64,000 nt of DNA from Bacteroidota bacterium (GTDB lineage Bacteria; Bacteroidota; JABWAT01). The stretch lies in assembly GCA_017303995.1 (NCBI GenBank), contig JAFLBE010000016.1, positions 1 to 64,000 on the forward strand, given 5' to 3'. A program made the position numbers and the translations under genes. The notes beneath the pieces are model-generated. The model was not told where the DNA came from and did not search any database. It saw only the letters and a program-made list of their open reading frames with translations. Shown here in pieces: positions 1-64,000 of the stretch. Each line of letters starts with the position of its first letter. Within the stretch, counting starts at the first letter, position 1.

Positions 1-371
1 ACTTGATTCAGCATCCAGTATAAAAGGCATGGATGAGCTTCGCAGAACTTCGTTAGCCGGATCCCCGAAAGCGTTCGGGGCAGGCTAAGTCCGGGATGAC
101 AACTTTTTTAATCAGAATTACCGCATCTCGAAAGGAATTTAATTTACCAAGAAACCCTCCCACCGCTCTGCGTTCTCAGCGCCTCGGCGGTCGAACCCAT
201 CCCCGGTTTTTATTATTTTGATAAAACGTTATCTTGGTGATAAGTTATCAGCCAATTACGCCCGCCCGAACCATTAATCCTTCCCCAATCCCCCATTTTT
301 TTAAATCCTTTTCTTTGGCACGTTATTCGTTACCCTTCTTACTATTTAATCGCAAAATCCGGAAATCCATC
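1..371. other. Intergenic stretch with repeat remnants before the GH5 gene
   Basis: No gene is supported here. Bases 20-102 hold a palindromic repeat remnant (CCCGAAAGCGTTCGGGG, then AAGTCCGGGATGAC) that recurs at 3147-3240. Bases 155-205 hold a remnant resembling the CTCTGCGTTCTCAGCGCCTC family seen again near 42100 and 44540. Closer to the gene are two TTATC/GATAA dyads (220-233 and 238-250) and a TTTGGCAC box at 314-321. Confidence 0.6.
314..331 (+). promoter_or_regulatory. TTTGGCAC box, possible weak sigma-54-type promoter
   Basis: TTTGGCAC followed by GTTAT and TCGTT lies about 40 bases before the ATG of the GH5 gene. The first half matches the -24 element of sigma-54 promoters; the -12 half is poor. 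It is listed because the same octamer stands before three other mannan-locus units, one of them a perfect sigma-54 match. Confidence 0.3.
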
Positions 372-1745
372 ATGCAAACGCTCCGTCATAAACTCCGTTC
401 TTTATCCGAAATTTTTCCTCTGATGACGATCTGGGGGCTGATCATCCTCCTCCTGTTCAGCCTCCAATCGTGCTCGTCACCCGAAACGGCAAAACCTGAT
501 TTTGTGAAAGTGGACGGCATGAAGTTCATGAAAGGCGGAAAAGCCTATTATTTCACCGGAACGAATTTCTGGTATGGAACTTACCTGGGTGCGCCCGGGA
601 AAATGGGTGACCGGGAACGGCTCATCCGTGAACTCGACGGACTCAAAGCGAACGGAATTGATAACCTCAGAATCCTGGCTTCTTCACAGGAATCCCCACT
701 GAATACTTCCCTCGATCCGGCCATCACGACTCAGCCGGGAACTGACAATGATTCTTTGCTTCAGGGATTGGATTTTCTTCTTTCTGAAATGGCGAAACGG
801 GAGATGACTGCTGTTGTTTTCCTCAATAATTACTGGGAATGGTCGGGCGGAATGGCCGTTATGACCGGCTGGTTTGATGGCGGTCAGTTTGAAACCCTGT
901 TCAATGACCCGAAGGCGTTCGACTGGAGTAAATTCATGAATTACTCGGCCACCTTTTACCGAAATGAAAAAGCCAATACCTACTGGCGGGAGTATTTAAC
1001 CAAAATCATCAACCGGAAAAATTCGGTAACGGGTGTTGAGTACAAAAACGATCCGACCATTATGTCCTGGCAGCTGGCAAATGAACCCCGTCCGGGTCAG
1101 GGTGAAGAAGGACTGAAGCACGTTGATGCTTATTACAAGTGGATTGATGAATCTTCAAAGTTTATCAAATCGCTGGATTCCAATCACCTGGTTTCAACCG
1201 GAAGTGAAGGGGCTGCAGGAAGTCTGGATTCAGATGAGATTTTCAAAAAGGCGCATGAAAGCAAATACGTAGATTATGTGACCTTCCATTTGTGGGCCAA
1301 AAACTGGGGTTGGTTCAAAGCTGAGAAAGCAGAAGAAACGTATCCAACAGCAGAAGCAAATGCAATTGATTATGTGAACCGCCAATTAAAAGTTGCACGT
1401 GAACTGAACAAGCCCATTACGATGGAAGAATTCGGGATTGGCCGTGATCTTGAAGCGTGCATGCCGGGAACTCCAACCGTTTACCGGGATAAATATTATT
1501 CAAAATTATTTGAGTTGGTAGCTGATTCTGCTGCTGCCGGAAGCGCCATCGCCGGAACCAATTTCTGGGCCTGGGGCGGTGAAGCAAAAGCCCAGCATCC
1601 TGATGCAAAGTGGTTGCCCGGTGATCCGTTTATGGGTGATCCGCCACAGGAACCGCAAGGACTGAATTCTGTTTTACTGTCTGATTCAACAACCCTGGAC
1701 ATCATCCGGAATCATGCAGAAAAAATGAAAGCGCTGAGGAAATAG
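372..1745 (+). CDS. GH5 family endo-beta-1,4-mannanase lipoprotein
   Basis: Predicted secreted mannanase of 457 residues that would hydrolyse internal beta-1,4-mannosidic bonds. The start at 372 gives a basic N-terminus, a hydrophobic stretch and a lipobox (LQSC), so the protein is probably anchored to a membrane; an in-frame ATG at 423 is an alternative. The body resembles GH5 subfamily 7: an N-terminal FTGTNFWYG strand, the acid/base Glu238 in QLANEPRPG, and the nucleophile Glu353 in TMEEFGIG. It opens a series of same-strand mannan genes and has no Shine-Dalgarno sequence I can see. Family assignment is firm; the subfamily and exact substrate are inferred from motif similarity and from neighbouring GH26 and GH130 genes. 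Confidence 0.88.
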   Translation: MQTLRHKLRSLSEIFPLMTIWGLIILLLFSLQSCSSPETAKPDFVKVDGMKFMKGGKAYYFTGTNFWYGTYLGAPGKMGDRERLIRELDGLKANGIDNLRILASSQESPLNTSLDPAITTQPGTDNDSLLQGLDFLLSEMAKREMTAVVFLNNYWEWSGGMAVMTGWFDGGQFETLFNDPKAFDWSKFMNYSATFYRNEKANTYWREYLTKIINRKNSVTGVEYKNDPTIMSWQLANEPRPGQGEEGLKHVDAYYKWIDESSKFIKSLDSNHLVSTGSEGAAGSLDSDEIFKKAHESKYVDYVTFHLWAKNWGWFKAEKAEETYPTAEANAIDYVNRQLKVARELNKPITMEEFGIGRDLEACMPGTPTVYRDKYYSKLFELVADSAAAGSAIAGTNFWAWGGEAKAQHPDAKWLPGDPFMGDPPQEPQGLNSVLLSDSTTLDIIRNHAEKMKALRK

Positions 1746-1803
1746 GGGAATTGGTTACAGGTCAATGCCTGTCCCGCTACTGCGGGAGGTCACGGGTTAC
1801 TGT

Positions 1804-1852
1804 TCCCCTCCTTTTTTAAAGGAGGGGTGGCAAAGCCGGGGTGGTTTTGTAA
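1804..1852. repeat. Dispersed palindromic repeat, family C
   Basis: CCCCTCC-TTTTTTAAA-GGAGGGG followed by TGGCAAAGCCGGGGTGGTTTT. Related copies occur at 4373-4482, 20724-20818 and 42779-42892, with a degenerate one at 45283-45350. It is non-coding. Confidence 0.75.
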
Positions 1853-1925
1853 AAAAACAAATTCCTTTTTCGGCTCCCTGCGTGTTTCCTTTTGCGTCAT
1901 TGCATTTAATCTTAAAACTCTCAAA

Positions 1926-3050
1926 ATGATAAAAAATGCCGTAAATCTCCTCCACGTCATACCATTCCTGCTGGTTTCCTGTTCGCTGGTGAAGGGCGAT
2001 CAGGACCGGCAGGAATCTGGTTTTCCGGTTACTCCCAATGCCACTCCCGAAACCGTTGCTTTATTCAGAAATCTGATTGAAATCCAGAAAACCCACATTT
2101 TATTCGGACATCAGGATGCAACGCTTTATGGTGTGAATTGGAAGGACATCCGTGGAAAATCAGATGTGAAGGATGTGACCGGTTCGTATCCGGCAGTTTA
2201 TGGATTTGATTTTGGGAGACTTCCGAGTACAGACAGTGCACTTGCAGCCGATAAAACCCGTCAGGCTGTGATCGATGCCTGGGAACGGGGCGGAGTTTCT
2301 ACGTTTTGCTGGCATCATTCCAATCCGGTCACCGGGAAAAACTTTTACGATACAACCCGTGCTGTTTACGCCATTCTTCCCGGCGGAAAATTTCATGAAT
2401 CCTACAAAAAAGTGCTCGATAACATTGCCTGGTACGCCAACAGCCTGAAAGATAAAAACGGCAAATTGATCCCCGTAATGTTCAGGCCTTATCACGAATA
2501 TGATGGCGACTGGTTCTGGTGGGGGAAACCGTTCTGCACACCCGAAGAGTTTAAATCCCTGTTCAGATTTGTGGTTGATTATCTGCGAAACGAAAAAAAA
2601 GTAACCAATTTTCTTTTCTGTTTTTCTCCGGACCGGAAGTTTTACTCAGAAGCCGATTTTCTGACACGGTATCCGGGAAATGAGTACGTTGATCTGGTCG
2701 GCATTGATAATTACTGGGATTTTCGTCCGGATGGCGGAGTTTACGATTCCGTTGCAGTTAAGCTGAAATGGATTTCTGGCTTTGCTTCAAAGCACGGAAA
2801 AATTGCAGCCATGACCGAAACCGGATTGGAAAGCATTCCGGATTCCACCTGGTGGACGAAAAAACTGTATCCGGCAATTCGTCGTGACGATATCAAAATA
2901 GCCTACGTTTTGGTTTGGCGGAATGCCAATGCCAAGCATCATTATGCCCCCATCCCCGGTGGAAAAAGTGCCGAAGATTTTAAGAAATTCCGGAATCTGC
3001 CCGGCATCTGGTTTGAGGAAGATTTGGCTGGATTCAGGGGTAAGAGGTAA
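1926..3050 (+). CDS. GH26 family beta-mannanase lipoprotein
   Basis: A 374-residue GH26 glycoside hydrolase predicted to cleave beta-mannan. The ATG at 1926 gives a lipoprotein signal (IPFLLVSC) while the longer upstream reading runs through repeat DNA. Typical GH26 blocks are visible: FGHQDATLYG near the N-terminus, DVTGSYPAVYGFDFG, WHHSNPVTG, acid/base Glu191 in RPYHEYDGDWFWWG and nucleophile Glu298 in MTETGLE. It shares this architecture closely with the GH26 at 14241, so the two are probably paralogues. Its last five codons (FRGKR) and its stop lie in a GTAAG-rich repeat, so the C-terminus may have been reset by repeat DNA. Endo versus mannobiose-releasing action cannot be told from sequence alone. 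Confidence 0.9.
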   Translation: MIKNAVNLLHVIPFLLVSCSLVKGDQDRQESGFPVTPNATPETVALFRNLIEIQKTHILFGHQDATLYGVNWKDIRGKSDVKDVTGSYPAVYGFDFGRLPSTDSALAADKTRQAVIDAWERGGVSTFCWHHSNPVTGKNFYDTTRAVYAILPGGKFHESYKKVLDNIAWYANSLKDKNGKLIPVMFRPYHEYDGDWFWWGKPFCTPEEFKSLFRFVVDYLRNEKKVTNFLFCFSPDRKFYSEADFLTRYPGNEYVDLVGIDNYWDFRPDGGVYDSVAVKLKWISGFASKHGKIAAMTETGLESIPDSTWWTKKLYPAIRRDDIKIAYVLVWRNANAKHHYAPIPGGKSAEDFKKFRNLPGIWFEEDLAGFRGKR

Positions 3051-3240
3051 GGCGTAAGGGGTAAGGAAGCTGTTGGCGGTTAGCTTTTAGGTTAAGACAA
3101 ATACTAATAAATGGGGCTGTTTAAAAAGAAAAAGATTTGGTCAAAAAGGCATGGATCCCGGATCAAGTCCGGGATGACAACCTCTCAGAAGGGCAAGTGG
3201 CAATGATTTTGTCATTCCCGCGAAGGCGGGAATCCAGTAT
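3035..3240. repeat. Composite of dispersed repeats after GH26 gene
   Basis: A GTAAG-rich run overlaps the end of the GH26 gene, followed by GTTGGCGGTTAGCTTTTAG, then a palindrome ATCCCGGATCAAGTCCGGGAT (3155-3176 region) and CATTCCCGCGAAGGCGGGAATC (3212-3234). The gap up to the next gene has no coding sequence. Confidence 0.7.
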
Positions 3241-3316
3241 TTTTTCTTTTTAGACAGCCTCGTTGCAATTCAATTTTATTTTCTGATATTTCTCCAATTT
3301 CAAAAAGGTCAATCCT

Positions 3317-4324
3317 GTGAAATCAATTCATTTTCTAATCGTCATTTCGTTCCTTTTGGTTTCCTGCGGGAAAGATTCAGATCCCAATCCTGACCCGAAG
3401 ATTCCACCAACCTGGGGAAAATCCCTGAATTATCTGAAAAGTATTCAGGGAACGAAAACGGTGGCCGGCATCCACAACCGGGAACCGAATGCAGATCCGA
3501 CATTATGGACTGATTCCATTTCAGTTATCGGCGGAAAAACACCCGGACTCTGGAGCGGGGATTTTCTCTTTGCTGCAAGTGATGTAAATGAAAGATGGAC
3601 CATGATTTATGAAGCTGAACGTCAATGGAAAAAGGGCAGTCTCGTGAATATCATGTGGCACACCTGTTCACCTGCCTACACCGAACCCTGCGGATGGAAC
3701 AGTACCGGCGTTCTCGATCAGTTAACTGATGCAGAATGGACGTCACTGATCACCGATGGAAGTCCGCTGAATAAAACCTGGAAAGCCAGAATGGATATCA
3801 TTGCACCCTATCTGCAATACCTTGAAAATAAAGGAGTTGAAGTTCTTTTTCGCCCGTTTCATGAGATGAATCAGCCCGTTTTCTGGTGGGCAGGACGCAA
3901 AGGGCCAAACGGTACAGCCAAATTATTTCAACTCACCCACGATTATTTTGAGAAAACCAAAGGACTTGAAAATCTGGTCTGGATCTGGGATTTGCAGGAT
4001 TTCGGATCCCTTGCCGACGATCTGGCGGAGTATAATCCGGGTTCAGACTATTGGGATATTCTGGCTCTGGATATGTATTCAAGTGACGGAACCGGTTATA
4101 CCACGGCAAAATACAATTCGATGCTTGCCTTTGCAGGTGGCAAACCCATTGCAATCGGTGAATGTGAAAAACTGCCGACGTCAGCAGAATTAAAAGCCCA
4201 ACCCAAATGGACGTTTTTCATGAGCTGGTCTGAGCTGACCGTCAAGGCAAACACAACCGTTCAGATCCGTTCACTTTACAGTGCTTCCAATGTGGTAACT
4301 TTGGATGAAATGCCGGGATGGTGA
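3317..4324 (+). CDS. GH26 family beta-mannanase lipoprotein, divergent type
   Basis: A 335-residue GH26 enzyme. The GTG at 3317 is chosen because it gives a compact lipoprotein signal (VISFLLVSC). Motifs are those of GH26 but of a different branch from the copies at 1926 and 14241: IHNRE near the N-terminus, WHTCSPAY, acid/base Glu183 in RPFHEMNQPVFWW, and nucleophile Glu282 in AIGECEKLP. After the signal there is a short Pro/Asp-rich linker (DPNPDPKIPP) as expected for a surface-tethered enzyme. It lies in a same-strand run with the GH5 and GH2 genes. The likely role is surface hydrolysis of mannan or glucomannan; exact cleavage mode is unknown. Confidence 0.88.
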   Translation: MKSIHFLIVISFLLVSCGKDSDPNPDPKIPPTWGKSLNYLKSIQGTKTVAGIHNREPNADPTLWTDSISVIGGKTPGLWSGDFLFAASDVNERWTMIYEAERQWKKGSLVNIMWHTCSPAYTEPCGWNSTGVLDQLTDAEWTSLITDGSPLNKTWKARMDIIAPYLQYLENKGVEVLFRPFHEMNQPVFWWAGRKGPNGTAKLFQLTHDYFEKTKGLENLVWIWDLQDFGSLADDLAEYNPGSDYWDILALDMYSSDGTGYTTAKYNSMLAFAGGKPIAIGECEKLPTSAELKAQPKWTFFMSWSELTVKANTTVQIRSLYSASNVVTLDEMPGW

Positions 4325-4372
4325 GTATTTTCAGGGACAAGTGACGTGGGACAAGGGACGAAAATAAGCAAA

Positions 4373-4482
4373 GTTCCCCTCCTTTTTTAAAGGAGGGGTG
4401 CCGAAGGCGGGGTGGTTTCGTTTTCCCTTTGAATTTATGAAAAACCACCCCCAGCCCCTCCTTTAAAAAAGGAGGGGAGTTA
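4373..4482. repeat. Full-length inverted copy of repeat family C
   Basis: An approximately 110-bp element with inverted ends: TTCCCCTCC...GGGGTGGTTT at the left and AAACCACCCCC...GGAGGGGAGTT at the right. It lies between the GH26 stop and the GH2 start. The paired ends make it look like a small non-autonomous mobile element, although no target duplication was confirmed. Confidence 0.7.
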
Positions 4483-4509
4483 AGACTTTACTATTAACAA
4501 TTTACAACG

Positions 4510-7320
4510 ATGACAAAACTCCTTTTTCTACTCACCCTTCTTTTCCTTCCGGCCACTATGAATGCACAGTACAAACTCAATTTTGGATTATCTCAGCCAC
4601 AGGATCCGGCCACTCTGCCAAAATCGAAAGTGCCGGTTGTTCTGCCAGTGAAAAAGGAAAAAGTCTCGATTCCTACGAAACTGATTCAGGCAAAAGACAA
4701 TGAAATGATTTTGTCAGCCGGGTGGGAGTTAATCGAAGCAGAAAATGCCGGCGCAACCGGAGAAACCATTTCCAAATCGTCATATTCAACAAAAAACTGG
4801 ACCAATGCTGTTGTTCCCGGAACGGTGCTGACGTCCCTGGTTCAGCAGGGTGTTTACCCGGACCCGTATTTTGGCGTGAACAATCTGGCGATTCCCGATA
4901 CCCTTTGCAGAATGGATTGGTGGTACCGGATTTCCTTTCAATCGCCGGAGAAAAAATCAGAAAAAACGTGGCTGCTGCTGAACGGAATCAATTACCGGGC
5001 AATCATCTGGCTGAACGGAGAAAAACTCGGGAAAATGAACGGTGCCTTCGTCCGTGGTGAATTTGATATTACCGGAGTTGTAAAATCAGCCGGGGAGAAT
5101 GTACTTGCGGTTCAGATTCTGCCGCCACCGAATCCGGGAATTCCGCATGAAGAATCACCAACGGCTGGAACAGGTCCGAATGGCGGACAGTTGTGTCTTG
5201 ATGGTCCCACTTTTATTTCATCGGAAGGATGGGACTGGGTTCCGGGAATCCGTGACCGGAATATCGGAATCTGGCAGGATGTCAGGCTGAAATTTACCGG
5301 CGAGGTAGTGCTTTCCGATCCGCAGATCATCACTGATCTTCCTTTGCCTGAAACCACTTCCGCCAAACTGACGATAAACACACAAGTGAAAAACACGTCT
5401 GCATCCGCACAGGAAATTGTCATTTCCGGATCCATTGAAAAAATCATAGTCAACCAGACTGTGACCCTGAAACCCGGAGAAACCAAAACGGTGTCGTTTG
5501 CACCCGATCAGTTTCCCCAGCTGATGATTAAGAACCCGAAATTATGGTGGCCGAACGGATATGGTGAGCAGAATCTTTATTCCGTAAAAATCACCGCCGC
5601 GAAAAAAAGCCTGATTTCCGACGAAAAAACCGTCAGATTCGGAATTAGGGAGATGTCGTATGAACTCAATGTTGACACCCCATCCGAAAAAGGAAAACGA
5701 ATTGAATTTAATCCTGTCAAAGATCAAACGGAAGGAAAACCTCTTTTTGATTTTAACAAAGCAAGGGTTTATAAAGACGGAATTTCAATTGCGCCGCTGC
5801 ATGAGGGAATTGATGCCGGGAAGCTGACTCCACTTGCTGATACCACGATGAATCCCTATCTCGTCATCAAGGTCAACGGACAGCGGATATTCTGCAAAGG
5901 CGGCAACTGGGGCATGGATGATGCCATGAAACAGGTTGACCGGAACCATCTTGAACCGTACTTCCGGCTGCATAAAGACGCCAATTTCACCATGATCAGA
6001 AACTGGACCGGGGAATCGACTGAAGAGGTTTTCTACGAACTTGCTGATGAATACGGACTTCTCGTCTGGAATGATTTCTGGCTGTCAACCGGTGGATATA
6101 ATCTGAATCCGAACGACAATCTGCTTTTTCTGGACAATGCAAAAGAGGTCATCCGCCGGTTCAGAAACCATCCTTCAATTGCTTTGTGGTGTGCCAGAAA
6201 TGAAGGTGTTCCGTTACCTCAGCTTGAAACCCAGCTTGAAGTTTTGCTTGCCGCCGAAGATCCGACCCGGTTTTACAATCCCGATTCCCGTGCTTTGAAT
6301 CTGCGCTGGAGCGGACCCTGGCATTATCAGAAAGATCAAACCGAATACTATAAAAACATTGCTTTCGGGTTTTCAACCGAACTTGGAACTCCGTCTGTTC
6401 CGACTGCAGAAACCATGAGAAGTATGATGGCGAAGGAAGACGTCTGGCCCATCAGTGACGTCTGGTATTACCACGATCTGCACGACGGTCAAAAAGATTA
6501 TCTGGCAACAATTGAAAATCTGTACGGAAAATCAGAATCGCTGGATGATTTTTGCAAAAAAGCTCAGCTCGTGAATTATGACAGTCACCGGAACATGTTT
6601 GAATCGTGGAACAGCCGGCTCTGGAACAACACGAGCGGCGTTTTACTCTGGATGACCCATCCGGCATGGCCAAGTACGGTCTGGCAGGTGTATTCGTCGG
6701 ATTATGAAACGTTCGGATCTTATTACGGATCGAAAAAAGCCTGTGAACCCATCCACGTGCAGATGAATCTGGATAATCTGAAAACGGTTGTCATCAACAC
6801 CACGCTGAACAAAATCGAAAAAGCTTTGGTGAGGTTGGATATTGCCGACCTTGCAGGAAAAATCATCCATCAATCCGAACAAAAACTGGATATTCCAGCC
6901 AATCAGCTTTCAAATTGTGAGAAACTGGATTTACCGGCCAATCTGCCGGATGTTTATCTGGTCAGACTCACGGTTTCTGACCGGAAGGGGAAAATCCTTT
7001 CCCAAAATGAATACTGGAAAAGCCGGATACCCGGCAATGAATTCACCGCTTTCAATTCGCTGGGAAAGACAAAAATTACCGTTAAGCCAGTTACTTCAGG
7101 AAAGAAAAATCAGCTTTCCTTCGAACTGAAAAATACCGGAAAAACACCGGCAATTGCAGTCGATCTTTCGCTGACCGATAAGAAAACAGGCGCACGAATT
7201 CTTCCGTCCTATTTCTCGGAAAAGTATTTTACCTTGCTGCCGGGTGAAACAAAAACCATTTCGGTTGAATTTGAAAACGAAAATCAGCCTGAGCTTTTAG
7301 TTTCGGCTTATAATCTGTAA
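4510..7320 (+). CDS. GH2 family exo-glycosidase, beta-mannosidase or exo-glucosaminidase-like
   Basis: A 936-residue secreted GH2 enzyme with a signal peptide ending in MNAQ. The order is the usual jelly-roll, Ig-like, TIM barrel and C-terminal Ig-like domains. GWDWVPGIRDRNIGIW and CKGGNWGMDDAM resemble the GH2 branch containing exo-beta-D-glucosaminidase and plant endo-beta-mannosidase rather than classical beta-mannosidase. The predicted acid/base is Glu565 in CARNEG and the nucleophile Glu624 in FSTELGTP. It is followed 21 bases later by the next lipoprotein gene, so the two are probably co-transcribed. Context argues for removal of mannose, or of a sugar decorating mannan; substrate is inference. 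Confidence 0.82.
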   Translation: MTKLLFLLTLLFLPATMNAQYKLNFGLSQPQDPATLPKSKVPVVLPVKKEKVSIPTKLIQAKDNEMILSAGWELIEAENAGATGETISKSSYSTKNWTNAVVPGTVLTSLVQQGVYPDPYFGVNNLAIPDTLCRMDWWYRISFQSPEKKSEKTWLLLNGINYRAIIWLNGEKLGKMNGAFVRGEFDITGVVKSAGENVLAVQILPPPNPGIPHEESPTAGTGPNGGQLCLDGPTFISSEGWDWVPGIRDRNIGIWQDVRLKFTGEVVLSDPQIITDLPLPETTSAKLTINTQVKNTSASAQEIVISGSIEKIIVNQTVTLKPGETKTVSFAPDQFPQLMIKNPKLWWPNGYGEQNLYSVKITAAKKSLISDEKTVRFGIREMSYELNVDTPSEKGKRIEFNPVKDQTEGKPLFDFNKARVYKDGISIAPLHEGIDAGKLTPLADTTMNPYLVIKVNGQRIFCKGGNWGMDDAMKQVDRNHLEPYFRLHKDANFTMIRNWTGESTEEVFYELADEYGLLVWNDFWLSTGGYNLNPNDNLLFLDNAKEVIRRFRNHPSIALWCARNEGVPLPQLETQLEVLLAAEDPTRFYNPDSRALNLRWSGPWHYQKDQTEYYKNIAFGFSTELGTPSVPTAETMRSMMAKEDVWPISDVWYYHDLHDGQKDYLATIENLYGKSESLDDFCKKAQLVNYDSHRNMFESWNSRLWNNTSGVLLWMTHPAWPSTVWQVYSSDYETFGSYYGSKKACEPIHVQMNLDNLKTVVINTTLNKIEKALVRLDIADLAGKIIHQSEQKLDIPANQLSNCEKLDLPANLPDVYLVRLTVSDRKGKILSQNEYWKSRIPGNEFTAFNSLGKTKITVKPVTSGKKNQLSFELKNTGKTPAIAVDLSLTDKKTGARILPSYFSEKYFTLLPGETKTISVEFENENQPELLVSAYNL

Positions 7321-7341
7321 TCGGAAGGTATTTAGATCCAA

Positions 7342-8802
7342 ATGAAAAAAACACTTGCCTTATTGGGTTTACTTTTGGGATTGGCTTCCTGTTCACAAAA
7401 TGAACCTGATGATGCAGACATAGTGGATCCGGGTAACGAAGCCCGGTTACCCGTTGAAGCAGCCACACTTGTTGCAGATGCGGGTAATCTGATTTACCAG
7501 ATGAAAGATGGGTATGGGGCAAATGTCACAGCAATCAGTACCAGCATCGTGGTTAGTAAATATGGCGGTAAACTTGGGAGTGCCTATTGTGAACTTCCGC
7601 CGGCCAGTGATAATGCAAGCTGGAATTCAATTTTTGGGTTTATGAACTGGTCAGGGCTTGACTGGATCAGGCTGATGATTGAAATGAATGACTTTGAACC
7701 CGAAAAAGATAATTTTACCTGGGATAGTCCCAATTTTCTGCGATTACTGAAAATACTCGATTGGGCACAGGCGAATGGTGTTAATGTTCTTTTACAATTA
7801 CAGGATAACTGCACAACCTGGAATACCATTCCGGGTCAGGATCCGGCTTACAGTGCACCCCATGATCTGGATGCATTTACAACAGGATTTGCAACCATGA
7901 TGGAGTATCTGGTTAAAACCAAAGGTTACACCTGCATCACCATGTGCAATATTGCAAACGAGCCCATGAACAGCTGGGGTTGGTGGAGAGGTGGAGTTGA
8001 TATTTCTCAGGGATATAAGGCAACCCGGGAGGTGCTTGATAAAAAGGGAATTTCGGTTCCTTTGGTTGGACCAGAATACTTTCAGGATGCGAAGTTTACG
8101 TTGAACTGGAATGCCTGCAAACCGTGGCTGGGTGCATTTGAAACTCATAATTATGCCGATGTCGGGAAGGGTGGATGGGCACTCCGTCCAATTTCTGATT
8201 TGAGTTACCCGGTTTATTGGGGAGAGTTTGGCGGGGGTGACAACTCGAATTATGACTGGAATATCAAAGTTGCAAAATGGTTTGTTGGCGGCGCTAAAAA
8301 TAAAATTGATGGATTCGCCCGCTGGAGTTATCTGAATCAGAATAATATTGACGGGACATTTTCCTACATCAATACCTATCAGGTTGCTGAAATAACGCCG
8401 ATGAAAAATCTCTATTGGCAGGATGGAATGGTGTCCCGTTTTACAGCTAAAAATTCTTATGTCTATCAGGTTACGTCATCAGACAAAGCCCTGACTTCAA
8501 CTTTGTTTAAAAGTCCGGGTGGTAATTTCACCCTAATTGTGGTTTCTGACAATACCTCAACCAACTGGAATACCACAATTTCCTTTGAAGGATTACCCGC
8601 CGGAATTACCCTGAAGAGATATGTTTGTACGCCGGGAACAGTAAAAGATAAAACGAGCGGAGTTTCAATTGCTTCAAATGGTTCCTTCACGGTTGGTCCG
8701 GCTTCCAAATCATTCAAGGATACCATTTATGACAACAGTATTTTTGTGTATTCGACCTACAATTTATCTGACAAGGTGGATGGAATTGTAAGCGATCCCT
8801 GA
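7342..8802 (+). CDS. GH5-like (clan A) glycoside hydrolase lipoprotein
   Basis: A 486-residue lipoprotein (signal ending GLASC) with a TIM-barrel glycosidase domain of cellulase/GH5 type. The acid/base candidate is Glu207 in NIANEPMNSWGWW and the nucleophile Glu295 in PVYWGEFGGG. The C-terminal 110 residues or so look like a beta-rich domain (LIVVSDNTSTNWNTTISF), possibly carbohydrate-binding. It begins 21 bases after the GH2 stop. I cannot assign a subfamily: by context mannan or glucomannan is the likely substrate, but a cellulase-like activity on mixed-linkage glucomannan is equally possible. Confidence 0.75.
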   Translation: MKKTLALLGLLLGLASCSQNEPDDADIVDPGNEARLPVEAATLVADAGNLIYQMKDGYGANVTAISTSIVVSKYGGKLGSAYCELPPASDNASWNSIFGFMNWSGLDWIRLMIEMNDFEPEKDNFTWDSPNFLRLLKILDWAQANGVNVLLQLQDNCTTWNTIPGQDPAYSAPHDLDAFTTGFATMMEYLVKTKGYTCITMCNIANEPMNSWGWWRGGVDISQGYKATREVLDKKGISVPLVGPEYFQDAKFTLNWNACKPWLGAFETHNYADVGKGGWALRPISDLSYPVYWGEFGGGDNSNYDWNIKVAKWFVGGAKNKIDGFARWSYLNQNNIDGTFSYINTYQVAEITPMKNLYWQDGMVSRFTAKNSYVYQVTSSDKALTSTLFKSPGGNFTLIVVSDNTSTNWNTTISFEGLPAGITLKRYVCTPGTVKDKTSGVSIASNGSFTVGPASKSFKDTIYDNSIFVYSTYNLSDKVDGIVSDP

Positions 8803-8876
8803 GCAGAGCAGATTTTGGAAAGAGTTTGTTGAACTTTCATTTCTCTAAATATTAATTCGCCTTTAATTAACCCGGG

Positions 8877-8907
8877 TTGTTTATCAAGAATAATTAACCT
8901 ATTTTTA
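8877..8907 (+). promoter_or_regulatory. Bacteroidota-type promoter before the large T9SS protein gene
   Basis: TTG at 8877-8879, a 20-base spacer and TATTTTTA at 8900-8907, one mismatch from TAnnTTTG. The predicted start of transcription is near 8914, leaving a leader of about 135 bases before the ATG at 9049. The surrounding DNA is strongly AT-rich and otherwise empty. Confidence 0.5.
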
Positions 8908-9048
8908 TCAAAAATTAAAATTAAAGATTCGGTAGCTCCCGAATGCCAATTATTAATGTTATAAACATTTTGCCCCTGGTATTTAAGCTGATACTAAGAA
9001 TAAAGCAAAGAAAATTTAAACAGTTAGAAACCCGATTCCGGAAAGTTT

Positions 9049-12000
9049 ATGAGAACCAATAAAGTTATAACCATCAGTCTGATTGCTGGACTTTTCCAGC
9101 TTTTTACCACACAACTTTTTGCGCAGGAAGCTGATCACGGGAGCGCTGCAAACCGGGGAAGAAACATCCACGCAGGAAACAAAGTGCGTATGACTTTCTC
9201 AAACAACGGAAGCATGGGAACTGAAAAGGGATTAATTGGTGCCTACACGGGTGAATGGCCGATTGGCACTGGTAAGGTGCAAATGGGAAATGCCTCCCCC
9301 TTTGTTATGTCAGAACTTCGTTTTTTCAAGGGTCTTGATCCGGTAACAGGTGATTCACTTTTTGATTTTGTAACGCCAGCCATTTTCTGTCAGGGTTGGG
9401 ATCCGGCAATATTCAGTCATGACTCCGCAGGCGCACATTGGGGCTTTGAGCCCCTTTCCGGTTATCTGAATCTTCATAACCTGTCTAATGATCCGGGACA
9501 TGCCGTAGCCATGAGTAACATGCCAAGAACCTGGCCATTTTCATGGAACAATCACTGGAAAGGTTTTGCCGGAAATGATCAGGTTATTGGTGATGAGGAA
9601 AGTTATTTCGTTCTGGATGATTATTCCTTTAAGAAAAAGTTCAACAACCGCAAATTGCCTTTGCCTGTTGCCTCAGAACCTGACCGAGGCGGACTTGGTC
9701 TTGAACTATCAGTCAGAGGACTTCAGTGGTCTGATCCTGACCTCGAAGATATGATTTTCTGGATTTATGACCTGAAAAACAAGGGTAATCTGGATCTGAA
9801 TAAAACCGTTTTTGGAATCAACGTTGGCACTTCAAGTGGCAATTTGTTAAATGGTTCAGGTTCTGATAATAATGATGATGCCTTTCGTTTCTACCGTGAA
9901 AAGGCGTTTGTTGTCAGTTATGACCTTGATAATATTGGGGTTGGCGGGTACACTCCGGTTCCCTGGATGGGTTTTGCACTGCTTGAAACGCCGGGCAATC
10001 CTTTAGACGGAATTGATAATGATGGGGATGCAAATAGTCTGGGAACCGGGAAAGTCATCACCGAAAATGATTTTACCCAATTCTATGCAGTTGGAGCACA
10101 GATTGTAACCATCGATTATAATAACCCTGCCTATCCAAGAACAATTAAGACTATGCCCGCAGGAGGGCTAAAGGTCAGTCACAACGGAACAAACCTGATT
10201 TTAAAACCCAATGCGCCATTGTTTGAGATTCCCCGTAATGGTGTTGATGACAATTTAAACGGACTCATTGATGAAAGTGATGGCGCAAAAATTTACGATC
10301 CGGTTCTGAAAGATTCTGTTTCCTACTATCTCTACATCTATAACAGTCAGGATTATCTGGCTATTGACTATTTCACCGGTGAAGGAAAAAACAACAGTCT
10401 GATTGATGAACGGAAAGATGATGGAATTGATAACGATGGTGACTGGGATCCATCTTTTGATGATCTGGGACTTGACGGAAAACCCAATACCCATGATACC
10501 GGTGAAGGTGATGGGGTTCCAACTTCCGGAACCGGTATACAACCTGGCGAACCTAATATTGACCAAACAGATTCTGATGAATCTGATCAGGTTGGGCTAA
10601 CAGGATTCAGAAGCTACATTTATAGTACGTTAACCTACAGTAACGATGAGCAAATGTGGGAATTCTCCCGGCCTGGTGGTTTTAATAATTCTACAATTGG
10701 TCAGGCAGATTACGATTATTTATTTTCTGCAGGATATTTTCCCTTGAAACCGAATACCGCTGCCAGAATTGGTGTTGCCCTCATTTATGGCGAGGATGAA
10801 CAGAATATTTTAAGGAATAAAATTTTTGCTCAGGAATATTACAATTCCAATTTCAATGCGGTTCTCACGCCTGAAAAACCAACGGTTACTGCTGTTTCCG
10901 GGAAAAATTCAATCAAGATTATGTGGGATGATGTTGCTGAGGAAAGCTATGATCCATGGCTGCGGGCTTATGATTTTGAAGGATATAAGGTCTATAAATC
11001 AGAAACTCCATCATTCAAAGATGCCTCTGGCAACCTGATAAAGCCAATTGCAGTCTATGATAAAATTGACAGTATTTATGGATATTTTCCGAAAGATTTT
11101 GGAAACGGGCAACTTTTTTTCCTCGGAAATGAAACGGGTTTAAGTCATTTCCTTATTGATAACAATGTCAAAAATGGAGTTCCCTATTATTATGCTGTGA
11201 CCTCGTATGACCGGGGGGATTTGATTAAAAACATGGGTCCTAAGGAATCAACTGTCTATATTGAGATGGATTCAACCGGTTTTTTATACACCGACCAGAA
11301 TGTGGTAAGGGTATTTGCCGGAGATTCTTTACCACCCATTTCTACCAATTTCGATTTTGTACCGGTTAAAGAAAATCCAGGTTTTACAGAGGCTGCTTTG
11401 GGCGTCAATGTTATAAACTCAGATTCATTGGAAATCGGGGATCAGTATCAGATTCAGTTTTTGGATTGTTCAATGGATAACCGTGACAATGATTTCAACG
11501 GATTGACCGATTCGCTTGACCGGAATGAAGTTCTTCCAACGGAAACAACAGGCTTCGTTCTTAAGAATTTAACGAAAAATCAGTCTGATACTTCCTGGAT
11601 TTACACCTATGCCAAAAACGGGCAAGATTATGTTTTGCTCCGGAATTTATATGATGACTCAGACGGAAACCCACGCACTTTGAGGAAAGGAACAATGGGT
11701 CTGCAGGTTTATGTGAAAAACCCTGAGGCCGGAATTTATAATAACCCGGAAAAGGGTATTGTAAAGGGAATCACCTGGCATTCTGTGACCAATCTTTCTC
11801 CTTATGAAATAGAATTCGACCTTTTCAATCAGGGTGGATTTAAAACGGGAACGGCTTATCCACGGCAGTATAAAATAATCTTTTCTGACGAGATTGCAGA
11901 TACTTCAGAACGGATTGAAGTACCACTTTTATACGGTGCTTCCATTTTTACCAAGGAAACTCCGGTTAACTTCCGTATTTATGATGCGGAAACAGGAGAG

Positions 12001-12567
12001 AAATTAAACTTTGGTTCTTCTGATGTGACAAGGGCAGGACGTATAAAACCCCCAAAAGGATTTTTTTCTGGCGGTGATAAAATCATCCTTTACGAGAAAT
12101 TACCTGATGGATCCACTGTCATTAATTATCAATTGTTCAACAGTACCACAGAAGATTCTACTTTTTACAATTTAAACGGCAGGTTCATTGGTGCAGGTGA
12201 TACCTTATTGCTATCCACTACCAGCGAATTAAAGAGCACTGATGTCTATTCCTTTACATTAACACCAACCGGGATTGAAGAAAATAACGCAGGTGCAAAA
12301 CCGGTTTCATTTTCACTTTCCCAGAACTATCCTAATCCGTTCAATCCCGCCACGGTCATCAATTACCAGTTGCCGGTTAACAGCATGACCAAATTGAAAA
12401 TCTATGATGTGATCGGACGGGAAGTTGCAACTCTGGTTAATGAAAGGAAGCCGGCAGGTCGTTATCAGGTAACCTTCAATGCCGGGTATTTATCATCCGG
12501 CGTTTATTTTTACCGCATCGAAGCCGGTAGTTTTGTTCAAACGAAGAAGCTGATTCTTGTAAAATAA
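9049..12567 (+). CDS. Large T9SS-secreted surface protein of unknown function in the mannan locus
   Basis: A 1172-residue protein with an N-terminal signal peptide (ending LFAQ) and a C-terminal type IX secretion sorting domain starting at NYPNPFNPATVINYQLP and ending KKLILVK. Several Asp/Asn-rich loops (GIDNDGDANSLG, GVDDNLNGLIDES, GIDNDGDWDP, NRDNDFNGLTD) resemble calcium-binding thrombospondin type-3-like repeats. A fibronectin-III-like segment begins near KPTVTAVSGKNSIKIMWDD. No catalytic motif was recognised. It has its own promoter and sits between glycosidase genes, so a polysaccharide-binding or scaffold role at the cell surface is plausible but unproven. Similar long T9SS proteins are common in Ignavibacteria-like genomes, so its location could be coincidental. 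Confidence 0.8.
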   Translation: MRTNKVITISLIAGLFQLFTTQLFAQEADHGSAANRGRNIHAGNKVRMTFSNNGSMGTEKGLIGAYTGEWPIGTGKVQMGNASPFVMSELRFFKGLDPVTGDSLFDFVTPAIFCQGWDPAIFSHDSAGAHWGFEPLSGYLNLHNLSNDPGHAVAMSNMPRTWPFSWNNHWKGFAGNDQVIGDEESYFVLDDYSFKKKFNNRKLPLPVASEPDRGGLGLELSVRGLQWSDPDLEDMIFWIYDLKNKGNLDLNKTVFGINVGTSSGNLLNGSGSDNNDDAFRFYREKAFVVSYDLDNIGVGGYTPVPWMGFALLETPGNPLDGIDNDGDANSLGTGKVITENDFTQFYAVGAQIVTIDYNNPAYPRTIKTMPAGGLKVSHNGTNLILKPNAPLFEIPRNGVDDNLNGLIDESDGAKIYDPVLKDSVSYYLYIYNSQDYLAIDYFTGEGKNNSLIDERKDDGIDNDGDWDPSFDDLGLDGKPNTHDTGEGDGVPTSGTGIQPGEPNIDQTDSDESDQVGLTGFRSYIYSTLTYSNDEQMWEFSRPGGFNNSTIGQADYDYLFSAGYFPLKPNTAARIGVALIYGEDEQNILRNKIFAQEYYNSNFNAVLTPEKPTVTAVSGKNSIKIMWDDVAEESYDPWLRAYDFEGYKVYKSETPSFKDASGNLIKPIAVYDKIDSIYGYFPKDFGNGQLFFLGNETGLSHFLIDNNVKNGVPYYYAVTSYDRGDLIKNMGPKESTVYIEMDSTGFLYTDQNVVRVFAGDSLPPISTNFDFVPVKENPGFTEAALGVNVINSDSLEIGDQYQIQFLDCSMDNRDNDFNGLTDSLDRNEVLPTETTGFVLKNLTKNQSDTSWIYTYAKNGQDYVLLRNLYDDSDGNPRTLRKGTMGLQVYVKNPEAGIYNNPEKGIVKGITWHSVTNLSPYEIEFDLFNQGGFKTGTAYPRQYKIIFSDEIADTSERIEVPLLYGASIFTKETPVNFRIYDAETGEKLNFGSSDVTRAGRIKPPKGFFSGGDKIILYEKLPDGSTVINYQLFNSTTEDSTFYNLNGRFIGAGDTLLLSTTSELKSTDVYSFTLTPTGIEENNAGAKPVSFSLSQNYPNPFNPATVINYQLPVNSMTKLKIYDVIGREVATLVNERKPAGRYQVTFNAGYLSSGVYFYRIEAGSFVQTKKLILVK

Positions 12568-12692
12568 GTTTTTCAGGTTTCGGTTTTAATAGATTTCCCC
12601 TTCCTGAATACCAGAATTTTTCAGACAACACGCTGAAAAATTCTGTGATTTTTTTATTCCTCATTCCCTTTCCAGTAAAATCAAACTCAGAA

Positions 12693-12710
12693 TTTGGCAC
12701 GATTCTTACT
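12693..12710 (+). promoter_or_regulatory. TTTGGCAC box, possible sigma-54-type promoter
   Basis: TTTGGCAC-GATTC-TTACT lies 64 bases before the TTG at 12774. Compared with the sigma-54 consensus TGGCAC-N5-TTGCW, the -24 half is perfect and the -12 half differs at key bases, so it is a weak candidate. Confidence 0.35.
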
Positions 12711-12773
12711 CTGCAATAAAACGATTCTCAGAACTGCATTTTATGTAGATTCATTTATTGATTGGACTTAAAA

Positions 12774-14225
12774 TTGAAAAAACGGATTCTCATTTTCCTG
12801 CTATGCACAGCTTCACTCGTTTCAGCACAGTCACTTCCCCGGTTCGAAGCTGAATCCGGTACCAACCAGTTTCTGGTTTTGTTGCAGGATTCTGCAGCAT
12901 CCGGTCGGCAGTTTTTGCGGATGAAAGATTCGGGTTCGGTAACCTGGAAAGTTCCGGCAGAAAAATCCGGCTGGTTTAATCTGATTGTCCGGTTTCGTGC
13001 TTTTGGCGGAGAAAAAGAGCAGCTGATCATCAAAAACGGAAGAACCATTCCGACCGGATTCCCGATCAGTGACCAGTGGACAACTTTAAAAAGAGCAGTT
13101 TCCCTCGACAAAGGTGAAAATACCATTTCCATCTCCAAAAGCTGGGGCTACATGGATATTGATTATCTTGAAACCGAGCCGGTTAACCTGAAACCCGAAT
13201 TGGTGCCCATCCGGAATCACGTTCTTTCCACACAACCCCGTGACCTTCATTTCAAGTGGAATGCCTACGGGAAAAAGCTGAATTCTGTTTTACTGGACGG
13301 GAAAAAGTCGGAACTTAAAACGACTGTTTACCCGCATCAGGAAGACGCTTACCAATCCATCCTTGAAAAAGAAAAGCTTGCAAATCTTAAATCAGGAAGT
13401 CACACCCTTCAGATGATTTTTGATTCAGCAGATACATTGAAGTCGGTTTTTACGGTTTCACAGAAACCCGTTACTTCACCGCTGGTCATTGTTTCCCCTG
13501 ATGTTGAACATGGGTCTTCGGTTATCATCCGCCTTCCTACAGGCAAAATCATGATGGTGGATACCGGAAAAGACTGGGTTCGTGATCAGATTCTCATTCC
13601 GTTTCTTCAGCGGGAAAAAATTACCAAAATAGATTATCTGCTGATAACTCATTATCACGATGATCATGACAGTGGTGACCGGGGCGAAAAAATCAGAAAT
13701 CTGTTTCAGGTGGATCAGTTTATCGATTATTCAACTTACAAAACCGGAACCGTTTTACCTTTTGAAGGGACCTCACTCAAAATCCTGAACTGCAGTGAAG
13801 ACGGAACGGAAGAAAACACCAAATCCCTTTCCTTCAAACTGACCTATAACGGATTCTCTTACACTCACGGGGCTGATACCTACGGACTGAATCAGCAACT
13901 CATGCTGGACCGTTTCCCTGATGATACCCGGACCGATGTTTTTATGGCCAATCACCATTTTCACGGATCGGTCAATGTGGATTATTTACGGAAACTGGAT
14001 CCGGTTCTGGTTCTGATTCAGGCGCAGGAAGCCATTTATGCCCGGAGTGCCTTCATGCTCTGGTTTCGTGAAGAAACAGAATCCTGGTGGCGGAAATCAA
14101 AAAGCCGTTATCTGGAATCCCTGCCAGCCCTTGAAGTTGGAACTACAGTGATCAAAGTCAGAACCGGACAGGACTGGACTTATGAAACGCATCAGTCCAA
14201 TGAAAACCTTGAACTTTTAAAATAA
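12774..14225 (+). CDS. Secreted CBM35-like / metallo-beta-lactamase-fold fusion protein
   Basis: About 483 residues. No ATG precedes the signal peptide (KKRILIFLLCTASLVSAQ), so a TTG start is used: 12774 by signal-peptide length, or 12762. Residues about 20-140 form a CBM35-like domain: RFEAESG at its start and GENTISISKSWGYMDIDYL at its end match the CBM35 of the GH26 at 15398. After a middle beta-rich segment comes a metallo-beta-lactamase fold with MVDTGKDW and His293-x-His295-x-Asp297-His298, then a further His pair in NHHFHGSV. This resembles ComEC/Rec2-type hydrolase domains. The gene lies 15 bases before a GH26 gene. The hydrolysed substrate is unknown; a secreted carbohydrate-targeted hydrolase such as an esterase or lactonase is only a guess. 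Confidence 0.72.
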   Translation: MKKRILIFLLCTASLVSAQSLPRFEAESGTNQFLVLLQDSAASGRQFLRMKDSGSVTWKVPAEKSGWFNLIVRFRAFGGEKEQLIIKNGRTIPTGFPISDQWTTLKRAVSLDKGENTISISKSWGYMDIDYLETEPVNLKPELVPIRNHVLSTQPRDLHFKWNAYGKKLNSVLLDGKKSELKTTVYPHQEDAYQSILEKEKLANLKSGSHTLQMIFDSADTLKSVFTVSQKPVTSPLVIVSPDVEHGSSVIIRLPTGKIMMVDTGKDWVRDQILIPFLQREKITKIDYLLITHYHDDHDSGDRGEKIRNLFQVDQFIDYSTYKTGTVLPFEGTSLKILNCSEDGTEENTKSLSFKLTYNGFSYTHGADTYGLNQQLMLDRFPDDTRTDVFMANHHFHGSVNVDYLRKLDPVLVLIQAQEAIYARSAFMLWFREETESWWRKSKSRYLESLPALEVGTTVIKVRTGQDWTYETHQSNENLELLK

Positions 14226-14240
14226 AATGAGAACAAATCC

Positions 14241-15392
14241 ATGAAAAAACTAGTTATTCTCCTTTCGGTTTTGTCCTTTTCTGTTGGAACTACTTCTGCA
14301 CAAATCGACCCGGACGCAACAAAGGAAACCAAAGCGCTTTACAAAAAACTTCAAAATCTTACCGGAAAGGGAAGTCTATTCGGTCACCAGGATGATCTGG
14401 CTTATGGTTACACCTGGTCAGAAGGAGCTAACCGCTCGGATGTGAAAGACGTCACCGGTTCGTATCCCGGGCTTTTCGGCTGGGATTTTGGTTATCTCGA
14501 AATTGCCGGCGCCACCCACAACATTGACGGCGTTCCCGGTGACAGCATCAGAAAATGGATTCAGTTCGGAAATGAAGTAGGTTCTGTTATCACGCTGAGC
14601 TGGCATATTAAAAATCCCATTTATGAAAAAGCAACGGCTCCCGATCAGAACACCGTTGAACAACTGCTTCCCGGCGCACCCAAACACCAGCTGCTTGCCG
14701 AACGGCTCGATCGTCTGGCAGCTTTCATTTTAAGTCTGAAGGATAAAAACGGCAACCCGATTCCCATCATTTTCCGTCCGTGGCATGAACATAACGGGGA
14801 GTGGTTCTGGTGGGGACAAAAAAACTGTACGCCTGATCAGTATGTTCAGTTGTGGCAGTTCACCGTGAGATATCTTCGTGATGAAAAAAATATTCACCAG
14901 CTTTTATATGCGATCTCTCCTGACCGCAGCAGAACCCAGATTGAAACCTTTGAGTCAGATTATTTTTACGCTTATCCGGGAGATGAGTATGTCGATATTC
15001 TCGGGTTGGATAATTATTGGGATGTAGGACATCCGTACAACAATACCCCAATGGACAAATGTGTTGAAAACCTGATTACCAGCTTATCGGTCCTTTCAGA
15101 TATCGGCGTCAGAAAAAATAAACTCACCGCCCTCACAGAAACCGGAAATGAAACCGTAAAAATCAAAAACTGGTACACGGGAATTCTTCTGAAGGGACTT
15201 GCTGCAAACGAAAAAACCAAAAGAATGGTGTATTCAATGGTTTGGAGAAACCGCACCAAAGCAATTCTTCAGCCAGATCATTATTACACGCCCTATAAAG
15301 GTCACCCGGAAGAAGCAGATTTTATCAAATTCAAAAATGATCCGTTCATTCTTTTTTCTGATGAACTCTCCGATTTTAATAAATTGAAATAA
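14241..15392 (+). CDS. GH26 family beta-mannanase, secreted
   Basis: A 383-residue GH26 enzyme with a cleavable signal peptide (ending TTSAQ) and no lipobox. Conserved blocks are FGHQDDLAYGYTW, DVTGSYPGLFGWDFG, WHIKNPI, acid/base Glu183 in RPWHEHNGEWFWWG and nucleophile Glu300 in LTETGNE. It is the closest relative in this window of the GH26 at 1926, but that one is a lipoprotein and this one looks freely periplasmic or exported. It follows the CBM35/MBL gene by 15 bases and precedes the modular GH26 by 5 bases, so the three form one transcription unit. Mannanase family assignment is firm; mode of attack is not known. Confidence 0.9.
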   Translation: MKKLVILLSVLSFSVGTTSAQIDPDATKETKALYKKLQNLTGKGSLFGHQDDLAYGYTWSEGANRSDVKDVTGSYPGLFGWDFGYLEIAGATHNIDGVPGDSIRKWIQFGNEVGSVITLSWHIKNPIYEKATAPDQNTVEQLLPGAPKHQLLAERLDRLAAFILSLKDKNGNPIPIIFRPWHEHNGEWFWWGQKNCTPDQYVQLWQFTVRYLRDEKNIHQLLYAISPDRSRTQIETFESDYFYAYPGDEYVDILGLDNYWDVGHPYNNTPMDKCVENLITSLSVLSDIGVRKNKLTALTETGNETVKIKNWYTGILLKGLAANEKTKRMVYSMVWRNRTKAILQPDHYYTPYKGHPEEADFIKFKNDPFILFSDELSDFNKLK

Positions 15393-15397
15393 GTGAA

Positions 15398-17083
15398 ATG
15401 AAATCCATCGTTTTAATCCATTTTCTCGCCTTTCTCTTTTTGTTTTTTCAGCAAACGGGTTATGCTCAGCATTATTTACTTGAAGCAGAATCGGGAAAAT
15501 TAACTTCCGTCCAAAAATCAACAACAAATCCGGGTTATTCAGGAACCGGTTACGTCACGGGGATGACTTCGGATGGAAGCAGAATCGAACTTACTTTTTC
15601 AGCAACAGCAGGACTTTTTTCTGCTTTTCTCGGATTTGCAACACCGGGCGGTGCAAAGGGTTATGAGGTTGAAATCAACGGCATAAAATCATCGGGCATG
15701 TTACCCGAAACCGGTAAAACATTTTCAAAAGCCGGAATGGGGAAAGTTGAACTGAAAACCGGTGACAATACAGTCGTTGTGAAAAAGGGATGGGGTTGGT
15801 TTGATGTCGATTATGTTTTATTTGAAACGGCAACCGTTCCCGAACTTTTACCGGTTCCGGATTCTCTGATTGATGGACAGGCATCAAGCCTAACCCGTTC
15901 ACTTCACCGGTTTCTTCGTGCCCATTACGGCAAGAAAATTCTCTCCGGACAGCAGGATGAAGACGATCTGGATTACGTAAAATCAATCACGGGCAAAACC
16001 CCGGCGGTCGGACATTTTGATTTTATGGATTATTCTCCGTCACGGATTCAGTTTGGTGCCAATCCGACCGGAAACACCGAGAAAATGATTGCGTGGGCTA
16101 AACGCACCAATGGACTTGTTAGTATTTCTTGGCATTGGAATGCACCCACTGATCTGATCAATCTGGCGCCTGATAAACTCTGGTGGAGCGGATTTTACAC
16201 CCGGGCAACCACGTTCGATATCAAAGCCGTACTTGCAGATCCGGGCGGATCCCGTTATCAGTTACTGCTCAGGGATATGGATGCCATTGCCGTGCAGCTG
16301 AAGAAATTCCAGACGGCGGGAATTCCCGTTTTGTGGCGGCCTCTTCATGAAGCTGCCGGCGGTTGGTTCTGGTGGGGAGCAAAGGGAAGTCAGCCATTTA
16401 TTGAGTTGTGGCGGCTGATGGTGAGCCGGCTTCGTGATCATCACGGTATTCACAATCTGATCTGGGTGTACACAACCGGTGATCAGAGCTGGTATCCGGG
16501 TGACGAATTTGTGGATATCGTTTCTCATGATATTTATACTGACAAAGGCTCCCCGATGAGCGGCCAGTGGGATGAAACCTTTGTTCATTTCAACGGGAAA
16601 AAACTGGTGACGCTTTCAGAATCGGGGACTTTGCCGGTTCCGGCGAAAATTCCGGCTTACGGTACGTGGTGGTCGTATTTTTCATTGTGGTCAGGTGATT
16701 TTATCAGGAAAATTCCCATTTCAGAAGTCAAAGCCGTTTATTCGCATCCGCTGATTATGAACGCCGAAGACCTTCCCGACTGGAAAAATTATTCATCAGT
16801 TGAGTTACCGCCTTCTGTTCCTTCTGAAATAAGACTTAAAAATTACCCGAATCCGTTTAATCCGGGTACGAAACTGGTTATTTCTTCGCCAACCTCTCAG
16901 GATTTGAAAGTTTCCATTTCGGATATTCTGGGCAGAACGATTCAGGAGTTGGAGTTGAAACGGTTTTCTGCCGGTGAAAATGAAGTGATTCTCAACGGAT
17001 CATCCTGGTCCTCCGGACTTTATTTCGTCCGTGTTGAAGGCGGAAAATCAACAGCAATTCAGAAAATTATTCTGGTGAGGTGA
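15398..17083 (+). CDS. Modular CBM35-GH26 mannanase with T9SS sorting domain
   Basis: A 561-residue secreted enzyme with three parts. After the signal peptide (ending YAQ), residues about 25-145 form a CBM35-like mannan-binding domain (YLLEAESGKL ... GWGWFDVDYVLFE). The GH26 catalytic domain follows, with SGQQDEDDLDYV, SWHWNAP, acid/base Glu318 in RPLHEAAGGWFWWG and nucleophile Glu408 in TLSESGTLP. The last 80 residues are a type IX sorting domain (NYPNPFNPGTKL ... QKIILVR). It is therefore probably exported to the outer surface and is the best candidate for first attack on polymeric mannan. Its CBM35 is homologous to the one in the MBL-fold gene two positions upstream. Confidence 0.92.
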   Translation: MKSIVLIHFLAFLFLFFQQTGYAQHYLLEAESGKLTSVQKSTTNPGYSGTGYVTGMTSDGSRIELTFSATAGLFSAFLGFATPGGAKGYEVEINGIKSSGMLPETGKTFSKAGMGKVELKTGDNTVVVKKGWGWFDVDYVLFETATVPELLPVPDSLIDGQASSLTRSLHRFLRAHYGKKILSGQQDEDDLDYVKSITGKTPAVGHFDFMDYSPSRIQFGANPTGNTEKMIAWAKRTNGLVSISWHWNAPTDLINLAPDKLWWSGFYTRATTFDIKAVLADPGGSRYQLLLRDMDAIAVQLKKFQTAGIPVLWRPLHEAAGGWFWWGAKGSQPFIELWRLMVSRLRDHHGIHNLIWVYTTGDQSWYPGDEFVDIVSHDIYTDKGSPMSGQWDETFVHFNGKKLVTLSESGTLPVPAKIPAYGTWWSYFSLWSGDFIRKIPISEVKAVYSHPLIMNAEDLPDWKNYSSVELPPSVPSEIRLKNYPNPFNPGTKLVISSPTSQDLKVSISDILGRTIQELELKRFSAGENEVILNGSSWSSGLYFVRVEGGKSTAIQKIILVR

Positions 17084-17091
17084 GGTTTTTT

Positions 17092-17226
17092 CCCGTTTCG
17101 TCCGGAAAGGGATTTTCGTGTTTCCAGATTTTTTTGCCCGGACGAATTTCACGTGAATTAACTTTATTCTACCGAGAGGTCGCTCCTCCGGAGCTGAAAA
17201 TGGTTGATTGAATTGATAATGATAAC
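17092..17226. repeat. Repeat family A, copy 1
   Basis: CGTTTCGTCCGG ... TTTTTTGCCCGGACGAATTTC, then ACGTGAATTAACTTTATTC, CGAGAGGTCGCTCCTCCGGAGCTG and a run similar to the second copy. The CGTCCGG/CCGGACG arms can form a hairpin. Confidence 0.7.
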
Positions 17227-17378
17227 TGGTTTGAGAATTCAAAACCCCATCGGGGTGGCCTCTTGGTAGAGATACAAACCACCAAACAAAACCCGCCCTG
17301 CCACAACTCTAATTGAAACTGGAAATCTGGTCACTGAGCGGAGTCGAAGTGCGGGCGGAATGGCTCCGAATCAATTTT

Positions 17379-17510
17379 TCCGTTTCGTCCGGAATGAAAT
17401 TTTCATTTAACCCGAGTTTTTTGCCCGGACGAATTTCACGTGAATTAACTTTTTTCTACCAGGAGGTCGCTCCTCTGGAGCTGAAAATGGATTGATTGAA
17501 TGAAATGGTC
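17379..17510. repeat. Repeat family A, copy 2
   Basis: Direct, imperfect copy of 17092-17226, sharing GCCCGGACGAATTTCACG and GAGGTCGCTCCTCTGGAGC-like sequence and the same order of parts. A related but shorter palindrome occurs at 41945-42005. Confidence 0.7.
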
Positions 17511-17581
17511 AATCGTTTATTGAAATCAAAATGAAATCCGCAACCCCAGCGCCCAAGACCGTTGGTCGCGGGTTAAAAGGG

Positions 17582-17775
17582 TGGCCGTTTGGTAGAAAAC
17601 AGTCGTTAACATAAAAAAGGGCGACCCCAAGGCTTTGCCGCGGGTCATTGACAGCCGGTCGCCCCTGCAAAATTCCGTTTTTCAATAAAAAAACATCCCC
17701 CCGCTCTGCGATCTCTCTTTAGACCCGCGCAACGAAGTTGCTTGGGGGCGTCTCAGCGGTGAAATCTACCCCCCA
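17582..17775. repeat. Composite repeat B, copy 1
   Basis: Order: TTTGGTAGAAAACAGTCGTT, GGGCGACCCCAAGGCTTTGC ... CCGGTCGCCC, then CCGCTCTGCGATCTCTC and an inserted palindrome ACCCGCGCAACGAAGTTGC. The same order of parts is found at 27136-27330, and the GGGCGACC...GGTCGCCC part alone at 23591-23634. Confidence 0.7.
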
Positions 17776-17776
17776 C

Positions 17777-20590
17777 TTATTTCAGCAGCACGATTTTTCT
17801 GGTTTGAGAAAAATCCCTTGCGGTCATCCGGCAGAAATAAACCCCGCTTTTCAGATCAGAACCATCCAGCCGGACCGTCCAGGTTCCTGCAGGTTTAAGT
17901 TCATCAACCAGAGTTTTCACTTCCTGTCCCAGCAGATTAAACACTTTCAAAGTAACCTGTCCGGAAGTGGCTGTGGTAAAGGTGATATCGGTTGTTGGGT
18001 TGAACGGATTTGGATAATTTTGTTCCAGACGGGTTTGGCTGGGTTGTTCCCGATTGTCATCAACATCGGTTGCGGTATTTTCAATAGAAAGCCAGTGAAG
18101 TTTAAATCCGCCTTTTCCGGCGGCAATTTTGAAAGTCTGTTCACCGGCATAAACCCCGATCAGCTGTTTCACCGTCGTCCAGGTTGTCCAGCTGCCGGTT
18201 ATCGGGAGTGAACGGGTTCCGAGGTTTTTGGTGCCGATTGAAAAGGTCACACTTCCTGCAACGCTGGCTGACGAAATCCGGAGATAGAGAAATTTTTGAG
18301 CTGTCACCGGCGAGGAAATCCGGTATTCCATCCAGTCACCATCATCAATACTGGTCAGGTTAAATCCGCCATCCGGTTCATCTGACGGTTCAATTTCCAC
18401 ACCAGACATATCACTGAATTTTTCAGCACCTATTCTGGCCGGGACTTCAATGGCTGCCGGTACAATCCAATTCACAACTTCTTCATTTGAAAACGGAGAT
18501 ACCAATCCCCCATCTTTTGATTGAAGGTTTCCGGAGAGATAACTGATGGTTACCACGTTTTTACGATCGAGAGTTCTTCCCAGATCAACCAAAAGTGTAG
18601 TTGAATCACCCGGTTTTATCGAAACAGAAAGAGGATCCTCAAAAAGATCAAGATCTGCTGTCAGCCGGAAAGACGATTCTGATCCTGCCGGATCTTTCAT
18701 TTCCTTGTTAAATGTCAGTTCAATGTGGGATCCGTCAGGTGCAACAATCGTACTTTGAAGAACAGGAACTGAACCCACTTCCGAATCCGAAAAAGACTGA
18801 ATTCCGTAACCGTACGGATATAACGGATGGTAATTTTCGTCGCCAAAATTGATCGGAATCTGACTCATCGATTTCGGCCAGGTGTGAGGAAGGAGTCCTT
18901 GAGGTTGCCTGTCACCAAAAAGTACATCGGCAATGCCGTCTCCTTCGGTTCCGGGAAGCCAGGCAGCAACAATGGCATCGGTGAAGTGGAGGGCATTGGT
19001 CAAGATCATCGGCCGGCCAGAAATCAGAATTAATACAACAGGGTGACCCAGATTTTTCATTTTCCGAAGCAGCTCAACATCTGTTTTCGGAAGTTCGAGT
19101 GTTGCCCGGTCTCCCTGTCCTTCTGCATAGGGTGTTTCACCGATGACCACAACAGAATAATCAGCATCGACCGGATTGGTAAACTCACCGGTCGCAGAAA
19201 AATCAAACTGAACGTCAGGAGCCACTATTTTAAATCCGTTTAAAATAGTTGTGCCGGTTGTTGTTGCGCCAGGTCTTCCCTGCCAGGTAATTGACCATCC
19301 GCCCGACTGAAGTCCGATATCATTGGCATGAGAACCGGCAACCAGAACCCGCTTTGCAGATTTTGAAATGGGCAGAACGCCATCTTTTCTTTTCAGCAGA
19401 ACCAGCGATTCACTAACGGCTTTTCGGGCAACGGCACGGTGTTCGGCTGAACCGACAGAAGCCAGAAGCGACCGGTTGGCAAACGGTTTTTCAAAAACGC
19501 CTTTTCTGAATTTGATTCGAAGAATCCGGGTCACGGCATCATCAACTCTGGATTGGGAAATTTCACCCGAGGTAACCAGAGATTTCATGGCGACGAGAAA
19601 ATCGTTGTAACGGAAGGGAAGCATGACCATATCCACACCGGCGTTTATCGATTGTTTCACCTGTTCGGAATAAGATCCGGGCAATTGATCCACCGCAGCC
19701 CAATCCGAAATGATAAATCCGTCAAAACCCAGTTCCGTTTTCAGCACGTCGGTCATCCAGTATTTGTTGGCGTGCATTTTAAGTCCGTTGATGCTGTTGT
19801 AAGACGCCATGACCGTTCCCGAACCTGATTTTACCGCACTGATATAACCGGGAAGAAATAGTTTTCTCATCGTGGCTTCATCGGCGATTGTATTTCCCTG
19901 ATCGTCACCGCCAAAGGTTCCGCCGTCACCCAAAAAGTGCTTGGTGCTGGCGATGATACTGGTTTCGCCGGATAGGGAATCTCCCTGATAACCCAAAACG
20001 GAAGCTGCAGTTAAAGTCACGGCAAGTTCCGGCGTTTCTCCGAATCCTTCGTAAGTCCGACCCCAACGTTCATCCCGAACGACGGCGTTGCAAGGCGCAA
20101 ACGTCCAGTTGATTCCGGTTGATGCTACTTCAATTGCAGTGATTCTTGCAACCTGAGCAACCAAGGCGGAATCACGGGTTGCACCCAGCCCGATATTGTG
20201 CGGAAAAAGTGTGGTTCCGGTAACGCCACTGAAACCGTGAACGGCATCAATGCCATATAAAAGAGGAATTTTCAATCGGGATTTCAGTGCCCGCCCCTGA
20301 AGTGTATCAACCAGATCCGCCCAATCCTGAACGGTATTTGATCCGGTTTTATTGTCGCCGCCGCTTAAAATGGAGCCGATGGTGAGTTTTGTAATATCCT
20401 GTTTGGCGCCGGTGATTCCGGTATGATCAACCTGCATCATCTGACCGATTTTTTCATCCAAAGTCATTCGACCGAGCAGATCCTGCACACGGTTTTCAAT
20501 GGGTTGTTTGGGATCGAGATACGGAGGAGTTTGTGAGAATCCTGCAGAAAATTCACATAAAAATAGAAAGGTCAGGGAAAAACGGTTCAT
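17777..20590 (-). CDS. GH3 family beta-glycosidase with CBM6-like and T9SS sorting domains
   Basis: A 937-residue secreted enzyme on the opposite strand from its neighbours. The start at 20590 gives a signal peptide ending AGFSQ. The GH3 N-domain holds the nucleophile Asp296 in GFIISDWAAVD, with KHFLGDGGT and the usual two-domain GH3 body after it. C-terminal to it are a fibronectin/SLH-like linker, a CBM6-like domain (FNLTSIDDGDWMEYR ... GGFKLHWLSIE), and a T9SS domain (NYPNPFNPTTDITF ... RKIVLLK). GH3 members in such loci are usually beta-glucosidases, which would fit removal of glucose from glucomannan fragments. Specificity for glucose rather than xylose is not shown by sequence. Confidence 0.87.
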   Translation of the reverse strand: MNRFSLTFLFLCEFSAGFSQTPPYLDPKQPIENRVQDLLGRMTLDEKIGQMMQVDHTGITGAKQDITKLTIGSILSGGDNKTGSNTVQDWADLVDTLQGRALKSRLKIPLLYGIDAVHGFSGVTGTTLFPHNIGLGATRDSALVAQVARITAIEVASTGINWTFAPCNAVVRDERWGRTYEGFGETPELAVTLTAASVLGYQGDSLSGETSIIASTKHFLGDGGTFGGDDQGNTIADEATMRKLFLPGYISAVKSGSGTVMASYNSINGLKMHANKYWMTDVLKTELGFDGFIISDWAAVDQLPGSYSEQVKQSINAGVDMVMLPFRYNDFLVAMKSLVTSGEISQSRVDDAVTRILRIKFRKGVFEKPFANRSLLASVGSAEHRAVARKAVSESLVLLKRKDGVLPISKSAKRVLVAGSHANDIGLQSGGWSITWQGRPGATTTGTTILNGFKIVAPDVQFDFSATGEFTNPVDADYSVVVIGETPYAEGQGDRATLELPKTDVELLRKMKNLGHPVVLILISGRPMILTNALHFTDAIVAAWLPGTEGDGIADVLFGDRQPQGLLPHTWPKSMSQIPINFGDENYHPLYPYGYGIQSFSDSEVGSVPVLQSTIVAPDGSHIELTFNKEMKDPAGSESSFRLTADLDLFEDPLSVSIKPGDSTTLLVDLGRTLDRKNVVTISYLSGNLQSKDGGLVSPFSNEEVVNWIVPAAIEVPARIGAEKFSDMSGVEIEPSDEPDGGFNLTSIDDGDWMEYRISSPVTAQKFLYLRISSASVAGSVTFSIGTKNLGTRSLPITGSWTTWTTVKQLIGVYAGEQTFKIAAGKGGFKLHWLSIENTATDVDDNREQPSQTRLEQNYPNPFNPTTDITFTTATSGQVTLKVFNLLGQEVKTLVDELKPAGTWTVRLDGSDLKSGVYFCRMTARDFSQTRKIVLLK

Positions 20591-20723
20591 GGTAAAATCC
20601 TGGAATAAATGGATAAAAGAGAAACAGCAAAAATCACACCAGAGAGACAATTGTTAATTGTTAATGGTGAATGGTTAATTCGGTCAATGGCGAACGGGTT
20701 AATGAAATTTCTGATTTGAAAAA

Positions 20724-20818
20724 ACTCCCCTCCTTTTTAAGGAGGGGAAATCAGTCGCAAGACTGATGGGGTGGTTTCTGGCTTGACTCTTCAAAATCAC
20801 AAAACCACCCCTCCCCGG
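20724..20818. repeat. Repeat family C copy
   Basis: AACTCCCCTCC-TTTTTAA-GGAGGGG ... GGGGTGGTTT and, further on, AAACCACCCCTCCCC; same organisation as 4373-4482 but with a different centre (CAGTCGCAAGACTG). Confidence 0.7.
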
Positions 20819-20938
20819 ATAGAGTCAGGATTTAAAACTGATGGACACCGAGTGCCCATCAGTTGACGGGCGTATCGAGGTGCCGGGAATTTGTATGACC
20901 TAACAGCCAACAGCTAACAGCTTCCCACCCCTCCCCCT

Positions 20939-20955
20939 TTGGCACCGTTCTTGCA
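20939..20955 (+). promoter_or_regulatory. Sigma-54 (RpoN) promoter before the beta-mannosidase gene
   Basis: TTGGCAC-CGTTC-TTGCA matches the -24/-12 consensus TGGCAC-N5-TTGCW exactly, with the GG and GC dinucleotides at the right spacing. The predicted transcript would start about 12 bases after the GC, some 30 bases before the ATG at 20998. Sigma-54 promoters need an enhancer-binding activator; none is encoded in this window. Confidence 0.65.
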
Positions 20956-20997
20956 CCTCATGAAAACACATCAGATTTTCAATTTTTCAGGTGAACC

Positions 20998-23565
20998 ATG
21001 AAACTACTTTCTTTTCTTTCCATTTTTCTTTTTCCCATCCTTTCAGTTCTGGCGGTTGACCCGGATTCTCACCCCGAAAGTTTGAGTATTTACAAAGGCT
21101 GGTCGTTCAGTCAGGAAGGGCAATCCACCTGGCTTCCGGCATCAGTTCCGGGAACGGTTCATACCGATCTGATGGCTTCCGGGAAAATCAAGGATCCCTT
21201 TTTCGGACTGAATGAAAAGGAGTTGCAATGGATTGGAAAAGTAAACTGGATTTATAAAACCACGTTTTCAGTTCCCGCAGAACTCATGGCAAAGCAAAAT
21301 CTGATGCTGGTTTTTCACGGACTTGATACTTACGCCGACGTGACCTTAAACGGGAAATCGATTCTTTCTGCCGACAATATGTTCCGAACCTGGAAAGTTG
21401 ATGTCAAAAAACTGGTCAAAGCTGAAGGAAACGACCTTCAGATCACGTTCCGGAATGTTTTCGATGAAAATCTGCCAAAATGGAAATCTGCTCCCTTCCG
21501 GTTGATGGCCTTCCCGAATAATGATCAGGCCGACACGATGCTGGCTTTGTATTCACGCAAGGCACAATTTCATTACGGGTGGGATTGGGGTCCGAGACTC
21601 GTCACAGCCGGAATCTGGAAAAATGTGGAACTCTGTGGATGGGATTCTTTTAAAATTGAAACAGTTCAGGTGATCACGGCGTCTCTCACCAAAGAACTGG
21701 CGAACATCCAGACGGTCACAGAAATCCGGTCAGATATCGCCCAAAAAGCAGTGCTTTCGATAACACTCGACGGAAAAGAAATTCAATCGCAGCCAGTTTC
21801 ACTTCAACCCGGAACAAACCGTCTTCCGGTTAATTTCGACGTGAAAAATCCGAAAATCTGGTGGCCGAACGGCATGGGAAATCCTGATCTGGTTACCCTT
21901 TATTTTTCAGTGAAGACTGACAAGGGTACCGATGGGAAAACGGTAAAAACAGGTATCAGAACGATTACAGTCAACCGGGATAAGGATAAAGACGGACACG
22001 CTTTTGCGGTGGTGGTAAACGGAATTCCGGTTTTCATGAAGGGTGCAAACTACATTCCCCAGGATAATTTTCAGAACCGGGTCACCCGTGAACATATTGA
22101 TTATATCGTAAAATCTGCCCGTGACGCCAATATGAATATGCTGCGGTTGTGGGCCGGCGGCATTTTTCAGGTAGATGATTTTTATGCATCCTGTGATGAA
22201 AACGGAATTCTGATCTGGCATGATCTCCTGTTTGCCTGTGCCATGTATCCGTCTGATCAGCACTTTTATCAAAATGTGAAAGCTGAGCTGGAAGATAATG
22301 TCAGGCGGATCCGGAATCATCCGTCCATTGCCCTGTGGTCAGGAAATAACGAAAACTATATCTCCTGGCACAACTGGGGATGGAAACAGCTGTTCAATGA
22401 ATCTGATCAGAAAAAGTATGAACAGGATATGATGGATCTGTACGAAACCCTGCTTGGTGATGTTCTCAAGGCAGAAGATCCGTCAAGATATTATACCAAA
22501 TCGAGTCCGGTTGCAGGCTGGAATAACATTCCGAATGGTGAAGGTGATATTCATTACTGGGGTGTCTGGCATGGGAAAGAACCGTTTGAAAAATATGAAG
22601 ATAATCTTGCCCGGTTTGTGAGTGAGTACGGATTTCAATCTTATCCTGAATATTCAGCAATAAAAAAATTCACCAATCCGGAAGACCGCCATCTTCATTC
22701 TGAAACCATGCTGTCCCATCAGCGTTGCATGGCCGATGACCGGAAGGACAGGGAATACGGCAACCGGTTGATCAAAACTTACATGGATGACTGGTACCGG
22801 GAACCAAAGAATTTTGAATCGTATGTGTATGTGAGTCAATTGGTTCAGGCGGAAGGTGTAAAAATTGCCATCGAAGCTCACCGCCGGGCCATGCCCTACA
22901 CCATGGGCAGTTTATACTGGCAGATCAACGACTGCTGGCCGGTTGCATCCTGGTCGAGTATTGACTGGTACGGCAACTGGAAGGCACTTCATTATGTCGC
23001 AAGGGAAGAGTTTAAAAACCTGCTCATTGCACCAAAAGTAAACGGTGAAAACGTAGATCTGAAAATAGTGTCTGACCTTTTGGAAGATCAGCAAGTCACT
23101 TTTAAAAGGAGCGTCATGGATTTTTCGGGAAAAGTAATTTCTGCTGATTCTTTTCCGCTGACTGTGAAAAAACAAGGTGTTACTATTGGTGGAAGTTTTC
23201 CGGTTTCATCTTTGGTAAATGGCAAAAAGGAAAATGAAATCCTCATTCTCTGGACGATGGAAAAGGAAGGAAAAGAACTTGCCCGTCAGATTCAATATCT
23301 CACAAGACCAAAGGCACTTAGCCTGCTGGCTCCTGACCTGAAATGGAGTTTGAAGTCAGCTTCCGGCGGACTTGAATTAACGGTTTCAACGGAAAAGCTG
23401 GCAAAAAATGTTTTCTTTAGTACGGAATTGAACGGTGTTTCATTTGGTGATAATTTCTTCGACCTCCTGCCCGGAGAAACCCGGATTATTCAGGTTAAAG
23501 CCAGTCAAACGCCTGACGTCCTGAAATCCGGATTAAAGGTCATGACCCTGACGGATACGTTTTAG
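20998..23565 (+). CDS. GH2 family beta-mannosidase, secreted
   Basis: An 855-residue protein with a signal peptide (ending VLAV) and the complete layout of a GH2 beta-mannosidase: sugar-binding domain with VPGTVHTDLMASGKI and DPFFGLNE, HYGWDWGPRLVTAGIW, Ig-like domain, TIM barrel and C-terminal beta domains. The acid/base is Glu452 in WSGNNENY and the nucleophile Glu543 in FVSEYGFQSYPE, both as in known beta-mannosidases. It would remove mannose from the non-reducing ends of manno-oligosaccharides in the periplasm. It has its own sigma-54-like promoter. The stop codon is the first of several TAGs in a GTAGGCA tandem repeat. Confidence 0.93.
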   Translation: MKLLSFLSIFLFPILSVLAVDPDSHPESLSIYKGWSFSQEGQSTWLPASVPGTVHTDLMASGKIKDPFFGLNEKELQWIGKVNWIYKTTFSVPAELMAKQNLMLVFHGLDTYADVTLNGKSILSADNMFRTWKVDVKKLVKAEGNDLQITFRNVFDENLPKWKSAPFRLMAFPNNDQADTMLALYSRKAQFHYGWDWGPRLVTAGIWKNVELCGWDSFKIETVQVITASLTKELANIQTVTEIRSDIAQKAVLSITLDGKEIQSQPVSLQPGTNRLPVNFDVKNPKIWWPNGMGNPDLVTLYFSVKTDKGTDGKTVKTGIRTITVNRDKDKDGHAFAVVVNGIPVFMKGANYIPQDNFQNRVTREHIDYIVKSARDANMNMLRLWAGGIFQVDDFYASCDENGILIWHDLLFACAMYPSDQHFYQNVKAELEDNVRRIRNHPSIALWSGNNENYISWHNWGWKQLFNESDQKKYEQDMMDLYETLLGDVLKAEDPSRYYTKSSPVAGWNNIPNGEGDIHYWGVWHGKEPFEKYEDNLARFVSEYGFQSYPEYSAIKKFTNPEDRHLHSETMLSHQRCMADDRKDREYGNRLIKTYMDDWYREPKNFESYVYVSQLVQAEGVKIAIEAHRRAMPYTMGSLYWQINDCWPVASWSSIDWYGNWKALHYVAREEFKNLLIAPKVNGENVDLKIVSDLLEDQQVTFKRSVMDFSGKVISADSFPLTVKKQGVTIGGSFPVSSLVNGKKENEILILWTMEKEGKELARQIQYLTRPKALSLLAPDLKWSLKSASGGLELTVSTEKLAKNVFFSTELNGVSFGDNFFDLLPGETRIIQVKASQTPDVLKSGLKVMTLTDTF

Positions 23566-23650
23566 TAGGCAGTAGGCAGTAGACAGTAGGGGCGACCGGC
23601 TGCAGAAGGCCCGTGGCAAAGCCTTGGGGTCGCCCGCAGCAAAGCCTTGG
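23562..23650. repeat. GTAGGCA tandem run and partial repeat B after the GH2 stop
   Basis: TAGTAGGCAGTAGGCAGTAG begins at the stop codon, followed directly by a GGGGCGACCGGC ... CTTGGGGTCGCCC block that belongs to repeat B. The rest of the gap to 23880 holds the palindrome at 23732 and the TTTGGCAC box. Confidence 0.65.
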
Positions 23651-23731
23651 AGTTTCCCGCCTTTCTCATTCAAAATTTAAAATTCAACATTTAAAATTCG
23701 CTTCAGCGCCGTCCTTATTATTCCAATAACC

Positions 23732-23750
23732 TTTTATCAAAATGATAAAA
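23732..23750. promoter_or_regulatory. Perfect dyad before the symporter gene, possible operator
   Basis: TTTTATCA-AAA-TGATAAAA is a perfect 8-bp inverted repeat with a 3-base centre, 130 bases upstream of the symporter ATG. Weaker TTATCA/TGATAA dyads occur before the GH5 gene (238-250: TGATAA-G-TTATCA). A shared regulator is possible. Confidence 0.4.
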
Positions 23751-23807
23751 ACAAGCCTTCCAGCCTTTGTAAACACCGTTATTTTGCCACTTTAAACGCT
23801 ATTAAGG

Positions 23808-23825
23808 TTTGGCACAATTTGTGAC
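23808..23825 (+). promoter_or_regulatory. TTTGGCAC box before the symporter gene
   Basis: TTTGGCAC-AATTT-GTGAC, 56 bases upstream of the ATG at 23881. The -24 half of a sigma-54 promoter is perfect, the -12 half poor. It matters mainly as one of four such boxes in the locus. Confidence 0.3.
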
Positions 23826-23880
23826 ATTAGTAAACGGTACAGAATTCTGCTTTTACCACTTTAACCAAAAAGACCTTATC

Positions 23881-25251
23881 ATGACCTCACAACCACTCAG
23901 CCTCAAAGAAAAAATTGGTTATGGATTTGGCGATGCAGCCTCTTCCATGTTCTGGAAATTATTTTCCATGTACCTCATGTTCTTCTACACCGATATTTTC
24001 GGAATTGATGCTGCAATTGTCGGAACGATGTTTCTGATTACCCGGATCTGGGATGCGGCCTTTGATCCTGTCGTCGGTGTTATTGCTGATCGTACTGAGT
24101 CGAAATACGGAAAATTCCGCCCTTACATTCTCTGGGTTGCTGTGCCTTTCGGAATTGCAGGTATTCTCACATTCACCACTCCAGATTTTGATCCGGCCGG
24201 AAAACTTATTTACGCTTATGTTACCTATTCCATCATGATGATGGTTTACTCTCTGATCAATGTTCCTTACGCTTCCCTGCTTGGCGTCATGACTTCCGAT
24301 GGAAAGGAAAGAACGACTCTTTCCTCTTTCCGGATGGTTTTTGCTTTTCTCGGCAGTATTGTGGCTCTCGCTTTTGTTAATCCGCTTGTGAAGTTTTTTG
24401 GTGAAACCGTTCAGATGGATGTGGCGACCAGCTGGCAGTTTACAGCAGGCGTTTTCGCTGTTCTGGCTGTCATTTTCTTCTGGATCAATTTTGCCTGGAC
24501 GAAAGAACGGGTAAAACCAATTAAGGATGAACAACCCACGCTTAAAGAAGATGTGAAGGATCTGCTTGGCAACTGGCCCTGGTGGATTTTGCTCGGTTCG
24601 GGCGTTTCTGCCTTGATTTTCAATTCCATCCGTGACGGCGCCGCCATTTACTATTTTAAATATTATGTTGGTGATCAGGATTCCGTTTCTCTCTATTTCG
24701 TACTCGGACAGGCATTCAACATCGTCGGGATTATTTTCGTGACCCCGATTGCCCATAAAATAGGCAAAAAAATGACTTACATGGGTGCCATGATTGTGGC
24801 TACCGTTCTGAGTATTGCTTTTTACTGGATCGACAAAGACAACCTGATTGGTATCCTCGTCATGCAATCGCTGATTTCAATTTGTGCCGGAAGCATTTTC
24901 CCGCTGTTATGGTCGATGTATGCTGATATCGCTGACTATTCTGAATGGAAAACCGGCCGCCGGGCAACCGGACTCATTTTTTCTTCCTCCTCAATGTCAC
25001 AAAAATTCGGTTGGACACTCGGCGGTGCTCTGACCGGATGGTTACTGGCATGGTTTGGTTATCAGGCCGGTGCAATTCAGTCTGCAGAAGCTCAGGATGG
25101 CATTAAACTGATGCTGAGTTTCTTCCCTGCAGTCGGAACGGTTCTGTCTGTTGGGTTTATTTTCATTTATCCGCTCAGCGAAAAGAAACTGGCCGAAATC
25201 ACAGCCGATCTTGACCTTCGCCGTGCAGAACATAATAAAATCGCTGAATAA
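23881..25251 (+). CDS. GPH-family (MelB-type) sugar symporter
   Basis: A 456-residue inner-membrane transporter with about twelve membrane segments. KIGYGFGDAASSMFWKLFSMY at the start and TRIWDAAFDPVVGVIADRT are hallmarks of the glycoside-pentoside-hexuronide:cation symporter family; ADIADYSEWKTGRRATG is the conserved loop in the second half. The ATG at 23881 starts the family consensus; the upstream reading is not conserved. It probably imports mannobiose or mannosyl-glucose with a cation from the periplasm, feeding the GH130 enzyme encoded 149 bases downstream. It is the only inner-membrane sugar transporter in the locus, and no outer-membrane SusC/D pair accompanies it. Confidence 0.9.
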   Translation: MTSQPLSLKEKIGYGFGDAASSMFWKLFSMYLMFFYTDIFGIDAAIVGTMFLITRIWDAAFDPVVGVIADRTESKYGKFRPYILWVAVPFGIAGILTFTTPDFDPAGKLIYAYVTYSIMMMVYSLINVPYASLLGVMTSDGKERTTLSSFRMVFAFLGSIVALAFVNPLVKFFGETVQMDVATSWQFTAGVFAVLAVIFFWINFAWTKERVKPIKDEQPTLKEDVKDLLGNWPWWILLGSGVSALIFNSIRDGAAIYYFKYYVGDQDSVSLYFVLGQAFNIVGIIFVTPIAHKIGKKMTYMGAMIVATVLSIAFYWIDKDNLIGILVMQSLISICAGSIFPLLWSMYADIADYSEWKTGRRATGLIFSSSSMSQKFGWTLGGALTGWLLAWFGYQAGAIQSAEAQDGIKLMLSFFPAVGTVLSVGFIFIYPLSEKKLAEITADLDLRRAEHNKIAE

Positions 25252-25267
25252 AAAAGAAAAGTACAGA

Positions 25268-25312
25268 ATTGTCAGCCTGAGTGATCCGGTAATCGCCGGA
25301 TCGTGTCGAAGG
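25268..25312. repeat. Dispersed repeat, family E
   Basis: GTCAGCCTGAGTGATCCGG ... CCGGATCGTGTCGAAGGCC with a short palindromic centre. A similar copy lies at 41248-41297 before the copper operon genes. Confidence 0.65.
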
Positions 25313-25400
25313 CCATTTACTTAAATCGTACCACCCCGAAGCTAGTTCGGGATCTTCGCTACACTCGACTTATAACTTTTAACTTATAACTGATGTTCCT

Positions 25401-26582
25401 ATGTTAAAAATTTTCGAAACCCGATTAAAACAACTCCAGACAGCTCATGCTGAAATGGTAAACCGTAAAAACGAACCGGTGCTTCCGGGAAACGGAGTTT
25501 ATACCCGCTATAAATTCCCAATCATCACAAACGATCATGTTCCGCTTTTCTGGAAGTATGATCTGAATCCGGAAACCAACCCTTTCATGATGGAAAGACT
25601 GGGTATTAACTGCACTTTCAATTCCGGTGCAATTCTCTGGAAAGGGAAATATGTTTTATGTGTTCGGGTTGAAGGTCTTGACCGGAAATCGTTCTTCGCA
25701 ATTGCTGAATCTCCAAATGGAATTGATCATTTCACTTTCTGGGATTATCCGGTAACCCTTCCTCAGACAGATGACCCGGATACCAACGTGTATGACATGC
25801 GTCTGGTTGCCCACCAAGATGGATATGTTTACGGACAGTTTTGCACAGAAAGAAAAGATCCTGCTGCAGCCCGTGGTGATTTGTCTTCTGCAACAGCCCA
25901 GGGTGGATTGGTCCGCACCAAAGATTTGATCACCTGGGAACGTCTGCCTGATTTGAAAACTCCGTCACCCCAGCAACGGAATGTTGTGTTACATCCCGAA
26001 TTCATTGACGGAAAATATGCGTTTTACACCCGTCCGCAGGATGGATTTATTGATACTGGTTCCGGTGGCGGAATCGGTTGGGGATTGTCTGATTCGATGA
26101 ATCCGGCTGTGGTGAAAAAAGAAACCATTGTTGATGAACGGATTTATCACACCATCAAAGAAGTGAAAAACGGAATGGGACCTGCTCCCATCAAAACGGA
26201 AAAAGGCTGGCTTCAACTGGCTCACGGTGTTAGAAATACGGCTGCCGGACTTCGTTATGTGCTGTACATGTTCCTGACTGATCTGAAAGATCCCTCAAAG
26301 GTAATCGCCAAGCCGGGCGGACATTTTATTGCTCCGGAAGGTGAAGAACGTGTGGGAGATGTATCAAACGTGACGTTCAGCAATGGCTGGATTGTGAACG
26401 ACAAAAAAGAAGTCTTCATTTATTATGCGTCGAGTGATACCCGTATGCATCTGGCTACTTCGACCGTTGATCAGCTTCTTGATTATGTGCTGAACACGCC
26501 ACCTGATGCGCTTCGCAGTTCACTTTGTGTTGAACAGAGGAAGGACCTCATCCGCAAAAATCTGGAGTTTCTGAAAAAGTAA
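25401..26582 (+). CDS. GH130 4-O-beta-D-mannosyl-D-glucose phosphorylase
   Basis: A 393-residue cytoplasmic enzyme without signal peptide. It would convert mannosyl-beta-1,4-glucose plus phosphate into mannose 1-phosphate and glucose, the last step of phosphorolytic mannan use. The general acid is predicted as Asp132 in NVYDMRLV, close to its position in Bacteroides fragilis mannosylglucose phosphorylase; AARGDLSSA and [19 protein letters not shown] are blocks of GH130 subfamily 1. The known pathway needs a mannobiose 2-epimerase upstream of it, which is not encoded in this window. It is the last gene of the mannan locus. Subfamily assignment is by recalled motif similarity. Confidence 0.9.
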
Positions 26583-26590
26583 AATTCAGA

Positions 26591-26621
26591 TTGAAGTTCA
26601 CCTCCACGGACTCTATATTTG
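26591..26621 (+). promoter_or_regulatory. Bacteroidota-type promoter of the tRNA-Gly gene
   Basis: TTG at 26591-26593, exactly 20 bases, then TATATTTG at 26614-26621, a perfect TAnnTTTG. Predicted transcription start is near 26628, two bases before the mature tRNA. Confidence 0.75.
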
Positions 26622-26629
26622 CAGAGTTC

Positions 26630-26866
<237 letters not shown>

Positions 26867-27135
26867 TCTCTTTATAAATAACCTCAATCAAAAATTATCC
26901 CACCACTCACCGGCAGGAATTTTTTCCCGCAGATCACACGGATTAACGCTGAAAGGACGGCGGGATTTTTAAACCACACCCAAGTCATTTCATGACACGG
27001 GTTAAAAGAAATCACGGAAGGAACAGAAAGAGCAAAGTCTGAATTATTTATTATGTATATTTCCAAAAAATTGTTTTTATCCTGCCAATCCCAAATATCC
27101 GGCGAAATAACTTTTTCTGTTTTTTCTGTACCTTC

Positions 27136-27330
27136 TGTGGTAGAAAACGGCTGTTAAAAAAGGCGACATCAAGGCTTTCCGTCGAATGCCGGATTGTAAA
27201 TGCCGTGGGCCTTCTGCCGCCGGTCGCCCCAAAGGAATCCAATTTAAAAACCTCCCACCGCCCAGCGTTCTCTCCTTAGACCCGCGCAACTCAGTTGCTT
27301 GGGTGCGGCTCAGCGGTCGAATCCCCCACA
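27136..27330. repeat. Composite repeat B, copy 2
   Basis: Same order of parts as 17582-17775: GGTAGAAAACGGCTGTT, GGCGACATCAAGGC ... GCCGGTCGCCCC, CCCAGCGTTCTCTCC and the palindrome ACCCGCGCAACTCAGTTGC. The whole stretch from 26867 to 27339 contains no supported gene. Confidence 0.65.
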
Positions 27331-27339
27331 AAAACACGC

Positions 27340-27765
27340 TCAGATATAATGTCGGGTCACAGTTGAAATCAGCTCCAGAAAGGTGTCAGGCTTTAACCCG
27401 CTCAGCAAATCAGGTCCATTTGGCCGCAAATCGTGGGTCAGTTTTTTTAATCTTTCCTCAGAGGAAAAAAATTGGTCATGAGAATAGAAATCTGTTTTGA
27501 GAATAAAATCATAACGGCTTCCCGAATCCCACGGAAGGGAAAGCAGTAAATAAGATCCAAGTAATTGCTGCCTTGCTGCTTCATCCAGAACCGGAACCCG
27601 GTTGAATTCAAGATAATAAACTGCTTCCTCCCAGTGATTTCGCTTCACTTTTAAAAAGTCTGTGGTGGTAAAAAGCACCGGTTTGGATGGATTGGAATAA
27701 AAAGCTTCACCTCCCAGATAGAGGCAGGCAAGTTTGTTGAAGGTAAATTGGTCGGCTGTATCCAT
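27340..27765 (-). CDS. Hypothetical protein
   Basis: A 141-residue protein I do not recognise. It has no signal peptide or membrane segment and is rich in aromatic residues and charged pairs (FLKVKRNHWEEAVYYLEFNRVPVLDEAARQ can be read as two parts: a helix and a loop). It lies downstream of a lipoprotein gene on the same strand with an 81-base gap, so they may be co-transcribed. Its end abuts repeat B. It could be a species-specific gene; being a real gene is supported only by length, ATG start and codon use similar to neighbours. Confidence 0.5.
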   Translation of the reverse strand: MDTADQFTFNKLACLYLGGEAFYSNPSKPVLFTTTDFLKVKRNHWEEAVYYLEFNRVPVLDEAARQQLLGSYLLLSLPWDSGSRYDFILKTDFYSHDQFFSSEERLKKLTHDLRPNGPDLLSGLKPDTFLELISTVTRHYI

Positions 27766-27846
27766 TTTAATCAGGTTATTTGGTTTTAAAATCAGTGGCC
27801 GGCTGGCTTGACCGGCTCCTGATTGAGTTGCCCTGGAGAAAGACGA

Positions 27847-28722
27847 TTAGTCCTCAACCCGGGTTAAAGTTTTAGTTTCAAGGTTGAGCAGGAAAGTATA
27901 CTTATCAACAGTGATGGTTACCGTTTTTCCACCGGTAAAAGTAATTGTCGCAGTTGTTGTAACGGTTTTTCCGTTTTCAGTTGCTGAATCACTGAGTGCA
28001 TGAGCAAACGTGTGAGATACGTTGTAAAGGGCAGAACCACTAACAGGAAAGTAAGAGGTATCTGAAGATTTCGGGAAGGTCAGATCCTTGTAAGTATAAG
28101 TCAGTTTGGAGTTGGATTCCTGTTTCTTTCCCTGGATGCCTGTCCATGATGAAAAAGTAGTATCACTTCCTGAACCATTCAGAACAACCTGTGTTGCACT
28201 TTCATTGACTCCTGTCATGGATACGGCTGTTTTTAAATCACTTGAAGCTGTAAATGTATTTGCCGACTGATAGGAGCCAGTCCTTGAAAAACGGATTCCG
28301 GCAACGGTTGTCCATTTTAAAGAATAGGTTGAAACCGGGGTATTACCTTTCACATAAAGGGTCTGCTTTTTCCCGTTTTTATTATACAGATAAAGCGAAT
28401 AGGTAAATGATCCTTTTGGCTTCGTCACCGAAATTCCCCAGGAAGAATCAGCAGAATTAAAAGTAAGCGGGAGGGTATCAGGAACTGCAATTTTGGCAAG
28501 ACTTCCACCCGGCAAATTCACCAGTTTCCCGGTTTGGGCAAACTGAACGGCATCCTGATAGGCCAGTTCATTCGTGATATAATCGGTCATTACATTTTCT
28601 GCAATGCTCTGGGCACGTTCCTCTGAAAACTTTTCTTTCAATTCTTCTTTTTTCAGGTCACAACCTGAAAAGGCAATATAAATGGCAAGGCAATAGGCTG
28701 GATAAATAACACGGGCTTTCAT
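27847..28722 (-). CDS. Hypothetical lipoprotein
   Basis: A 291-residue lipoprotein of unknown function. The ATG at 28722 has a good ribosome binding site (GGAGAA) and begins a signal peptide with lipobox AFSGC, followed by a charged helix (DLKKEELKEKFSEERAQ). The remaining 200 residues are rich in Thr, Ser, Val and Lys and look like beta-strands. No conserved catalytic motif is visible. It is probably anchored in a membrane facing the periplasm. The neighbouring two-component genes are transcribed away from it, so a link to sensing is possible but not shown. Confidence 0.7.
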   Translation of the reverse strand: MKARVIYPAYCLAIYIAFSGCDLKKEELKEKFSEERAQSIAENVMTDYITNELAYQDAVQFAQTGKLVNLPGGSLAKIAVPDTLPLTFNSADSSWGISVTKPKGSFTYSLYLYNKNGKKQTLYVKGNTPVSTYSLKWTTVAGIRFSRTGSYQSANTFTASSDLKTAVSMTGVNESATQVVLNGSGSDTTFSSWTGIQGKKQESNSKLTYTYKDLTFPKSSDTSYFPVSGSALYNVSHTFAHALSDSATENGKTVTTTATITFTGGKTVTITVDKYTFLLNLETKTLTRVED

Positions 28723-28960
28723 TTTTTCTCCGATTTGTTTTTGATGGAACAAAATTCAGGAACCCCGATTTCAAAATGATGGCTGAAATGTGTCAGAATC
28801 GTTACAACCGGAATTTGACCGGATTCTGCGATTTGTATCACATTGAAAAGCGGCATCCGGGCTGATTTGTTACAAAACTATTTCAATTTGGGAACAGTCA
28901 GGTTACAGTCAGAAAATTAAAATAAAAGGATAGTATCTTGCAGAAAAACGGAGATTCATC

Positions 28961-29674
28961 ATGGCACTTTCACACGGAAAGATTCTGGTGGTTGAAGATG
29001 ATCAGCAGCTTCGTTCCCTGATTGCAGAACGGCTTCAGGATGAAAGCTTTACAATTCTTGCCTTACCCGATGGCCGGGGACTTCTTCATCGGATTGAAGA
29101 ATTTTCTCCGGATGTGGTAATTCTCGATGTCATGCTTCCCGAAATTAGCGGGTTTGATCTCTGCCGGATGGTACGTGAAAAATATCCGTTGCTTTCCATC
29201 ATCATGTTAACCAGCCGTGAAAATGAAATTGATCGTGTACGCGGACTCGAAATGGGTGCTGATGATTACGTCACAAAACCTTTCTCCTATTATGAACTGA
29301 TTGCACGGATCAGAACCAACCTTCGCCGTCAGCGGGCTTCTGCTGAACCGCTTTCTGTTTCACCTGTTCTGAAATTAAAATCCATCGAGATCAACAAGGA
29401 AACCCGTGAAGTCCGGGTAAAAGGGAGTCTGGTTGAATTAACGGCCACAGAATTTGATCTGCTTGTCCTTTTTGCAGAAAATCCAAACCGCGTTTTTACC
29501 CGTACACAGCTTCTTCAGTCAGTCTGGAAGGAACCCGGACAAAATTTTGACAGGGCTGTCGATACAGCCGTCACCCGGCTTCGCTCAAAAATTGAACCTA
29601 CACCGTCAGAACCTGAATATATTAAAACCATCTGGGGAATCGGGTATAAAATGTCGTCAGGAAAAGAGTCATGA
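28961..29674 (+). CDS. OmpR/PhoB-family response regulator
   Basis: A 237-residue DNA-binding response regulator. The receiver domain has the acidic pair in VVEDD, phospho-acceptor Asp56 in VVILDVMLP, Thr84 and Lys106 in DDYVTKPF. The C-terminal winged helix contains LTATEFDLLVLFAENPNRVFTR and the usual GYKM end. It overlaps the kinase gene by four bases (ATGA), a sign of translational coupling. Upstream sequence from 28753 to 28960 has no repeat and no clear promoter of the TAnnTTTG type (only TATCTTGC at 28934). The signal and target genes are unknown. Confidence 0.93.
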   Translation: MALSHGKILVVEDDQQLRSLIAERLQDESFTILALPDGRGLLHRIEEFSPDVVILDVMLPEISGFDLCRMVREKYPLLSIIMLTSRENEIDRVRGLEMGADDYVTKPFSYYELIARIRTNLRRQRASAEPLSVSPVLKLKSIEINKETREVRVKGSLVELTATEFDLLVLFAENPNRVFTRTQLLQSVWKEPGQNFDRAVDTAVTRLRSKIEPTPSEPEYIKTIWGIGYKMSSGKES

Positions 29675-31173
29675 AACCTCGTTCCCTCTCCCGGATTTTG
29701 TATACCCGGCTGCTTCTGCTTTTTCTTGCCGGAACAGGAATCACCTTTGCCGCCTTTTTTATCCTCACTTATTCGACCATCCGGGATTCGGTTCATCAGG
29801 CACTTCAATATAAAATGAAATGGATTTCAAGAATGGCCGAACCCGGAAATGGGGATTCCGGGGATATTATTTTTTCTGCGGACAGCAAAAGCAAAATCAC
29901 AGCTATGCTGAAAGATACCCTTTGGGTTTACAATCTGAATCTGGAACTTACCGATACGCTTTATCCATCCCCATACGAACCCAAATCGATGTTTTTATTG
30001 AATTGGATTATTGAACGGGAATCGACCGGGCGACTGAACCTGTCTGATTTCCGTCCGGATACACTGAAGCAGGATGACGTGTTTTTTCATTATGCCGGGT
30101 TGTTTGCGCTTCATGGTTTCCCCCGGAAAAGTATCGCCTGCGTTCCTATGGTTGACCGTGAAAATAAAATCTCCGGGTATCTGGTTCTTTCCCCATTTAT
30201 CAAAACCAGTGCAGACGGCATTTTCATTCCTTTCCAGTCCAGACTTTTACTGTTTTTTCTTTTTGTTTCGGTGAACCTGTTCGCAGCCTGGTTTCTTTCC
30301 CGGATGATGCAGAAAAAATTGCTTGAACCTGTTCAGAATCTGAAGGAACCCATCAGAAAAATTGGTGCTGGTGATTATGAAATCAATCTCGAACCGGTAG
30401 GTTACCTCGAACTGGATCCGCTGATAACCACACTCAATCAAATGTCGGAAAGAATCAGGGATCAGATTACCAAACTGAAGGAAACCCATCAGTTTCAGGA
30501 AGAACTCATCGCCAATGTGTCGCACGATATCAAAACCCCGTTGGCGACGATTGTGGCATATCTGGAGTATATTCTTGACCGGACTGATACGGGTTTGGAT
30601 GAATGGACCTACACCCGGCTGAAAGTCACTTTGACCGAGGCCCAATATCTGCAAAAGCTCATCCGTGATCTGACTGATCTGACCCGGATTGAAAATAATC
30701 AGGTTGAACTGAACCATGAAATTATATGGTTGCCTGAATTGCTTCACGAACTGGGTCACGCCTTCAGTCAATCCTGTGAAGAAAAGGGAATTGAATTCAG
30801 TGTTGTTCATTCCCCCGAAACCGGAGAAGTTGAAACCGATTCGCTTCGTCTGATCCAGATCCTCAGAAATCTGTTTCAGAATGCCCTTCGGCATACATCG
30901 CCGGGCGGAAAAATTATGATGAGAGCTTCAGTAAAAGACGGCATTCTGAAACTTGAACTGGAAGACACCGGTGAAGGAATTGATAAGGCTGACCTTCCCC
31001 ACATTTTCAACCGGTTTTACAAAAAATCAGTCTCACGAACCCGGGAAAAAGAGACCGGTTCCGGACTCGGACTCTTTATCACCCAGGGATGGGTGACCGC
31101 CATGAAAGGAAAAATTGAAGTCACTTCCGAAAAAGGATCCGGGACTGTTTTTACAATTGAATTGCCGGTTTAA
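29671..31173 (+). CDS. Sensor histidine kinase, HAMP type
   Basis: A 500-residue membrane sensor. Two membrane segments (near residues 10-30 and 190-210) frame a periplasmic domain of about 150 residues. A HAMP-like region follows (LEPVQNLKEPIRKIGAGDYEI), then the H-box with His285 in NVSHDIKTPLATIV, and N, G1 and G2 boxes (ILRNLFQNALRHT, EDTGEGID, GSGLGLFI). It is the partner of the response regulator whose gene it overlaps. The periplasmic domain is not recognised, so the stimulus is unknown; cell-envelope sensing is the usual role for such kinases. Confidence 0.93.
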   Translation: MKPRSLSRILYTRLLLLFLAGTGITFAAFFILTYSTIRDSVHQALQYKMKWISRMAEPGNGDSGDIIFSADSKSKITAMLKDTLWVYNLNLELTDTLYPSPYEPKSMFLLNWIIERESTGRLNLSDFRPDTLKQDDVFFHYAGLFALHGFPRKSIACVPMVDRENKISGYLVLSPFIKTSADGIFIPFQSRLLLFFLFVSVNLFAAWFLSRMMQKKLLEPVQNLKEPIRKIGAGDYEINLEPVGYLELDPLITTLNQMSERIRDQITKLKETHQFQEELIANVSHDIKTPLATIVAYLEYILDRTDTGLDEWTYTRLKVTLTEAQYLQKLIRDLTDLTRIENNQVELNHEIIWLPELLHELGHAFSQSCEEKGIEFSVVHSPETGEVETDSLRLIQILRNLFQNALRHTSPGGKIMMRASVKDGILKLELEDTGEGIDKADLPHIFNRFYKKSVSRTREKETGSGLGLFITQGWVTAMKGKIEVTSEKGSGTVFTIELPV

Positions 31174-31291
31174 TAGGGGAAAAAGGATTATCTTTAATTC
31201 TGAATATAAAAAATCCTGACCAAATAAGTATTAATTGAGGTCATTTTATACTTACGGGTCAGAAGCAAATCAGAGATTAAGGAATGGATTC

Positions 31292-32434
31292 ATGTTTCAG
31301 CATAATGACAATCTTGATGGCCTAAATCATAATGGTACTCTCAACGCTCATCTGGAAGTTATTCATGGTTGCGTAAAACAAAAATTTCCGTTTATTGGAA
31401 GAATTGCAGTTGCATCCTACGATAAAAAAACCGGGATGTTAAAAACGTTTATTGCAAGCAATTCACGGAAGGTTGAATTGGTCAGGTATGAAGCAGAATT
31501 GGAGAGTGCCAGTTCTTTGCAGGAAATTTTAAAAATCGGGCGTCCGCGTGTTGTAAATGATCTTTCCATATTTGACCAAGGTTTAAAAAACCACACTCAG
31601 GTCATTAAAAAGGATGGATTTTTAGCAAGTTATACGTTGCCTATGTATCAGAATGGTAATTTTCTTGGGTTTATTTTTTTCAATTCTGATCAGGTTAATT
31701 GTTTCAGTGAGGATGTACTTTCCATTTTGGATATCCACGCACATTTGATTTCCAGTCACGTGGCACATGAACTTTCGGTCATCAACACCTTGCTTGGCGC
31801 ACTAAAAACTGCCAACCGGATGGTTCACTCCCGTGATCCTGAAACTGCCGGACATACCGAAAGAATGGCCTCTTTTTCTCGTCTCATCGCTCAGTATTTG
31901 GCTTCAAATGGAAAATACCAGTTTAACGATGAATTTATTGAACACCTCTTTCTTTTCGCCCCCATGCACGATATCGGAAAAATAGGCATTCCAGATGATA
32001 TTTTGCTTAAACCTGGTAAACTGACTCCTGAAGAAACCCTGATTATGCAGTCACATACCACCAAGGGCCGGGAGTTGGTAAATGATATGATTGAAAATTT
32101 TGGACTGGATGCCTTTCAATATATTGATGTGCTAAGAAATATTGCCGCTTGTCACCATGAAGTTTTAGACGGAAGTGGTTACCCGAGCCACTTAAAGGGA
32201 AAAGAAATTCCGATTGAAGCCAGAATTATAGCCGTTGCAGATATATTTGATGCCCTCACCAGTGCCCGGCCGTACAAACTTCCATGGACAAATGAAGATG
32301 CATTTGAGTTATTGAAAAAACTATCAAAGGATAAATTGGACAAAGATTGTGTGGATGCTCTATTTGAGAACATTGAAAAGGTAGTTAAAATTCAGAAAAG
32401 TTTTCAGGAGAGTAACCTGAACGGAATAAAATAA
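31292..32434 (+). CDS. GAF-HD-GYP protein, probable c-di-GMP phosphodiesterase
   Basis: About 380 residues. The ATG at 31292 is preferred over earlier non-ATG starts. The N-terminal 190 residues resemble a GAF-type sensor domain (NGNFLGFIFFNSD). The C-terminal HD-GYP domain has HSRDPETAGHTERMA, MHDIGKIGIPD, the HHE pair in ACHHEVLDGSGYP and ADIFDALTSARPY, all expected in active enzymes; the GYP triad is intact. It would degrade c-di-GMP in the cytosol under control of its sensor domain. No GGDEF partner lies in the window. It stands alone, 118 bases after the kinase. Confidence 0.88.
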   Translation: MFQHNDNLDGLNHNGTLNAHLEVIHGCVKQKFPFIGRIAVASYDKKTGMLKTFIASNSRKVELVRYEAELESASSLQEILKIGRPRVVNDLSIFDQGLKNHTQVIKKDGFLASYTLPMYQNGNFLGFIFFNSDQVNCFSEDVLSILDIHAHLISSHVAHELSVINTLLGALKTANRMVHSRDPETAGHTERMASFSRLIAQYLASNGKYQFNDEFIEHLFLFAPMHDIGKIGIPDDILLKPGKLTPEETLIMQSHTTKGRELVNDMIENFGLDAFQYIDVLRNIAACHHEVLDGSGYPSHLKGKEIPIEARIIAVADIFDALTSARPYKLPWTNEDAFELLKKLSKDKLDKDCVDALFENIEKVVKIQKSFQESNLNGIK

Positions 32435-32480
32435 CATCACAGATGATGGTGCAGTTAATTTCCCCCATCCCTTTGGAAAA

Positions 32481-32511
32481 TTGAATGATGATTAATTATG
32501 GTTTATATTTA
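32481..32511 (+). promoter_or_regulatory. Bacteroidota-type promoter before a T9SS cargo gene
   Basis: TTG at 32481-32483, 20 bases, TATATTTA at 32504-32511 (one mismatch from TAnnTTTG). Predicted start near 32518, 15 bases before the ATG at 32533. Confidence 0.6.
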
Positions 32512-32532
32512 ATCTAAATTTTTCGGACGGCC

Positions 32533-34098
32533 ATGAAAACTATATTTCCAATCCTTGTATCCCTGTTGGTATCTACCTTAGGCTTAGGTCAAAACGCTGA
32601 ATTTCTCCAAAAATCGTTAATTGACTATGCAAATAAACAAAATTTGTCAAATGGGACTTACAAATTATCAGCCATTGATCCTGGCACCTTTCTTTTAAAA
32701 CAAGTCCATTTTATTCAGGATGAGTCTGGGACATCATCATCTGATTCTTTTTTTTATGATTCAATGGGAAGACTGGTAAAGCAAATTTTAACAAAGCGAA
32801 GTTTGTATCCTAAAGTGATTTATGAATGGGAATATGATGAATCCGGCAGGGATATTGTCTATGGAGTAACTTATTACATCAATGATGAAGTTTCCGGTCA
32901 ATTAAAGGTGTCATACAAAGGCAGACTCCGTACCAATTTCCTGGATAATGGCAAAGAGCAATGGGCCGAAGCATTGGTTAAAGATTGGGAACCCTGGTTT
33001 CACCGTATTATTAATTATGGTCCCGGCGGACATCAACTGAATTTAACTGAATTTGAAATGATAAATGGATCATGGATTACCACAGCTGCTGATTCGTCAG
33101 CTTTTGATGAACAGAATCGGGTGTTATGGGATAAATTCTCCAGGTTTAATGGAGCTGGAAAAGAAATTAGCTACATTAAAACTGAGTATGTTTATACCCA
33201 AAAGGAAAATGGATTGACCCTGACCCGTGAAGTAAAAGAAAATGGCAATGAAAGTTCCTTTTTTCGGGTAATTGATGAGTTTAATTTATCAACACATTTG
33301 GTTCGTACCCAATACCAAACCAGGGAAAATCAAACTCAGGATTGGCACACCAATTATGAGTATCATTATGAAAATGATTCGTTCGGCAGACCCCTTGTTT
33401 CTGTTTATTTGATTCCCGGAATCGATTCCACGATGGTCAATTCAATGAAAACGATTAAAAAATATCTTTCAAACGGATTCACATTTTTTCGGGAAGACTA
33501 TCGGTGGGAGTCAGGAACAGGATGGAATCTACAAAATCAGCGGATATTTTCTGTAAATGAAACAGAAGAGATACTAACGGAGGAATCGTTATCTTTTCCG
33601 GATTTAACTAAACATGATTACAAAACAAGTTATACTTATGATGCCAATTTAAATCTGGAATTTGTAGTTCCTGCTTATTATGATAATGGAGAATGGACTC
33701 AATCAATAAGTAATTTCTCCTTTAATTATGATAAAGGTTCAAAATCAATGTGGGGAAAAGGGTTATATGCAAAATTGGAATGGGAGCCCTTTATTCCAAC
33801 AACGGTTACTTCGTACTCAAACTCAAATTTACAAAGTCCAAAGTTGCTGCAAAACTACCCCAATCCGTTTAACCCGGAAACCCAAATCCGGTTTTATTTA
33901 CCTGAAGCCGGAAAAGTAACCCTTTCAGTATTGGATGTAACCGGCAGAACGGTAGCTGTTCTAGCTAAAAATTCGGGATTTCAGGCTGGCGAACAATCCC
34001 TTTCTTTTTCCGGAGCAGGGCTTTCAACTGGGTTATATTTTACCAGACTTGAAGTTGGGGGGAAGATGCTGACTTCAAAAATCATGCTGGTGAAGTAA
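32533..34098 (+). CDS. T9SS-secreted protein of unknown function
   Basis: A 521-residue protein with a signal peptide (ending LGLGQN) and a C-terminal type IX sorting domain (NYPNPFNPETQIRFYLP ... SKIMLVK). The middle is rich in Tyr, Asp and Asn with repeated strand-like units such as YEWEYDESGRDIVYG and YEYHYENDSFGRPLVS, which recall YD-repeat or beta-sheet shell proteins seen in other T9SS cargo. No enzymatic motif is visible. Lower G+C of the gene compared with the mannan genes suggests a different history. It has its own promoter. Export to the cell surface is well supported; function is unknown. Confidence 0.8.
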   Translation: MKTIFPILVSLLVSTLGLGQNAEFLQKSLIDYANKQNLSNGTYKLSAIDPGTFLLKQVHFIQDESGTSSSDSFFYDSMGRLVKQILTKRSLYPKVIYEWEYDESGRDIVYGVTYYINDEVSGQLKVSYKGRLRTNFLDNGKEQWAEALVKDWEPWFHRIINYGPGGHQLNLTEFEMINGSWITTAADSSAFDEQNRVLWDKFSRFNGAGKEISYIKTEYVYTQKENGLTLTREVKENGNESSFFRVIDEFNLSTHLVRTQYQTRENQTQDWHTNYEYHYENDSFGRPLVSVYLIPGIDSTMVNSMKTIKKYLSNGFTFFREDYRWESGTGWNLQNQRIFSVNETEEILTEESLSFPDLTKHDYKTSYTYDANLNLEFVVPAYYDNGEWTQSISNFSFNYDKGSKSMWGKGLYAKLEWEPFIPTTVTSYSNSNLQSPKLLQNYPNPFNPETQIRFYLPEAGKVTLSVLDVTGRTVAVLAKNSGFQAGEQSLSFSGAGLSTGLYFTRLEVGGKMLTSKIMLVK

Positions 34099-34188
34099 AA
34101 GAAGTTTGCCAATTTTAAAAAACGCACCCGGGATAGCAGTAAGTTTGGAATTGATATTAAAGGGCTAATTTTAAATTTGAAACAATTT

Positions 34189-34500
34189 TTATTGACCAAG
34201 AATTTTTAAGTAGTTTCTTGAACAATGAAGAATCCTGTGAACAAGAACAAGGTTTTCTTCGATCGAATAAAAAATCAAATAATTGTCCAAAACCAGATAC
34301 CGGAAGCCAGCCGCCATCAATTGGGGTTCAGCCGGAACCCGGCCAAGATATGGAAATTCCATTAACTCCATGAGCCCGGTTTCAATCCGGGAGGCAACAG
34401 TCTCAGCCCCTTGTAAACTCTCAAATGCAATAAAATTAATAATTTCCGAAAAATCCTCTTCAGCTACCGGAAGTAGCCGGAGGTCATATTTTGTTGCCAA
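34189..34500 (-). CDS. ParE/RelE-family toxin
   Basis: A 103-residue protein of the ParE/RelE toxin superfamily: LLPVAEEDFSEIINFIAFES at the start, FPYLGRVPAEPQL in the middle and FRYLVLDNYLIFYSIEENLVLVHRILH near the end, the typical strand pair. RelE-like members cut mRNA on ribosomes while ParE-like ones poison gyrase; the sequence fits ParE somewhat better (LGRVP, VHRILH). The gene overlaps the antitoxin gene upstream by 17 bases, so the two are translated together. Its expression should be kept low by the antitoxin acting at the palindromes upstream. Confidence 0.85.
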   Translation of the reverse strand: MATKYDLRLLPVAEEDFSEIINFIAFESLQGAETVASRIETGLMELMEFPYLGRVPAEPQLMAAGFRYLVLDNYLIFYSIEENLVLVHRILHCSRNYLKILGQ

Positions 34501-34762
34501 GTCCCGTTTTCTTTCGGATGTCCTTCATAACTTCACTTAACGGACGGCCTGTATCACCGCTGGCCTTTTGAGCCAGGGAAACGGAAAGTTTACTAAAGAG
34601 ATCCAGCCTTGCCTGCATCAGGTGATAATCTTCAATTGACATCACAACCATGTTTCCTTCCCCATTTTTTGTAATAAAAACAGGCTCATTCTGGTTGTGG
34701 ACAATATCCGAGATTTCACTAAACTTGTTTCTAAGATCAGAGATTGGTTTAATAATTGGCAT
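34484..34762 (-). CDS. Phd/YefM-family antitoxin
   Basis: A 92-residue antitoxin and autorepressor. The N-terminal Phd/YefM DNA-binding domain is clear (ISDLRNKFSEISDIVHNQNEPVFITKNGEGNMVVMSIEDYHLM). The C-terminal 35 residues should wrap the toxin. A Shine-Dalgarno AAGGAG lies just before the ATG at 34762. Overlap of 17 bases with the toxin gene indicates one operon. Two perfect palindromes in the promoter region are the probable operators. Confidence 0.9.
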   Translation of the reverse strand: MPIIKPISDLRNKFSEISDIVHNQNEPVFITKNGEGNMVVMSIEDYHLMQARLDLFSKLSVSLAQKASGDTGRPLSEVMKDIRKKTGLGNKI

Positions 34763-34771
34763 AATCGCTCC

Positions 34772-34812
34772 TTGATATTATCAATATACTATCATTATAA
34801 TGATAATGTCAA
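34772..34812 (-). promoter_or_regulatory. Promoter and twin operators of the toxin-antitoxin operon
   Basis: On the minus strand TTGACA (34812-34807) and TATATTGA (34788-34781) form a promoter with 21 bases between TTG and TA. Between them lies a perfect 16-bp palindrome, TATCATTATAATGATA (34790-34805); just downstream is a second, TTGATA-T-TATCAA (34772-34784). Two sites fit cooperative autorepression by the antitoxin-toxin complex. Confidence 0.65.
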
Positions 34813-34831
34813 AATATTATTTTCAACTAAA

Positions 34832-34875
34832 ATCAGGAATCTGGTTTTTTAATGACGCAAAACCAGATTCCTGAT
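34832..34875. terminator. 17-bp inverted repeat after the copper operon
   Basis: Stem ATCAGGAATCTGGTTTT with a perfect complement and a 10-base loop. It follows the last gene of the copper operon (minus strand), where it would act as a terminator; the T-run there is short (TTT), so a loose bidirectional role is likely. Confidence 0.6.
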
Positions 34876-34898
34876 AAATTTGAGCAAACGAATTCTTT

Positions 34899-35228
34899 CT
34901 ACTTCTTTTTCTCCAGATTCATTCCGCATTTCGGACATTTTCCCGGTTTTTCACTTTTAACTTCCGGATGCATCGGGCAGGTATAACTTACCACTTCATC
35001 CTTTGACTTAACTGACTTTTCATTGGCAGGGGTTTCTGCCTTCACTTCCGGCTTTTTCATTGTTTCTTTGCAATCCATCGCTTTTTCATCACCCTTTTCA
35101 CTTTTATCCATCTGGCAGCAGGATTTTGATTTCAGAGAATCAGGCGGCGTTTGTGCCATGACCTGATTGGCTGAAAAAACAAACGTAAGTAATAAAAGAC
35201 CGGTTTGGAGCATAGTTTTCGTTTTCAT
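34899..35228 (-). CDS. Small exported heavy-metal-binding domain protein
   Basis: A 109-residue secreted protein with signal peptide (ending NQVMAQ), a Lys/Glu-rich linker with a CC pair (SKSCCQMDKSEKGDEKAMDC), and a C-terminal heavy-metal-binding domain YTCPMHPEVKSEKPGKCPKCG. The same domain ends the CusB protein encoded two genes upstream. It probably binds Cu or Ag in the periplasm and hands it to the efflux pump. It is the last gene of the minus-strand operon, 41 bases after cusA. Confidence 0.82.
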   Translation of the reverse strand: MKTKTMLQTGLLLLTFVFSANQVMAQTPPDSLKSKSCCQMDKSEKGDEKAMDCKETMKKPEVKAETPANEKSVKSKDEVVSYTCPMHPEVKSEKPGKCPKCGMNLEKKK

Positions 35229-35269
35229 TGTCTGTTCCTTTTTTAGTTGTTAAAACTGTATCAAAAATA

Positions 35270-38200
35270 TCAAGATTGAATTTTTCTTTTTTTCCACAGA
35301 AAATAAACCGCCGGATAAACAAGCAGTTCGAGCAAAACCGAGGTTACGACACCCCCAACCATCGGTGCTGCAATCCGTTTCATAACGTCGGCACCGGTTC
35401 CGGTACTCCAGAGAATCGGCAAAAGTCCCGCAATAATCACGGCTGCTGTCATAATTTTCGGACGGACACGCTGAACGGCCCCTTCATCAATGGCATCTTT
35501 TAATCCGGCCAAAGTCATCGTTCCCGAAAGTTTGGCCTTCTCATAAGCCCGGTCGAGATACAGCAGCATCACCACACCGGTTTCGGCATCAAGTCCGGCC
35601 AGGGCAATCAAACCAACCCAAACTGCCACCGACATATTATAATCCAGAATCCAAAGAAACCAGATGGCCCCGATCAGTGAAAACGGCACGGCAAGCAGCA
35701 CAATACCAGTTTTAACCGCCGATTTGGTGTTGATGTAAAGAATCAGAATAATCAGCAAAAGTGTCAATGGAATGACGACCATCAGGCGTTTTTCTGCCCG
35801 TTGAATATACTCAAACTCACCCGACCAGATTAAACTGTAGCCTGCGGGCAGCTGAATATTTTCACTGATCGCTTTTTGTGCCCCCTCAATATAGCCAACA
35901 ATATCTGAGGTGGTCAGATCCACAAAAACCCAGGAATTGGGCCGTGTATCTTCTGTCCGGATCACCATTGGGCCTTTGGTCAGTTTATAATCAGCAACCT
36001 GATTCAGCGGAATCTGTGCCCCGGAAGGTGTTGAAATGAGAGTTCTCATGAGTGCTTCGGGTGAATCCCTGAAATCACGGCTGTACCTGAGTGAAACCGG
36101 ATAACGTTCAAGTCCTTCAACGGTTGTCGTTACCGCCATTCCGCCCATTGCTGTTCGGATGACATCCTGAATATCTGCAACGGAAAGTCCGTACCGCGCA
36201 GCATCTTCACGCCGGATTGAAATATCAAAATAATTGCCGCCTGCTGCCCGTTCGGCAAAAGCCGAAGCTGTTCCCGGAACGTTCCTGATGACAGCTTCCA
36301 CCCGCTGACCAATCGCCTGAAGCGAATCCGGATTGGCTCCTGAGATTTTTATCCCGACCGGAGTTTTAATTCCCGTACTCAGCATGTCAATCCGGGTTTT
36401 AATGGGAAGGGTCCAGGCATTGGTCAACCCCGGAAACTGAATGGCATCATTCAGTTCGGCGATCAGTTTTTCTTTTGTCAGTCCCGGCCGCCAGTCGGAT
36501 TCCGGTTTCAGGCGAATGGTGGTTTCGAGCATGTCAAGTCCGGCCGGATCGGTAGCTGTTTCTGCACGGCCGGCTTTTCCCCAGACGGATTCCACTTCAG
36601 GAAAGGACCGGATGATTTTATCAGTTTGCTGAAGCAATTCCTTTGCTTTTGTAATTGAAATTCCCGGAAGTGTCGTTGGCATGTAGAGAATATCACCTTC
36701 CCACATGGGCGGCATGAATTCCGTTCCCAGCTTCGACAGGGGGATCCAGGTGATCACAACCAGAACAACGGCAACAACAATAACTGAAACCGGTTTTTTC
36801 AGAGAAAAATGCATCACCGGCCGGTACAGATTAATCAGAAACCGGTTAACCGGATTTTTATGTTCGGGCAGGATTTTTCCACGAATAAAATATCCCATTA
36901 AAATCGGAATAATAGTCACAGACAGAATGGTTGCCGCAGCCATTGAGTAGGTTTTGGTAAAAGCGAGCGGGTGAAAAAGCCGGCCGGATTCAGCCTCAAG
37001 CGCAAAAACCGGAAGAAACGAAACGGTTATCACCGCCAGCGACCAGAATAAAGTCGGACCCACTTCTTTCGAAGCATCCAGAACAACCGTCCAGTGATCC
37101 CGGCGTTCAGATTCAGGTTTTTCGGCTTCCTGCTCAAGATGTTTGTGGGTATTTTCAATCATGATGATGGCAGCATCGACCATGGCACCGATGGCAATGG
37201 CAATTCCGCCCAAAGACATGATATTGGCGTTTAATCCCTGCCATTTCATGACGATGAAAGCCATCAGAATGGCCGTCGGAAGCGTGAAAATGGCGACAAG
37301 TGCGCTTCTGGCGTGAAGTAAAAACAAGATGCTGATCAACCCGACAATCAGTATTTCTTCGAGTAATTTTTCACGAAGCGTATCTATGGCACGAAGAATT
37401 AAATCTGACCGGTCGTAACCGGTTTCAATAGTCACATCTGACGGTAACCCGGCCCGGATTTCTGCAAGTTTTTCCTTGATTCCGTCAATGGTTTTCAGGG
37501 CGTTTTGCCCGTGTCGCATGACCACAATACCACCAACTGCTTCACCTTCTCCGTTCCATTCCATGAGTCCGCGGCGCATTTCAGGTCCGGTTGTCACATC
37601 CGCAATATCCTTCAGAAAAATAGGCGTGCCCGACATCTCATCCGTCATAACCGGAATTGCCCGGATGTCATCTCCTGATTTCAGATAGCCAAGTCCGCGG
37701 ATCATAAACTCGGTTTCACCAAGTTCAAGGGTTTCTCCGCCCGCATCCTGATTGCTTTTCATGATGGCCATTTCAACCATCGGAAGTGTGATTTTATACG
37801 ATGCCAACCGGAGTGGATCAACGGTTACTTGATATTGTTTTACGAAACCACCAACCGATGCCACTTCGGCAACACCATCCACCGATGCCAGTTCATATTT
37901 CAGAAACCAGTCCTGAAGGGATCGAAGTTCTGCCAGAGAACGTGTCGAAGAGGTGAGTGTATATTGAAAAACCCAGCCAACACCTGAGGCGTCGGGACCT
38001 AAAGTTGGAACAACTCCAGCAGGAAGTCGTTTTTGTGCGGTGTTCAGATATTCGAGAACCCGGCTTCTTGCCCAGTACGGATCGGTTCCATCTTCAAATA
38101 AAACATAGACAAGTGAATATCCGAAAAAAGAATATCCCCGAACGGTTTTGGATCCCGGAACTGAAACCAAAGCAGTCGTGAGCGGATAGGTGATCTGATC

Positions 38201-38386
38201 TTCAACTGTGACCGGTGACTGACCCTGATAGTCTGTGTAAACGATGACCTGCACATCCGAAAGATCAGGAATGGCATCAATTGGCGTGTTAAACGCCGAC
38301 CAGGTTCCGGCAGCAATGGCACCGGCTGTCAACAGAATGACGATGAACTTGTTGTTCACCGACCAGGTAATGATTTTCTCCAGCAT
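35270..38386 (-). CDS. cusA: CusA-type heavy-metal RND efflux pump
   Basis: A 1038-residue inner-membrane proton-driven pump of the HME-RND family, with about twelve membrane segments and two large periplasmic loops. PTLGPDASGVGWVFQYTL and IGAMVDAAIIMIENTHKHLE are family signatures, the latter carrying the proton-relay Asp. The stretch MPPMWEGDILYMPTTLPGIS and the following GRAETATDPAGLDMLETT is close to CusA (Cu+/Ag+) rather than to CzcA, and is Met-rich as expected for a copper pathway. Its start overlaps the last base of the cusB stop. With CusB and the TolC-like CusC it would form a three-part pump across both membranes. Confidence 0.94.
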   Translation of the reverse strand: MLEKIITWSVNNKFIVILLTAGAIAAGTWSAFNTPIDAIPDLSDVQVIVYTDYQGQSPVTVEDQITYPLTTALVSVPGSKTVRGYSFFGYSLVYVLFEDGTDPYWARSRVLEYLNTAQKRLPAGVVPTLGPDASGVGWVFQYTLTSSTRSLAELRSLQDWFLKYELASVDGVAEVASVGGFVKQYQVTVDPLRLASYKITLPMVEMAIMKSNQDAGGETLELGETEFMIRGLGYLKSGDDIRAIPVMTDEMSGTPIFLKDIADVTTGPEMRRGLMEWNGEGEAVGGIVVMRHGQNALKTIDGIKEKLAEIRAGLPSDVTIETGYDRSDLILRAIDTLREKLLEEILIVGLISILFLLHARSALVAIFTLPTAILMAFIVMKWQGLNANIMSLGGIAIAIGAMVDAAIIMIENTHKHLEQEAEKPESERRDHWTVVLDASKEVGPTLFWSLAVITVSFLPVFALEAESGRLFHPLAFTKTYSMAAATILSVTIIPILMGYFIRGKILPEHKNPVNRFLINLYRPVMHFSLKKPVSVIVVAVVLVVITWIPLSKLGTEFMPPMWEGDILYMPTTLPGISITKAKELLQQTDKIIRSFPEVESVWGKAGRAETATDPAGLDMLETTIRLKPESDWRPGLTKEKLIAELNDAIQFPGLTNAWTLPIKTRIDMLSTGIKTPVGIKISGANPDSLQAIGQRVEAVIRNVPGTASAFAERAAGGNYFDISIRREDAARYGLSVADIQDVIRTAMGGMAVTTTVEGLERYPVSLRYSRDFRDSPEALMRTLISTPSGAQIPLNQVADYKLTKGPMVIRTEDTRPNSWVFVDLTTSDIVGYIEGAQKAISENIQLPAGYSLIWSGEFEYIQRAEKRLMVVIPLTLLLIILILYINTKSAVKTGIVLLAVPFSLIGAIWFLWILDYNMSVAVWVGLIALAGLDAETGVVMLLYLDRAYEKAKLSGTMTLAGLKDAIDEGAVQRVRPKIMTAAVIIAGLLPILWSTGTGADVMKRIAAPMVGGVVTSVLLELLVYPAVYFLWKKRKIQS

Positions 38387-39693
38387 CAGAGTTCCTTCCT
38401 TACCAGATCCATTTTACAGATCGGACAGGTCCCCATCTGATCACGGATAATGTTGTGATGCATCGGGCAGGTATAAATTACTTTTTTGGTGCCGTATTTT
38501 TCGGGGGTGTTTTCACCTGCAGTTTCCGAAACAGTTTCATGCTGATGGCTGCTCATCCGGAGTAAAGCGGACTTCAGATTGCTTTCTGAATCCACCAGAA
38601 ATTGCGAAGAGGTCACCACTTTTTCACCGGGATGAAGTCCGGATAAAATCTCTGTAAATCCGTCTGAAATAAATCCGGTTTCAACTTCCCTGGGTTCAAA
38701 ATATCCGCCATCAAGTGAAAGAATCGCAACTGTTGCAGATCCGGTATGAATGAGGGATTGGGATGAAACCGATAATACAGAGGTTCCGCCTGGACGGGAA
38801 ATTGAGACGGAGGCAAAAAGTCCCGGTTTTAGTTTCTGGTCGGATGAATTTTTCACTTCAATCCGGATTTTCACAGTTCTGGTTTCCGAGTTCAATTCAG
38901 GGTTTACGAAGGAAACGGTTCCTTTAAAATCTGAACCTGAAAGTCCCTGTAAACGAATACTTGCCGGTGCCCCGACTTTGACAAGTGACAAATCATTCTG
39001 ATAAACATCAGCCAAAACCCAAACCGTGGACAGATTGGTAATTCTGAACAAGGTCATTCCTGCTTCAACAGCCTGACCTTCAACTACCATTTTTTCGGAA
39101 ATGAGTCCGTCTGACGGTGAAACCAGCGTGAGTGTTCTCTTTACTTTTTTCGAGGTTTCCAGTGTTTTGAGTTCACTTTCCGGAATTCCCCAGTTGAGCA
39201 GCCGGGATTTTGCAAGATCTGATAATTTTTGTGTTTCCGCAGGAAGGGTGGCTTCGTAAGTCAGAGCCTGCAGATATTCTTCCTGTGCGGATACCAGATC
39301 CGGACTGTAAAGTTCGAGCAACGCCTGCCCTTTTCTGACGGGTTTTCCGGTAAAATCCATGTGGAGTTTTTCTACATATCCCATAATCCGGGCAGTTACT
39401 GCAATCTGAGCCGTTTCATCCGGAGCAACAACGCCGTTCGCTCTTACAGACGGACTCAGTTTTCTGAGTTCAGCAAGTTCTGTGCGGACACCCATTTTTT
39501 GCTGGACAGCCGGATCGATGCGGATTTGTCCGGCCTGATTATCATGGTCTGCTGAATGCAGGTTTTCAATTGGAGTGGTGTTTTCAGATTCATTTTTTCC
39601 GGGTTGGATTTCCATTGATCCCGAAAAAACCAGGTAACCGAGGCCAAGTCCGGCAAGCAAACCGGCAAGAATGAAGAGAAGTGTTTTTTTCAT
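38386..39693 (-). CDS. cusB: CusB-type membrane fusion protein with C-terminal metal-binding domain
   Basis: A 435-residue periplasmic adaptor, anchored by one N-terminal membrane segment (LLFILAGLLAGLGLGYLVF). The beta-barrel/lipoyl/hairpin parts are visible (GVVAPDETAQIAVTARIMGY, QALLELYSPDLVSAQEEYL). The extreme C-terminus carries an extra heavy-metal-binding domain (YTCPMHHNIIRDQMGTCPIC), more often seen at the N-terminus in this family. The gene overlaps the small membrane-protein gene by four bases and cusA by one, so expression is tightly coupled. Role: link pump and outer-membrane channel and pass metal to CusA. Confidence 0.92.
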   Translation of the reverse strand: MKKTLLFILAGLLAGLGLGYLVFSGSMEIQPGKNESENTTPIENLHSADHDNQAGQIRIDPAVQQKMGVRTELAELRKLSPSVRANGVVAPDETAQIAVTARIMGYVEKLHMDFTGKPVRKGQALLELYSPDLVSAQEEYLQALTYEATLPAETQKLSDLAKSRLLNWGIPESELKTLETSKKVKRTLTLVSPSDGLISEKMVVEGQAVEAGMTLFRITNLSTVWVLADVYQNDLSLVKVGAPASIRLQGLSGSDFKGTVSFVNPELNSETRTVKIRIEVKNSSDQKLKPGLFASVSISRPGGTSVLSVSSQSLIHTGSATVAILSLDGGYFEPREVETGFISDGFTEILSGLHPGEKVVTSSQFLVDSESNLKSALLRMSSHQHETVSETAGENTPEKYGTKKVIYTCPMHHNIIRDQMGTCPICKMDLVRKEL

Positions 39694-39920
39694 GATTTAT
39701 CCTTAAGACGGGCAATGAAACCCTTGTTTTTAACGGCAGGACTGCAGCAATCCCGTGAACCGCCTGAAAAAGTGTAATAAATCCGGATGGCAATGCCGCC
39801 TGCAAGCATTGACACGATGATTCCGAATTGAAATCCGCTTGAATCAAGAAAATAAAAGGTAATTCCGTTGATCAGAAAGACGATAAAAATCGTTGAAAGT
39901 GTAAACCTGTAGAGTGACAT
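39690..39920 (-). CDS. Small membrane protein in the copper operon
   Basis: A 76-residue protein with two predicted membrane helices (TLSTIFIVFLINGITFYFLD and FGIIVSMLAGGIAIRIYYTF) and a short cytosolic tail with a CC pair (GGSRDCCSPAVKNKG). It starts one base after the cusC stop and overlaps cusB by four bases, so it belongs to the operon. The CC pair and position suggest a metal-handling accessory, but I recognise no family. Confidence 0.7.
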   Translation of the reverse strand: MSLYRFTLSTIFIVFLINGITFYFLDSSGFQFGIIVSMLAGGIAIRIYYTFSGGSRDCCSPAVKNKGFIARLKDKS

Positions 39921-39921
39921 G

Positions 39922-41163
39922 TTACCAGTTCTCCTTTGGTGTTGCCGTGATCCATTCCAGATCGGTCAGCGCATTTAAATAGGCTTTTTTTGCTGTTTGA
40001 TAATCAGACTCTGCCTCAAGTTGCATCCGGATGGCTTCCATAACCATACTGAATTCTGCATTTCCGTTCTGATAGGCAGTTAGGGTCGATTCAAGTGCAA
40101 AATCAGCCTGAGGAATGATCACTTCCTGAAATTCCATCAGGTGATGATGTTCAGATTCCGCCTTTGCCAAAAACTGCCGCACCTGGCTTCTGATCATCTG
40201 CCGGGCAGATTCTTTGTTAAACCGGGTCTGATTTTCACGGGCGGATGCCTCGGCAACTTTTCCTTCAACAGAACCGGATGACCAGGGTGCAACCGGAATT
40301 GAAATTCCAACCATCAGCGACCAGTAATCCTTATCCATTTCCAGCATTTGCTTATACTGCCCTTTGATTTCAAAATCGGGGTAATACTCACTTTCGGCAG
40401 CCTTTTTTTCGGCGGATGCCATCATCATTCCGGCTGACATCTGTTTCAGTTCAGGCTGATTTTCCTCAGCCAGATTTGCAAGTCTGGTAAAAGTCCAGCC
40501 GGCAAAATGGGGAATTTCTGATGCTTCGGTTTGGATGGATAAATCTGCAGGTCGTCCGGCAAGCTGGTTTACCATGGCCTCGGTCATCATCCTGTCAGAT
40601 CTTGACATGGCCAGGTCATTTTCCTTCATGGAAAGTGCCGTTTGCAAACTTAAAACAGCAGCAAGTGACGACTGTCCGTTAGCGTATTGACGGGAGGTGA
40701 TTTCTGCTGCCCGCTTCAGATTTTGGAAAGAGTCTTCATTGATCCGGATCAGTTCATCTGCGAGAACAAGATCATTCCAGGTTTTTTTCAAATCCCTGAT
40801 CAGTTGGTTTTGCCTGACCTGAAATTCATGTCCCATCATATCTGAATTGAATCTGGCAGCTTCTTTCATGGCAGAAAGTTTTCCGGGAAAGGGAATCATC
40901 TGACTGATGGAATAATCCAGTTCCTGCTGATCTTTCAGTGGATTTGGAAAACCAGAAACTGGAGCATTGAAAAATTCGAATCCGGCCTTTGGTGCTTCCC
41001 AGGCGCCCGACTGAAGCTGTTTTGCCCGGGCAATTTCCTGTTCAGCCTGAGTCGATTTTAAATCAGGATGGTTCCGGATGAGCGAAGCAACCAGACTGTC
41101 AAGCGTCTGCGCCTGACCAGTTCCGGTCAAAAGAAATAAGAATAAAAAAAGTAAAATGCGCAT
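39922..41163 (-). CDS. cusC: TolC-family outer-membrane channel protein of the Cus pump
   Basis: A 413-residue protein with signal peptide (ending GTGQA) and the repeated long helices of outer-membrane efflux proteins (SLVASLIRNHPDLKSTQAEQ, ANGQSSLAAVLSLQTALSMK). About half of the sequence repeats, as in TolC. It should form the outer-membrane exit duct for the CusBA pump. Methionine-rich stretches (MMGHEF, MKENDLAMSRSDRMM, MSAGMMMA) fit copper or silver. The gene is third in order on the minus strand after the Cys-rich protein gene and a 171-base gap containing repeat E. Confidence 0.88.
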   Translation of the reverse strand: MRILLFLFLFLLTGTGQAQTLDSLVASLIRNHPDLKSTQAEQEIARAKQLQSGAWEAPKAGFEFFNAPVSGFPNPLKDQQELDYSISQMIPFPGKLSAMKEAARFNSDMMGHEFQVRQNQLIRDLKKTWNDLVLADELIRINEDSFQNLKRAAEITSRQYANGQSSLAAVLSLQTALSMKENDLAMSRSDRMMTEAMVNQLAGRPADLSIQTEASEIPHFAGWTFTRLANLAEENQPELKQMSAGMMMASAEKKAAESEYYPDFEIKGQYKQMLEMDKDYWSLMVGISIPVAPWSSGSVEGKVAEASARENQTRFNKESARQMIRSQVRQFLAKAESEHHHLMEFQEVIIPQADFALESTLTAYQNGNAEFSMVMEAIRMQLEAESDYQTAKKAYLNALTDLEWITATPKENW

Positions 41164-41247
41164 GGTTTCTCCGGTGAAGTAAATTCAGGTCAGAAATTGT
41201 TTTCCGGAGAATGGATTTGAAGTGAGTTTTAAAGAAATTTATAAATT

Positions 41248-41297
41248 GTCATCCTGAGTAATCCGTCGTCAGACGGATTGTATCGAAGGATGCATTC
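41248..41297. repeat. Dispersed repeat, family E
   Basis: GTCATCCTGAGTAATCCGTC-GTCA-GACGGATTGTATCGAAGGATG; same layout as 25268-25312. It lies between two genes of the copper operon, so the operon is either read through it or has a second promoter. Confidence 0.7.
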
Positions 41298-41334
41298 ACC
41301 AAAAACCATTTTCCGGAAAGCTGAGAAACCAGAC

Positions 41335-41715
41335 TTAAATCAGGAAAACTTTGCAGGAAAGATAAACGGGGGGAGGAGAACCGGGGAGAACCAGAACCGG
41401 TGTTTGAACCGGAAGTGAGGGAAGTGTCAAAACCGGAAGTTCAGTTGAAACCACAGAAATTGCTGTAGAAAATGAATTTTCAGTTGTCAGCTTTTCGGTT
41501 TCCAGTTTGTTGATGGTAATCGACGTGCAGCAGGATTGGGATTCAAGAGAAATCGTTTTTTCGCCAGAATCTTTTTCGCAGCAGGATTTCTGAACCGGCA
41601 TTTCGCAGCCCAAACCCATACTGCAAAGCTGAATGGAGGGAAATAATTCCGCAGCCAGAAAAAGAATTCCGGCGAGCAAAATCCACGATGAGTGACGGTT
41701 TATTGAAGTTAACAT
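41335..41715 (-). CDS. Cys-rich exported protein at the head of the copper operon
   Basis: A 126-residue protein with a hydrophobic N-terminal segment (WILLAGILFLAAELFPS) and six or more Cys in the next 50 residues (QLCSMGLGCEMPVQKSCCEK ... SQSCCTS), then a Ser/Thr/Pro-rich tail ending SPPPVYLSCKVFLI. Similar small Cys-rich proteins stand before metal efflux genes in other FCB bacteria, and metal binding is a reasonable guess. Its promoter at 41720-41750 places the transcript start at the ATG itself, so the mRNA is probably leaderless. No family name can be given. Confidence 0.65.
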   Translation of the reverse strand: MLTSINRHSSWILLAGILFLAAELFPSIQLCSMGLGCEMPVQKSCCEKDSGEKTISLESQSCCTSITINKLETEKLTTENSFSTAISVVSTELPVLTLPSLPVQTPVLVLPGSPPPVYLSCKVFLI

Positions 41716-41719
41716 AGAA

Positions 41720-41750
41720 CAAAGGTAATGTATTTTTGGTTTGCAGGCAA
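41720..41750 (-). promoter_or_regulatory. Bacteroidota-type promoter of the copper operon, leaderless
   Basis: On the minus strand TTG (41750-41748), exactly 20 bases, and TACCTTTG (41727-41720), a perfect TAnnTTTG. The predicted start is 41713-41714, within the ATG at 41715-41713. Confidence 0.7.
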
Positions 41751-41881
41751 TATCCGGCGAAAATCATGTAAACTTCTAATGAAATTGTATAAGGAGGGAA
41801 TTTCTCGCCAAGTCGCCAGGAACGCAAAGAAAACAAATTTATTTTTTTGGTTAAATTCAAACTTATTTTGGAATGATAATT

Positions 41882-42140
41882 ATTCTTGCCCCGACGGGGT
41901 AAAATGGGAATAGCCCCGGGTGGAAACCCGGAGGATGGGGTTTTAAGAAAAGAAATTCGTCCGGTTACAAGTTTCAATGGAATAATAAACCTTAATTCCG
42001 GACGAAACAGGAAACTTTTTTCCTGCAAATCCCCCAGGAAATAAATTTATTTGTCCATATTTCCTTTAACAAATATTATTTCATTGACTTGTAGATTCGT
42101 ATTTCTCGGCGTTCTCTGTGCCTCTGCGGTAAAGTATTTT
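41882..42140. repeat. Repeat-rich gene-free gap
   Basis: Contains hairpins CCCCGACGGGG and CCGGGTGGAAACCCGG (41888-41932), an ATTCGTCCGG ... CCGGACGAAAC palindrome related to repeat A (41951-42008), and a CGGCGTTCTCTGTGCCTCTGC remnant (42104-42124). No gene is supported between 41728 and 42142. Confidence 0.65.
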
Positions 42141-42142
42141 CC

Positions 42143-42718
42143 TTAAAAACTGACCCCAACCGTGATGTAATCGTTGTAAGGAATCGAAACTCCGGCTACC
42201 GACAGACTCGGCTTGATCTTCACTTTTACATTTCCGGGCTTGGTGTTATATCCTGAAATAGCCAGCGCAACATTCAGAATATCTTCCAGTCCTCCGCCGG
42301 GAACCAATTTAAAAAGATCTGCTTCAACGGGCAGGGAAATCCCGGTCACAGCATCACCACCTGCCAGATCAACAGCATCCGTCATCTTACCTGAGAATAA
42401 CTCCTGATCATTTACAACCAGAATCCAATCAAAAGCAGCAAGAGAGGCTTTCTTTTCATTCGGATTTTTCGCTTCGAGATTCAAATTGAATTTTAAAGGA
42501 ACTTTTCCGGCAGTCAGGTCACTGCCAATCAGCAGCAAATTAAAAGCAGAAATTTCTGACAAAGAATTGGCTCCCTGAATGTTGATAGAAGATACTTTCG
42601 TATCCGAAACATTCTTTACCCGAAACTGACAATTCAGAGCAGAAAATGCTTCGGCGATTTTATCACAGGAAGTTAACAGTAACAGGCTTGAAAAGAAGAC
42701 GATTTTTAGAGTTTTCAT
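42143..42718 (-). CDS. LEA14-like lipoprotein
   Basis: A 191-residue lipoprotein; ATG at 42718 chosen for the signal peptide with lipobox LLTSC. The body resembles LEA type 2 (water-stress-hypersensitivity) domains: FRVKNVSDTKVSSINIQG, FNLNLEAKNPNEKKASLAAFDWILVVND and a long beta-rich remainder. Such periplasmic proteins are of uncertain role. It stands alone between the copper and arsenic operons, with repeats on either side. Confidence 0.72.
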   Translation of the reverse strand: MKTLKIVFFSSLLLLTSCDKIAEAFSALNCQFRVKNVSDTKVSSINIQGANSLSEISAFNLLLIGSDLTAGKVPLKFNLNLEAKNPNEKKASLAAFDWILVVNDQELFSGKMTDAVDLAGGDAVTGISLPVEADLFKLVPGGGLEDILNVALAISGYNTKPGNVKVKIKPSLSVAGVSIPYNDYITVGVSF

Positions 42719-42778
42719 ATTTTGATATTTTTGAATTGATTTCAATAATGTTGGGGTTTCGTACTTTTGATTAGGACT

Positions 42779-42892
42779 TTAACTCCCCTCCTTTTCCAAA
42801 GGAGGGGAAATCCCGTCCCGTTTGCGGGATCGGGATGGGGTGGTTTGAATTTGTGTCCGTTTAAAATAAAAATCACAAAACCACCCACGCTT
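42779..42892. repeat. Repeat family C copy
   Basis: TTAACTCCCCTCC-TTTTCCAAA-GGAGGGG, CCCGTCCCGTTTGCGGGATCG, GGGGTGGTTTG and finally AAAACCACCC. Same plan as 4373-4482. Confidence 0.7.
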
Positions 42893-42945
42893 TCACTCCC
42901 AAATTTACCACTTTCTCGCCGTAATAAAAAAAATAGGACCTGGTC

Positions 42946-42981
42946 TTGACAATATATATGCATATCCGTATGTTCGTATTT
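42946..42981 (+). promoter_or_regulatory. arsR promoter with overlapping operator, leaderless
   Basis: TTGACA at 42946-42951; 20 bases after its TTG comes TATGTTCG (42969-42976), one mismatch from TAnnTTTG. The start of transcription is predicted at about 42983, in the ATG at 42982. A CATA-TCCG-TATG dyad (42961-42972) overlaps the -7 element and is the likely ArsR site. Confidence 0.6.
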
Positions 42982-43389
42982 ATGAAAACAATCGCACAAT
43001 TTTATAAAGCCCTATCCGACGAAACCCGTCTCAGAATTCTGAACCTGCTGCTTCAGGCCGGTGAGCTCTGTGTCTGCGATCTGGAGTCAGCGTTGGATCT
43101 TTCTCAACCGAAAATATCAAGGCATCTCTCCTATTTGCGCATGACCGGAATTGTTTCCGACCGCAAAGAAGGACAATGGGTTTATTACCGGATTTCATCT
43201 GATTTATCTGAAGCTCAGACTTCGGTTCTTGCCGGATTCAAATCCGTCAATCCGAAAGAAAAAAACTTTACCGATGACATCAGCCGGCTTATTACACTCA
43301 TTTCATCTTCCTGCTGCAAGGCGAATGTTGACGAAAAGGTTCTGCAAATCTGCTGTGACACGGGACAAGGGACGGGTGACAAGGGATAA
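42982..43389 (+). CDS. arsR: ArsR-family arsenic-responsive repressor
   Basis: A 135-residue winged-helix repressor. The start at 42982 begins the family consensus (FYKALSDETRLRILNLLL). The metal site is in the DNA-recognition region, ELCVCDLE, as in classic ArsR; a second group of Cys lies near the C-terminus (SSCCKANVDEKVLQICC). As(III) binding should release it from its operator and open the arsR-acr3-arsC-arsM operon. The last eight codons (DTGQGTGDKG) are made of a GGGACAAGGGAC dispersed repeat, so the natural C-terminus has probably been overwritten. Confidence 0.92.
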   Translation: MKTIAQFYKALSDETRLRILNLLLQAGELCVCDLESALDLSQPKISRHLSYLRMTGIVSDRKEGQWVYYRISSDLSEAQTSVLAGFKSVNPKEKNFTDDISRLITLISSSCCKANVDEKVLQICCDTGQGTGDKG

Positions 43390-43460
43390 TTATATGTCAC
43401 TTGTCCCAAGTCCCTTGTAACTGGATTTTAGTCACTTGTCCCACGTCCCTAGTCACCAGA
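43357..43460. repeat. GGGACAAGGGAC-type repeat overlapping the arsR 3' end
   Basis: CACGGGACAAGGGACGGGTG, GTCACTTGTCCCAAGTCCC, GTCACTTGTCCCACGTCCC: direct and inverted copies of one unit. A related copy (GGGACAAGTGACGTGGGAC) follows the GH26 stop at 4333. Confidence 0.7.
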
Positions 43461-43475
43461 ATTTAAAGGTTTCCC

Positions 43476-44549
43476 ATGTCCATCCTCTCAAAAAAAATGT
43501 CTTTCTTCGAACGCCACCTCACGATGTGGGTTTTTGTTTGTATGGTCGTCGGTGTAGGGATAGGTTATGCTTTCCCGGGATTTATTGGAACTGTTAGAAG
43601 CATGGAAATTACCGGCGGATCGCAGATCAACATCCCGATTATGATTTTAATCTGGCTGATGATTTACCCGATGATGCTGAAAATTGATTTCACTTCAATC
43701 AAAAATGCAGGCAAAAAACCAAAAGGTCTGATGGTTACGCTTTTTGTAAACTGGATTGTCAAACCATTCAGTATGGCGTTTCTGGGTTGGTTGTTTTTTA
43801 AATGGATTTTTGCGGGATGGATTCCCGAAGCAACGGCAAATGAATTTCTGGCTGGGGTGATTATTCTGGCTGCAGCACCCTGTACGGCTATGGTTTTTGT
43901 CTGGAGTCAGCTAACCGATGGTGACCCGGCTTATACCCTGATTCAGGTAAGTGTGAACGATTTGATCATGCTCTTTGCCTTCGCACCGATTATTTCTTTT
44001 CTGGTTTCGGGTGCAGCCGGAATTCACATTCCATTCGAAATTTTATTGTATTCGGTTATTGCGTTTATCGTTATTCCGCTTGCTGCCGGAAGTTTTTCAC
44101 GGTGGATTTTGATCAGAACAAAGGGAAAAGAATGGTTTGAAACTGTTTTTATTCCTCAGTTCGGATCGGTAACGATTTCTGCGTTACTTGTAACATTGGT
44201 CATCATTTTTGCTTTTCAGTCGGATAATATTCTTTCAAATAGCTTTTACGTCGTGCTGATTGCCATCCCGATTTTAATTCAGGTTTACTTTAATTCGTCA
44301 CTGACTTATCTGCTGATGCGGGCATTGAAAGTGGAATATGCCATTGCAGCACCCGGTGCACTGATTGGTGCGTCCAACTTTTTTGAACTGGCCGTTGCAA
44401 CCGCCATCGCCCTCTTCGGACCGGATAGCGGTGCTGCCTTGGCTACGGTAGTTGGCGTTCTTGTTGAAGTTCCCGTCATGCTCTCAGTCTGTCAGGCCTG
44501 TAACAGAACAAAACACTGGTTTGGTGATTTTTCACCGCAGGGACGCTGA
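43476..44549 (+). CDS. acr3: ACR3-family arsenite efflux transporter
   Basis: A 357-residue inner-membrane As(OH)3/H+ antiporter with about ten membrane segments. The conserved Cys in LAAAPCTAMVFVW, and GNVTISALL-like and GASNFFELAVATA segments, place it in the ACR3 family. It expels arsenite produced by ArsC. The last residues (FSPQGR) and stop are read from a CACCGCAGGGACGCTGAGAACGC repeat, so the C-terminus seems altered by the repeat, outside the membrane core. A 282-base repeat-filled gap separates it from arsC. Confidence 0.93.
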   Translation: MSILSKKMSFFERHLTMWVFVCMVVGVGIGYAFPGFIGTVRSMEITGGSQINIPIMILIWLMIYPMMLKIDFTSIKNAGKKPKGLMVTLFVNWIVKPFSMAFLGWLFFKWIFAGWIPEATANEFLAGVIILAAAPCTAMVFVWSQLTDGDPAYTLIQVSVNDLIMLFAFAPIISFLVSGAAGIHIPFEILLYSVIAFIVIPLAAGSFSRWILIRTKGKEWFETVFIPQFGSVTISALLVTLVIIFAFQSDNILSNSFYVVLIAIPILIQVYFNSSLTYLLMRALKVEYAIAAPGALIGASNFFELAVATAIALFGPDSGAALATVVGVLVEVPVMLSVCQACNRTKHWFGDFSPQGR

Positions 44550-44831
44550 GAACGCAGAGAAAATGCAAATTCAGGGGTTTGGGTGTAGAACCTCAAAATG
44601 ATAATAATCCGCCGTCAGCCACTCGACGCAGCAACCAGCGAAGTGTCCGGTTAAATCGAATCTGTGTTTGAAGGAGGTCCCGGGAACCGGGATCGACTGA
44701 GTTCAGATTCGATCAGGACCGAAGTGCCAGTTGCAAGTCATAGAGTGGGTGGGCGGAAAGGGTTTTTGCCTACTTTTGAACCATCAAAAGTAGGTCTCCG
44801 AAGGATTATAATTATAAACAAAGGAAAAACA
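44533..44831. repeat. Repeat cluster between acr3 and arsC
   Basis: Starts inside the acr3 stop region with TCACCGCAGGGACGCTGAGA, then CCACTCGACGCAGCAACCAG, GGTCCCGGGAACCGGGATC and other palindromic remnants. No gene; no clear promoter for arsC was found. Confidence 0.55.
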
Positions 44832-45254
44832 ATGAAAAAGAAAATTCTCATTCTCTGTACCGGAAATTCCTGCCGAAGTCAAATGGCACACGGATTTCTT
44901 CAATCTTTCGACGCCAATCTGGATGTTCATTCAGCTGGAACTCAGGCGTCAGGGAAATTAAACCCAGGTGCGGTTCAGGTAATGAAGGAAATCGGAATTG
45001 ACATCAGTCAGCACACATCCGATTCCGTTGAAAAATATCTGAATGAGGAATGGGATTATGTGATCACCGTTTGTGGCGGTGCAAATGAAAGTTGCCCTGC
45101 GTTTTTCGGAAAAGTTAAACACCGCCTTCATATCGGATTTGATGATCCGTCCCACGCTGTTGGAACTGACGAATTTATAAAAAGTGAATTCGTTCGGGTT
45201 CGAGATGAAATCAAAGCCGGTTTCTGGAAATTCTACACAGAAAACCTGAAATAA
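44832..45254 (+). CDS. arsC: Arsenate reductase, thioredoxin-coupled (LMW-PTP fold)
   Basis: A 140-residue cytosolic enzyme that reduces As(V) to As(III). The ATG at 44832 is chosen; any longer N-terminus would be read from repeat DNA. The P-loop CTGNSCRSQMA holds the nucleophile Cys9 (with Cys14), and the redox pair is Cys80 and Cys87 in TVCGGANESCP, as in the thioredoxin-linked S. aureus pI258 class. DDPSHAVGT includes the general-acid Asp. Product arsenite is then exported by ACR3 or methylated by ArsM, both encoded next to it. Confidence 0.93.
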   Translation: MKKKILILCTGNSCRSQMAHGFLQSFDANLDVHSAGTQASGKLNPGAVQVMKEIGIDISQHTSDSVEKYLNEEWDYVITVCGGANESCPAFFGKVKHRLHIGFDDPSHAVGTDEFIKSEFVRVRDEIKAGFWKFYTENLK

Positions 45255-45282
45255 AGGGAAAACACCAGCAATTTAAACCCCC

Positions 45283-45350
45283 TCCGACGGAGGGCCTGTC
45301 CCGAACGCTTTCGGGAGGGAATGGGGGTGGGTTTGGAGCCAACCCCCAAA
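45283..45350. repeat. Degenerate copy of repeat C between arsC and arsM
   Basis: CCCCCTCCGACGGAGGG, CCCGAACGCTTTCGGGAGGG and GGGGGTGGGTTTGG; similar parts in the order of family C. Confidence 0.55.
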
Positions 45351-45379
45351 TCAAAAATTAATTAATAAAAGAGATACCA

Positions 45380-46177
45380 ATGAATTCAGAAGATTTAAAA
45401 CTCGTCGTTCAGCAACATTATGGCGATATCGCCGTCGCATCAAACAAAGAACAATCCTGCTGCGGACCAACTTCCTGCTGTTCACCAACTGCAGACATTG
45501 CCTTTAACGACAATTATGAAAAACTTGCCGGTTACAATCCCGATGCCGATCTGGCTTTGGGTTGCGGAATCCCGACAGAATTTGCCCAAATCAAAGCCGG
45601 AGATACGGTTCTGGATCTGGGTTCCGGTGCAGGAAATGATGCTTTCATGGCAAGATCGCTGGTTGGTGAAACCGGAAAGGTTTTGGGAGTCGATTTCACA
45701 CCAGCTATGCTTGAAAAAGCCCGGCAAAATGTAGCAAAACTTGGGTACACCAACGTGGAATTCCGCCAGGGTGATATTGAAGCAATGCCGGTAGAGGATA
45801 ATTCGGTGGACGTGGTAATCAGCAATTGTGTGCTGAATCTGGTTCCGGATAAAAACAAAGCTTTCAGTGAAATTCACCGGGTTTTAAAACCGGGCGGACA
45901 TCTTTCCGTTTCGGATGTGGTGGTTCGTGGCGTTCTTCCCGAAAAACTGAAAAAGGCAGCTGTTTTATATGCCGGATGTGTTTCAGGCGCCATGGAAGTG
46001 AATGAGTATCTGGCTGTCATGAAAAACTCAGGGCTTCAGAACGTCACCATCCAAAAAGAAAAAGTGATTTCCATTTCAGATGAATTGCTTCTGGCTTTTG
46101 TGTCACCAACCGAGTTGGCTGACTTTAAGAAAACCGGAGCAGAATTGCTTAGTGTAACGGTTTATGGGGAGAAGTGA
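45380..46177 (+). CDS. arsM: Arsenite S-adenosylmethionine methyltransferase
   Basis: A 265-residue enzyme methylating As(III). The SAM-binding motif is VLDLGSGAGNDAF, followed by VLGVDFTPAMLEKAR. The three As-binding cysteines are Cys62 (ALGCGIPT), Cys150 (VISNCVLNL) and Cys200 (LYAGCVSGA), matching the spacing of known ArsM proteins. Two extra CC pairs near the N-terminus (SCCGPTSCC, residues 27-34) are also common in bacterial ArsM. It is the last gene of the operon. Methylated trivalent arsenicals are more toxic, and the opposite operon encodes ArsP, which exports them. Confidence 0.94.
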   Translation: MNSEDLKLVVQQHYGDIAVASNKEQSCCGPTSCCSPTADIAFNDNYEKLAGYNPDADLALGCGIPTEFAQIKAGDTVLDLGSGAGNDAFMARSLVGETGKVLGVDFTPAMLEKARQNVAKLGYTNVEFRQGDIEAMPVEDNSVDVVISNCVLNLVPDKNKAFSEIHRVLKPGGHLSVSDVVVRGVLPEKLKKAAVLYAGCVSGAMEVNEYLAVMKNSGLQNVTIQKEKVISISDELLLAFVSPTELADFKKTGAELLSVTVYGEK

Positions 46178-46209
46178 GCCGATTATTTAAACTATTTTCT
46201 ATTTACTTC

Positions 46210-46240
46210 TTGAGAAAATGTATCTAATTAGATACATTTG
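46210..46240 (+). promoter_or_regulatory. Promoter with embedded 24-bp perfect palindrome
   Basis: TTG at 46210-46212, 20 bases, TACATTTG at 46233-46240 (a perfect TAnnTTTG). Between and overlapping the -7 element lies a perfect 24-bp palindrome at 46216-46239: AAATGTATCTAA followed by its exact reverse complement. The nearest DNA-binding protein is the XRE-type product of the second gene, so autorepression is likely. Confidence 0.8.
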
Positions 46241-46255
46241 GTGGAGTAACTAAGT

Positions 46256-46492
46256 ATGCCGCTGATTGAAACCTTCAACGGAATTAAAGTTCATATTTAT
46301 AACGGCGAACACCGGCCGCCACACATTCATGCTGTCTATAATGAATTTGAGGTGTTGGTTGAAATTGAGACAAATTCAATTTATGCCGGTGATCTGCCTG
46401 CTAAGCAATTAAAATTGGTTTTTAATTGGCTTTCTGAGAATTCTATTTGGGCTTTGACGATATTTTATCAGTTGAATCCGGAGTTGAAATGA
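46256..46492 (+). CDS. DUF4160 family protein
   Basis: A 78-residue protein of the DUF4160 family, recognised by the start FNGIKVHIYNGEHRPPHIHAVYNEFEVLVEI and LPAKQLKLVFNWLSEN. Members are commonly paired with DUF2442 proteins and are thought by some to be toxin-antitoxin-like modules; the biochemical function is unknown. Its stop overlaps the start of the next gene (ATGA), so the two are translated together. A GGAG ribosome-binding site lies before the ATG. The operon sits between two arsenic operons pointing at each other, but a link to arsenic is not indicated by sequence. Confidence 0.83.
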   Translation: MPLIETFNGIKVHIYNGEHRPPHIHAVYNEFEVLVEIETNSIYAGDLPAKQLKLVFNWLSENSIWALTIFYQLNPELK

Positions 46493-47010
46493 GAAAAATA
46501 AAAATACCCAGAATTATTAAACTGAATGGGGCAGATGAAAATTTAACTGTTTCAGTTGTTTTCAACAACGGGGAACGTCGTCTGATTGATTTTAAAAATA
46601 TTTTGAATCAGATGGGTGTAAACCCTGAATCACCAACCGGAATTCTGTTTGATCAGAAAGAATTCAAAAAGGTCAAACTAGTTGGGAATACGCTGTCCTG
46701 GGATAATGTAGAGCAATTCATTTCATCAAAAAATGGCGAACTCATTAAAGTTCCGTTTGAAATCGGAGCTGATATTCTGCTTAAATTCAGCACGCCTGAA
46801 AAACTGGACTCTTCTGCTAAAATTGGTGAATTAATCAGAAAAACCCGGATCAAGTCCGGGATGTCTCAGCAGGAATTAGCACTGGTGAGTGGTACATCAA
46901 GAACTTACATTTCAAGAGTTGAAAACGACAGGTCAGACATCGAGCTGGCAACATTACGCAAAATCATTGAAACCGGGTTAGGAAAGAAAATGGAAATACT
47001 GATCAGGTGA
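46489..47010 (+). CDS. DUF2442-XRE helix-turn-helix fusion, probable autoregulator
   Basis: A 173-residue protein with an N-terminal DUF2442 domain (about residues 10-95; VSVVFNNGERRLIDFKNIL) and a C-terminal XRE helix-turn-helix (IGELIRKTRIKSGMSQQELA, SGTSRTYISRVENDRSDIE). The ATG overlaps the stop of the DUF4160 gene. It is the probable binder of the 24-bp palindrome before the operon. The codons for TRIKSGM contain CCCGGATCAAGTCCGGGATG, the same 20 bases as the palindromic repeat at 3157; the reading frame is intact through it. Confidence 0.85.
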   Translation: MRKIKIPRIIKLNGADENLTVSVVFNNGERRLIDFKNILNQMGVNPESPTGILFDQKEFKKVKLVGNTLSWDNVEQFISSKNGELIKVPFEIGADILLKFSTPEKLDSSAKIGELIRKTRIKSGMSQQELALVSGTSRTYISRVENDRSDIELATLRKIIETGLGKKMEILIR

Positions 47011-47030
47011 TTTTTCGTGTAACTTTCCGC

Positions 47031-48041
47031 CTACATAATCCAGTTAAATAAAAACCCGACAATCATGATTCCCGTTGCTACGATTCCCGCAAAGATGAAA
47101 ATCAGCGGGAGTTTGAGCACTTTTTTCAGGATGATCATTTCGGGAAGTGACAGGGCAATCACCGACATCATGAACGCCAGCGCTGTACCCATGGGAACGC
47201 CTTTTTCGATCAGAACGCTGACAATCGGGATAATGCCGGCTGCATTTGAGTAAAGCGGAACGCCAATCAGAACTGAAAGCGGAACCGAATACCACGCATT
47301 TTGTCCCATCAGATCAGCCATCATTTTTTCCGGTACAAATCCGTGAACGGCTGCTCCAACCCCAACCCCGATGACGATATAAATCCAAACTTTCCCGACA
47401 ATTTCCTTGACTGAATCAAGTCCAACCCGGACTCTCTGGTCAAAACTGAGTTGTTCTTCAGGTTCCTCTGAACCTTCCGATTTGATTTTGTAAACCCAGT
47501 CAGCAACGAAATGCTCCAGACGGAGTTTCCCGATGATCCAGCCGGCAAGAATGGCGATGAAAAGTCCGGTCGAGACATAAATTAGGGCAATTTTCCAGCC
47601 GAACAAACCGAATAAAAGAATCACAGCCACTTCATTGATCATGGGTGCTGCGATCAGGAAGGAAAACGTTACCCCGAGCGGAACGCCGGCTTCAATAAAT
47701 CCGATAAAAAGCGGAATGGCCGAGCACGAGCAAAACGGAGTCACAATCCCGAGCAAAGAAGCCATGATATTGCCGGCAAAGGTTGATTTTCCTTCCAAAG
47801 CTTTTCTGGTTTTTTCTGCGGAAAAGTAAGATCGTATTATCCCGACGCCGAAAATGATCAGAACCAAAAGCATCAGCACTTTGGGAACTTCAAAAACAAA
47901 GAACCGTAATGATTCGGTGAGATGTGTTCCGGGTTCCAGATTCAGAACGGATAAAACCAGAAAATCAGCAGAAACCTGAAGATTGAAATAAATCAAAATC
48001 CAGACTGCCAGTGCGGAAAAAGGGAAAATAAATGTTTTCAT
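47031..48041 (-). CDS. arsP: ArsP-type permease (DUF318), trivalent organoarsenical efflux
   Basis: A 336-residue inner-membrane permease with eight or more helices. The hallmark is GIVTPFCSCSAIPLFIGFIEAGVPLG, whose Cys pair is needed for methylarsenite efflux in characterised ArsP. A second copy of the fold starts near IGVPLYSNAAGIIPIVSVLIEKGVPMG, lacking the Cys. It is the last gene of the minus-strand arsenic operon, 25 bases after the rhodanese gene. It would export methylarsenite or aromatic arsenicals such as those formed by ArsM. Confidence 0.85.
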   Translation of the reverse strand: MKTFIFPFSALAVWILIYFNLQVSADFLVLSVLNLEPGTHLTESLRFFVFEVPKVLMLLVLIIFGVGIIRSYFSAEKTRKALEGKSTFAGNIMASLLGIVTPFCSCSAIPLFIGFIEAGVPLGVTFSFLIAAPMINEVAVILLFGLFGWKIALIYVSTGLFIAILAGWIIGKLRLEHFVADWVYKIKSEGSEEPEEQLSFDQRVRVGLDSVKEIVGKVWIYIVIGVGVGAAVHGFVPEKMMADLMGQNAWYSVPLSVLIGVPLYSNAAGIIPIVSVLIEKGVPMGTALAFMMSVIALSLPEMIILKKVLKLPLIFIFAGIVATGIMIVGFLFNWIM

Positions 48042-48066
48042 TTGGATGTGAAAAGAGTTGTCCAGA

Positions 48067-48498
48067 TCAGCAGCAGGTGCTGTCAGACTTCTTTACTTCT
48101 TCCTTTTTTTCTTCGTGATGATGTCCGTGTCCGCCGCAGCATTGGTGTGCCGGTGCTGTATCCAGAACGGTTGAAACGTCTCCGATGGTTGGGAAACCTT
48201 TTTGCGCCCACCGGATCATGCCGTGTTTCATGTTGATAACGTCTGTATAGCCGTTGTTGAGCAAAAATCCTGCAGCACGGAGACTTCTCCCGCCGCTTCT
48301 GCAGACAATAACCAGTTCTCGGTCGGTTGGGAGTTCTCTGAACCGTTCTTCAAATTCTGTCAGCGGAATATTGACGATTGCCGGAACGTTGTAAGCCAGT
48401 TCGGCGACTTCGTTTCTTTCACGGACGTCAACAAGAAGGGCGCCGGATTTGATTTTTTCCTGAGTTTTTGTCGGACATAATTCCTGGATAATAAGCAT
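48067..48498 (-). CDS. Rhodanese-domain protein with His/Cys-rich metal-binding tail
   Basis: A 143-residue cytosolic protein. The rhodanese domain (about residues 8-110) is complete, with the active Cys in VCRSGGRSLRAAG. The last 30 residues form a tail rich in His, Cys, Glu and Lys (HQCCGGHGHHHEEKKEE, then STCC at the end) typical of metal binding. Rhodaneses in ars operons are thought to supply sulfane sulfur or to act on thiol-arsenic adducts; the tail may bind As(III) through the two CC pairs. The gene is 11 bases after the thioredoxin-like gene. The precise reaction is unknown. Confidence 0.85.
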   Translation of the reverse strand: MLIIQELCPTKTQEKIKSGALLVDVRERNEVAELAYNVPAIVNIPLTEFEERFRELPTDRELVIVCRSGGRSLRAAGFLLNNGYTDVINMKHGMIRWAQKGFPTIGDVSTVLDTAPAHQCCGGHGHHHEEKKEEVKKSDSTCC

Positions 48499-48509
48499 TA
48501 GTTTTTCCT

Positions 48510-48746
48510 TTAATGAGTTAGAAGAGTTTTAATTTCGGCGATATCTGCAACACGGCCTTTGATAACCGCCTTGTCATCAATCATCAGAACCGGAGTCGTT
48601 AGCACATTGTATTTCATCATTTCCTGAAAGTCTTCAATTTTGATGACTTCAGCTTCAATGCCCGTTTGTTTCACAGCCTCGAGTGTATTCTGATAAAGGG
48701 TTTTGCATTTTGCACAGCCAGAACCCAGAATTTTTATGGTTTTCAT
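48510..48746 (-). CDS. Small thioredoxin-like redox-active disulfide protein
   Basis: A 78-residue thioredoxin-fold protein of the TM0996/MTH895 family: IKILGSGCAKCKTLYQNT with the CxxC motif Cys-Ala-Lys-Cys, and the cis-Pro in LTTPVLMID. Such proteins are commonly encoded next to ArsP-like permeases. It may reduce arsenicals or recharge the ArsF or rhodanese protein. It sits in the centre of the operon, 12 bases after arsG. Confidence 0.87.
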   Translation of the reverse strand: MKTIKILGSGCAKCKTLYQNTLEAVKQTGIEAEVIKIEDFQEMMKYNVLTTPVLMIDDKAVIKGRVADIAEIKTLLTH

Positions 48747-48758
48747 AGCAACCTCAAT

Positions 48759-49457
48759 TTAAATAAAAAACAATCTTGAATAATAAAGACCAATCCCAAT
48801 GAAAAGAATGGCTATAGCCTTTCTGAACCAGAACTCAAACGATTTCAGTTTATTGTAAACACCACCCAGATAACCAACCGAAAAAGCCAAAAGCCAGGCA
48901 AAAATGAGAACCGGCAACCCTGTAGCAAGGGCAAAAATTAAAGGAAGTGTTAATCCGGACGGACTTGCGATCGTCATTGGAATCAGCATTCCGAAGAATA
49001 AAACTCCGCTGTACGGACAAAAAGCCAGCGCAAATAAAATCCCAAGAATCAAAGCATCCCAGAATCCCCAGACCTTTTTTGCTTCCATCTTTTGACTGAG
49101 TGATGAAAAGCCAGGGAAGGAAAATTTGATCATATCCAGCATGAAAAGTCCGATCAGAATCAGAAGCGGACCTACCATTTTTTCACCGTATTGCTGGAAA
49201 AATCCGGAAAGACGAAAAGGTGCCGCCCCGAAATAAAACAGGACACCGAGGGTAAAGTAGGTAATTCCCCGTCCAAGTGTGTAAAAAACTCCGTTCAGGA
49301 AAACCTTTCTTCGGTTTTCAATGTCTCGGCTGATAAACCCGACTGCTGTAATATTGGTTGCCATCGGGCACGGACTTATGGCTGTCATCAAACCAAGAAT
49401 CAAAGCAGAAATCCACGTCATTGTGCTGAGTTCAAGAAGAGAAGTCAGAAAATCCAT
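48759..49457 (-). CDS. arsG: ArsG-family permease (CcdA-like)
   Basis: A 232-residue membrane protein of the DsbD/CcdA fold with six helices. Conserved Cys lie in ISPCPMATNITAVGFIS and LAFCPYSGVLFFG, one in each half, as in CcdA-like electron carriers. The ATG at 49457 is chosen; it comes one base after the arsF stop. In Bacteroides vulgatus, ArsG-like proteins export aromatic aminobenzyl arsenicals; the CcdA fold could equally pass electrons to the ArsF protein. Which applies here is undecided. Confidence 0.8.
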   Translation of the reverse strand: MDFLTSLLELSTMTWISALILGLMTAISPCPMATNITAVGFISRDIENRRKVFLNGVFYTLGRGITYFTLGVLFYFGAAPFRLSGFFQQYGEKMVGPLLILIGLFMLDMIKFSFPGFSSLSQKMEAKKVWGFWDALILGILFALAFCPYSGVLFFGMLIPMTIASPSGLTLPLIFALATGLPVLIFAWLLAFSVGYLGGVYNKLKSFEFWFRKAIAILFIGIGLYYSRLFFI

Positions 49458-49458
49458 T

Positions 49459-49881
49459 TTACAGTTTCCTGAAAGCTTCAATCTGTTGTTTCAGAATGGC
49501 TTTGAATTTTTCAGGATTTGATTTGGCATATAAGAATCCGTCATTGGTAAGATCCTTTTTGCTTTGTCCCTTCACGATCAGCAACGATTGAGAGTCTACC
49601 TGAAGTTTGTTTGCAATTTTTTCTGAGGAAACGTCATCCAGATTAACCGATTGGAATGAGAGCTTGCCTTGTTTGATGAGATCGGGGAAAAGTGCAGTGA
49701 GATTTTCCTGGGTTTGAGCTTCGACTGCTTTACAGGTGATACACCGGGCAGTGAAGTGAAAATAGTAAACTTCAATTTTGTCAGTTTTATCCGAATTGGA
49801 ATTGGATGTATTCTCACCAGCCTGAACAGGAAAAAAGGGTAAAACTAAAGAAAGACATAGTAAAAACCGGAAAACATTCAT
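49459..49881 (-). CDS. arsF: ArsF-family thioredoxin-like protein
   Basis: A 140-residue exported protein (signal peptide ending PVQA) with a thioredoxin-like fold: VYYFHFTARCITCKAVEAQTQ holds a CxxC (Cys-Ile-Thr-Cys). It fits the family named nitrophenyl compound nitroreductase subunit ArsF. It could accept electrons through ArsG and reduce arsenicals in the periplasm. It lies 26 bases after arsR and one base before arsG. Confidence 0.78.
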   Translation of the reverse strand: MNVFRFLLCLSLVLPFFPVQAGENTSNSNSDKTDKIEVYYFHFTARCITCKAVEAQTQENLTALFPDLIKQGKLSFQSVNLDDVSSEKIANKLQVDSQSLLIVKGQSKKDLTNDGFLYAKSNPEKFKAILKQQIEAFRKL

Positions 49882-49907
49882 TTTGTTTACCTTAAATTAG
49901 TAATGAT

Positions 49908-50219
49908 TTAAATTGCCATAAATTTGGAAAATAGTTGCCTTGCCTCTTCCCAATTCTGTTGGTTGATGCAATATTTGATAAACGGAGCCTTGGTTTCACC
50001 CTGAATGAGCCCGGCATCTTTGAGCTCACTGAGATGTTGCGACAGGGTTGAGCGGGCAATGGGTAAAAGCTCTGCCATATCACCTGAATAACAGCACTTT
50101 CCTGCGTTTTTAATCAGGTAGTCCAATATGAAAAGCCTGACCGGGTGACTGAGTGCCTTTGCATACCGGGCCGTTTTGATTTGGGTTTCAGTGAGGATGG
50201 ATTCCGATTCAGTCTGCAT
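49908..50219 (-). CDS. arsR2: ArsR-family repressor of the organoarsenical operon
   Basis: A 103-residue winged-helix repressor, distinct from the arsR at 42982. Core: YAKALSHPVRLFILDYLIKNAGKCC and IARSTLSQHLSELKDAGLI. A CC pair sits at the start of the recognition region (KCCYSGDMAELL), a possible As site differing from the CVC of the other repressor. The gene opens the minus-strand operon and has a perfect TTTCGT-N6-ACGAAA operator directly before it. It likely senses As(III) or an organoarsenical. The name arsR2 is only a local label. Confidence 0.88.
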   Translation of the reverse strand: MQTESESILTETQIKTARYAKALSHPVRLFILDYLIKNAGKCCYSGDMAELLPIARSTLSQHLSELKDAGLIQGETKAPFIKYCINQQNWEEARQLFSKFMAI

Positions 50220-50227
50220 ATTTAGTA

Positions 50228-50253
50228 TTTCGTCTAATTACGAAACAAAAGTA
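50228..50253 (-). promoter_or_regulatory. Promoter and operator of the second arsenic operon
   Basis: On the minus strand TACTTTTG (50253-50246) is a perfect TAnnTTTG; no TTG is found 20 bases upstream. Directly after it lies TTTCGT-AATTAG-ACGAAA (50245-50228), a perfect 6-bp inverted repeat with a 6-base centre that covers the predicted start of transcription. It is the likely ArsR operator. Confidence 0.65.
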
Positions 50254-50352
50254 TGCAAAAAATCTGAAAAATAGATATTATTGTCGTTTTTTTGGGTTGA
50301 TTTTAACGGGATTCTAATCGAGCTGCGGGGAATTCTGAAACGCCTGAATTTT

Positions 50353-50413
50353 GTAACGCCGACCTCCCGGTCGGCGACTTTGATGAGATTACCGACCGGG
50401 AGGTCGGCGCTAC
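50353..50413. repeat. Long inverted repeat with self-palindromic arms
   Basis: Two 22-base arms (50353-50374 and 50392-50413, one mismatch) around a 17-base loop. Each arm contains CCGACC-TCCC-GGTCGG and so can fold by itself, allowing a cruciform. It lies upstream of the arsenic operon start and downstream of the SPW gene stop. Confidence 0.75.
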
Positions 50414-50427
50414 AGAAGAAAAATCCG

Positions 50428-50769
50428 TTATCCTTTTTTCGTGATTAACGGATTAATCAGCGTTATTGCTGCAATCAGGAAGGTCATATTCCGGGGTGCT
50501 GCCTCATCAGCAAAACCGAAAATCCAGGGAAGGGCAAAGGCAACAAGTCCAATTAACACTTCTCCGTTCAGGTGAAGTGAAAGCGGAATCAGTTTGAATT
50601 TTCCAGCAGGATAATCTGTACTTAAAACAGATCCCAATTCAAGAGCAGCAGCACCATAACTTACCAATGCCGGAACAGTTGAGTATCCGAAAAGAGTAGG
50701 TGCTATAAGCATGATAATGATGGATGCCCAGTCAATATAGCCGTGAACTTTTAAAGAAATCAGACCCAT
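50428..50769 (-). CDS. Small SPW-repeat-like membrane protein
   Basis: A 113-residue protein with three to four predicted membrane helices (YIDWASIIIMLIAPTLFGY, VLIGLVAFALPWIFGFAD, TFLIAAITLINPLI). The spacing and the LPWIFGF block are reminiscent of SPW-repeat membrane proteins, whose function is unknown. The start follows AGGAGGGG, a strong ribosome-binding site, at the end of the decayed HicB reading frame. Confidence 0.6.
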   Translation of the reverse strand: MGLISLKVHGYIDWASIIIMLIAPTLFGYSTVPALVSYGAAALELGSVLSTDYPAGKFKLIPLSLHLNGEVLIGLVAFALPWIFGFADEAAPRNMTFLIAAITLINPLITKKG

Positions 50770-50780
50770 AATCCCCTCCT

Positions 50781-51016
50781 AAACTGATTTTTCCAAGGTT
50801 TCAGATAACATTTTATTTAAACTGGTTTTATCGACTCTTATTTTTTGTTTTGCAAAACTCAAGATAATCTTCAACTGACTGGTGAAATGACGTTCTCAAA
50901 TCTTCATCACTGACACCCTGAAAAGTAATTACATCTCTGATTCCAATTACTTCTCCGTGAAAAAATCCGGCATCATCATCAAATTCAACAATTGACTCAT
51001 AATTTTTGTAAATCAT
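50781..51016 (-). pseudogene. Decayed HicB-type antitoxin
   Basis: The intact part (51016 to 50828) encodes 62 residues close to the HicB N-terminal domain: SIVEFDDDAGFFHGEVIGIRD and SVEDYLEFCKTK. It stops at SR where family members continue with a ribbon-helix-helix domain. Just beyond, in another frame, the sequence reads VDKTSLNKMLSETLEKSV and stops, similar to the end of that missing domain. A deletion with frameshift is the simplest explanation. No hicA toxin gene is adjacent. It starts two bases after the mntP stop. It could still be translated as a short protein. Confidence 0.6.
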
Positions 51017-51018
51017 TT

Positions 51019-51582
51019 CTACCCCAAATGTTCAAACAAAATCTTTATACCGATTCCGATCAAAATCAATCCGCCAACAACTTCAGCTTGTTTGCCAAGT
51101 AAATGTCCGGCCCATTTCCCGATAAAAACACCTAAAAAAGAAAACAGGGCTGTCACTACACCTATTAAAATAACCGGTAGGACAAGTGAAAAATTTAAGA
51201 TTGAAAAGGATATTCCGACAACCATGGCATCAATACTGGTTGCAAGTCCAAGAATTAAAAGAGTTTTGGTTGAAAGGATGCCGGTTTCTGCAGATTCTTC
51301 TTCTTCCTTTTCAAACAAGGCTTCATAAATCATTTTTCCGCCAACGAGAAGAAGCAAGCCGAAGGCTATCCAATGATCAAACCCTTCGATCAAACTACGG
51401 AAGGAGAGTCCGCCAAAATAGCCAAGCAAGGTCATTCCGGATTGAAATAATCCGAAAGTCAGAGCCAATTTGAGTCCGAGCTTGACATGATTTTCGATTG
51501 AGGAAAGGCCTTTTGAAATGGAAACCGCAAAGGCATCCATGGCGAGACCAATTGAAATCAGAAGCGAAAGGGTGAGGGTCAT
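51019..51582 (-). CDS. mntP: MntP-family manganese efflux pump
   Basis: A 187-residue membrane protein with six helices of the MntP (DUF204) family. Signatures: SIGLAMDAFAVSISKGLSS and GLATSIDAMVVGISFSIL, the two repeated Asp-containing segments that form the transport path. Role: export excess Mn2+. Known mntP genes are often under a yybP-ykoY Mn riboswitch, but the 185 bases upstream are filled with a CCCTTCGACTCCGCTCAGGG repeat and show no such fold. Confidence 0.9.
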   Translation of the reverse strand: MTLTLSLLISIGLAMDAFAVSISKGLSSIENHVKLGLKLALTFGLFQSGMTLLGYFGGLSFRSLIEGFDHWIAFGLLLLVGGKMIYEALFEKEEEESAETGILSTKTLLILGLATSIDAMVVGISFSILNFSLVLPVILIGVVTALFSFLGVFIGKWAGHLLGKQAEVVGGLILIGIGIKILFEHLG

Positions 51583-51607
51583 AGGAAATTTTGAATTTTA
51601 ATCAATT

Positions 51608-51660
51608 CGGACACTGAGCGACCCTTCGACTCCGCTCAGGGACCAAGTCGAAGTGCCCGA
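51608..51660. repeat. CTGAGCG/CGCTCAG dispersed repeat
   Basis: CACTGAGCGACCCTTCGACT, CCGCTCAGGGACCAAGTCG and AAGTGCCCG. A fragment of the same repeat (CACTGAGCGGAGTCGAAGTG) occurs at 17333-17352. Confidence 0.6.
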
Positions 51661-51767
51661 ATTGAAATAGTTGACTTAGTGATAATTTTCTGTATGAACA
51701 GTTGAGTGGTAATGTGTAGGCATGTCAAAGAAAAAATTTTCCCACCCTAACAGCCAATAGCTAAAAG

Positions 51768-52721
51768 CTAAAAGCTTTCGTTCTCCCCTGCCTTTTTCGG
51801 ACCAGTAACAACTTTTCCCTGTTTGATTGCTTTCACCAGAAAGTAAATCCCGGTTCCGGTTGCCACAACAACTGCAATCAAACCGCCTTCCGGACCAAAT
51901 TGCCCGCCGGTCAGAAGGTCAGGACCCGTGATGACAGGTTGAATGATTCCGGTTTGGGTTGAGGACGAACCCGAAATAATGCATCCAAAAACCGGACCCT
52001 GGAAGAAATTCCATGCCCAGTGAATACCGATGACAAGCCAGAGTTTCCGGGTGATCATGTAGGCGGCACCGAGAAGAATTCCGGCTTCGATCGTAATGGC
52101 AACTGCACCAAATAAGGTTGCTTCCGGGTTTCCGAGGTGAACCAATCCGAAAAACAAAGAAGAAATAGCCAGTGCAGCCCAACTTCCCCAGTAATCTTCA
52201 ATCAGATGGAAAAATCCGGCACGAAATAAAACTTCCTCAGAAATACCAACTGCCAGAAAAGAAAGCAGGTTTCCGATCAGAAAAGGGGCAATGGGGTAAT
52301 CAGTTTCCCAGATAAAATGATCTATCCGGTAAAAACCAAGAACAGCCATGATTCCGATGACGAGACTCAGAATTCCTGCTCCAATGGCAACCCCCATAAA
52401 AAGTTCTTTCAGCCAGGCAGAATCCAAAGCTGGTGACTGACTCCAGGAATACTTTTTCCAGAAAATAAAAACGGTATAAATGGCTCCGAGTGAGGACAGA
52501 ATGGCTGCCGTCAATTCAATTCCATCTTTCAAATATCCATAATTTCTTATACCATCTGGGATTGATTTCCATCCTTCATATATAGCAATGGCGATCAGCG
52601 AGTAGGAAAGAAAAAATAAAACCAGATGACCGAGAGGAACAACAATAACGTGCCAGAGAGGCCTCACTCCGGATAGTGTTGCATATAAAGTGGTCATCAT
52701 TTTACTTATCGGATTACTCAT
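51768..52721 (-). CDS. CPBP-family intramembrane metalloprotease
   Basis: A 317-residue membrane protein with about eight helices. The three motifs of CPBP (CAAX-like) proteases are present: EEVLFR in helix-turn, SSLFFGLVHLGNP with the catalytic His, and IGIHWAWNFF with HxxxN. Substrates are unknown in most bacteria. The stop codon and last residues overlap an AGCTTTTAGCTATTGGCTG repeat. The divergent M48 gene shares the promoter region. Confidence 0.85.
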   Translation of the reverse strand: MSNPISKMMTTLYATLSGVRPLWHVIVVPLGHLVLFFLSYSLIAIAIYEGWKSIPDGIRNYGYLKDGIELTAAILSSLGAIYTVFIFWKKYSWSQSPALDSAWLKELFMGVAIGAGILSLVIGIMAVLGFYRIDHFIWETDYPIAPFLIGNLLSFLAVGISEEVLFRAGFFHLIEDYWGSWAALAISSLFFGLVHLGNPEATLFGAVAITIEAGILLGAAYMITRKLWLVIGIHWAWNFFQGPVFGCIISGSSSTQTGIIQPVITGPDLLTGGQFGPEGGLIAVVVATGTGIYFLVKAIKQGKVVTGPKKAGENESF

Positions 52722-52757
52722 TCAACAGGTTTCCTTTTCTGCAACTGGTATTTTATA

Positions 52758-52787
52758 TTGGCTTTATTAGGCTTTTTACTATTTTTG
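52758..52787 (+). promoter_or_regulatory. Bacteroidota-type promoter of the M48 protease gene
   Basis: TTG at 52758-52760, 19 bases, and TATTTTTG at 52780-52787, a perfect TAnnTTTG. Predicted start near 52794, 25 bases before the ATG at 52819. Confidence 0.6.
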
Positions 52788-52818
52788 TTGAAAATAATAA
52801 ATTTTCAGGCGGGAGACG

Positions 52819-53631
52819 ATGAACATTACCACTTTTAAAAGAAAATGGGTCAGAAATTCTCTGATCAGCTTATTACTAACCGCAGCAGGATGTGCCTCAT
52901 CTGCAAATATTTACTCGGTTGATGATGACAAGCAACTCGGACTCAGAATCAGCAAGCAAATCGCTGATGATCCAACTACATACCCTGTATTATCTGAAGC
53001 CCAATATCCTCAAGCCTATCAGCACATCAGACGGATTACAACCACAATTCTTGAATCGGGGCAGGTGAAATTAAGGGATAAATTTGACTGGAAAGTTCAG
53101 ATTATCAAGGATGATAAAACCCTGAATGCCTTTTGTACACCTGGCGGATATATTTATGTTTACACCGGACTTATGAAATATCTGGAGTCTGAAGATCAGC
53201 TAGCCGGTGTAATGGGACATGAAATCGGTCATGCGGATGGACGGCATTCAACCGAACAAATGACAAAAGCACAGGGTGCCAATATTCTGATTACCATTGC
53301 TTCCATTTTTATTGGTCAGGATATTTCAGGCATTGCTAATCCGCTTGCCAGTTTAACGCTCATGAAATATGGCCGGGATGCTGAAACGGAAGCCGATGCT
53401 TCTTCAGTAAAATATTTATACCCAACTGAATATGATGCCCGTGGAGCTGCCCGTTTCTTCGAAAAAATGATAAAGTCGGGTCAGGGTGGTGGCGGACCAG
53501 TTTTTCTTTCGACTCACCCCGATCCGGGTAACCGGGTTCAGGCAATCACTGCAGATTGGCAGAAAAGAGGCGGAAAAATTGGCGGAACTTTCGTTGAAAG
53601 ATATGCCCAGGTGAAAAGTAGTATTCCCTGA
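52819..53631 (+). CDS. M48-family zinc metalloprotease lipoprotein
   Basis: A 270-residue periplasmic lipoprotein (lipobox TAAGC). The zinc site is HEIGH in GVMGHEIGHADGRHSTEQM, with the third ligand Glu in DAETEADASSVKYL. The CTPGGYIYVYTGLM block is characteristic of the BepA/YfgC-LoiP type. Such proteases act in outer-membrane quality control by cutting misfolded outer-membrane proteins. It is monocistronic, ending in a strong bidirectional terminator. Confidence 0.9.
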   Translation: MNITTFKRKWVRNSLISLLLTAAGCASSANIYSVDDDKQLGLRISKQIADDPTTYPVLSEAQYPQAYQHIRRITTTILESGQVKLRDKFDWKVQIIKDDKTLNAFCTPGGYIYVYTGLMKYLESEDQLAGVMGHEIGHADGRHSTEQMTKAQGANILITIASIFIGQDISGIANPLASLTLMKYGRDAETEADASSVKYLYPTEYDARGAARFFEKMIKSGQGGGGPVFLSTHPDPGNRVQAITADWQKRGGKIGGTFVERYAQVKSSIP

Positions 53632-53667
53632 GAAAAAGGACTAACTGCAGATCAGCAGAGAAATTGT

Positions 53668-53705
53668 AAAATAAAAGAGGCGAATTTTTTCGCCTCTTTT
53701 ATTTT
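53668..53705. terminator. Bidirectional terminator between the M48 protease and hom
   Basis: A 17-bp perfect stem AAAATAAAAGAGGCGAA with a TTTT loop; A-runs and T-runs on both sides allow function on both strands. It ends both the M48 gene and the convergent methionine operon. Confidence 0.9.
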
Positions 53706-53739
53706 ATTGCTATTTGGATGGAACGAAATGTTTGATGGG

Positions 53740-54960
53740 TTACATCACAGTCTGGTAAGAATATGTTGGCGCCTGAATCTTCTCAATAAAAACTGATTTT
53801 GGTAGACTAACGACAATGTCAGCCAATGGCTGGAGTTCAGCGAGAGCAACCAAGGGCACATTTTTAACTACAATCCGGTCTGAACCAATCAGGCGGGAAA
53901 TCAATCCCTGAGTGCCAACGGCTAGAATTAATTTTTTCGTTTGTCCTTTTTTTGCACGAAGATAAACCTGATCCAGAATCCGGTTATGATTAACCACGAT
54001 CTGTTTGTCTGCTTTAACTTCCGGAAGTTGATGTTCAACCGCAAGCAAATCTGCGATGACTGAGCAAGCCGTAGGATTCCCACCCGCCCCTTTTCCCACC
54101 AAAACCTGATTCCCGGAATATCTTGTATTCAACCGGATGGCGTTATATTCATTGTTGACATCATAAAAGGGATGATCTTCGGTGACCAGTTCCGGTAAAA
54201 CCCAGGCAGAAAGATGACCATCCTGTTTTTCAAGATTGGCAAAATACTTCAGTTTTCCGTAGCTAGTCAGAAATTTATCTTCGTCAGCAAGTTCCATGAG
54301 TGAAAATGCGGGAATTTGACCGGGAAGAACGTTTACCCCAAACGCATGCCAGGCAATGACGGCCAGTTTTTGCTGAATATCCCAACCTTTCAGATCATAA
54401 CTGGGGTCAGCTTCCAGAAAACCAAGATCCCGTGCTTCTTTTAAAATCGTTTCAACGGGAGTTTTGGGCGATTGATGAAGCCGGGTGAGAATGAAATTGG
54501 TTGATCCGTTGATGATGCCGGTAATGGAATGGATCTGATGATGTCTGAGATTGCAGTTCAGGGTGGATAAAATCGGAATAGATCCGCCGACGCTGGCTTC
54601 GTACAGCAATTGAACACCATTTTCACCGGCCAGTTTTCTGAGTTCTTCGCCATGATAGGCAATCAGAAATTTGTTGGCTGTGATCACATGTTTTTTCTGG
54701 CGGAGCGATTCCCTGATAAACTCATGAGCCGGTTGAATGCCGCCAATCAGTTCAATGATCACATCAATGTCTGGGTCGTAGGCCAGTTCAAAAATGTTGG
54801 TGGTAAATGGAATTCCTGTTTCGGTGTGAAGTTCAGGATGTTTGATGGCGACTTTAACGATTTCAAATTGGGTTGAATGATCTGCGGAAATCTGCTGATA
54901 CACATGCTTTCCGACAACGCCGAAACCGGCAAGTCCTATTTTTATTTTGGATGCTGACAT
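53740..54960 (-). CDS. hom: Homoserine dehydrogenase
   Basis: A 406-residue enzyme reducing aspartate semialdehyde to homoserine with NAD(P)H. The N-terminal Rossmann fold reads KIGLAGFGVVGKHVYQQI; the catalytic region has ASVGGSIPI, the ING(S/T)TNFIL block and EADPSYDLKGWD with the catalytic Lys. A regulatory ACT domain does not seem to follow: the C-terminal 80 residues do not match it clearly. It lies 33 bases after metX in the methionine operon and supplies the substrate for MetX. Since the operon is under a SAM riboswitch, homoserine here is probably made mainly for methionine. Confidence 0.92.
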   Translation of the reverse strand: MSASKIKIGLAGFGVVGKHVYQQISADHSTQFEIVKVAIKHPELHTETGIPFTTNIFELAYDPDIDVIIELIGGIQPAHEFIRESLRQKKHVITANKFLIAYHGEELRKLAGENGVQLLYEASVGGSIPILSTLNCNLRHHQIHSITGIINGSTNFILTRLHQSPKTPVETILKEARDLGFLEADPSYDLKGWDIQQKLAVIAWHAFGVNVLPGQIPAFSLMELADEDKFLTSYGKLKYFANLEKQDGHLSAWVLPELVTEDHPFYDVNNEYNAIRLNTRYSGNQVLVGKGAGGNPTACSVIADLLAVEHQLPEVKADKQIVVNHNRILDQVYLRAKKGQTKKLILAVGTQGLISRLIGSDRIVVKNVPLVALAELQPLADIVVSLPKSVFIEKIQAPTYSYQTVM

Positions 54961-54993
54961 AAGTAAACCAATAAAGTTTTGAGTTGACGGAAG

Positions 54994-57275
<2,282 letters not shown>

Positions 57276-57299
57276 TTAACTGTTTGGTTTACAGTCTTT

Positions 57300-57331
57300 C
57301 TGTCCCTTCTCCTGATAAGAAGAAGAGACAG
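57300..57331 (-). promoter_or_regulatory. Expression-platform hairpin of the met riboswitch
   Basis: CTGTCTCTTCT/AGAAGGGACAG can form a stem in the leader (minus strand). Its loop contains CTTATC (57319-57314), which can also pair with GATAAG, the 3' strand of the riboswitch P1 helix. No U-run follows, so translation control rather than classical termination is likely. Confidence 0.5.
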
Positions 57332-57372
57332 CATCAGAATTACCACAAAAGCAGTAAGAGGCTGGCTCTCTC

Positions 57373-57487
57373 CTTATCTGTCCTCCACAAAATCCTGGAG
57401 GTAGGAATTGGCACCTTCACCGGGGAAATGATCCTCGGTGGGTTGCCATGGCGTCGCAGGGCCTATCCCTCGGCCATTCTAGATAAG
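57373..57487 (-). ncRNA. SAM-I (S-box) riboswitch aptamer
   Basis: Read on the minus strand: P1 CTTATCT at the 5' end pairs with AGATAAG at the 3' end; between them stand GGCCGAGGGATAGGCCC, GGCAACC, and GGTGCCAATTCC, all nearly invariant in SAM-I aptamers. It stands before metY-metX-hom and should switch the operon off when S-adenosylmethionine is abundant. Confidence 0.93.
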
Positions 57488-57512
57488 AAAAGGTCGTTTG
57501 AAAGAACTAATG

Positions 57513-57544
57513 CAAAGATAAATCGAAGAATGTACGGTTGTCAA
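57513..57544 (-). promoter_or_regulatory. Promoter of the methionine operon
   Basis: On the minus strand TTGACA (57544-57539) and TATCTTTG (57520-57513, a perfect TAnnTTTG) with 21 bases between TTG and TA. The predicted start near 57506 lies about 19 bases before the aptamer P1. Confidence 0.75.
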
Positions 57545-57960
57545 GCAAAAAACAGAATATCATACTGATTTATGGATGTTTAGATAACTGTATCCTGTTG
57601 GAAAGTCTGCCTACTGAAGAATGCCAGTGTTTTATCCTGAATCATATAAACCCTCCCGAATAAAATTCATTGATCAGGATAAAATGGAGGATAGATTTCT
57701 TTTAGATAAGTGAGTTGTTTCCTCTAAAAATGAAATTTCTTGATTGTGTTTCACTTTCGCCTTTTAACTTGTTTCTAATTCGTTTCCCGGTATTTATTAT
57801 TAGACTTTTTTGACTTTAATGTCAGGCAAAGGTAATTTTGCAGTCTGTTTTTGGACTCTGAGAACGAAAAATCTGATCGTTTCGGGAACATTCTGACATC
57901 AAAATTCCATTTGAATCAGAAATATTGAATTTCTACAAATCACTAATTGAGGTAAGTTAA
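57545..57960. other. Gene-free region between the met and sdh promoters
   Basis: About 415 bases without a supported gene. It contains the sdh promoter at 57810-57840 and is followed by a leader of about 115 bases. No repeats of the dispersed families were seen here, unlike most gaps in this window. Confidence 0.6.
57810..57840 (+). promoter_or_regulatory. Promoter of the sdhCAB operon
   Basis: TTGACT at 57810-57815 and TAATTTTG at 57833-57840 (perfect TAnnTTTG), 20 bases between TTG and TA. It gives a long leader (about 115 bases) whose function is unknown. Confidence 0.7.
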
Positions 57961-58620
57961 ATGGGTTGGTTTATGAAAGCATTATCGACATCGATCGGTA
58001 AAAAATTGCTGGTCGGACTGACGGGAATGTTTCTTTGCATCTTCCTGGTTGTCCACCTGTATATAAATCTCCATCTTTTTAAAGCGGATGGCGGTGAAAC
58101 CTTTACAGCAATGGCTGAATTTATGGCCAACACCTGGGCTGTTAAAGTAATGGAAATAGGACTTTTTCTGGGAATTCTGCTTCACATTATTTACGGAATT
58201 TTGGTTACGTTCCAGAACTGGTCAGCAAAACCCGTAGGATACACAACAAGTCCTAAACCGGGAACAAGTAAATTTGAATCCAGAAATATGATCTGGTTGG
58301 GTTTAATTGTACTTGTTTTTCTTGTGATCCACCTTCAGGGCATTTATTTCCAGGTGAAGTTTGGAACACCAAAACCTGATATTTATCACCTAACCCTTTC
58401 CGTAATGAAAGATCCTACCTGGGCTGTAATTTATATTATCGCTATGTATGCTCTGGCCATCCATCTGAAACACGGTTTTCAATCTGCATTCCAGACTTTT
58501 GGTCTGAACACCCCCAAATACAAAGGCCTTGTTGATCTGGTTGCCTACGTCTTCTGGATTGGCATCCCGCTGGCCTTCGCCTCAATTCCCGTTTACTTCG
58601 CATTTCTGGGAGGAAAATAA
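57961..58620 (+). CDS. sdhC: Succinate dehydrogenase / fumarate reductase cytochrome b558 subunit
   Basis: A 219-residue membrane anchor with five helices, of the b558 family found in Bacteroidota and Bacillus relatives. Candidate haem ligands are among His32, His75, His124 and His168, each in a helix ([42 protein letters not shown]), fitting a di-haem type. It binds quinone and anchors SdhAB to the membrane. The gene is followed two bases later by sdhA. Whether the complex works as a dehydrogenase or as a fumarate reductase cannot be told here. Confidence 0.92.
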
Positions 58621-58622
58621 TT

Positions 58623-60536
58623 ATGGCTTTAGATTCTAAAATTCCTGCCGGTCCTATCGAAACCAAATGGACCGATCATAAATTCAAACTGAAACTTGTT
58701 AACCCTGCCAATAAAAGAAAATATACAGTTATTGTTGTCGGAACCGGACTTGCCGGTGGCTCAGCAGCAGCATCGCTTGCTGAACTGGGATATAACGTTC
58801 TCGCTTTTTCTTTTCATGAATCTCCACGCCGCGCACACTCCATTGCTGCTCAGGGTGGAATCAATGCTGCAAAAAATTATCAGAATGATGGTGACTCAGT
58901 TCACCGGTTATTTTACGATACGTTAAAAGGCGGAGATTATCGTGCCCGTGAAGCGAATGTTCACCGGCTTGCTGAAGTTTCTGGCAATATCATTGATCAG
59001 TGCGTGGCTCAGGGTGTTCCTTTTGCCCGTGAATACGGCGGATTGCTTGATAACCGTTCATTCGGCGGCGCTCAGGTTTCGCGTACATTTTATGCCAAAG
59101 GCCAAACCGGACAGCAATTACTTCTTGGTGCTTACTCAGCCATGAACAAACAAATCCATGAAGGCGCAGTTAAGTTTTTCCCCCGTCATGAAATGCTTGA
59201 TCTGGTTGTTATTGATGGGAAAGCAAAAGGGATTGTGACCCGTGAACTGAATACTGGTGAAATAAAATCCTGGGCAGCTGATGCTGTTCTGATTGCAACC
59301 GGCGGTTACGGAAACGTCTTTTTCCTTTCTACCAATGCCATGTATTCAAATGCAACTGCTGCCTGGAGAGCTCACAAAAAAGGTGCTTTCTTCGCAAATC
59401 CGTGCTTTACCCAAATTCACCCGACTTGTATCCCGGTTTCTTCTGAGCATCAGTCCAAATTAACTCTGATGTCTGAATCTCTCCGGAATGATGGTCGTGT
59501 CTGGGTTCCGAAAAAAGCCGGTGATGACCGTCCTGCCAATCAGATTCCGGAAGCTGAGCGGGATTATTACCTTGAAAGACTTTATCCATCCTTCGGAAAT
59601 CTTGTTCCGCGTGATGTGGCTTCCCGCCGTGCAAAAGAAATGTGCGATAAAGGTCATGGTGTAGGGTCAACCAAGCTTGCCGTTTATCTTGATTTCTCTG
59701 ATGCTATCAAACGTCTCGGAAAATCCGTAGTTGAAGAACGTTACGGCAACCTGTTTGATATGTACAAGCAAATCACCGGTGAAAATCCGTATGAAATTCC
59801 GATGAGAATTTATCCGGCCGTTCACTATACCATGGGCGGACTCTGGGTTGATTACAACCTTCAGAGCAACGTTCCCGGGTTGTTCGTTCTCGGTGAAGCC
59901 AACTTCTCAGATCACGGTGCAAACCGTTTGGGAGCTTCCGCCCTGATGCAGGGACTTGCAGATGGTTATTTTGTGATTCCTTACACTCTTGGCGATTATC
60001 TGGCAACAGTCGGAGCCAGTAAATTGACTACTGACCACGAAGCTTTCAAAAAATCTGAAGCTGAAGTGAAAGAAGTAACAAAGAAATTGCTTGCTATTAA
60101 AGGCAAAACCACTGTGGATGAGTTTCATAAAAAACTCGGTCACATTATGTGGGATTATGTCGGAATGGCCAGAAATGAAAAAGGCCTGAAACATGCAATC
60201 GCCGAAATCCAGAAAATCCGTGAAGAATTCTGGAAGGATGTCATGGTTCCGGGTTCTGAAACTGAATTCAACCAGGAATTGGAAAAAGCACATCGTGTGG
60301 CTGATTTCATTGAATTGGGTGAATTGATGGCTATCGATGCACTTGAAAGAAATGAATCCTGCGGCGGTCACTTCCGTGAAGAATTTCAGACCGAAGACGG
60401 TGAAGCGCAACGTGATGATGAAAAATATGCCTATGTGGCAGCGTGGGAATTTAAGGGAGTTGGGGCAAAACCTGAACTTCACAAAGAAAATCTCACTTTT
60501 GAGTATGTGAAACCTTCTCAGCGGAGTTACAAATGA
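58623..60536 (+). CDS. sdhA: Succinate dehydrogenase / fumarate reductase flavoprotein subunit
   Basis: A 637-residue FAD subunit. The dinucleotide fold is [20 protein letters not shown]; the FAD-linking His is in [14 protein letters not shown]; the substrate site includes HPTCIP and the active Arg region [20 protein letters not shown] is near the capping end. It catalyses succinate/fumarate interconversion facing the cytosol. The stop overlaps the sdhB start (ATGA), giving coupled translation. Its length and sequence are of the b558-linked type. Confidence 0.95.
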
Positions 60537-61276
60537 TGAATATTACACTGAAAGTCTGGAGACAAAAAAGTTGTAACTCTCAGGGTGCGTTTGCAACCTA
60601 CGGAGTTGAAGGTGTGTCTCCTGATATGTCGTTCCTTGAAATGCTCGACATGCTCAACGAAAGATTGATTAAAAAGGGTGAAGAGCCAATTGCTTTCGAT
60701 CATGATTGCCGTGAAGGTATTTGCGGAACGTGTTCAATGGTGATCAATGGCCGTCCGCACGGACCTATCAAAGGCGTTACAACCTGTCAGCTTCACATGA
60801 GAAGTTTTAGCGATGGTGATACCATTGTGATTGAACCTTTCCGTGCAAAAGCTTTTCCAGTGATTAAGGATCTCGTCGTTGACCGGTCTTCTTTCGAGCG
60901 TATCATGGTCGCCGGTGGTTACGTTTCTGTGAGAACAGGAAATGCCCAGGATGCAAATGCGCTCCCGATTGGCAAGCACGAAGCTGATGAAGCTTTTAAT
61001 GCTGCTGCTTGTATTGGATGCGGAGCTTGTGTTGCTTCCTGTAAAAATTCTTCTGCCATGCTGTTTGTTGGTGCCAAAGTTTCTCAGTATGCTTTATTGC
61101 CACAAGGCCAGCCAGAAAGAAAACAACGGGTTCTCAACATGGTTGCAGCTATGGATTTTGAAGGATTCGGTAACTGTTCCAACACCGGAGCCTGTGAAGC
61201 AACCTGCCCGAAGGGAATTGATTTGCCGCATATTGCACGGCTCAACCGTGAATATATTGCTGCAACACTTTCCTGA
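60533..61276 (+). CDS. sdhB: Succinate dehydrogenase / fumarate reductase iron-sulfur subunit
   Basis: A 247-residue electron-transfer subunit. The [2Fe-2S] ligands are in [11 protein letters not shown] with a further Cys in TTCQLHM; the [4Fe-4S] and [3Fe-4S] ligands are in [14 protein letters not shown] and [15 protein letters not shown]. It passes electrons between SdhA and the haem/quinone part of SdhC. It overlaps sdhA by four bases and is followed by a strong terminator. Confidence 0.95.
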
Positions 61277-61298
61277 TTTACATTTTCCTTTGGAAATA

Positions 61299-61329
61299 AA
61301 AAAAGCCAGTCAAACGACTGGCTTTTTTG
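61299..61329. terminator. Bidirectional terminator after sdhB
   Basis: AAAAAAGCCAGTC-AAAC-GACTGGCTTTTTT: a 10-bp or longer stem flanked by A-run and T-run. It ends sdhCAB on the plus strand and the hemerythrin gene on the minus strand. Confidence 0.9.
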
Positions 61330-61355
61330 TTTAAGTGCTATTCCTGGCAAAACCG

Positions 61356-61835
61356 TTACTTGTTTTCAGTCCAGAATTTAACTGGCCAGTCCGGATGAAA
61401 TTCAATACTTCCTTCCCGAAGATTTTCTCCAATTTTATTCAGCGTTTTTTCGCTCAACAGGCCTTCTATCCAGGGGAATAGACATTCTTCTTCAAATCGG
61501 ATATGTTCGGTAAGCAAAAATGCAAATTGGGACAAATCCTTTGAATCAGGTACCTTATTTTTAATCAGGGTAAAAAGCTCAGTTATTTGTTTGTGATCTG
61601 ATTCAAGCTGGAGAAAAAATGAATGCTGTCTGTTCTTGTCCTTTATCGAAGGATTCAGAATGGAATCCTCTAACCCAAAATGAACAGAGAGATGAGATTC
61701 CCAACCTGAAATCAGGTACGATTTTATAACATCTAAATCTGCATTTAGCTTTAATCCCTTCTCAATCCTTCGTGCAAAAACCAATCCGGTATGATGTTCC
61801 CGCGAAAGCGGAATCAAGTCATTGTGGCGTTTCAT
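61356..61835 (-). CDS. Hemerythrin-like domain protein
   Basis: A 159-residue helical protein with the hemerythrin-type His/Glu pattern: LSREHHTGLVFARRIEKG at the start, HFGLEDSILNP in the middle and LLTEHIRFEEECLFPWIEG near the end. It should hold a di-iron centre. The gene starts three bases after the ScdA-type gene and is almost certainly in the same operon, so a part in nitric-oxide or iron-sulfur stress response is likely. Confidence 0.85.
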   Translation of the reverse strand: MKRHNDLIPLSREHHTGLVFARRIEKGLKLNADLDVIKSYLISGWESHLSVHFGLEDSILNPSIKDKNRQHSFFLQLESDHKQITELFTLIKNKVPDSKDLSQFAFLLTEHIRFEEECLFPWIEGLLSEKTLNKIGENLREGSIEFHPDWPVKFWTENK

Positions 61836-61838
61836 GAC

Positions 61839-62552
61839 TTAATTCCAGCTTGCTTCCAGTGCCGTAGCCTTCGGATGCAAAATATTGTTCTCCAGGTGAA
61901 CATGGGTATGAATATCAATTTCCCAGGCATGAAGTTCATCATAAGTTGTCCGATAAGTTGTACACCCATCTGGCGGACATTGGAATTCGTTTGTGAGGCG
62001 TCTGAGTTCTTCAAGTTCACGGCCAACCTCAACATGTTCAACTTCCATCATCCCGATCGGATTTTTCACTGAACCAAACATAGCCGATGGCTTGGGTGCA
62101 TTGTCGGCAAAATTCCCGGCCATTGCTTTGATGTATGGAAAAAGAATGAGTTCTTCTTTCATTAAATGCTGAATCAGCGCACCATAATGAGTTGCAAATA
62201 AATTCTGGATTTCCATGAGTTCCGGATGGTTTGCACCATGAACCCGTACCAATTTTTCCAGCCTGGCTGTTATAATCGGACCCTGATTCCGGATATAGGC
62301 ATGGTGCTGGTCGGTGATGTAAGTAATCAGGTCGGACAGATTCATCTGATCAAGAACCTGATAATCACTTCCTGCTGCATTTTGTACCAATTCAAGTTCA
62401 GAAAGGATTTCAGCAGCATTCAGATTTTTTTCTGAAATCACCTCTTCAAGAGTCTTTTTTCCACCGCAGCAGAAATCAATTTTATATTTTCCGAATACAC
62501 GTGCGGTTTTAAAATTTTCGGTGACAATTTCACCAATACTTCTGTCAATCAT
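61839..62552 (-). CDS. scdA: RIC/ScdA-type di-iron protein for iron-sulfur cluster repair
   Basis: A 237-residue protein with the N-terminal ScdA domain (SIGEIVTENFKTARVFGKYKIDFCCGGKKTLEE in two parts: SIGEIVTENFKTARVF and KIDFCCGGKK) and a C-terminal hemerythrin-like di-iron domain with conserved His (ITDQHHAYIRNQG, LIQHLMKEELILFPYI, MEVEHVEVGRELEE, WEIDIHTHVHLENNILHPKA). These proteins restore iron-sulfur clusters damaged by nitric oxide or oxidants. The neighbouring sdhB is a cluster protein but is read from the other strand. Confidence 0.92.
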   Translation of the reverse strand: MIDRSIGEIVTENFKTARVFGKYKIDFCCGGKKTLEEVISEKNLNAAEILSELELVQNAAGSDYQVLDQMNLSDLITYITDQHHAYIRNQGPIITARLEKLVRVHGANHPELMEIQNLFATHYGALIQHLMKEELILFPYIKAMAGNFADNAPKPSAMFGSVKNPIGMMEVEHVEVGRELEELRRLTNEFQCPPDGCTTYRTTYDELHAWEIDIHTHVHLENNILHPKATALEASWN

Positions 62553-62576
62553 AAGGCACCTCTGGTTTATTTATTA

Positions 62577-62611
62577 CAAAGTTACATAATATAGACTAAA
62601 TAGTATATAAT
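62577..62611 (-). promoter_or_regulatory. Promoter element and AT-rich dyad before scdA
   Basis: On the minus strand TAACTTTG (62584-62577) is a perfect TAnnTTTG. No TTG is 20 bases upstream; instead an imperfect dyad ATTATATACT-ATTT-AGTCTATATTAT (62611-62586) occupies that place. It may bind a regulator responding to nitric oxide. Confidence 0.45.
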
Positions 62612-62663
62612 GGAATTGTAATAGTTTTCAATCCAATGAAAAAATAATTCTTCTGATTTATTT

Positions 62664-63650
62664 TCAGGCGCGGTTTGAGTTGGAAAGCAGGGATTGCATT
62701 CCAATCAAAATAAGCGGAATAAAAACCGGGAAACCCAATTGCCAGAGACGCCCTATTGTGGAAGCATTGACTGCAAACGGAAGAAGAAGTAAAACGGGTG
62801 CAAGGATGAGTAAATACTTAAAAAATTCGGGTTTGGTTTTTAACACAACCAGGTAACCGGCAATTAGCGGAATCCAGAGCAGATGAAAAGCCCAGATTGC
62901 ACTTAACAACCGGTAAACTGTCATTTTGTTAAAGGTCACAACCGATATCATTCCATCTGTGAATCTTTCCGGAGTAAGAACAGCACCAAAATCCGCCTGA
63001 AAATTCATTCGGAAGGCAAAATAAACGAAAAGGCCAGGAAGAAGACTCAATCCAAGTTTGATCCATGACTTTCTTTCGTCAAGAAGCAAGACGGAAAAGG
63101 GAAGAATGAGCAGAGAAGTTTCTTTTGCCAGCATTGCAGGTATCATCCAAAGGGTAAGCAGAATAAAGGAACGCCTTTGAACCAAAACCAAACCAAATCC
63201 AATAGCCGCATACGATATTGCATCCGGAATCAGTTGAAATACCCAGTTCAGGACATAAAACCCGGTCATCCATAAAAAAGTACCCAACAAAGCCCACGGT
63301 GGAGAAAAGTGAAAGTGGAGAAGAAGAAACCAAAGTGAGAAGCCTGCCAGTATCAGGCTGAACATTGAAATTATTCCAAACCTGAAAAGCAGCTGTTGAT
63401 CGGATGTGAGAAAAAATAACCCGGGTGGTAAATCAGGAACCCACTTTGCCAGTTCAATGTGAAGAATTCGGTAACGGTAGTGTTTGGGAATTGAATCTAG
63501 TGGTGTACCATTAAACATTTTCAAATAGTAAACAACATCGGTGGCCATTCCCGAACCGGTTGTTGTAGAATTTGAAATATGGTGGTAAAACAGACTGAAA
63601 CTGAGTCCGGATATAATAGCAAGCGCGAGAAAATGTTGTTTCAACTCCAT
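62664..63650 (-). CDS. Multi-spanning membrane protein, possible lipid-linked glycosyltransferase
   Basis: A 328-residue protein with about eight membrane helices, starting at ATG 63650 (a TTG at 63656 overlaps the stop of the upstream gene). An N-terminal loop (GMATDVVYYLKMFNGTP, HYRYRILHIELAKWV) and the distribution of helices recall GT-C type or DUF2029-like proteins, but no DxD-type motif is clear. It directly follows a GT2 glycosyltransferase gene with overlap, so a role in cell-surface glycan or lipid-linked sugar synthesis is likely. Confidence 0.65.
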   Translation of the reverse strand: MELKQHFLALAIISGLSFSLFYHHISNSTTTGSGMATDVVYYLKMFNGTPLDSIPKHYRYRILHIELAKWVPDLPPGLFFLTSDQQLLFRFGIISMFSLILAGFSLWFLLLHFHFSPPWALLGTFLWMTGFYVLNWVFQLIPDAISYAAIGFGLVLVQRRSFILLTLWMIPAMLAKETSLLILPFSVLLLDERKSWIKLGLSLLPGLFVYFAFRMNFQADFGAVLTPERFTDGMISVVTFNKMTVYRLLSAIWAFHLLWIPLIAGYLVVLKTKPEFFKYLLILAPVLLLLPFAVNASTIGRLWQLGFPVFIPLILIGMQSLLSNSNRA

Positions 63651-63652
63651 CT

Positions 63653-64000
63653 TCAACGGAAAATCACCCTTAAAAAGAAAAGTAAAATTTTTCCCTTTAA
63701 ATCAGGGTTTAGAAGATGTTGAACTTCCGGATTGAGTAAGGATTTGAATGTTCGTCTGATACTTTTGATACTTGCGCCCTGAGGCTGGCCATATTTTCTG
63801 GGACGATGATTAATGGGAGTTTCAAGAACTCTGAATTCTTTTTTTACCGATTTGACCATCATTTCGGCATCATAAAATGGTCCTTTTGAAACAGGAGATC
63901 CAATTTTCTCGATGACCTTTCGGGAATAAATTTTAAGCCCAGAGTTAACATCCGTGAAAGAAACCTGGAAAAGATGCCGAACTAAAAAATTATAAAATCC
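63653..64000 (-). CDS. GT2-family glycosyltransferase (dolichyl-phosphate mannosyltransferase-like), 3' end only
   Basis: The last 115 codons of a gene that begins beyond the right edge of the window. The reading frame is open from base 64000 down to the stop at 63655-63653. FTDVNSGLKIYSRKVIEKIG and FYDAEMMVKSVKKEFRVLE are typical of the acceptor side of GT2 polyprenol-phosphate sugar transferases; INHRPRKYGQPQG follows. It probably makes a polyprenyl-phosphate sugar for use by the membrane protein encoded next. The catalytic Asp residues are outside the window. Confidence 0.85.
   Translation of the reverse strand, partial: GFYNFLVRHLFQVSFTDVNSGLKIYSRKVIEKIGSPVSKGPFYDAEMMVKSVKKEFRVLETPINHRPRKYGQPQGASIKSIRRTFKSLLNPEVQHLLNPDLKGKILLFFLRVIFR

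Follow-up and report, generated by a model that had tools for sequence, protein, structure and literature searches.

The metallo-beta-lactamase (MBL) domain of ComEC binds DNA too weakly on its own to be detected, and an attached DNA-binding OB domain brings the substrate and raises activity (PMC12455585). The phosphorylcholine esterase Pce/CbpE (2bib, 1wra) also joins a hydrolase to a polymer-binding module, in this case choline-binding repeats, and removes phosphorylcholine from a polymer, teichoic acid (PMC7785958). The two active sites differ at motif II, where ComEC has an Asp for one His, and at motif III, where Pce has a His and ComEC an Asn (PMC8579336). Secreted MBL proteins of COG2333 form a further group, in which the exported domain is accompanied by an accessory anchoring domain (SLH, lamin-tail, SH3 or T9SS tail); none of those examined carries a carbohydrate-binding module (CBM). 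Among mannan-degrading enzymes the closest counterparts are mannanases that place a CBM35 at the N-terminus of a GH26 TIM barrel, such as Podospora PaMan26A (CBM35 structure 3zm8). We found no paper in the literature searched that links the MBL fold with mannan degradation.

Here we analyse a gene for a CBM35–MBL fusion protein in a mannan locus of a Bacteroidota bacterium. The locus lies in a stretch of 64,000 nucleotides (GCA_017303995.1, contig JAFLBE010000016.1, positions 1 to 64,000), hereafter the window. Each of the two domains has known counterparts; what is new is their pairing, found in a single genus.

Results

Two domains in one exported protein

The fusion gene lies in an open reading frame at 12762-14225 on the + strand (Table 1), and TTG 12774, which yields a clean signal peptide, is its most likely start. 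Both domains score above the Pfam cut-offs, CBM_35 (PF16990) at residues 56-140 with 54.2 bits against a cut-off of 28, and Lactamase_B (PF00753) at residues 248-305 with 38 bits against 22.7. The middle domain matched no family above the Pfam cut-off and looks Ig-like in the predicted model, by appearance only.

Table 1. Features of the fusion gene and its surroundings in the window. Residue numbers of the fusion protein are counted from TTG 12762.
Feature	Position	Strand	Details
GH26, GH26, GH2, GH5-like (upstream mannan genes)	1827-8802	+	Pfam
T9SS-tailed protein, 1172 aa, no known family	9049-12567	+	PF18962 the sole match; directly upstream of fusion gene
Terminator-like hairpin and T-run	12612-12645	+	z -5.1; between T9SS-tailed gene and fusion gene
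Conserved leader, ~100 bp, likely promoter region	12665-12773	+	nearly identical in sister species; DNA before the leader is not
CBM35–MBL fusion gene	12774-14225	+	483 aa from TTG 12774; 487 aa from TTG 12762
Signal peptide MKKRILIFLLCTASLVSA-Q(S)	12774-12830	+	from sequence; no lipobox
CBM35 domain	12831-13187	+	residues 24-142; PF16990 E 2.3e-14; fold match 3zm8
Beta-rich middle domain, ~95 residues	13188-13475	+	residues 143-238; predicted strands, moderate to low pLDDT
MBL domain, COG2333/ComEC-CTD/Pce type	13476-14222	+	residues 239-487; PF00753 E 1.6e-9; Foldseek
Motif I Asp D267	13560-13562	+	invariant in alignment A5
Motif II THYHDDH (H297, H299, D301, H302)	13647-13667	+	H297, D301, H302 invariant
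Motif III Asn N352	13815-13817	+	invariant; ComEC-type Asn rather than His
Motif IV Asp D372 (HGAD)	13875-13877	+	invariant
Motif V ANHHFHGS (H398/H399)	13947-13970	+	HH invariant; NHH context common to Pce/CbpE
GH26 mannanase, no T9SS tail	14241-15392	+	PF02156 E 2.3e-48; 15 bp downstream of fusion gene
CBM35-GH26-T9SS tail mannanase	15398-17083	+	PF02156 E 2.7e-73, PF16990 E 2.7e-20, PF18962; 5 bp after GH26 14241
GH3-CBM6-T9SS (-), GH2 beta-mannosidase-like, MFS sugar transporter, GH130 mannooligosaccharide phosphorylase	17777-26582	.	Pfam

The protein was folded in silico as two overlapping parts (alignments A3 and A4 of relatives), and both models leaned on alignments with family members as rows. 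For the N-terminal part, whose alignment contained CBM35 rows, the prediction is a CBM35-type beta-sandwich that matched 3zm8 with an rmsd of 2.2 over 125 columns at 25% identity; 2w1w, 2vzp and 4qb2 matched too, and the CBM35/CBM6 modules among the matches include one from a ruminal GH26 mannanase. By sequence, too, 3zm8 is the nearest solved relative, and the domain is 33% identical (E 1e-7) to the CBM35 of the neighbouring CBM35-GH26 mannanase. The fusion protein has the predicted CBM35 fold and N-terminal position of PaMan26A and of that neighbour, with an MBL domain where these carry a TIM barrel.

At E <= 0.001 the MBL model had 241 matches in the PDB, headed by MBL-fold proteins; its last ~65 residues are poorly modelled and unreliable. 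Foldseek ranked the ComEC C-terminal domain (CTD) of Moorella glycerini first (9ic4, E 9e-13), followed by Pce (2bib, E 2.4e-8) and, third, a PhnP-family diphosphatase. ComEC CTDs are also the best solved relatives by sequence, and the sequence match to Pce is weak (E 0.0014).

These results bear out what a reading made from the letters alone (the sequence-only reading) had claimed of the protein itself. The fusion is real by Pfam and by both predicted folds, the structure prediction that it had proposed as a check returned a carbohydrate-binding fold at the N-terminus, the CBM is homologous to that of the neighbouring GH26, and the signal peptide fits its description of a secreted protein. 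The C-terminal Por_Secre_tail domain (T9SS) was absent by Pfam from the fusion protein and present in the products of the genes at 9049, 15398 and 17777. Because it has no such tail, unlike its partner CBM35-GH26, the fusion protein may remain periplasmic and out of reach of polymeric mannan, in which case its targets would be oligosaccharides.

A complete metal-ligand set in an aberrant domain

In an alignment of 15 domains D267, H297, D301, H302, N352, S355, D372, H398 and H399 are invariant, and H299 completes HxHxDH in the fusion protein, so that the metal-ligand set of motifs I to V is full. The sequence-only reading had described a complete HxHxDH domain of ComEC-like type. THYHDDH is indeed accompanied by the other superfamily-invariant metal-ligand positions, and the ComEC-like assignment stands at family level, through the solved relatives; HxHxDH itself is no distinguishing mark, since it occurs in most Bacteroidota ComEC proteins, mostly as [TS]HPHxDH. 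We dropped HxHxDH as a sign against ComEC for the same reason.

The domain shares its motif III Asn, motif IV Asp and motif V HH with the ComEC CTD 9ic4, a member of the same clan, and its MVDTG, THxHxDH and NHH contexts with Pce/CbpE. At the motif II position for which an Asp is described in ComEC it has His, as Bacteroidota ComEC proteins mostly do, and N352 aligns with the motif III His of Pce. Most of what separates motif II from motif III in ComEC-type domains is missing, as is YGHP, and motif V reads ANHH-FHGS rather than VGHHGS, with an insertion after it. The surrounding architecture differs as well. The fusion protein has neither the transmembrane competence domain (PF03772, Pfam) nor the OB fold of ComEC, and none of the choline-binding repeats of Pce/CbpE by Pfam; the MBL domain is joined to a CBM35 instead.

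In a phylogenetic tree the fusion MBL has a very long branch and falls with some of the secreted stand-alone relatives (98/93), although its exact placement is unsure because the branch is so long. The tree separates it from the genome's own ComEC, located elsewhere on contig C64, and we therefore rejected a recent copy of that gene as its origin. Identity to the secreted COG2333 proteins is 20-28%. One of these, from another genome of the phylum (L118 6972-8651), is a stand-alone protein with a T9SS tail, which in that lineage puts MBL hydrolases of the COG2333 clan outside the cell. Secreted SH3-like plus MBL proteins from two genomes of a single family form their own branch (L115 7188-8438, L116 7206-8525). 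Viral contigs yielded no close relative; distant COG2333 relatives served as alignment rows.

Other identities were rejected in turn. For a beta-lactamase resistance gene the best NCBIfam bla model reached 22.9 bits against a cut-off of 590, matches to anti-phage defence proteins were weak and confined to the generic MBL stretch, and a Fontibacillus hit (L018) matches through its CBM35 domains alone and has no MBL.

Selection, distribution and gene neighbourhood

The sister species (L017/G002) encodes an orthologue that is 94% identical. Between the two, the MBL domain shows a dN/dS of 0.058, compared with 0.14 in the CBM35 and 0.22 in the middle domain; the signal peptide evolves fastest (0.86), and the neighbouring GH genes give 0.063-0.084. 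Purifying selection is thus strong on the MBL domain, so that it is probably active, and its position as the most constrained part of the protein argues for catalysis.

The locus comprises four GH26, two GH2, GH5-like and GH3-CBM6 genes, an MFS sugar transporter and a GH130, which together make up a coherent beta-mannan/glucomannan pathway. The whole arrangement, including the 15-bp and 5-bp gaps downstream of the fusion gene, is conserved in the sister genome. The sequence-only reading had the gene cotranscribed with two mannanases; the operon-like spacing held, and cotranscription with the two GH26 genes is, on this basis, likely.

Conservation does not extend far. The fusion architecture occurs in two of the three genomes of the genus and is absent from the sister genus, and full-length and C-terminal queries against 370 near-complete genomes of the phylum found no further case. 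In the third species (G001), GH2 is followed directly by GH26 in the orthologous mannan locus, and the GH5, T9SS-tailed and fusion genes are absent. Judged from this distribution, the fusion is a young, dispensable, lineage-specific addition to the mannan locus. The linkage with mannan genes that the sequence-only reading had named as a check was therefore kept in the sister species but found nowhere else, and the link to mannan amounts to one evolutionary observation rather than many.

Discussion

Proposed function

We tentatively favour a two-metal hydrolase that is tethered to mannan and strips a substituent from the glycan. Exported by the Sec route, the protein would be held by its CBM35 on beta-mannan or mannan fragments, and the MBL domain, as a member of the ComEC-CTD/Pce clan, would use a metal-bridged hydroxide to cut off the substituent, after which the two co-encoded GH26 mannanases could proceed. 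By analogy, the CBM35 could play the tethering part for this MBL that the OB domain plays in ComEC. Family precedent (ComEC CTD, Pce/CbpE) points to a phosphodiester as the bond cut, with an acyl ester as second choice. We know of no phosphodiester substituents on plant beta-mannans. In the extract of a mannan review used here, acetyl groups are named as a decoration and phosphate is not mentioned. The earlier proposal of a new hydrolase on substituted mannan (acetyl, lactone or phosphoester) may be right, but its linkage to mannan is a single evolutionary observation; of its substrates, the phosphodiester has the best family precedent, and for acetyl and lactone the closest relatives found offer none. 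A bolder form of the claim, that this is a CBM35-guided, MBL-fold remover of phosphodiester or acyl groups from beta-mannan, the first MBL in an operon for mannan breakdown and the founding member of a family of carbohydrate-active hydrolases not seen before, seems to us conceivable but doubtful.

The main rival to a substituent-removing hydrolase is a nuclease tethered to glycan, its MBL domain a DNA/RNA phosphodiesterase that the CBM35 parks on mannan-rich biomass or biofilm, where it would break down extracellular DNA. That the nearest solved structures by both sequence and fold, the ComEC CTDs, are nucleases, and that secreted relatives bear other anchoring domains (SLH, T9SS tail, SH3), gives this account its footing, but we consider it unlikely: the gene shares a compact operon with two mannanases, its product lacks the motif II-III segment and YGHP of ComEC-type domains and shows no DNA-binding helper domain, and its MBL stands apart from the genome's own ComEC in the tree.

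A second alternative takes the acyl branch of the favoured reading alone and casts the protein as an MBL-fold deacetylase or lactonase that replaces an acetylmannan esterase missing from the locus. No carbohydrate-esterase domain was found among the locus genes scanned in the window, whereas the mannan cluster of the sister genus (G003) has a GDSL esterase with F5/8C and a T9SS tail (L073 2596-4398) adjoining a GH26, and a SASA-type esterase (L072 5162-6106); this difference is what keeps acyl-ester cleavage under consideration. The GH26 directly beside the GDSL esterase is 41% identical, acetyl is the main known decoration of mannan, and the MBL superfamily includes lactonases. We nevertheless regard the alternative as improbable, since the closest relatives are phosphoesterases with no acyl esterase known among the close MBL relatives here, motif III carries the Asn of ComEC, and the replacement idea is based on one neighbourhood, in which the esterase gene is not homologous to the fusion gene. 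If the substrate were acetyl, the functional counterparts would be the acetylmannan esterases CE2 and CE17, which as far as we know belong to families different from the fusion MBL; the protein had no esterase family domain match in Pfam or NCBIfam.

Equally improbable, in our view, is a non-catalytic or unrelated role, in which the protein would bind or sense a ligand or scavenge phosphate, for example, and would lie beside the mannanases incidentally: occurrence in two sister species only, absence from the third species' locus and the very long MBL branch would suit such a young addition, but the MBL domain retains its full ligand set and has a dN/dS of 0.058, and both species keep the synteny and the 5-15 bp spacing.

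The CBM35–MBL protein is, on comparative grounds, a real, conserved and new domain pairing that is probably active. Mannan digestion may have a new helper enzyme in this protein, whose nearest solved MBL relatives cut phosphate esters. As a remover of mannan decorations it would add a fold to the carbohydrate-active hydrolases and hint at a mannan substituent not yet recognised; as a nuclease it would be a DNA-cutting domain retargeted to a plant polysaccharide. Wider impact is limited for now because both domains have counterparts and the pairing was found in a single genus.

Other features of the locus

The terminator-like hairpin upstream of the fusion gene is not conserved in the sister species, which has at that place an insertion of ~190 bp with inverted-repeat-like segments (TGTCATCCCCGCGAAGGC...; L017 ~9635-9900). 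A second copy of the T9SS-tailed protein encoded at 9049-12567, 41% identical over 580 aa, is found in the same genome (L074 16773-18515, - strand, contig C78) and adjoins two large multidomain GH26 genes, so the 1172-aa protein may accompany mannanases repeatedly as a partner at the cell surface. Near the start of the window, the gene at 234-1745 encodes a TIM-barrel-like protein below the Pfam cut-off, with a weak GH2_C match; it has counterparts next to GH26 genes in G001 (71% conserved) and G003 (51%) and is possibly an unassigned glycosidase.
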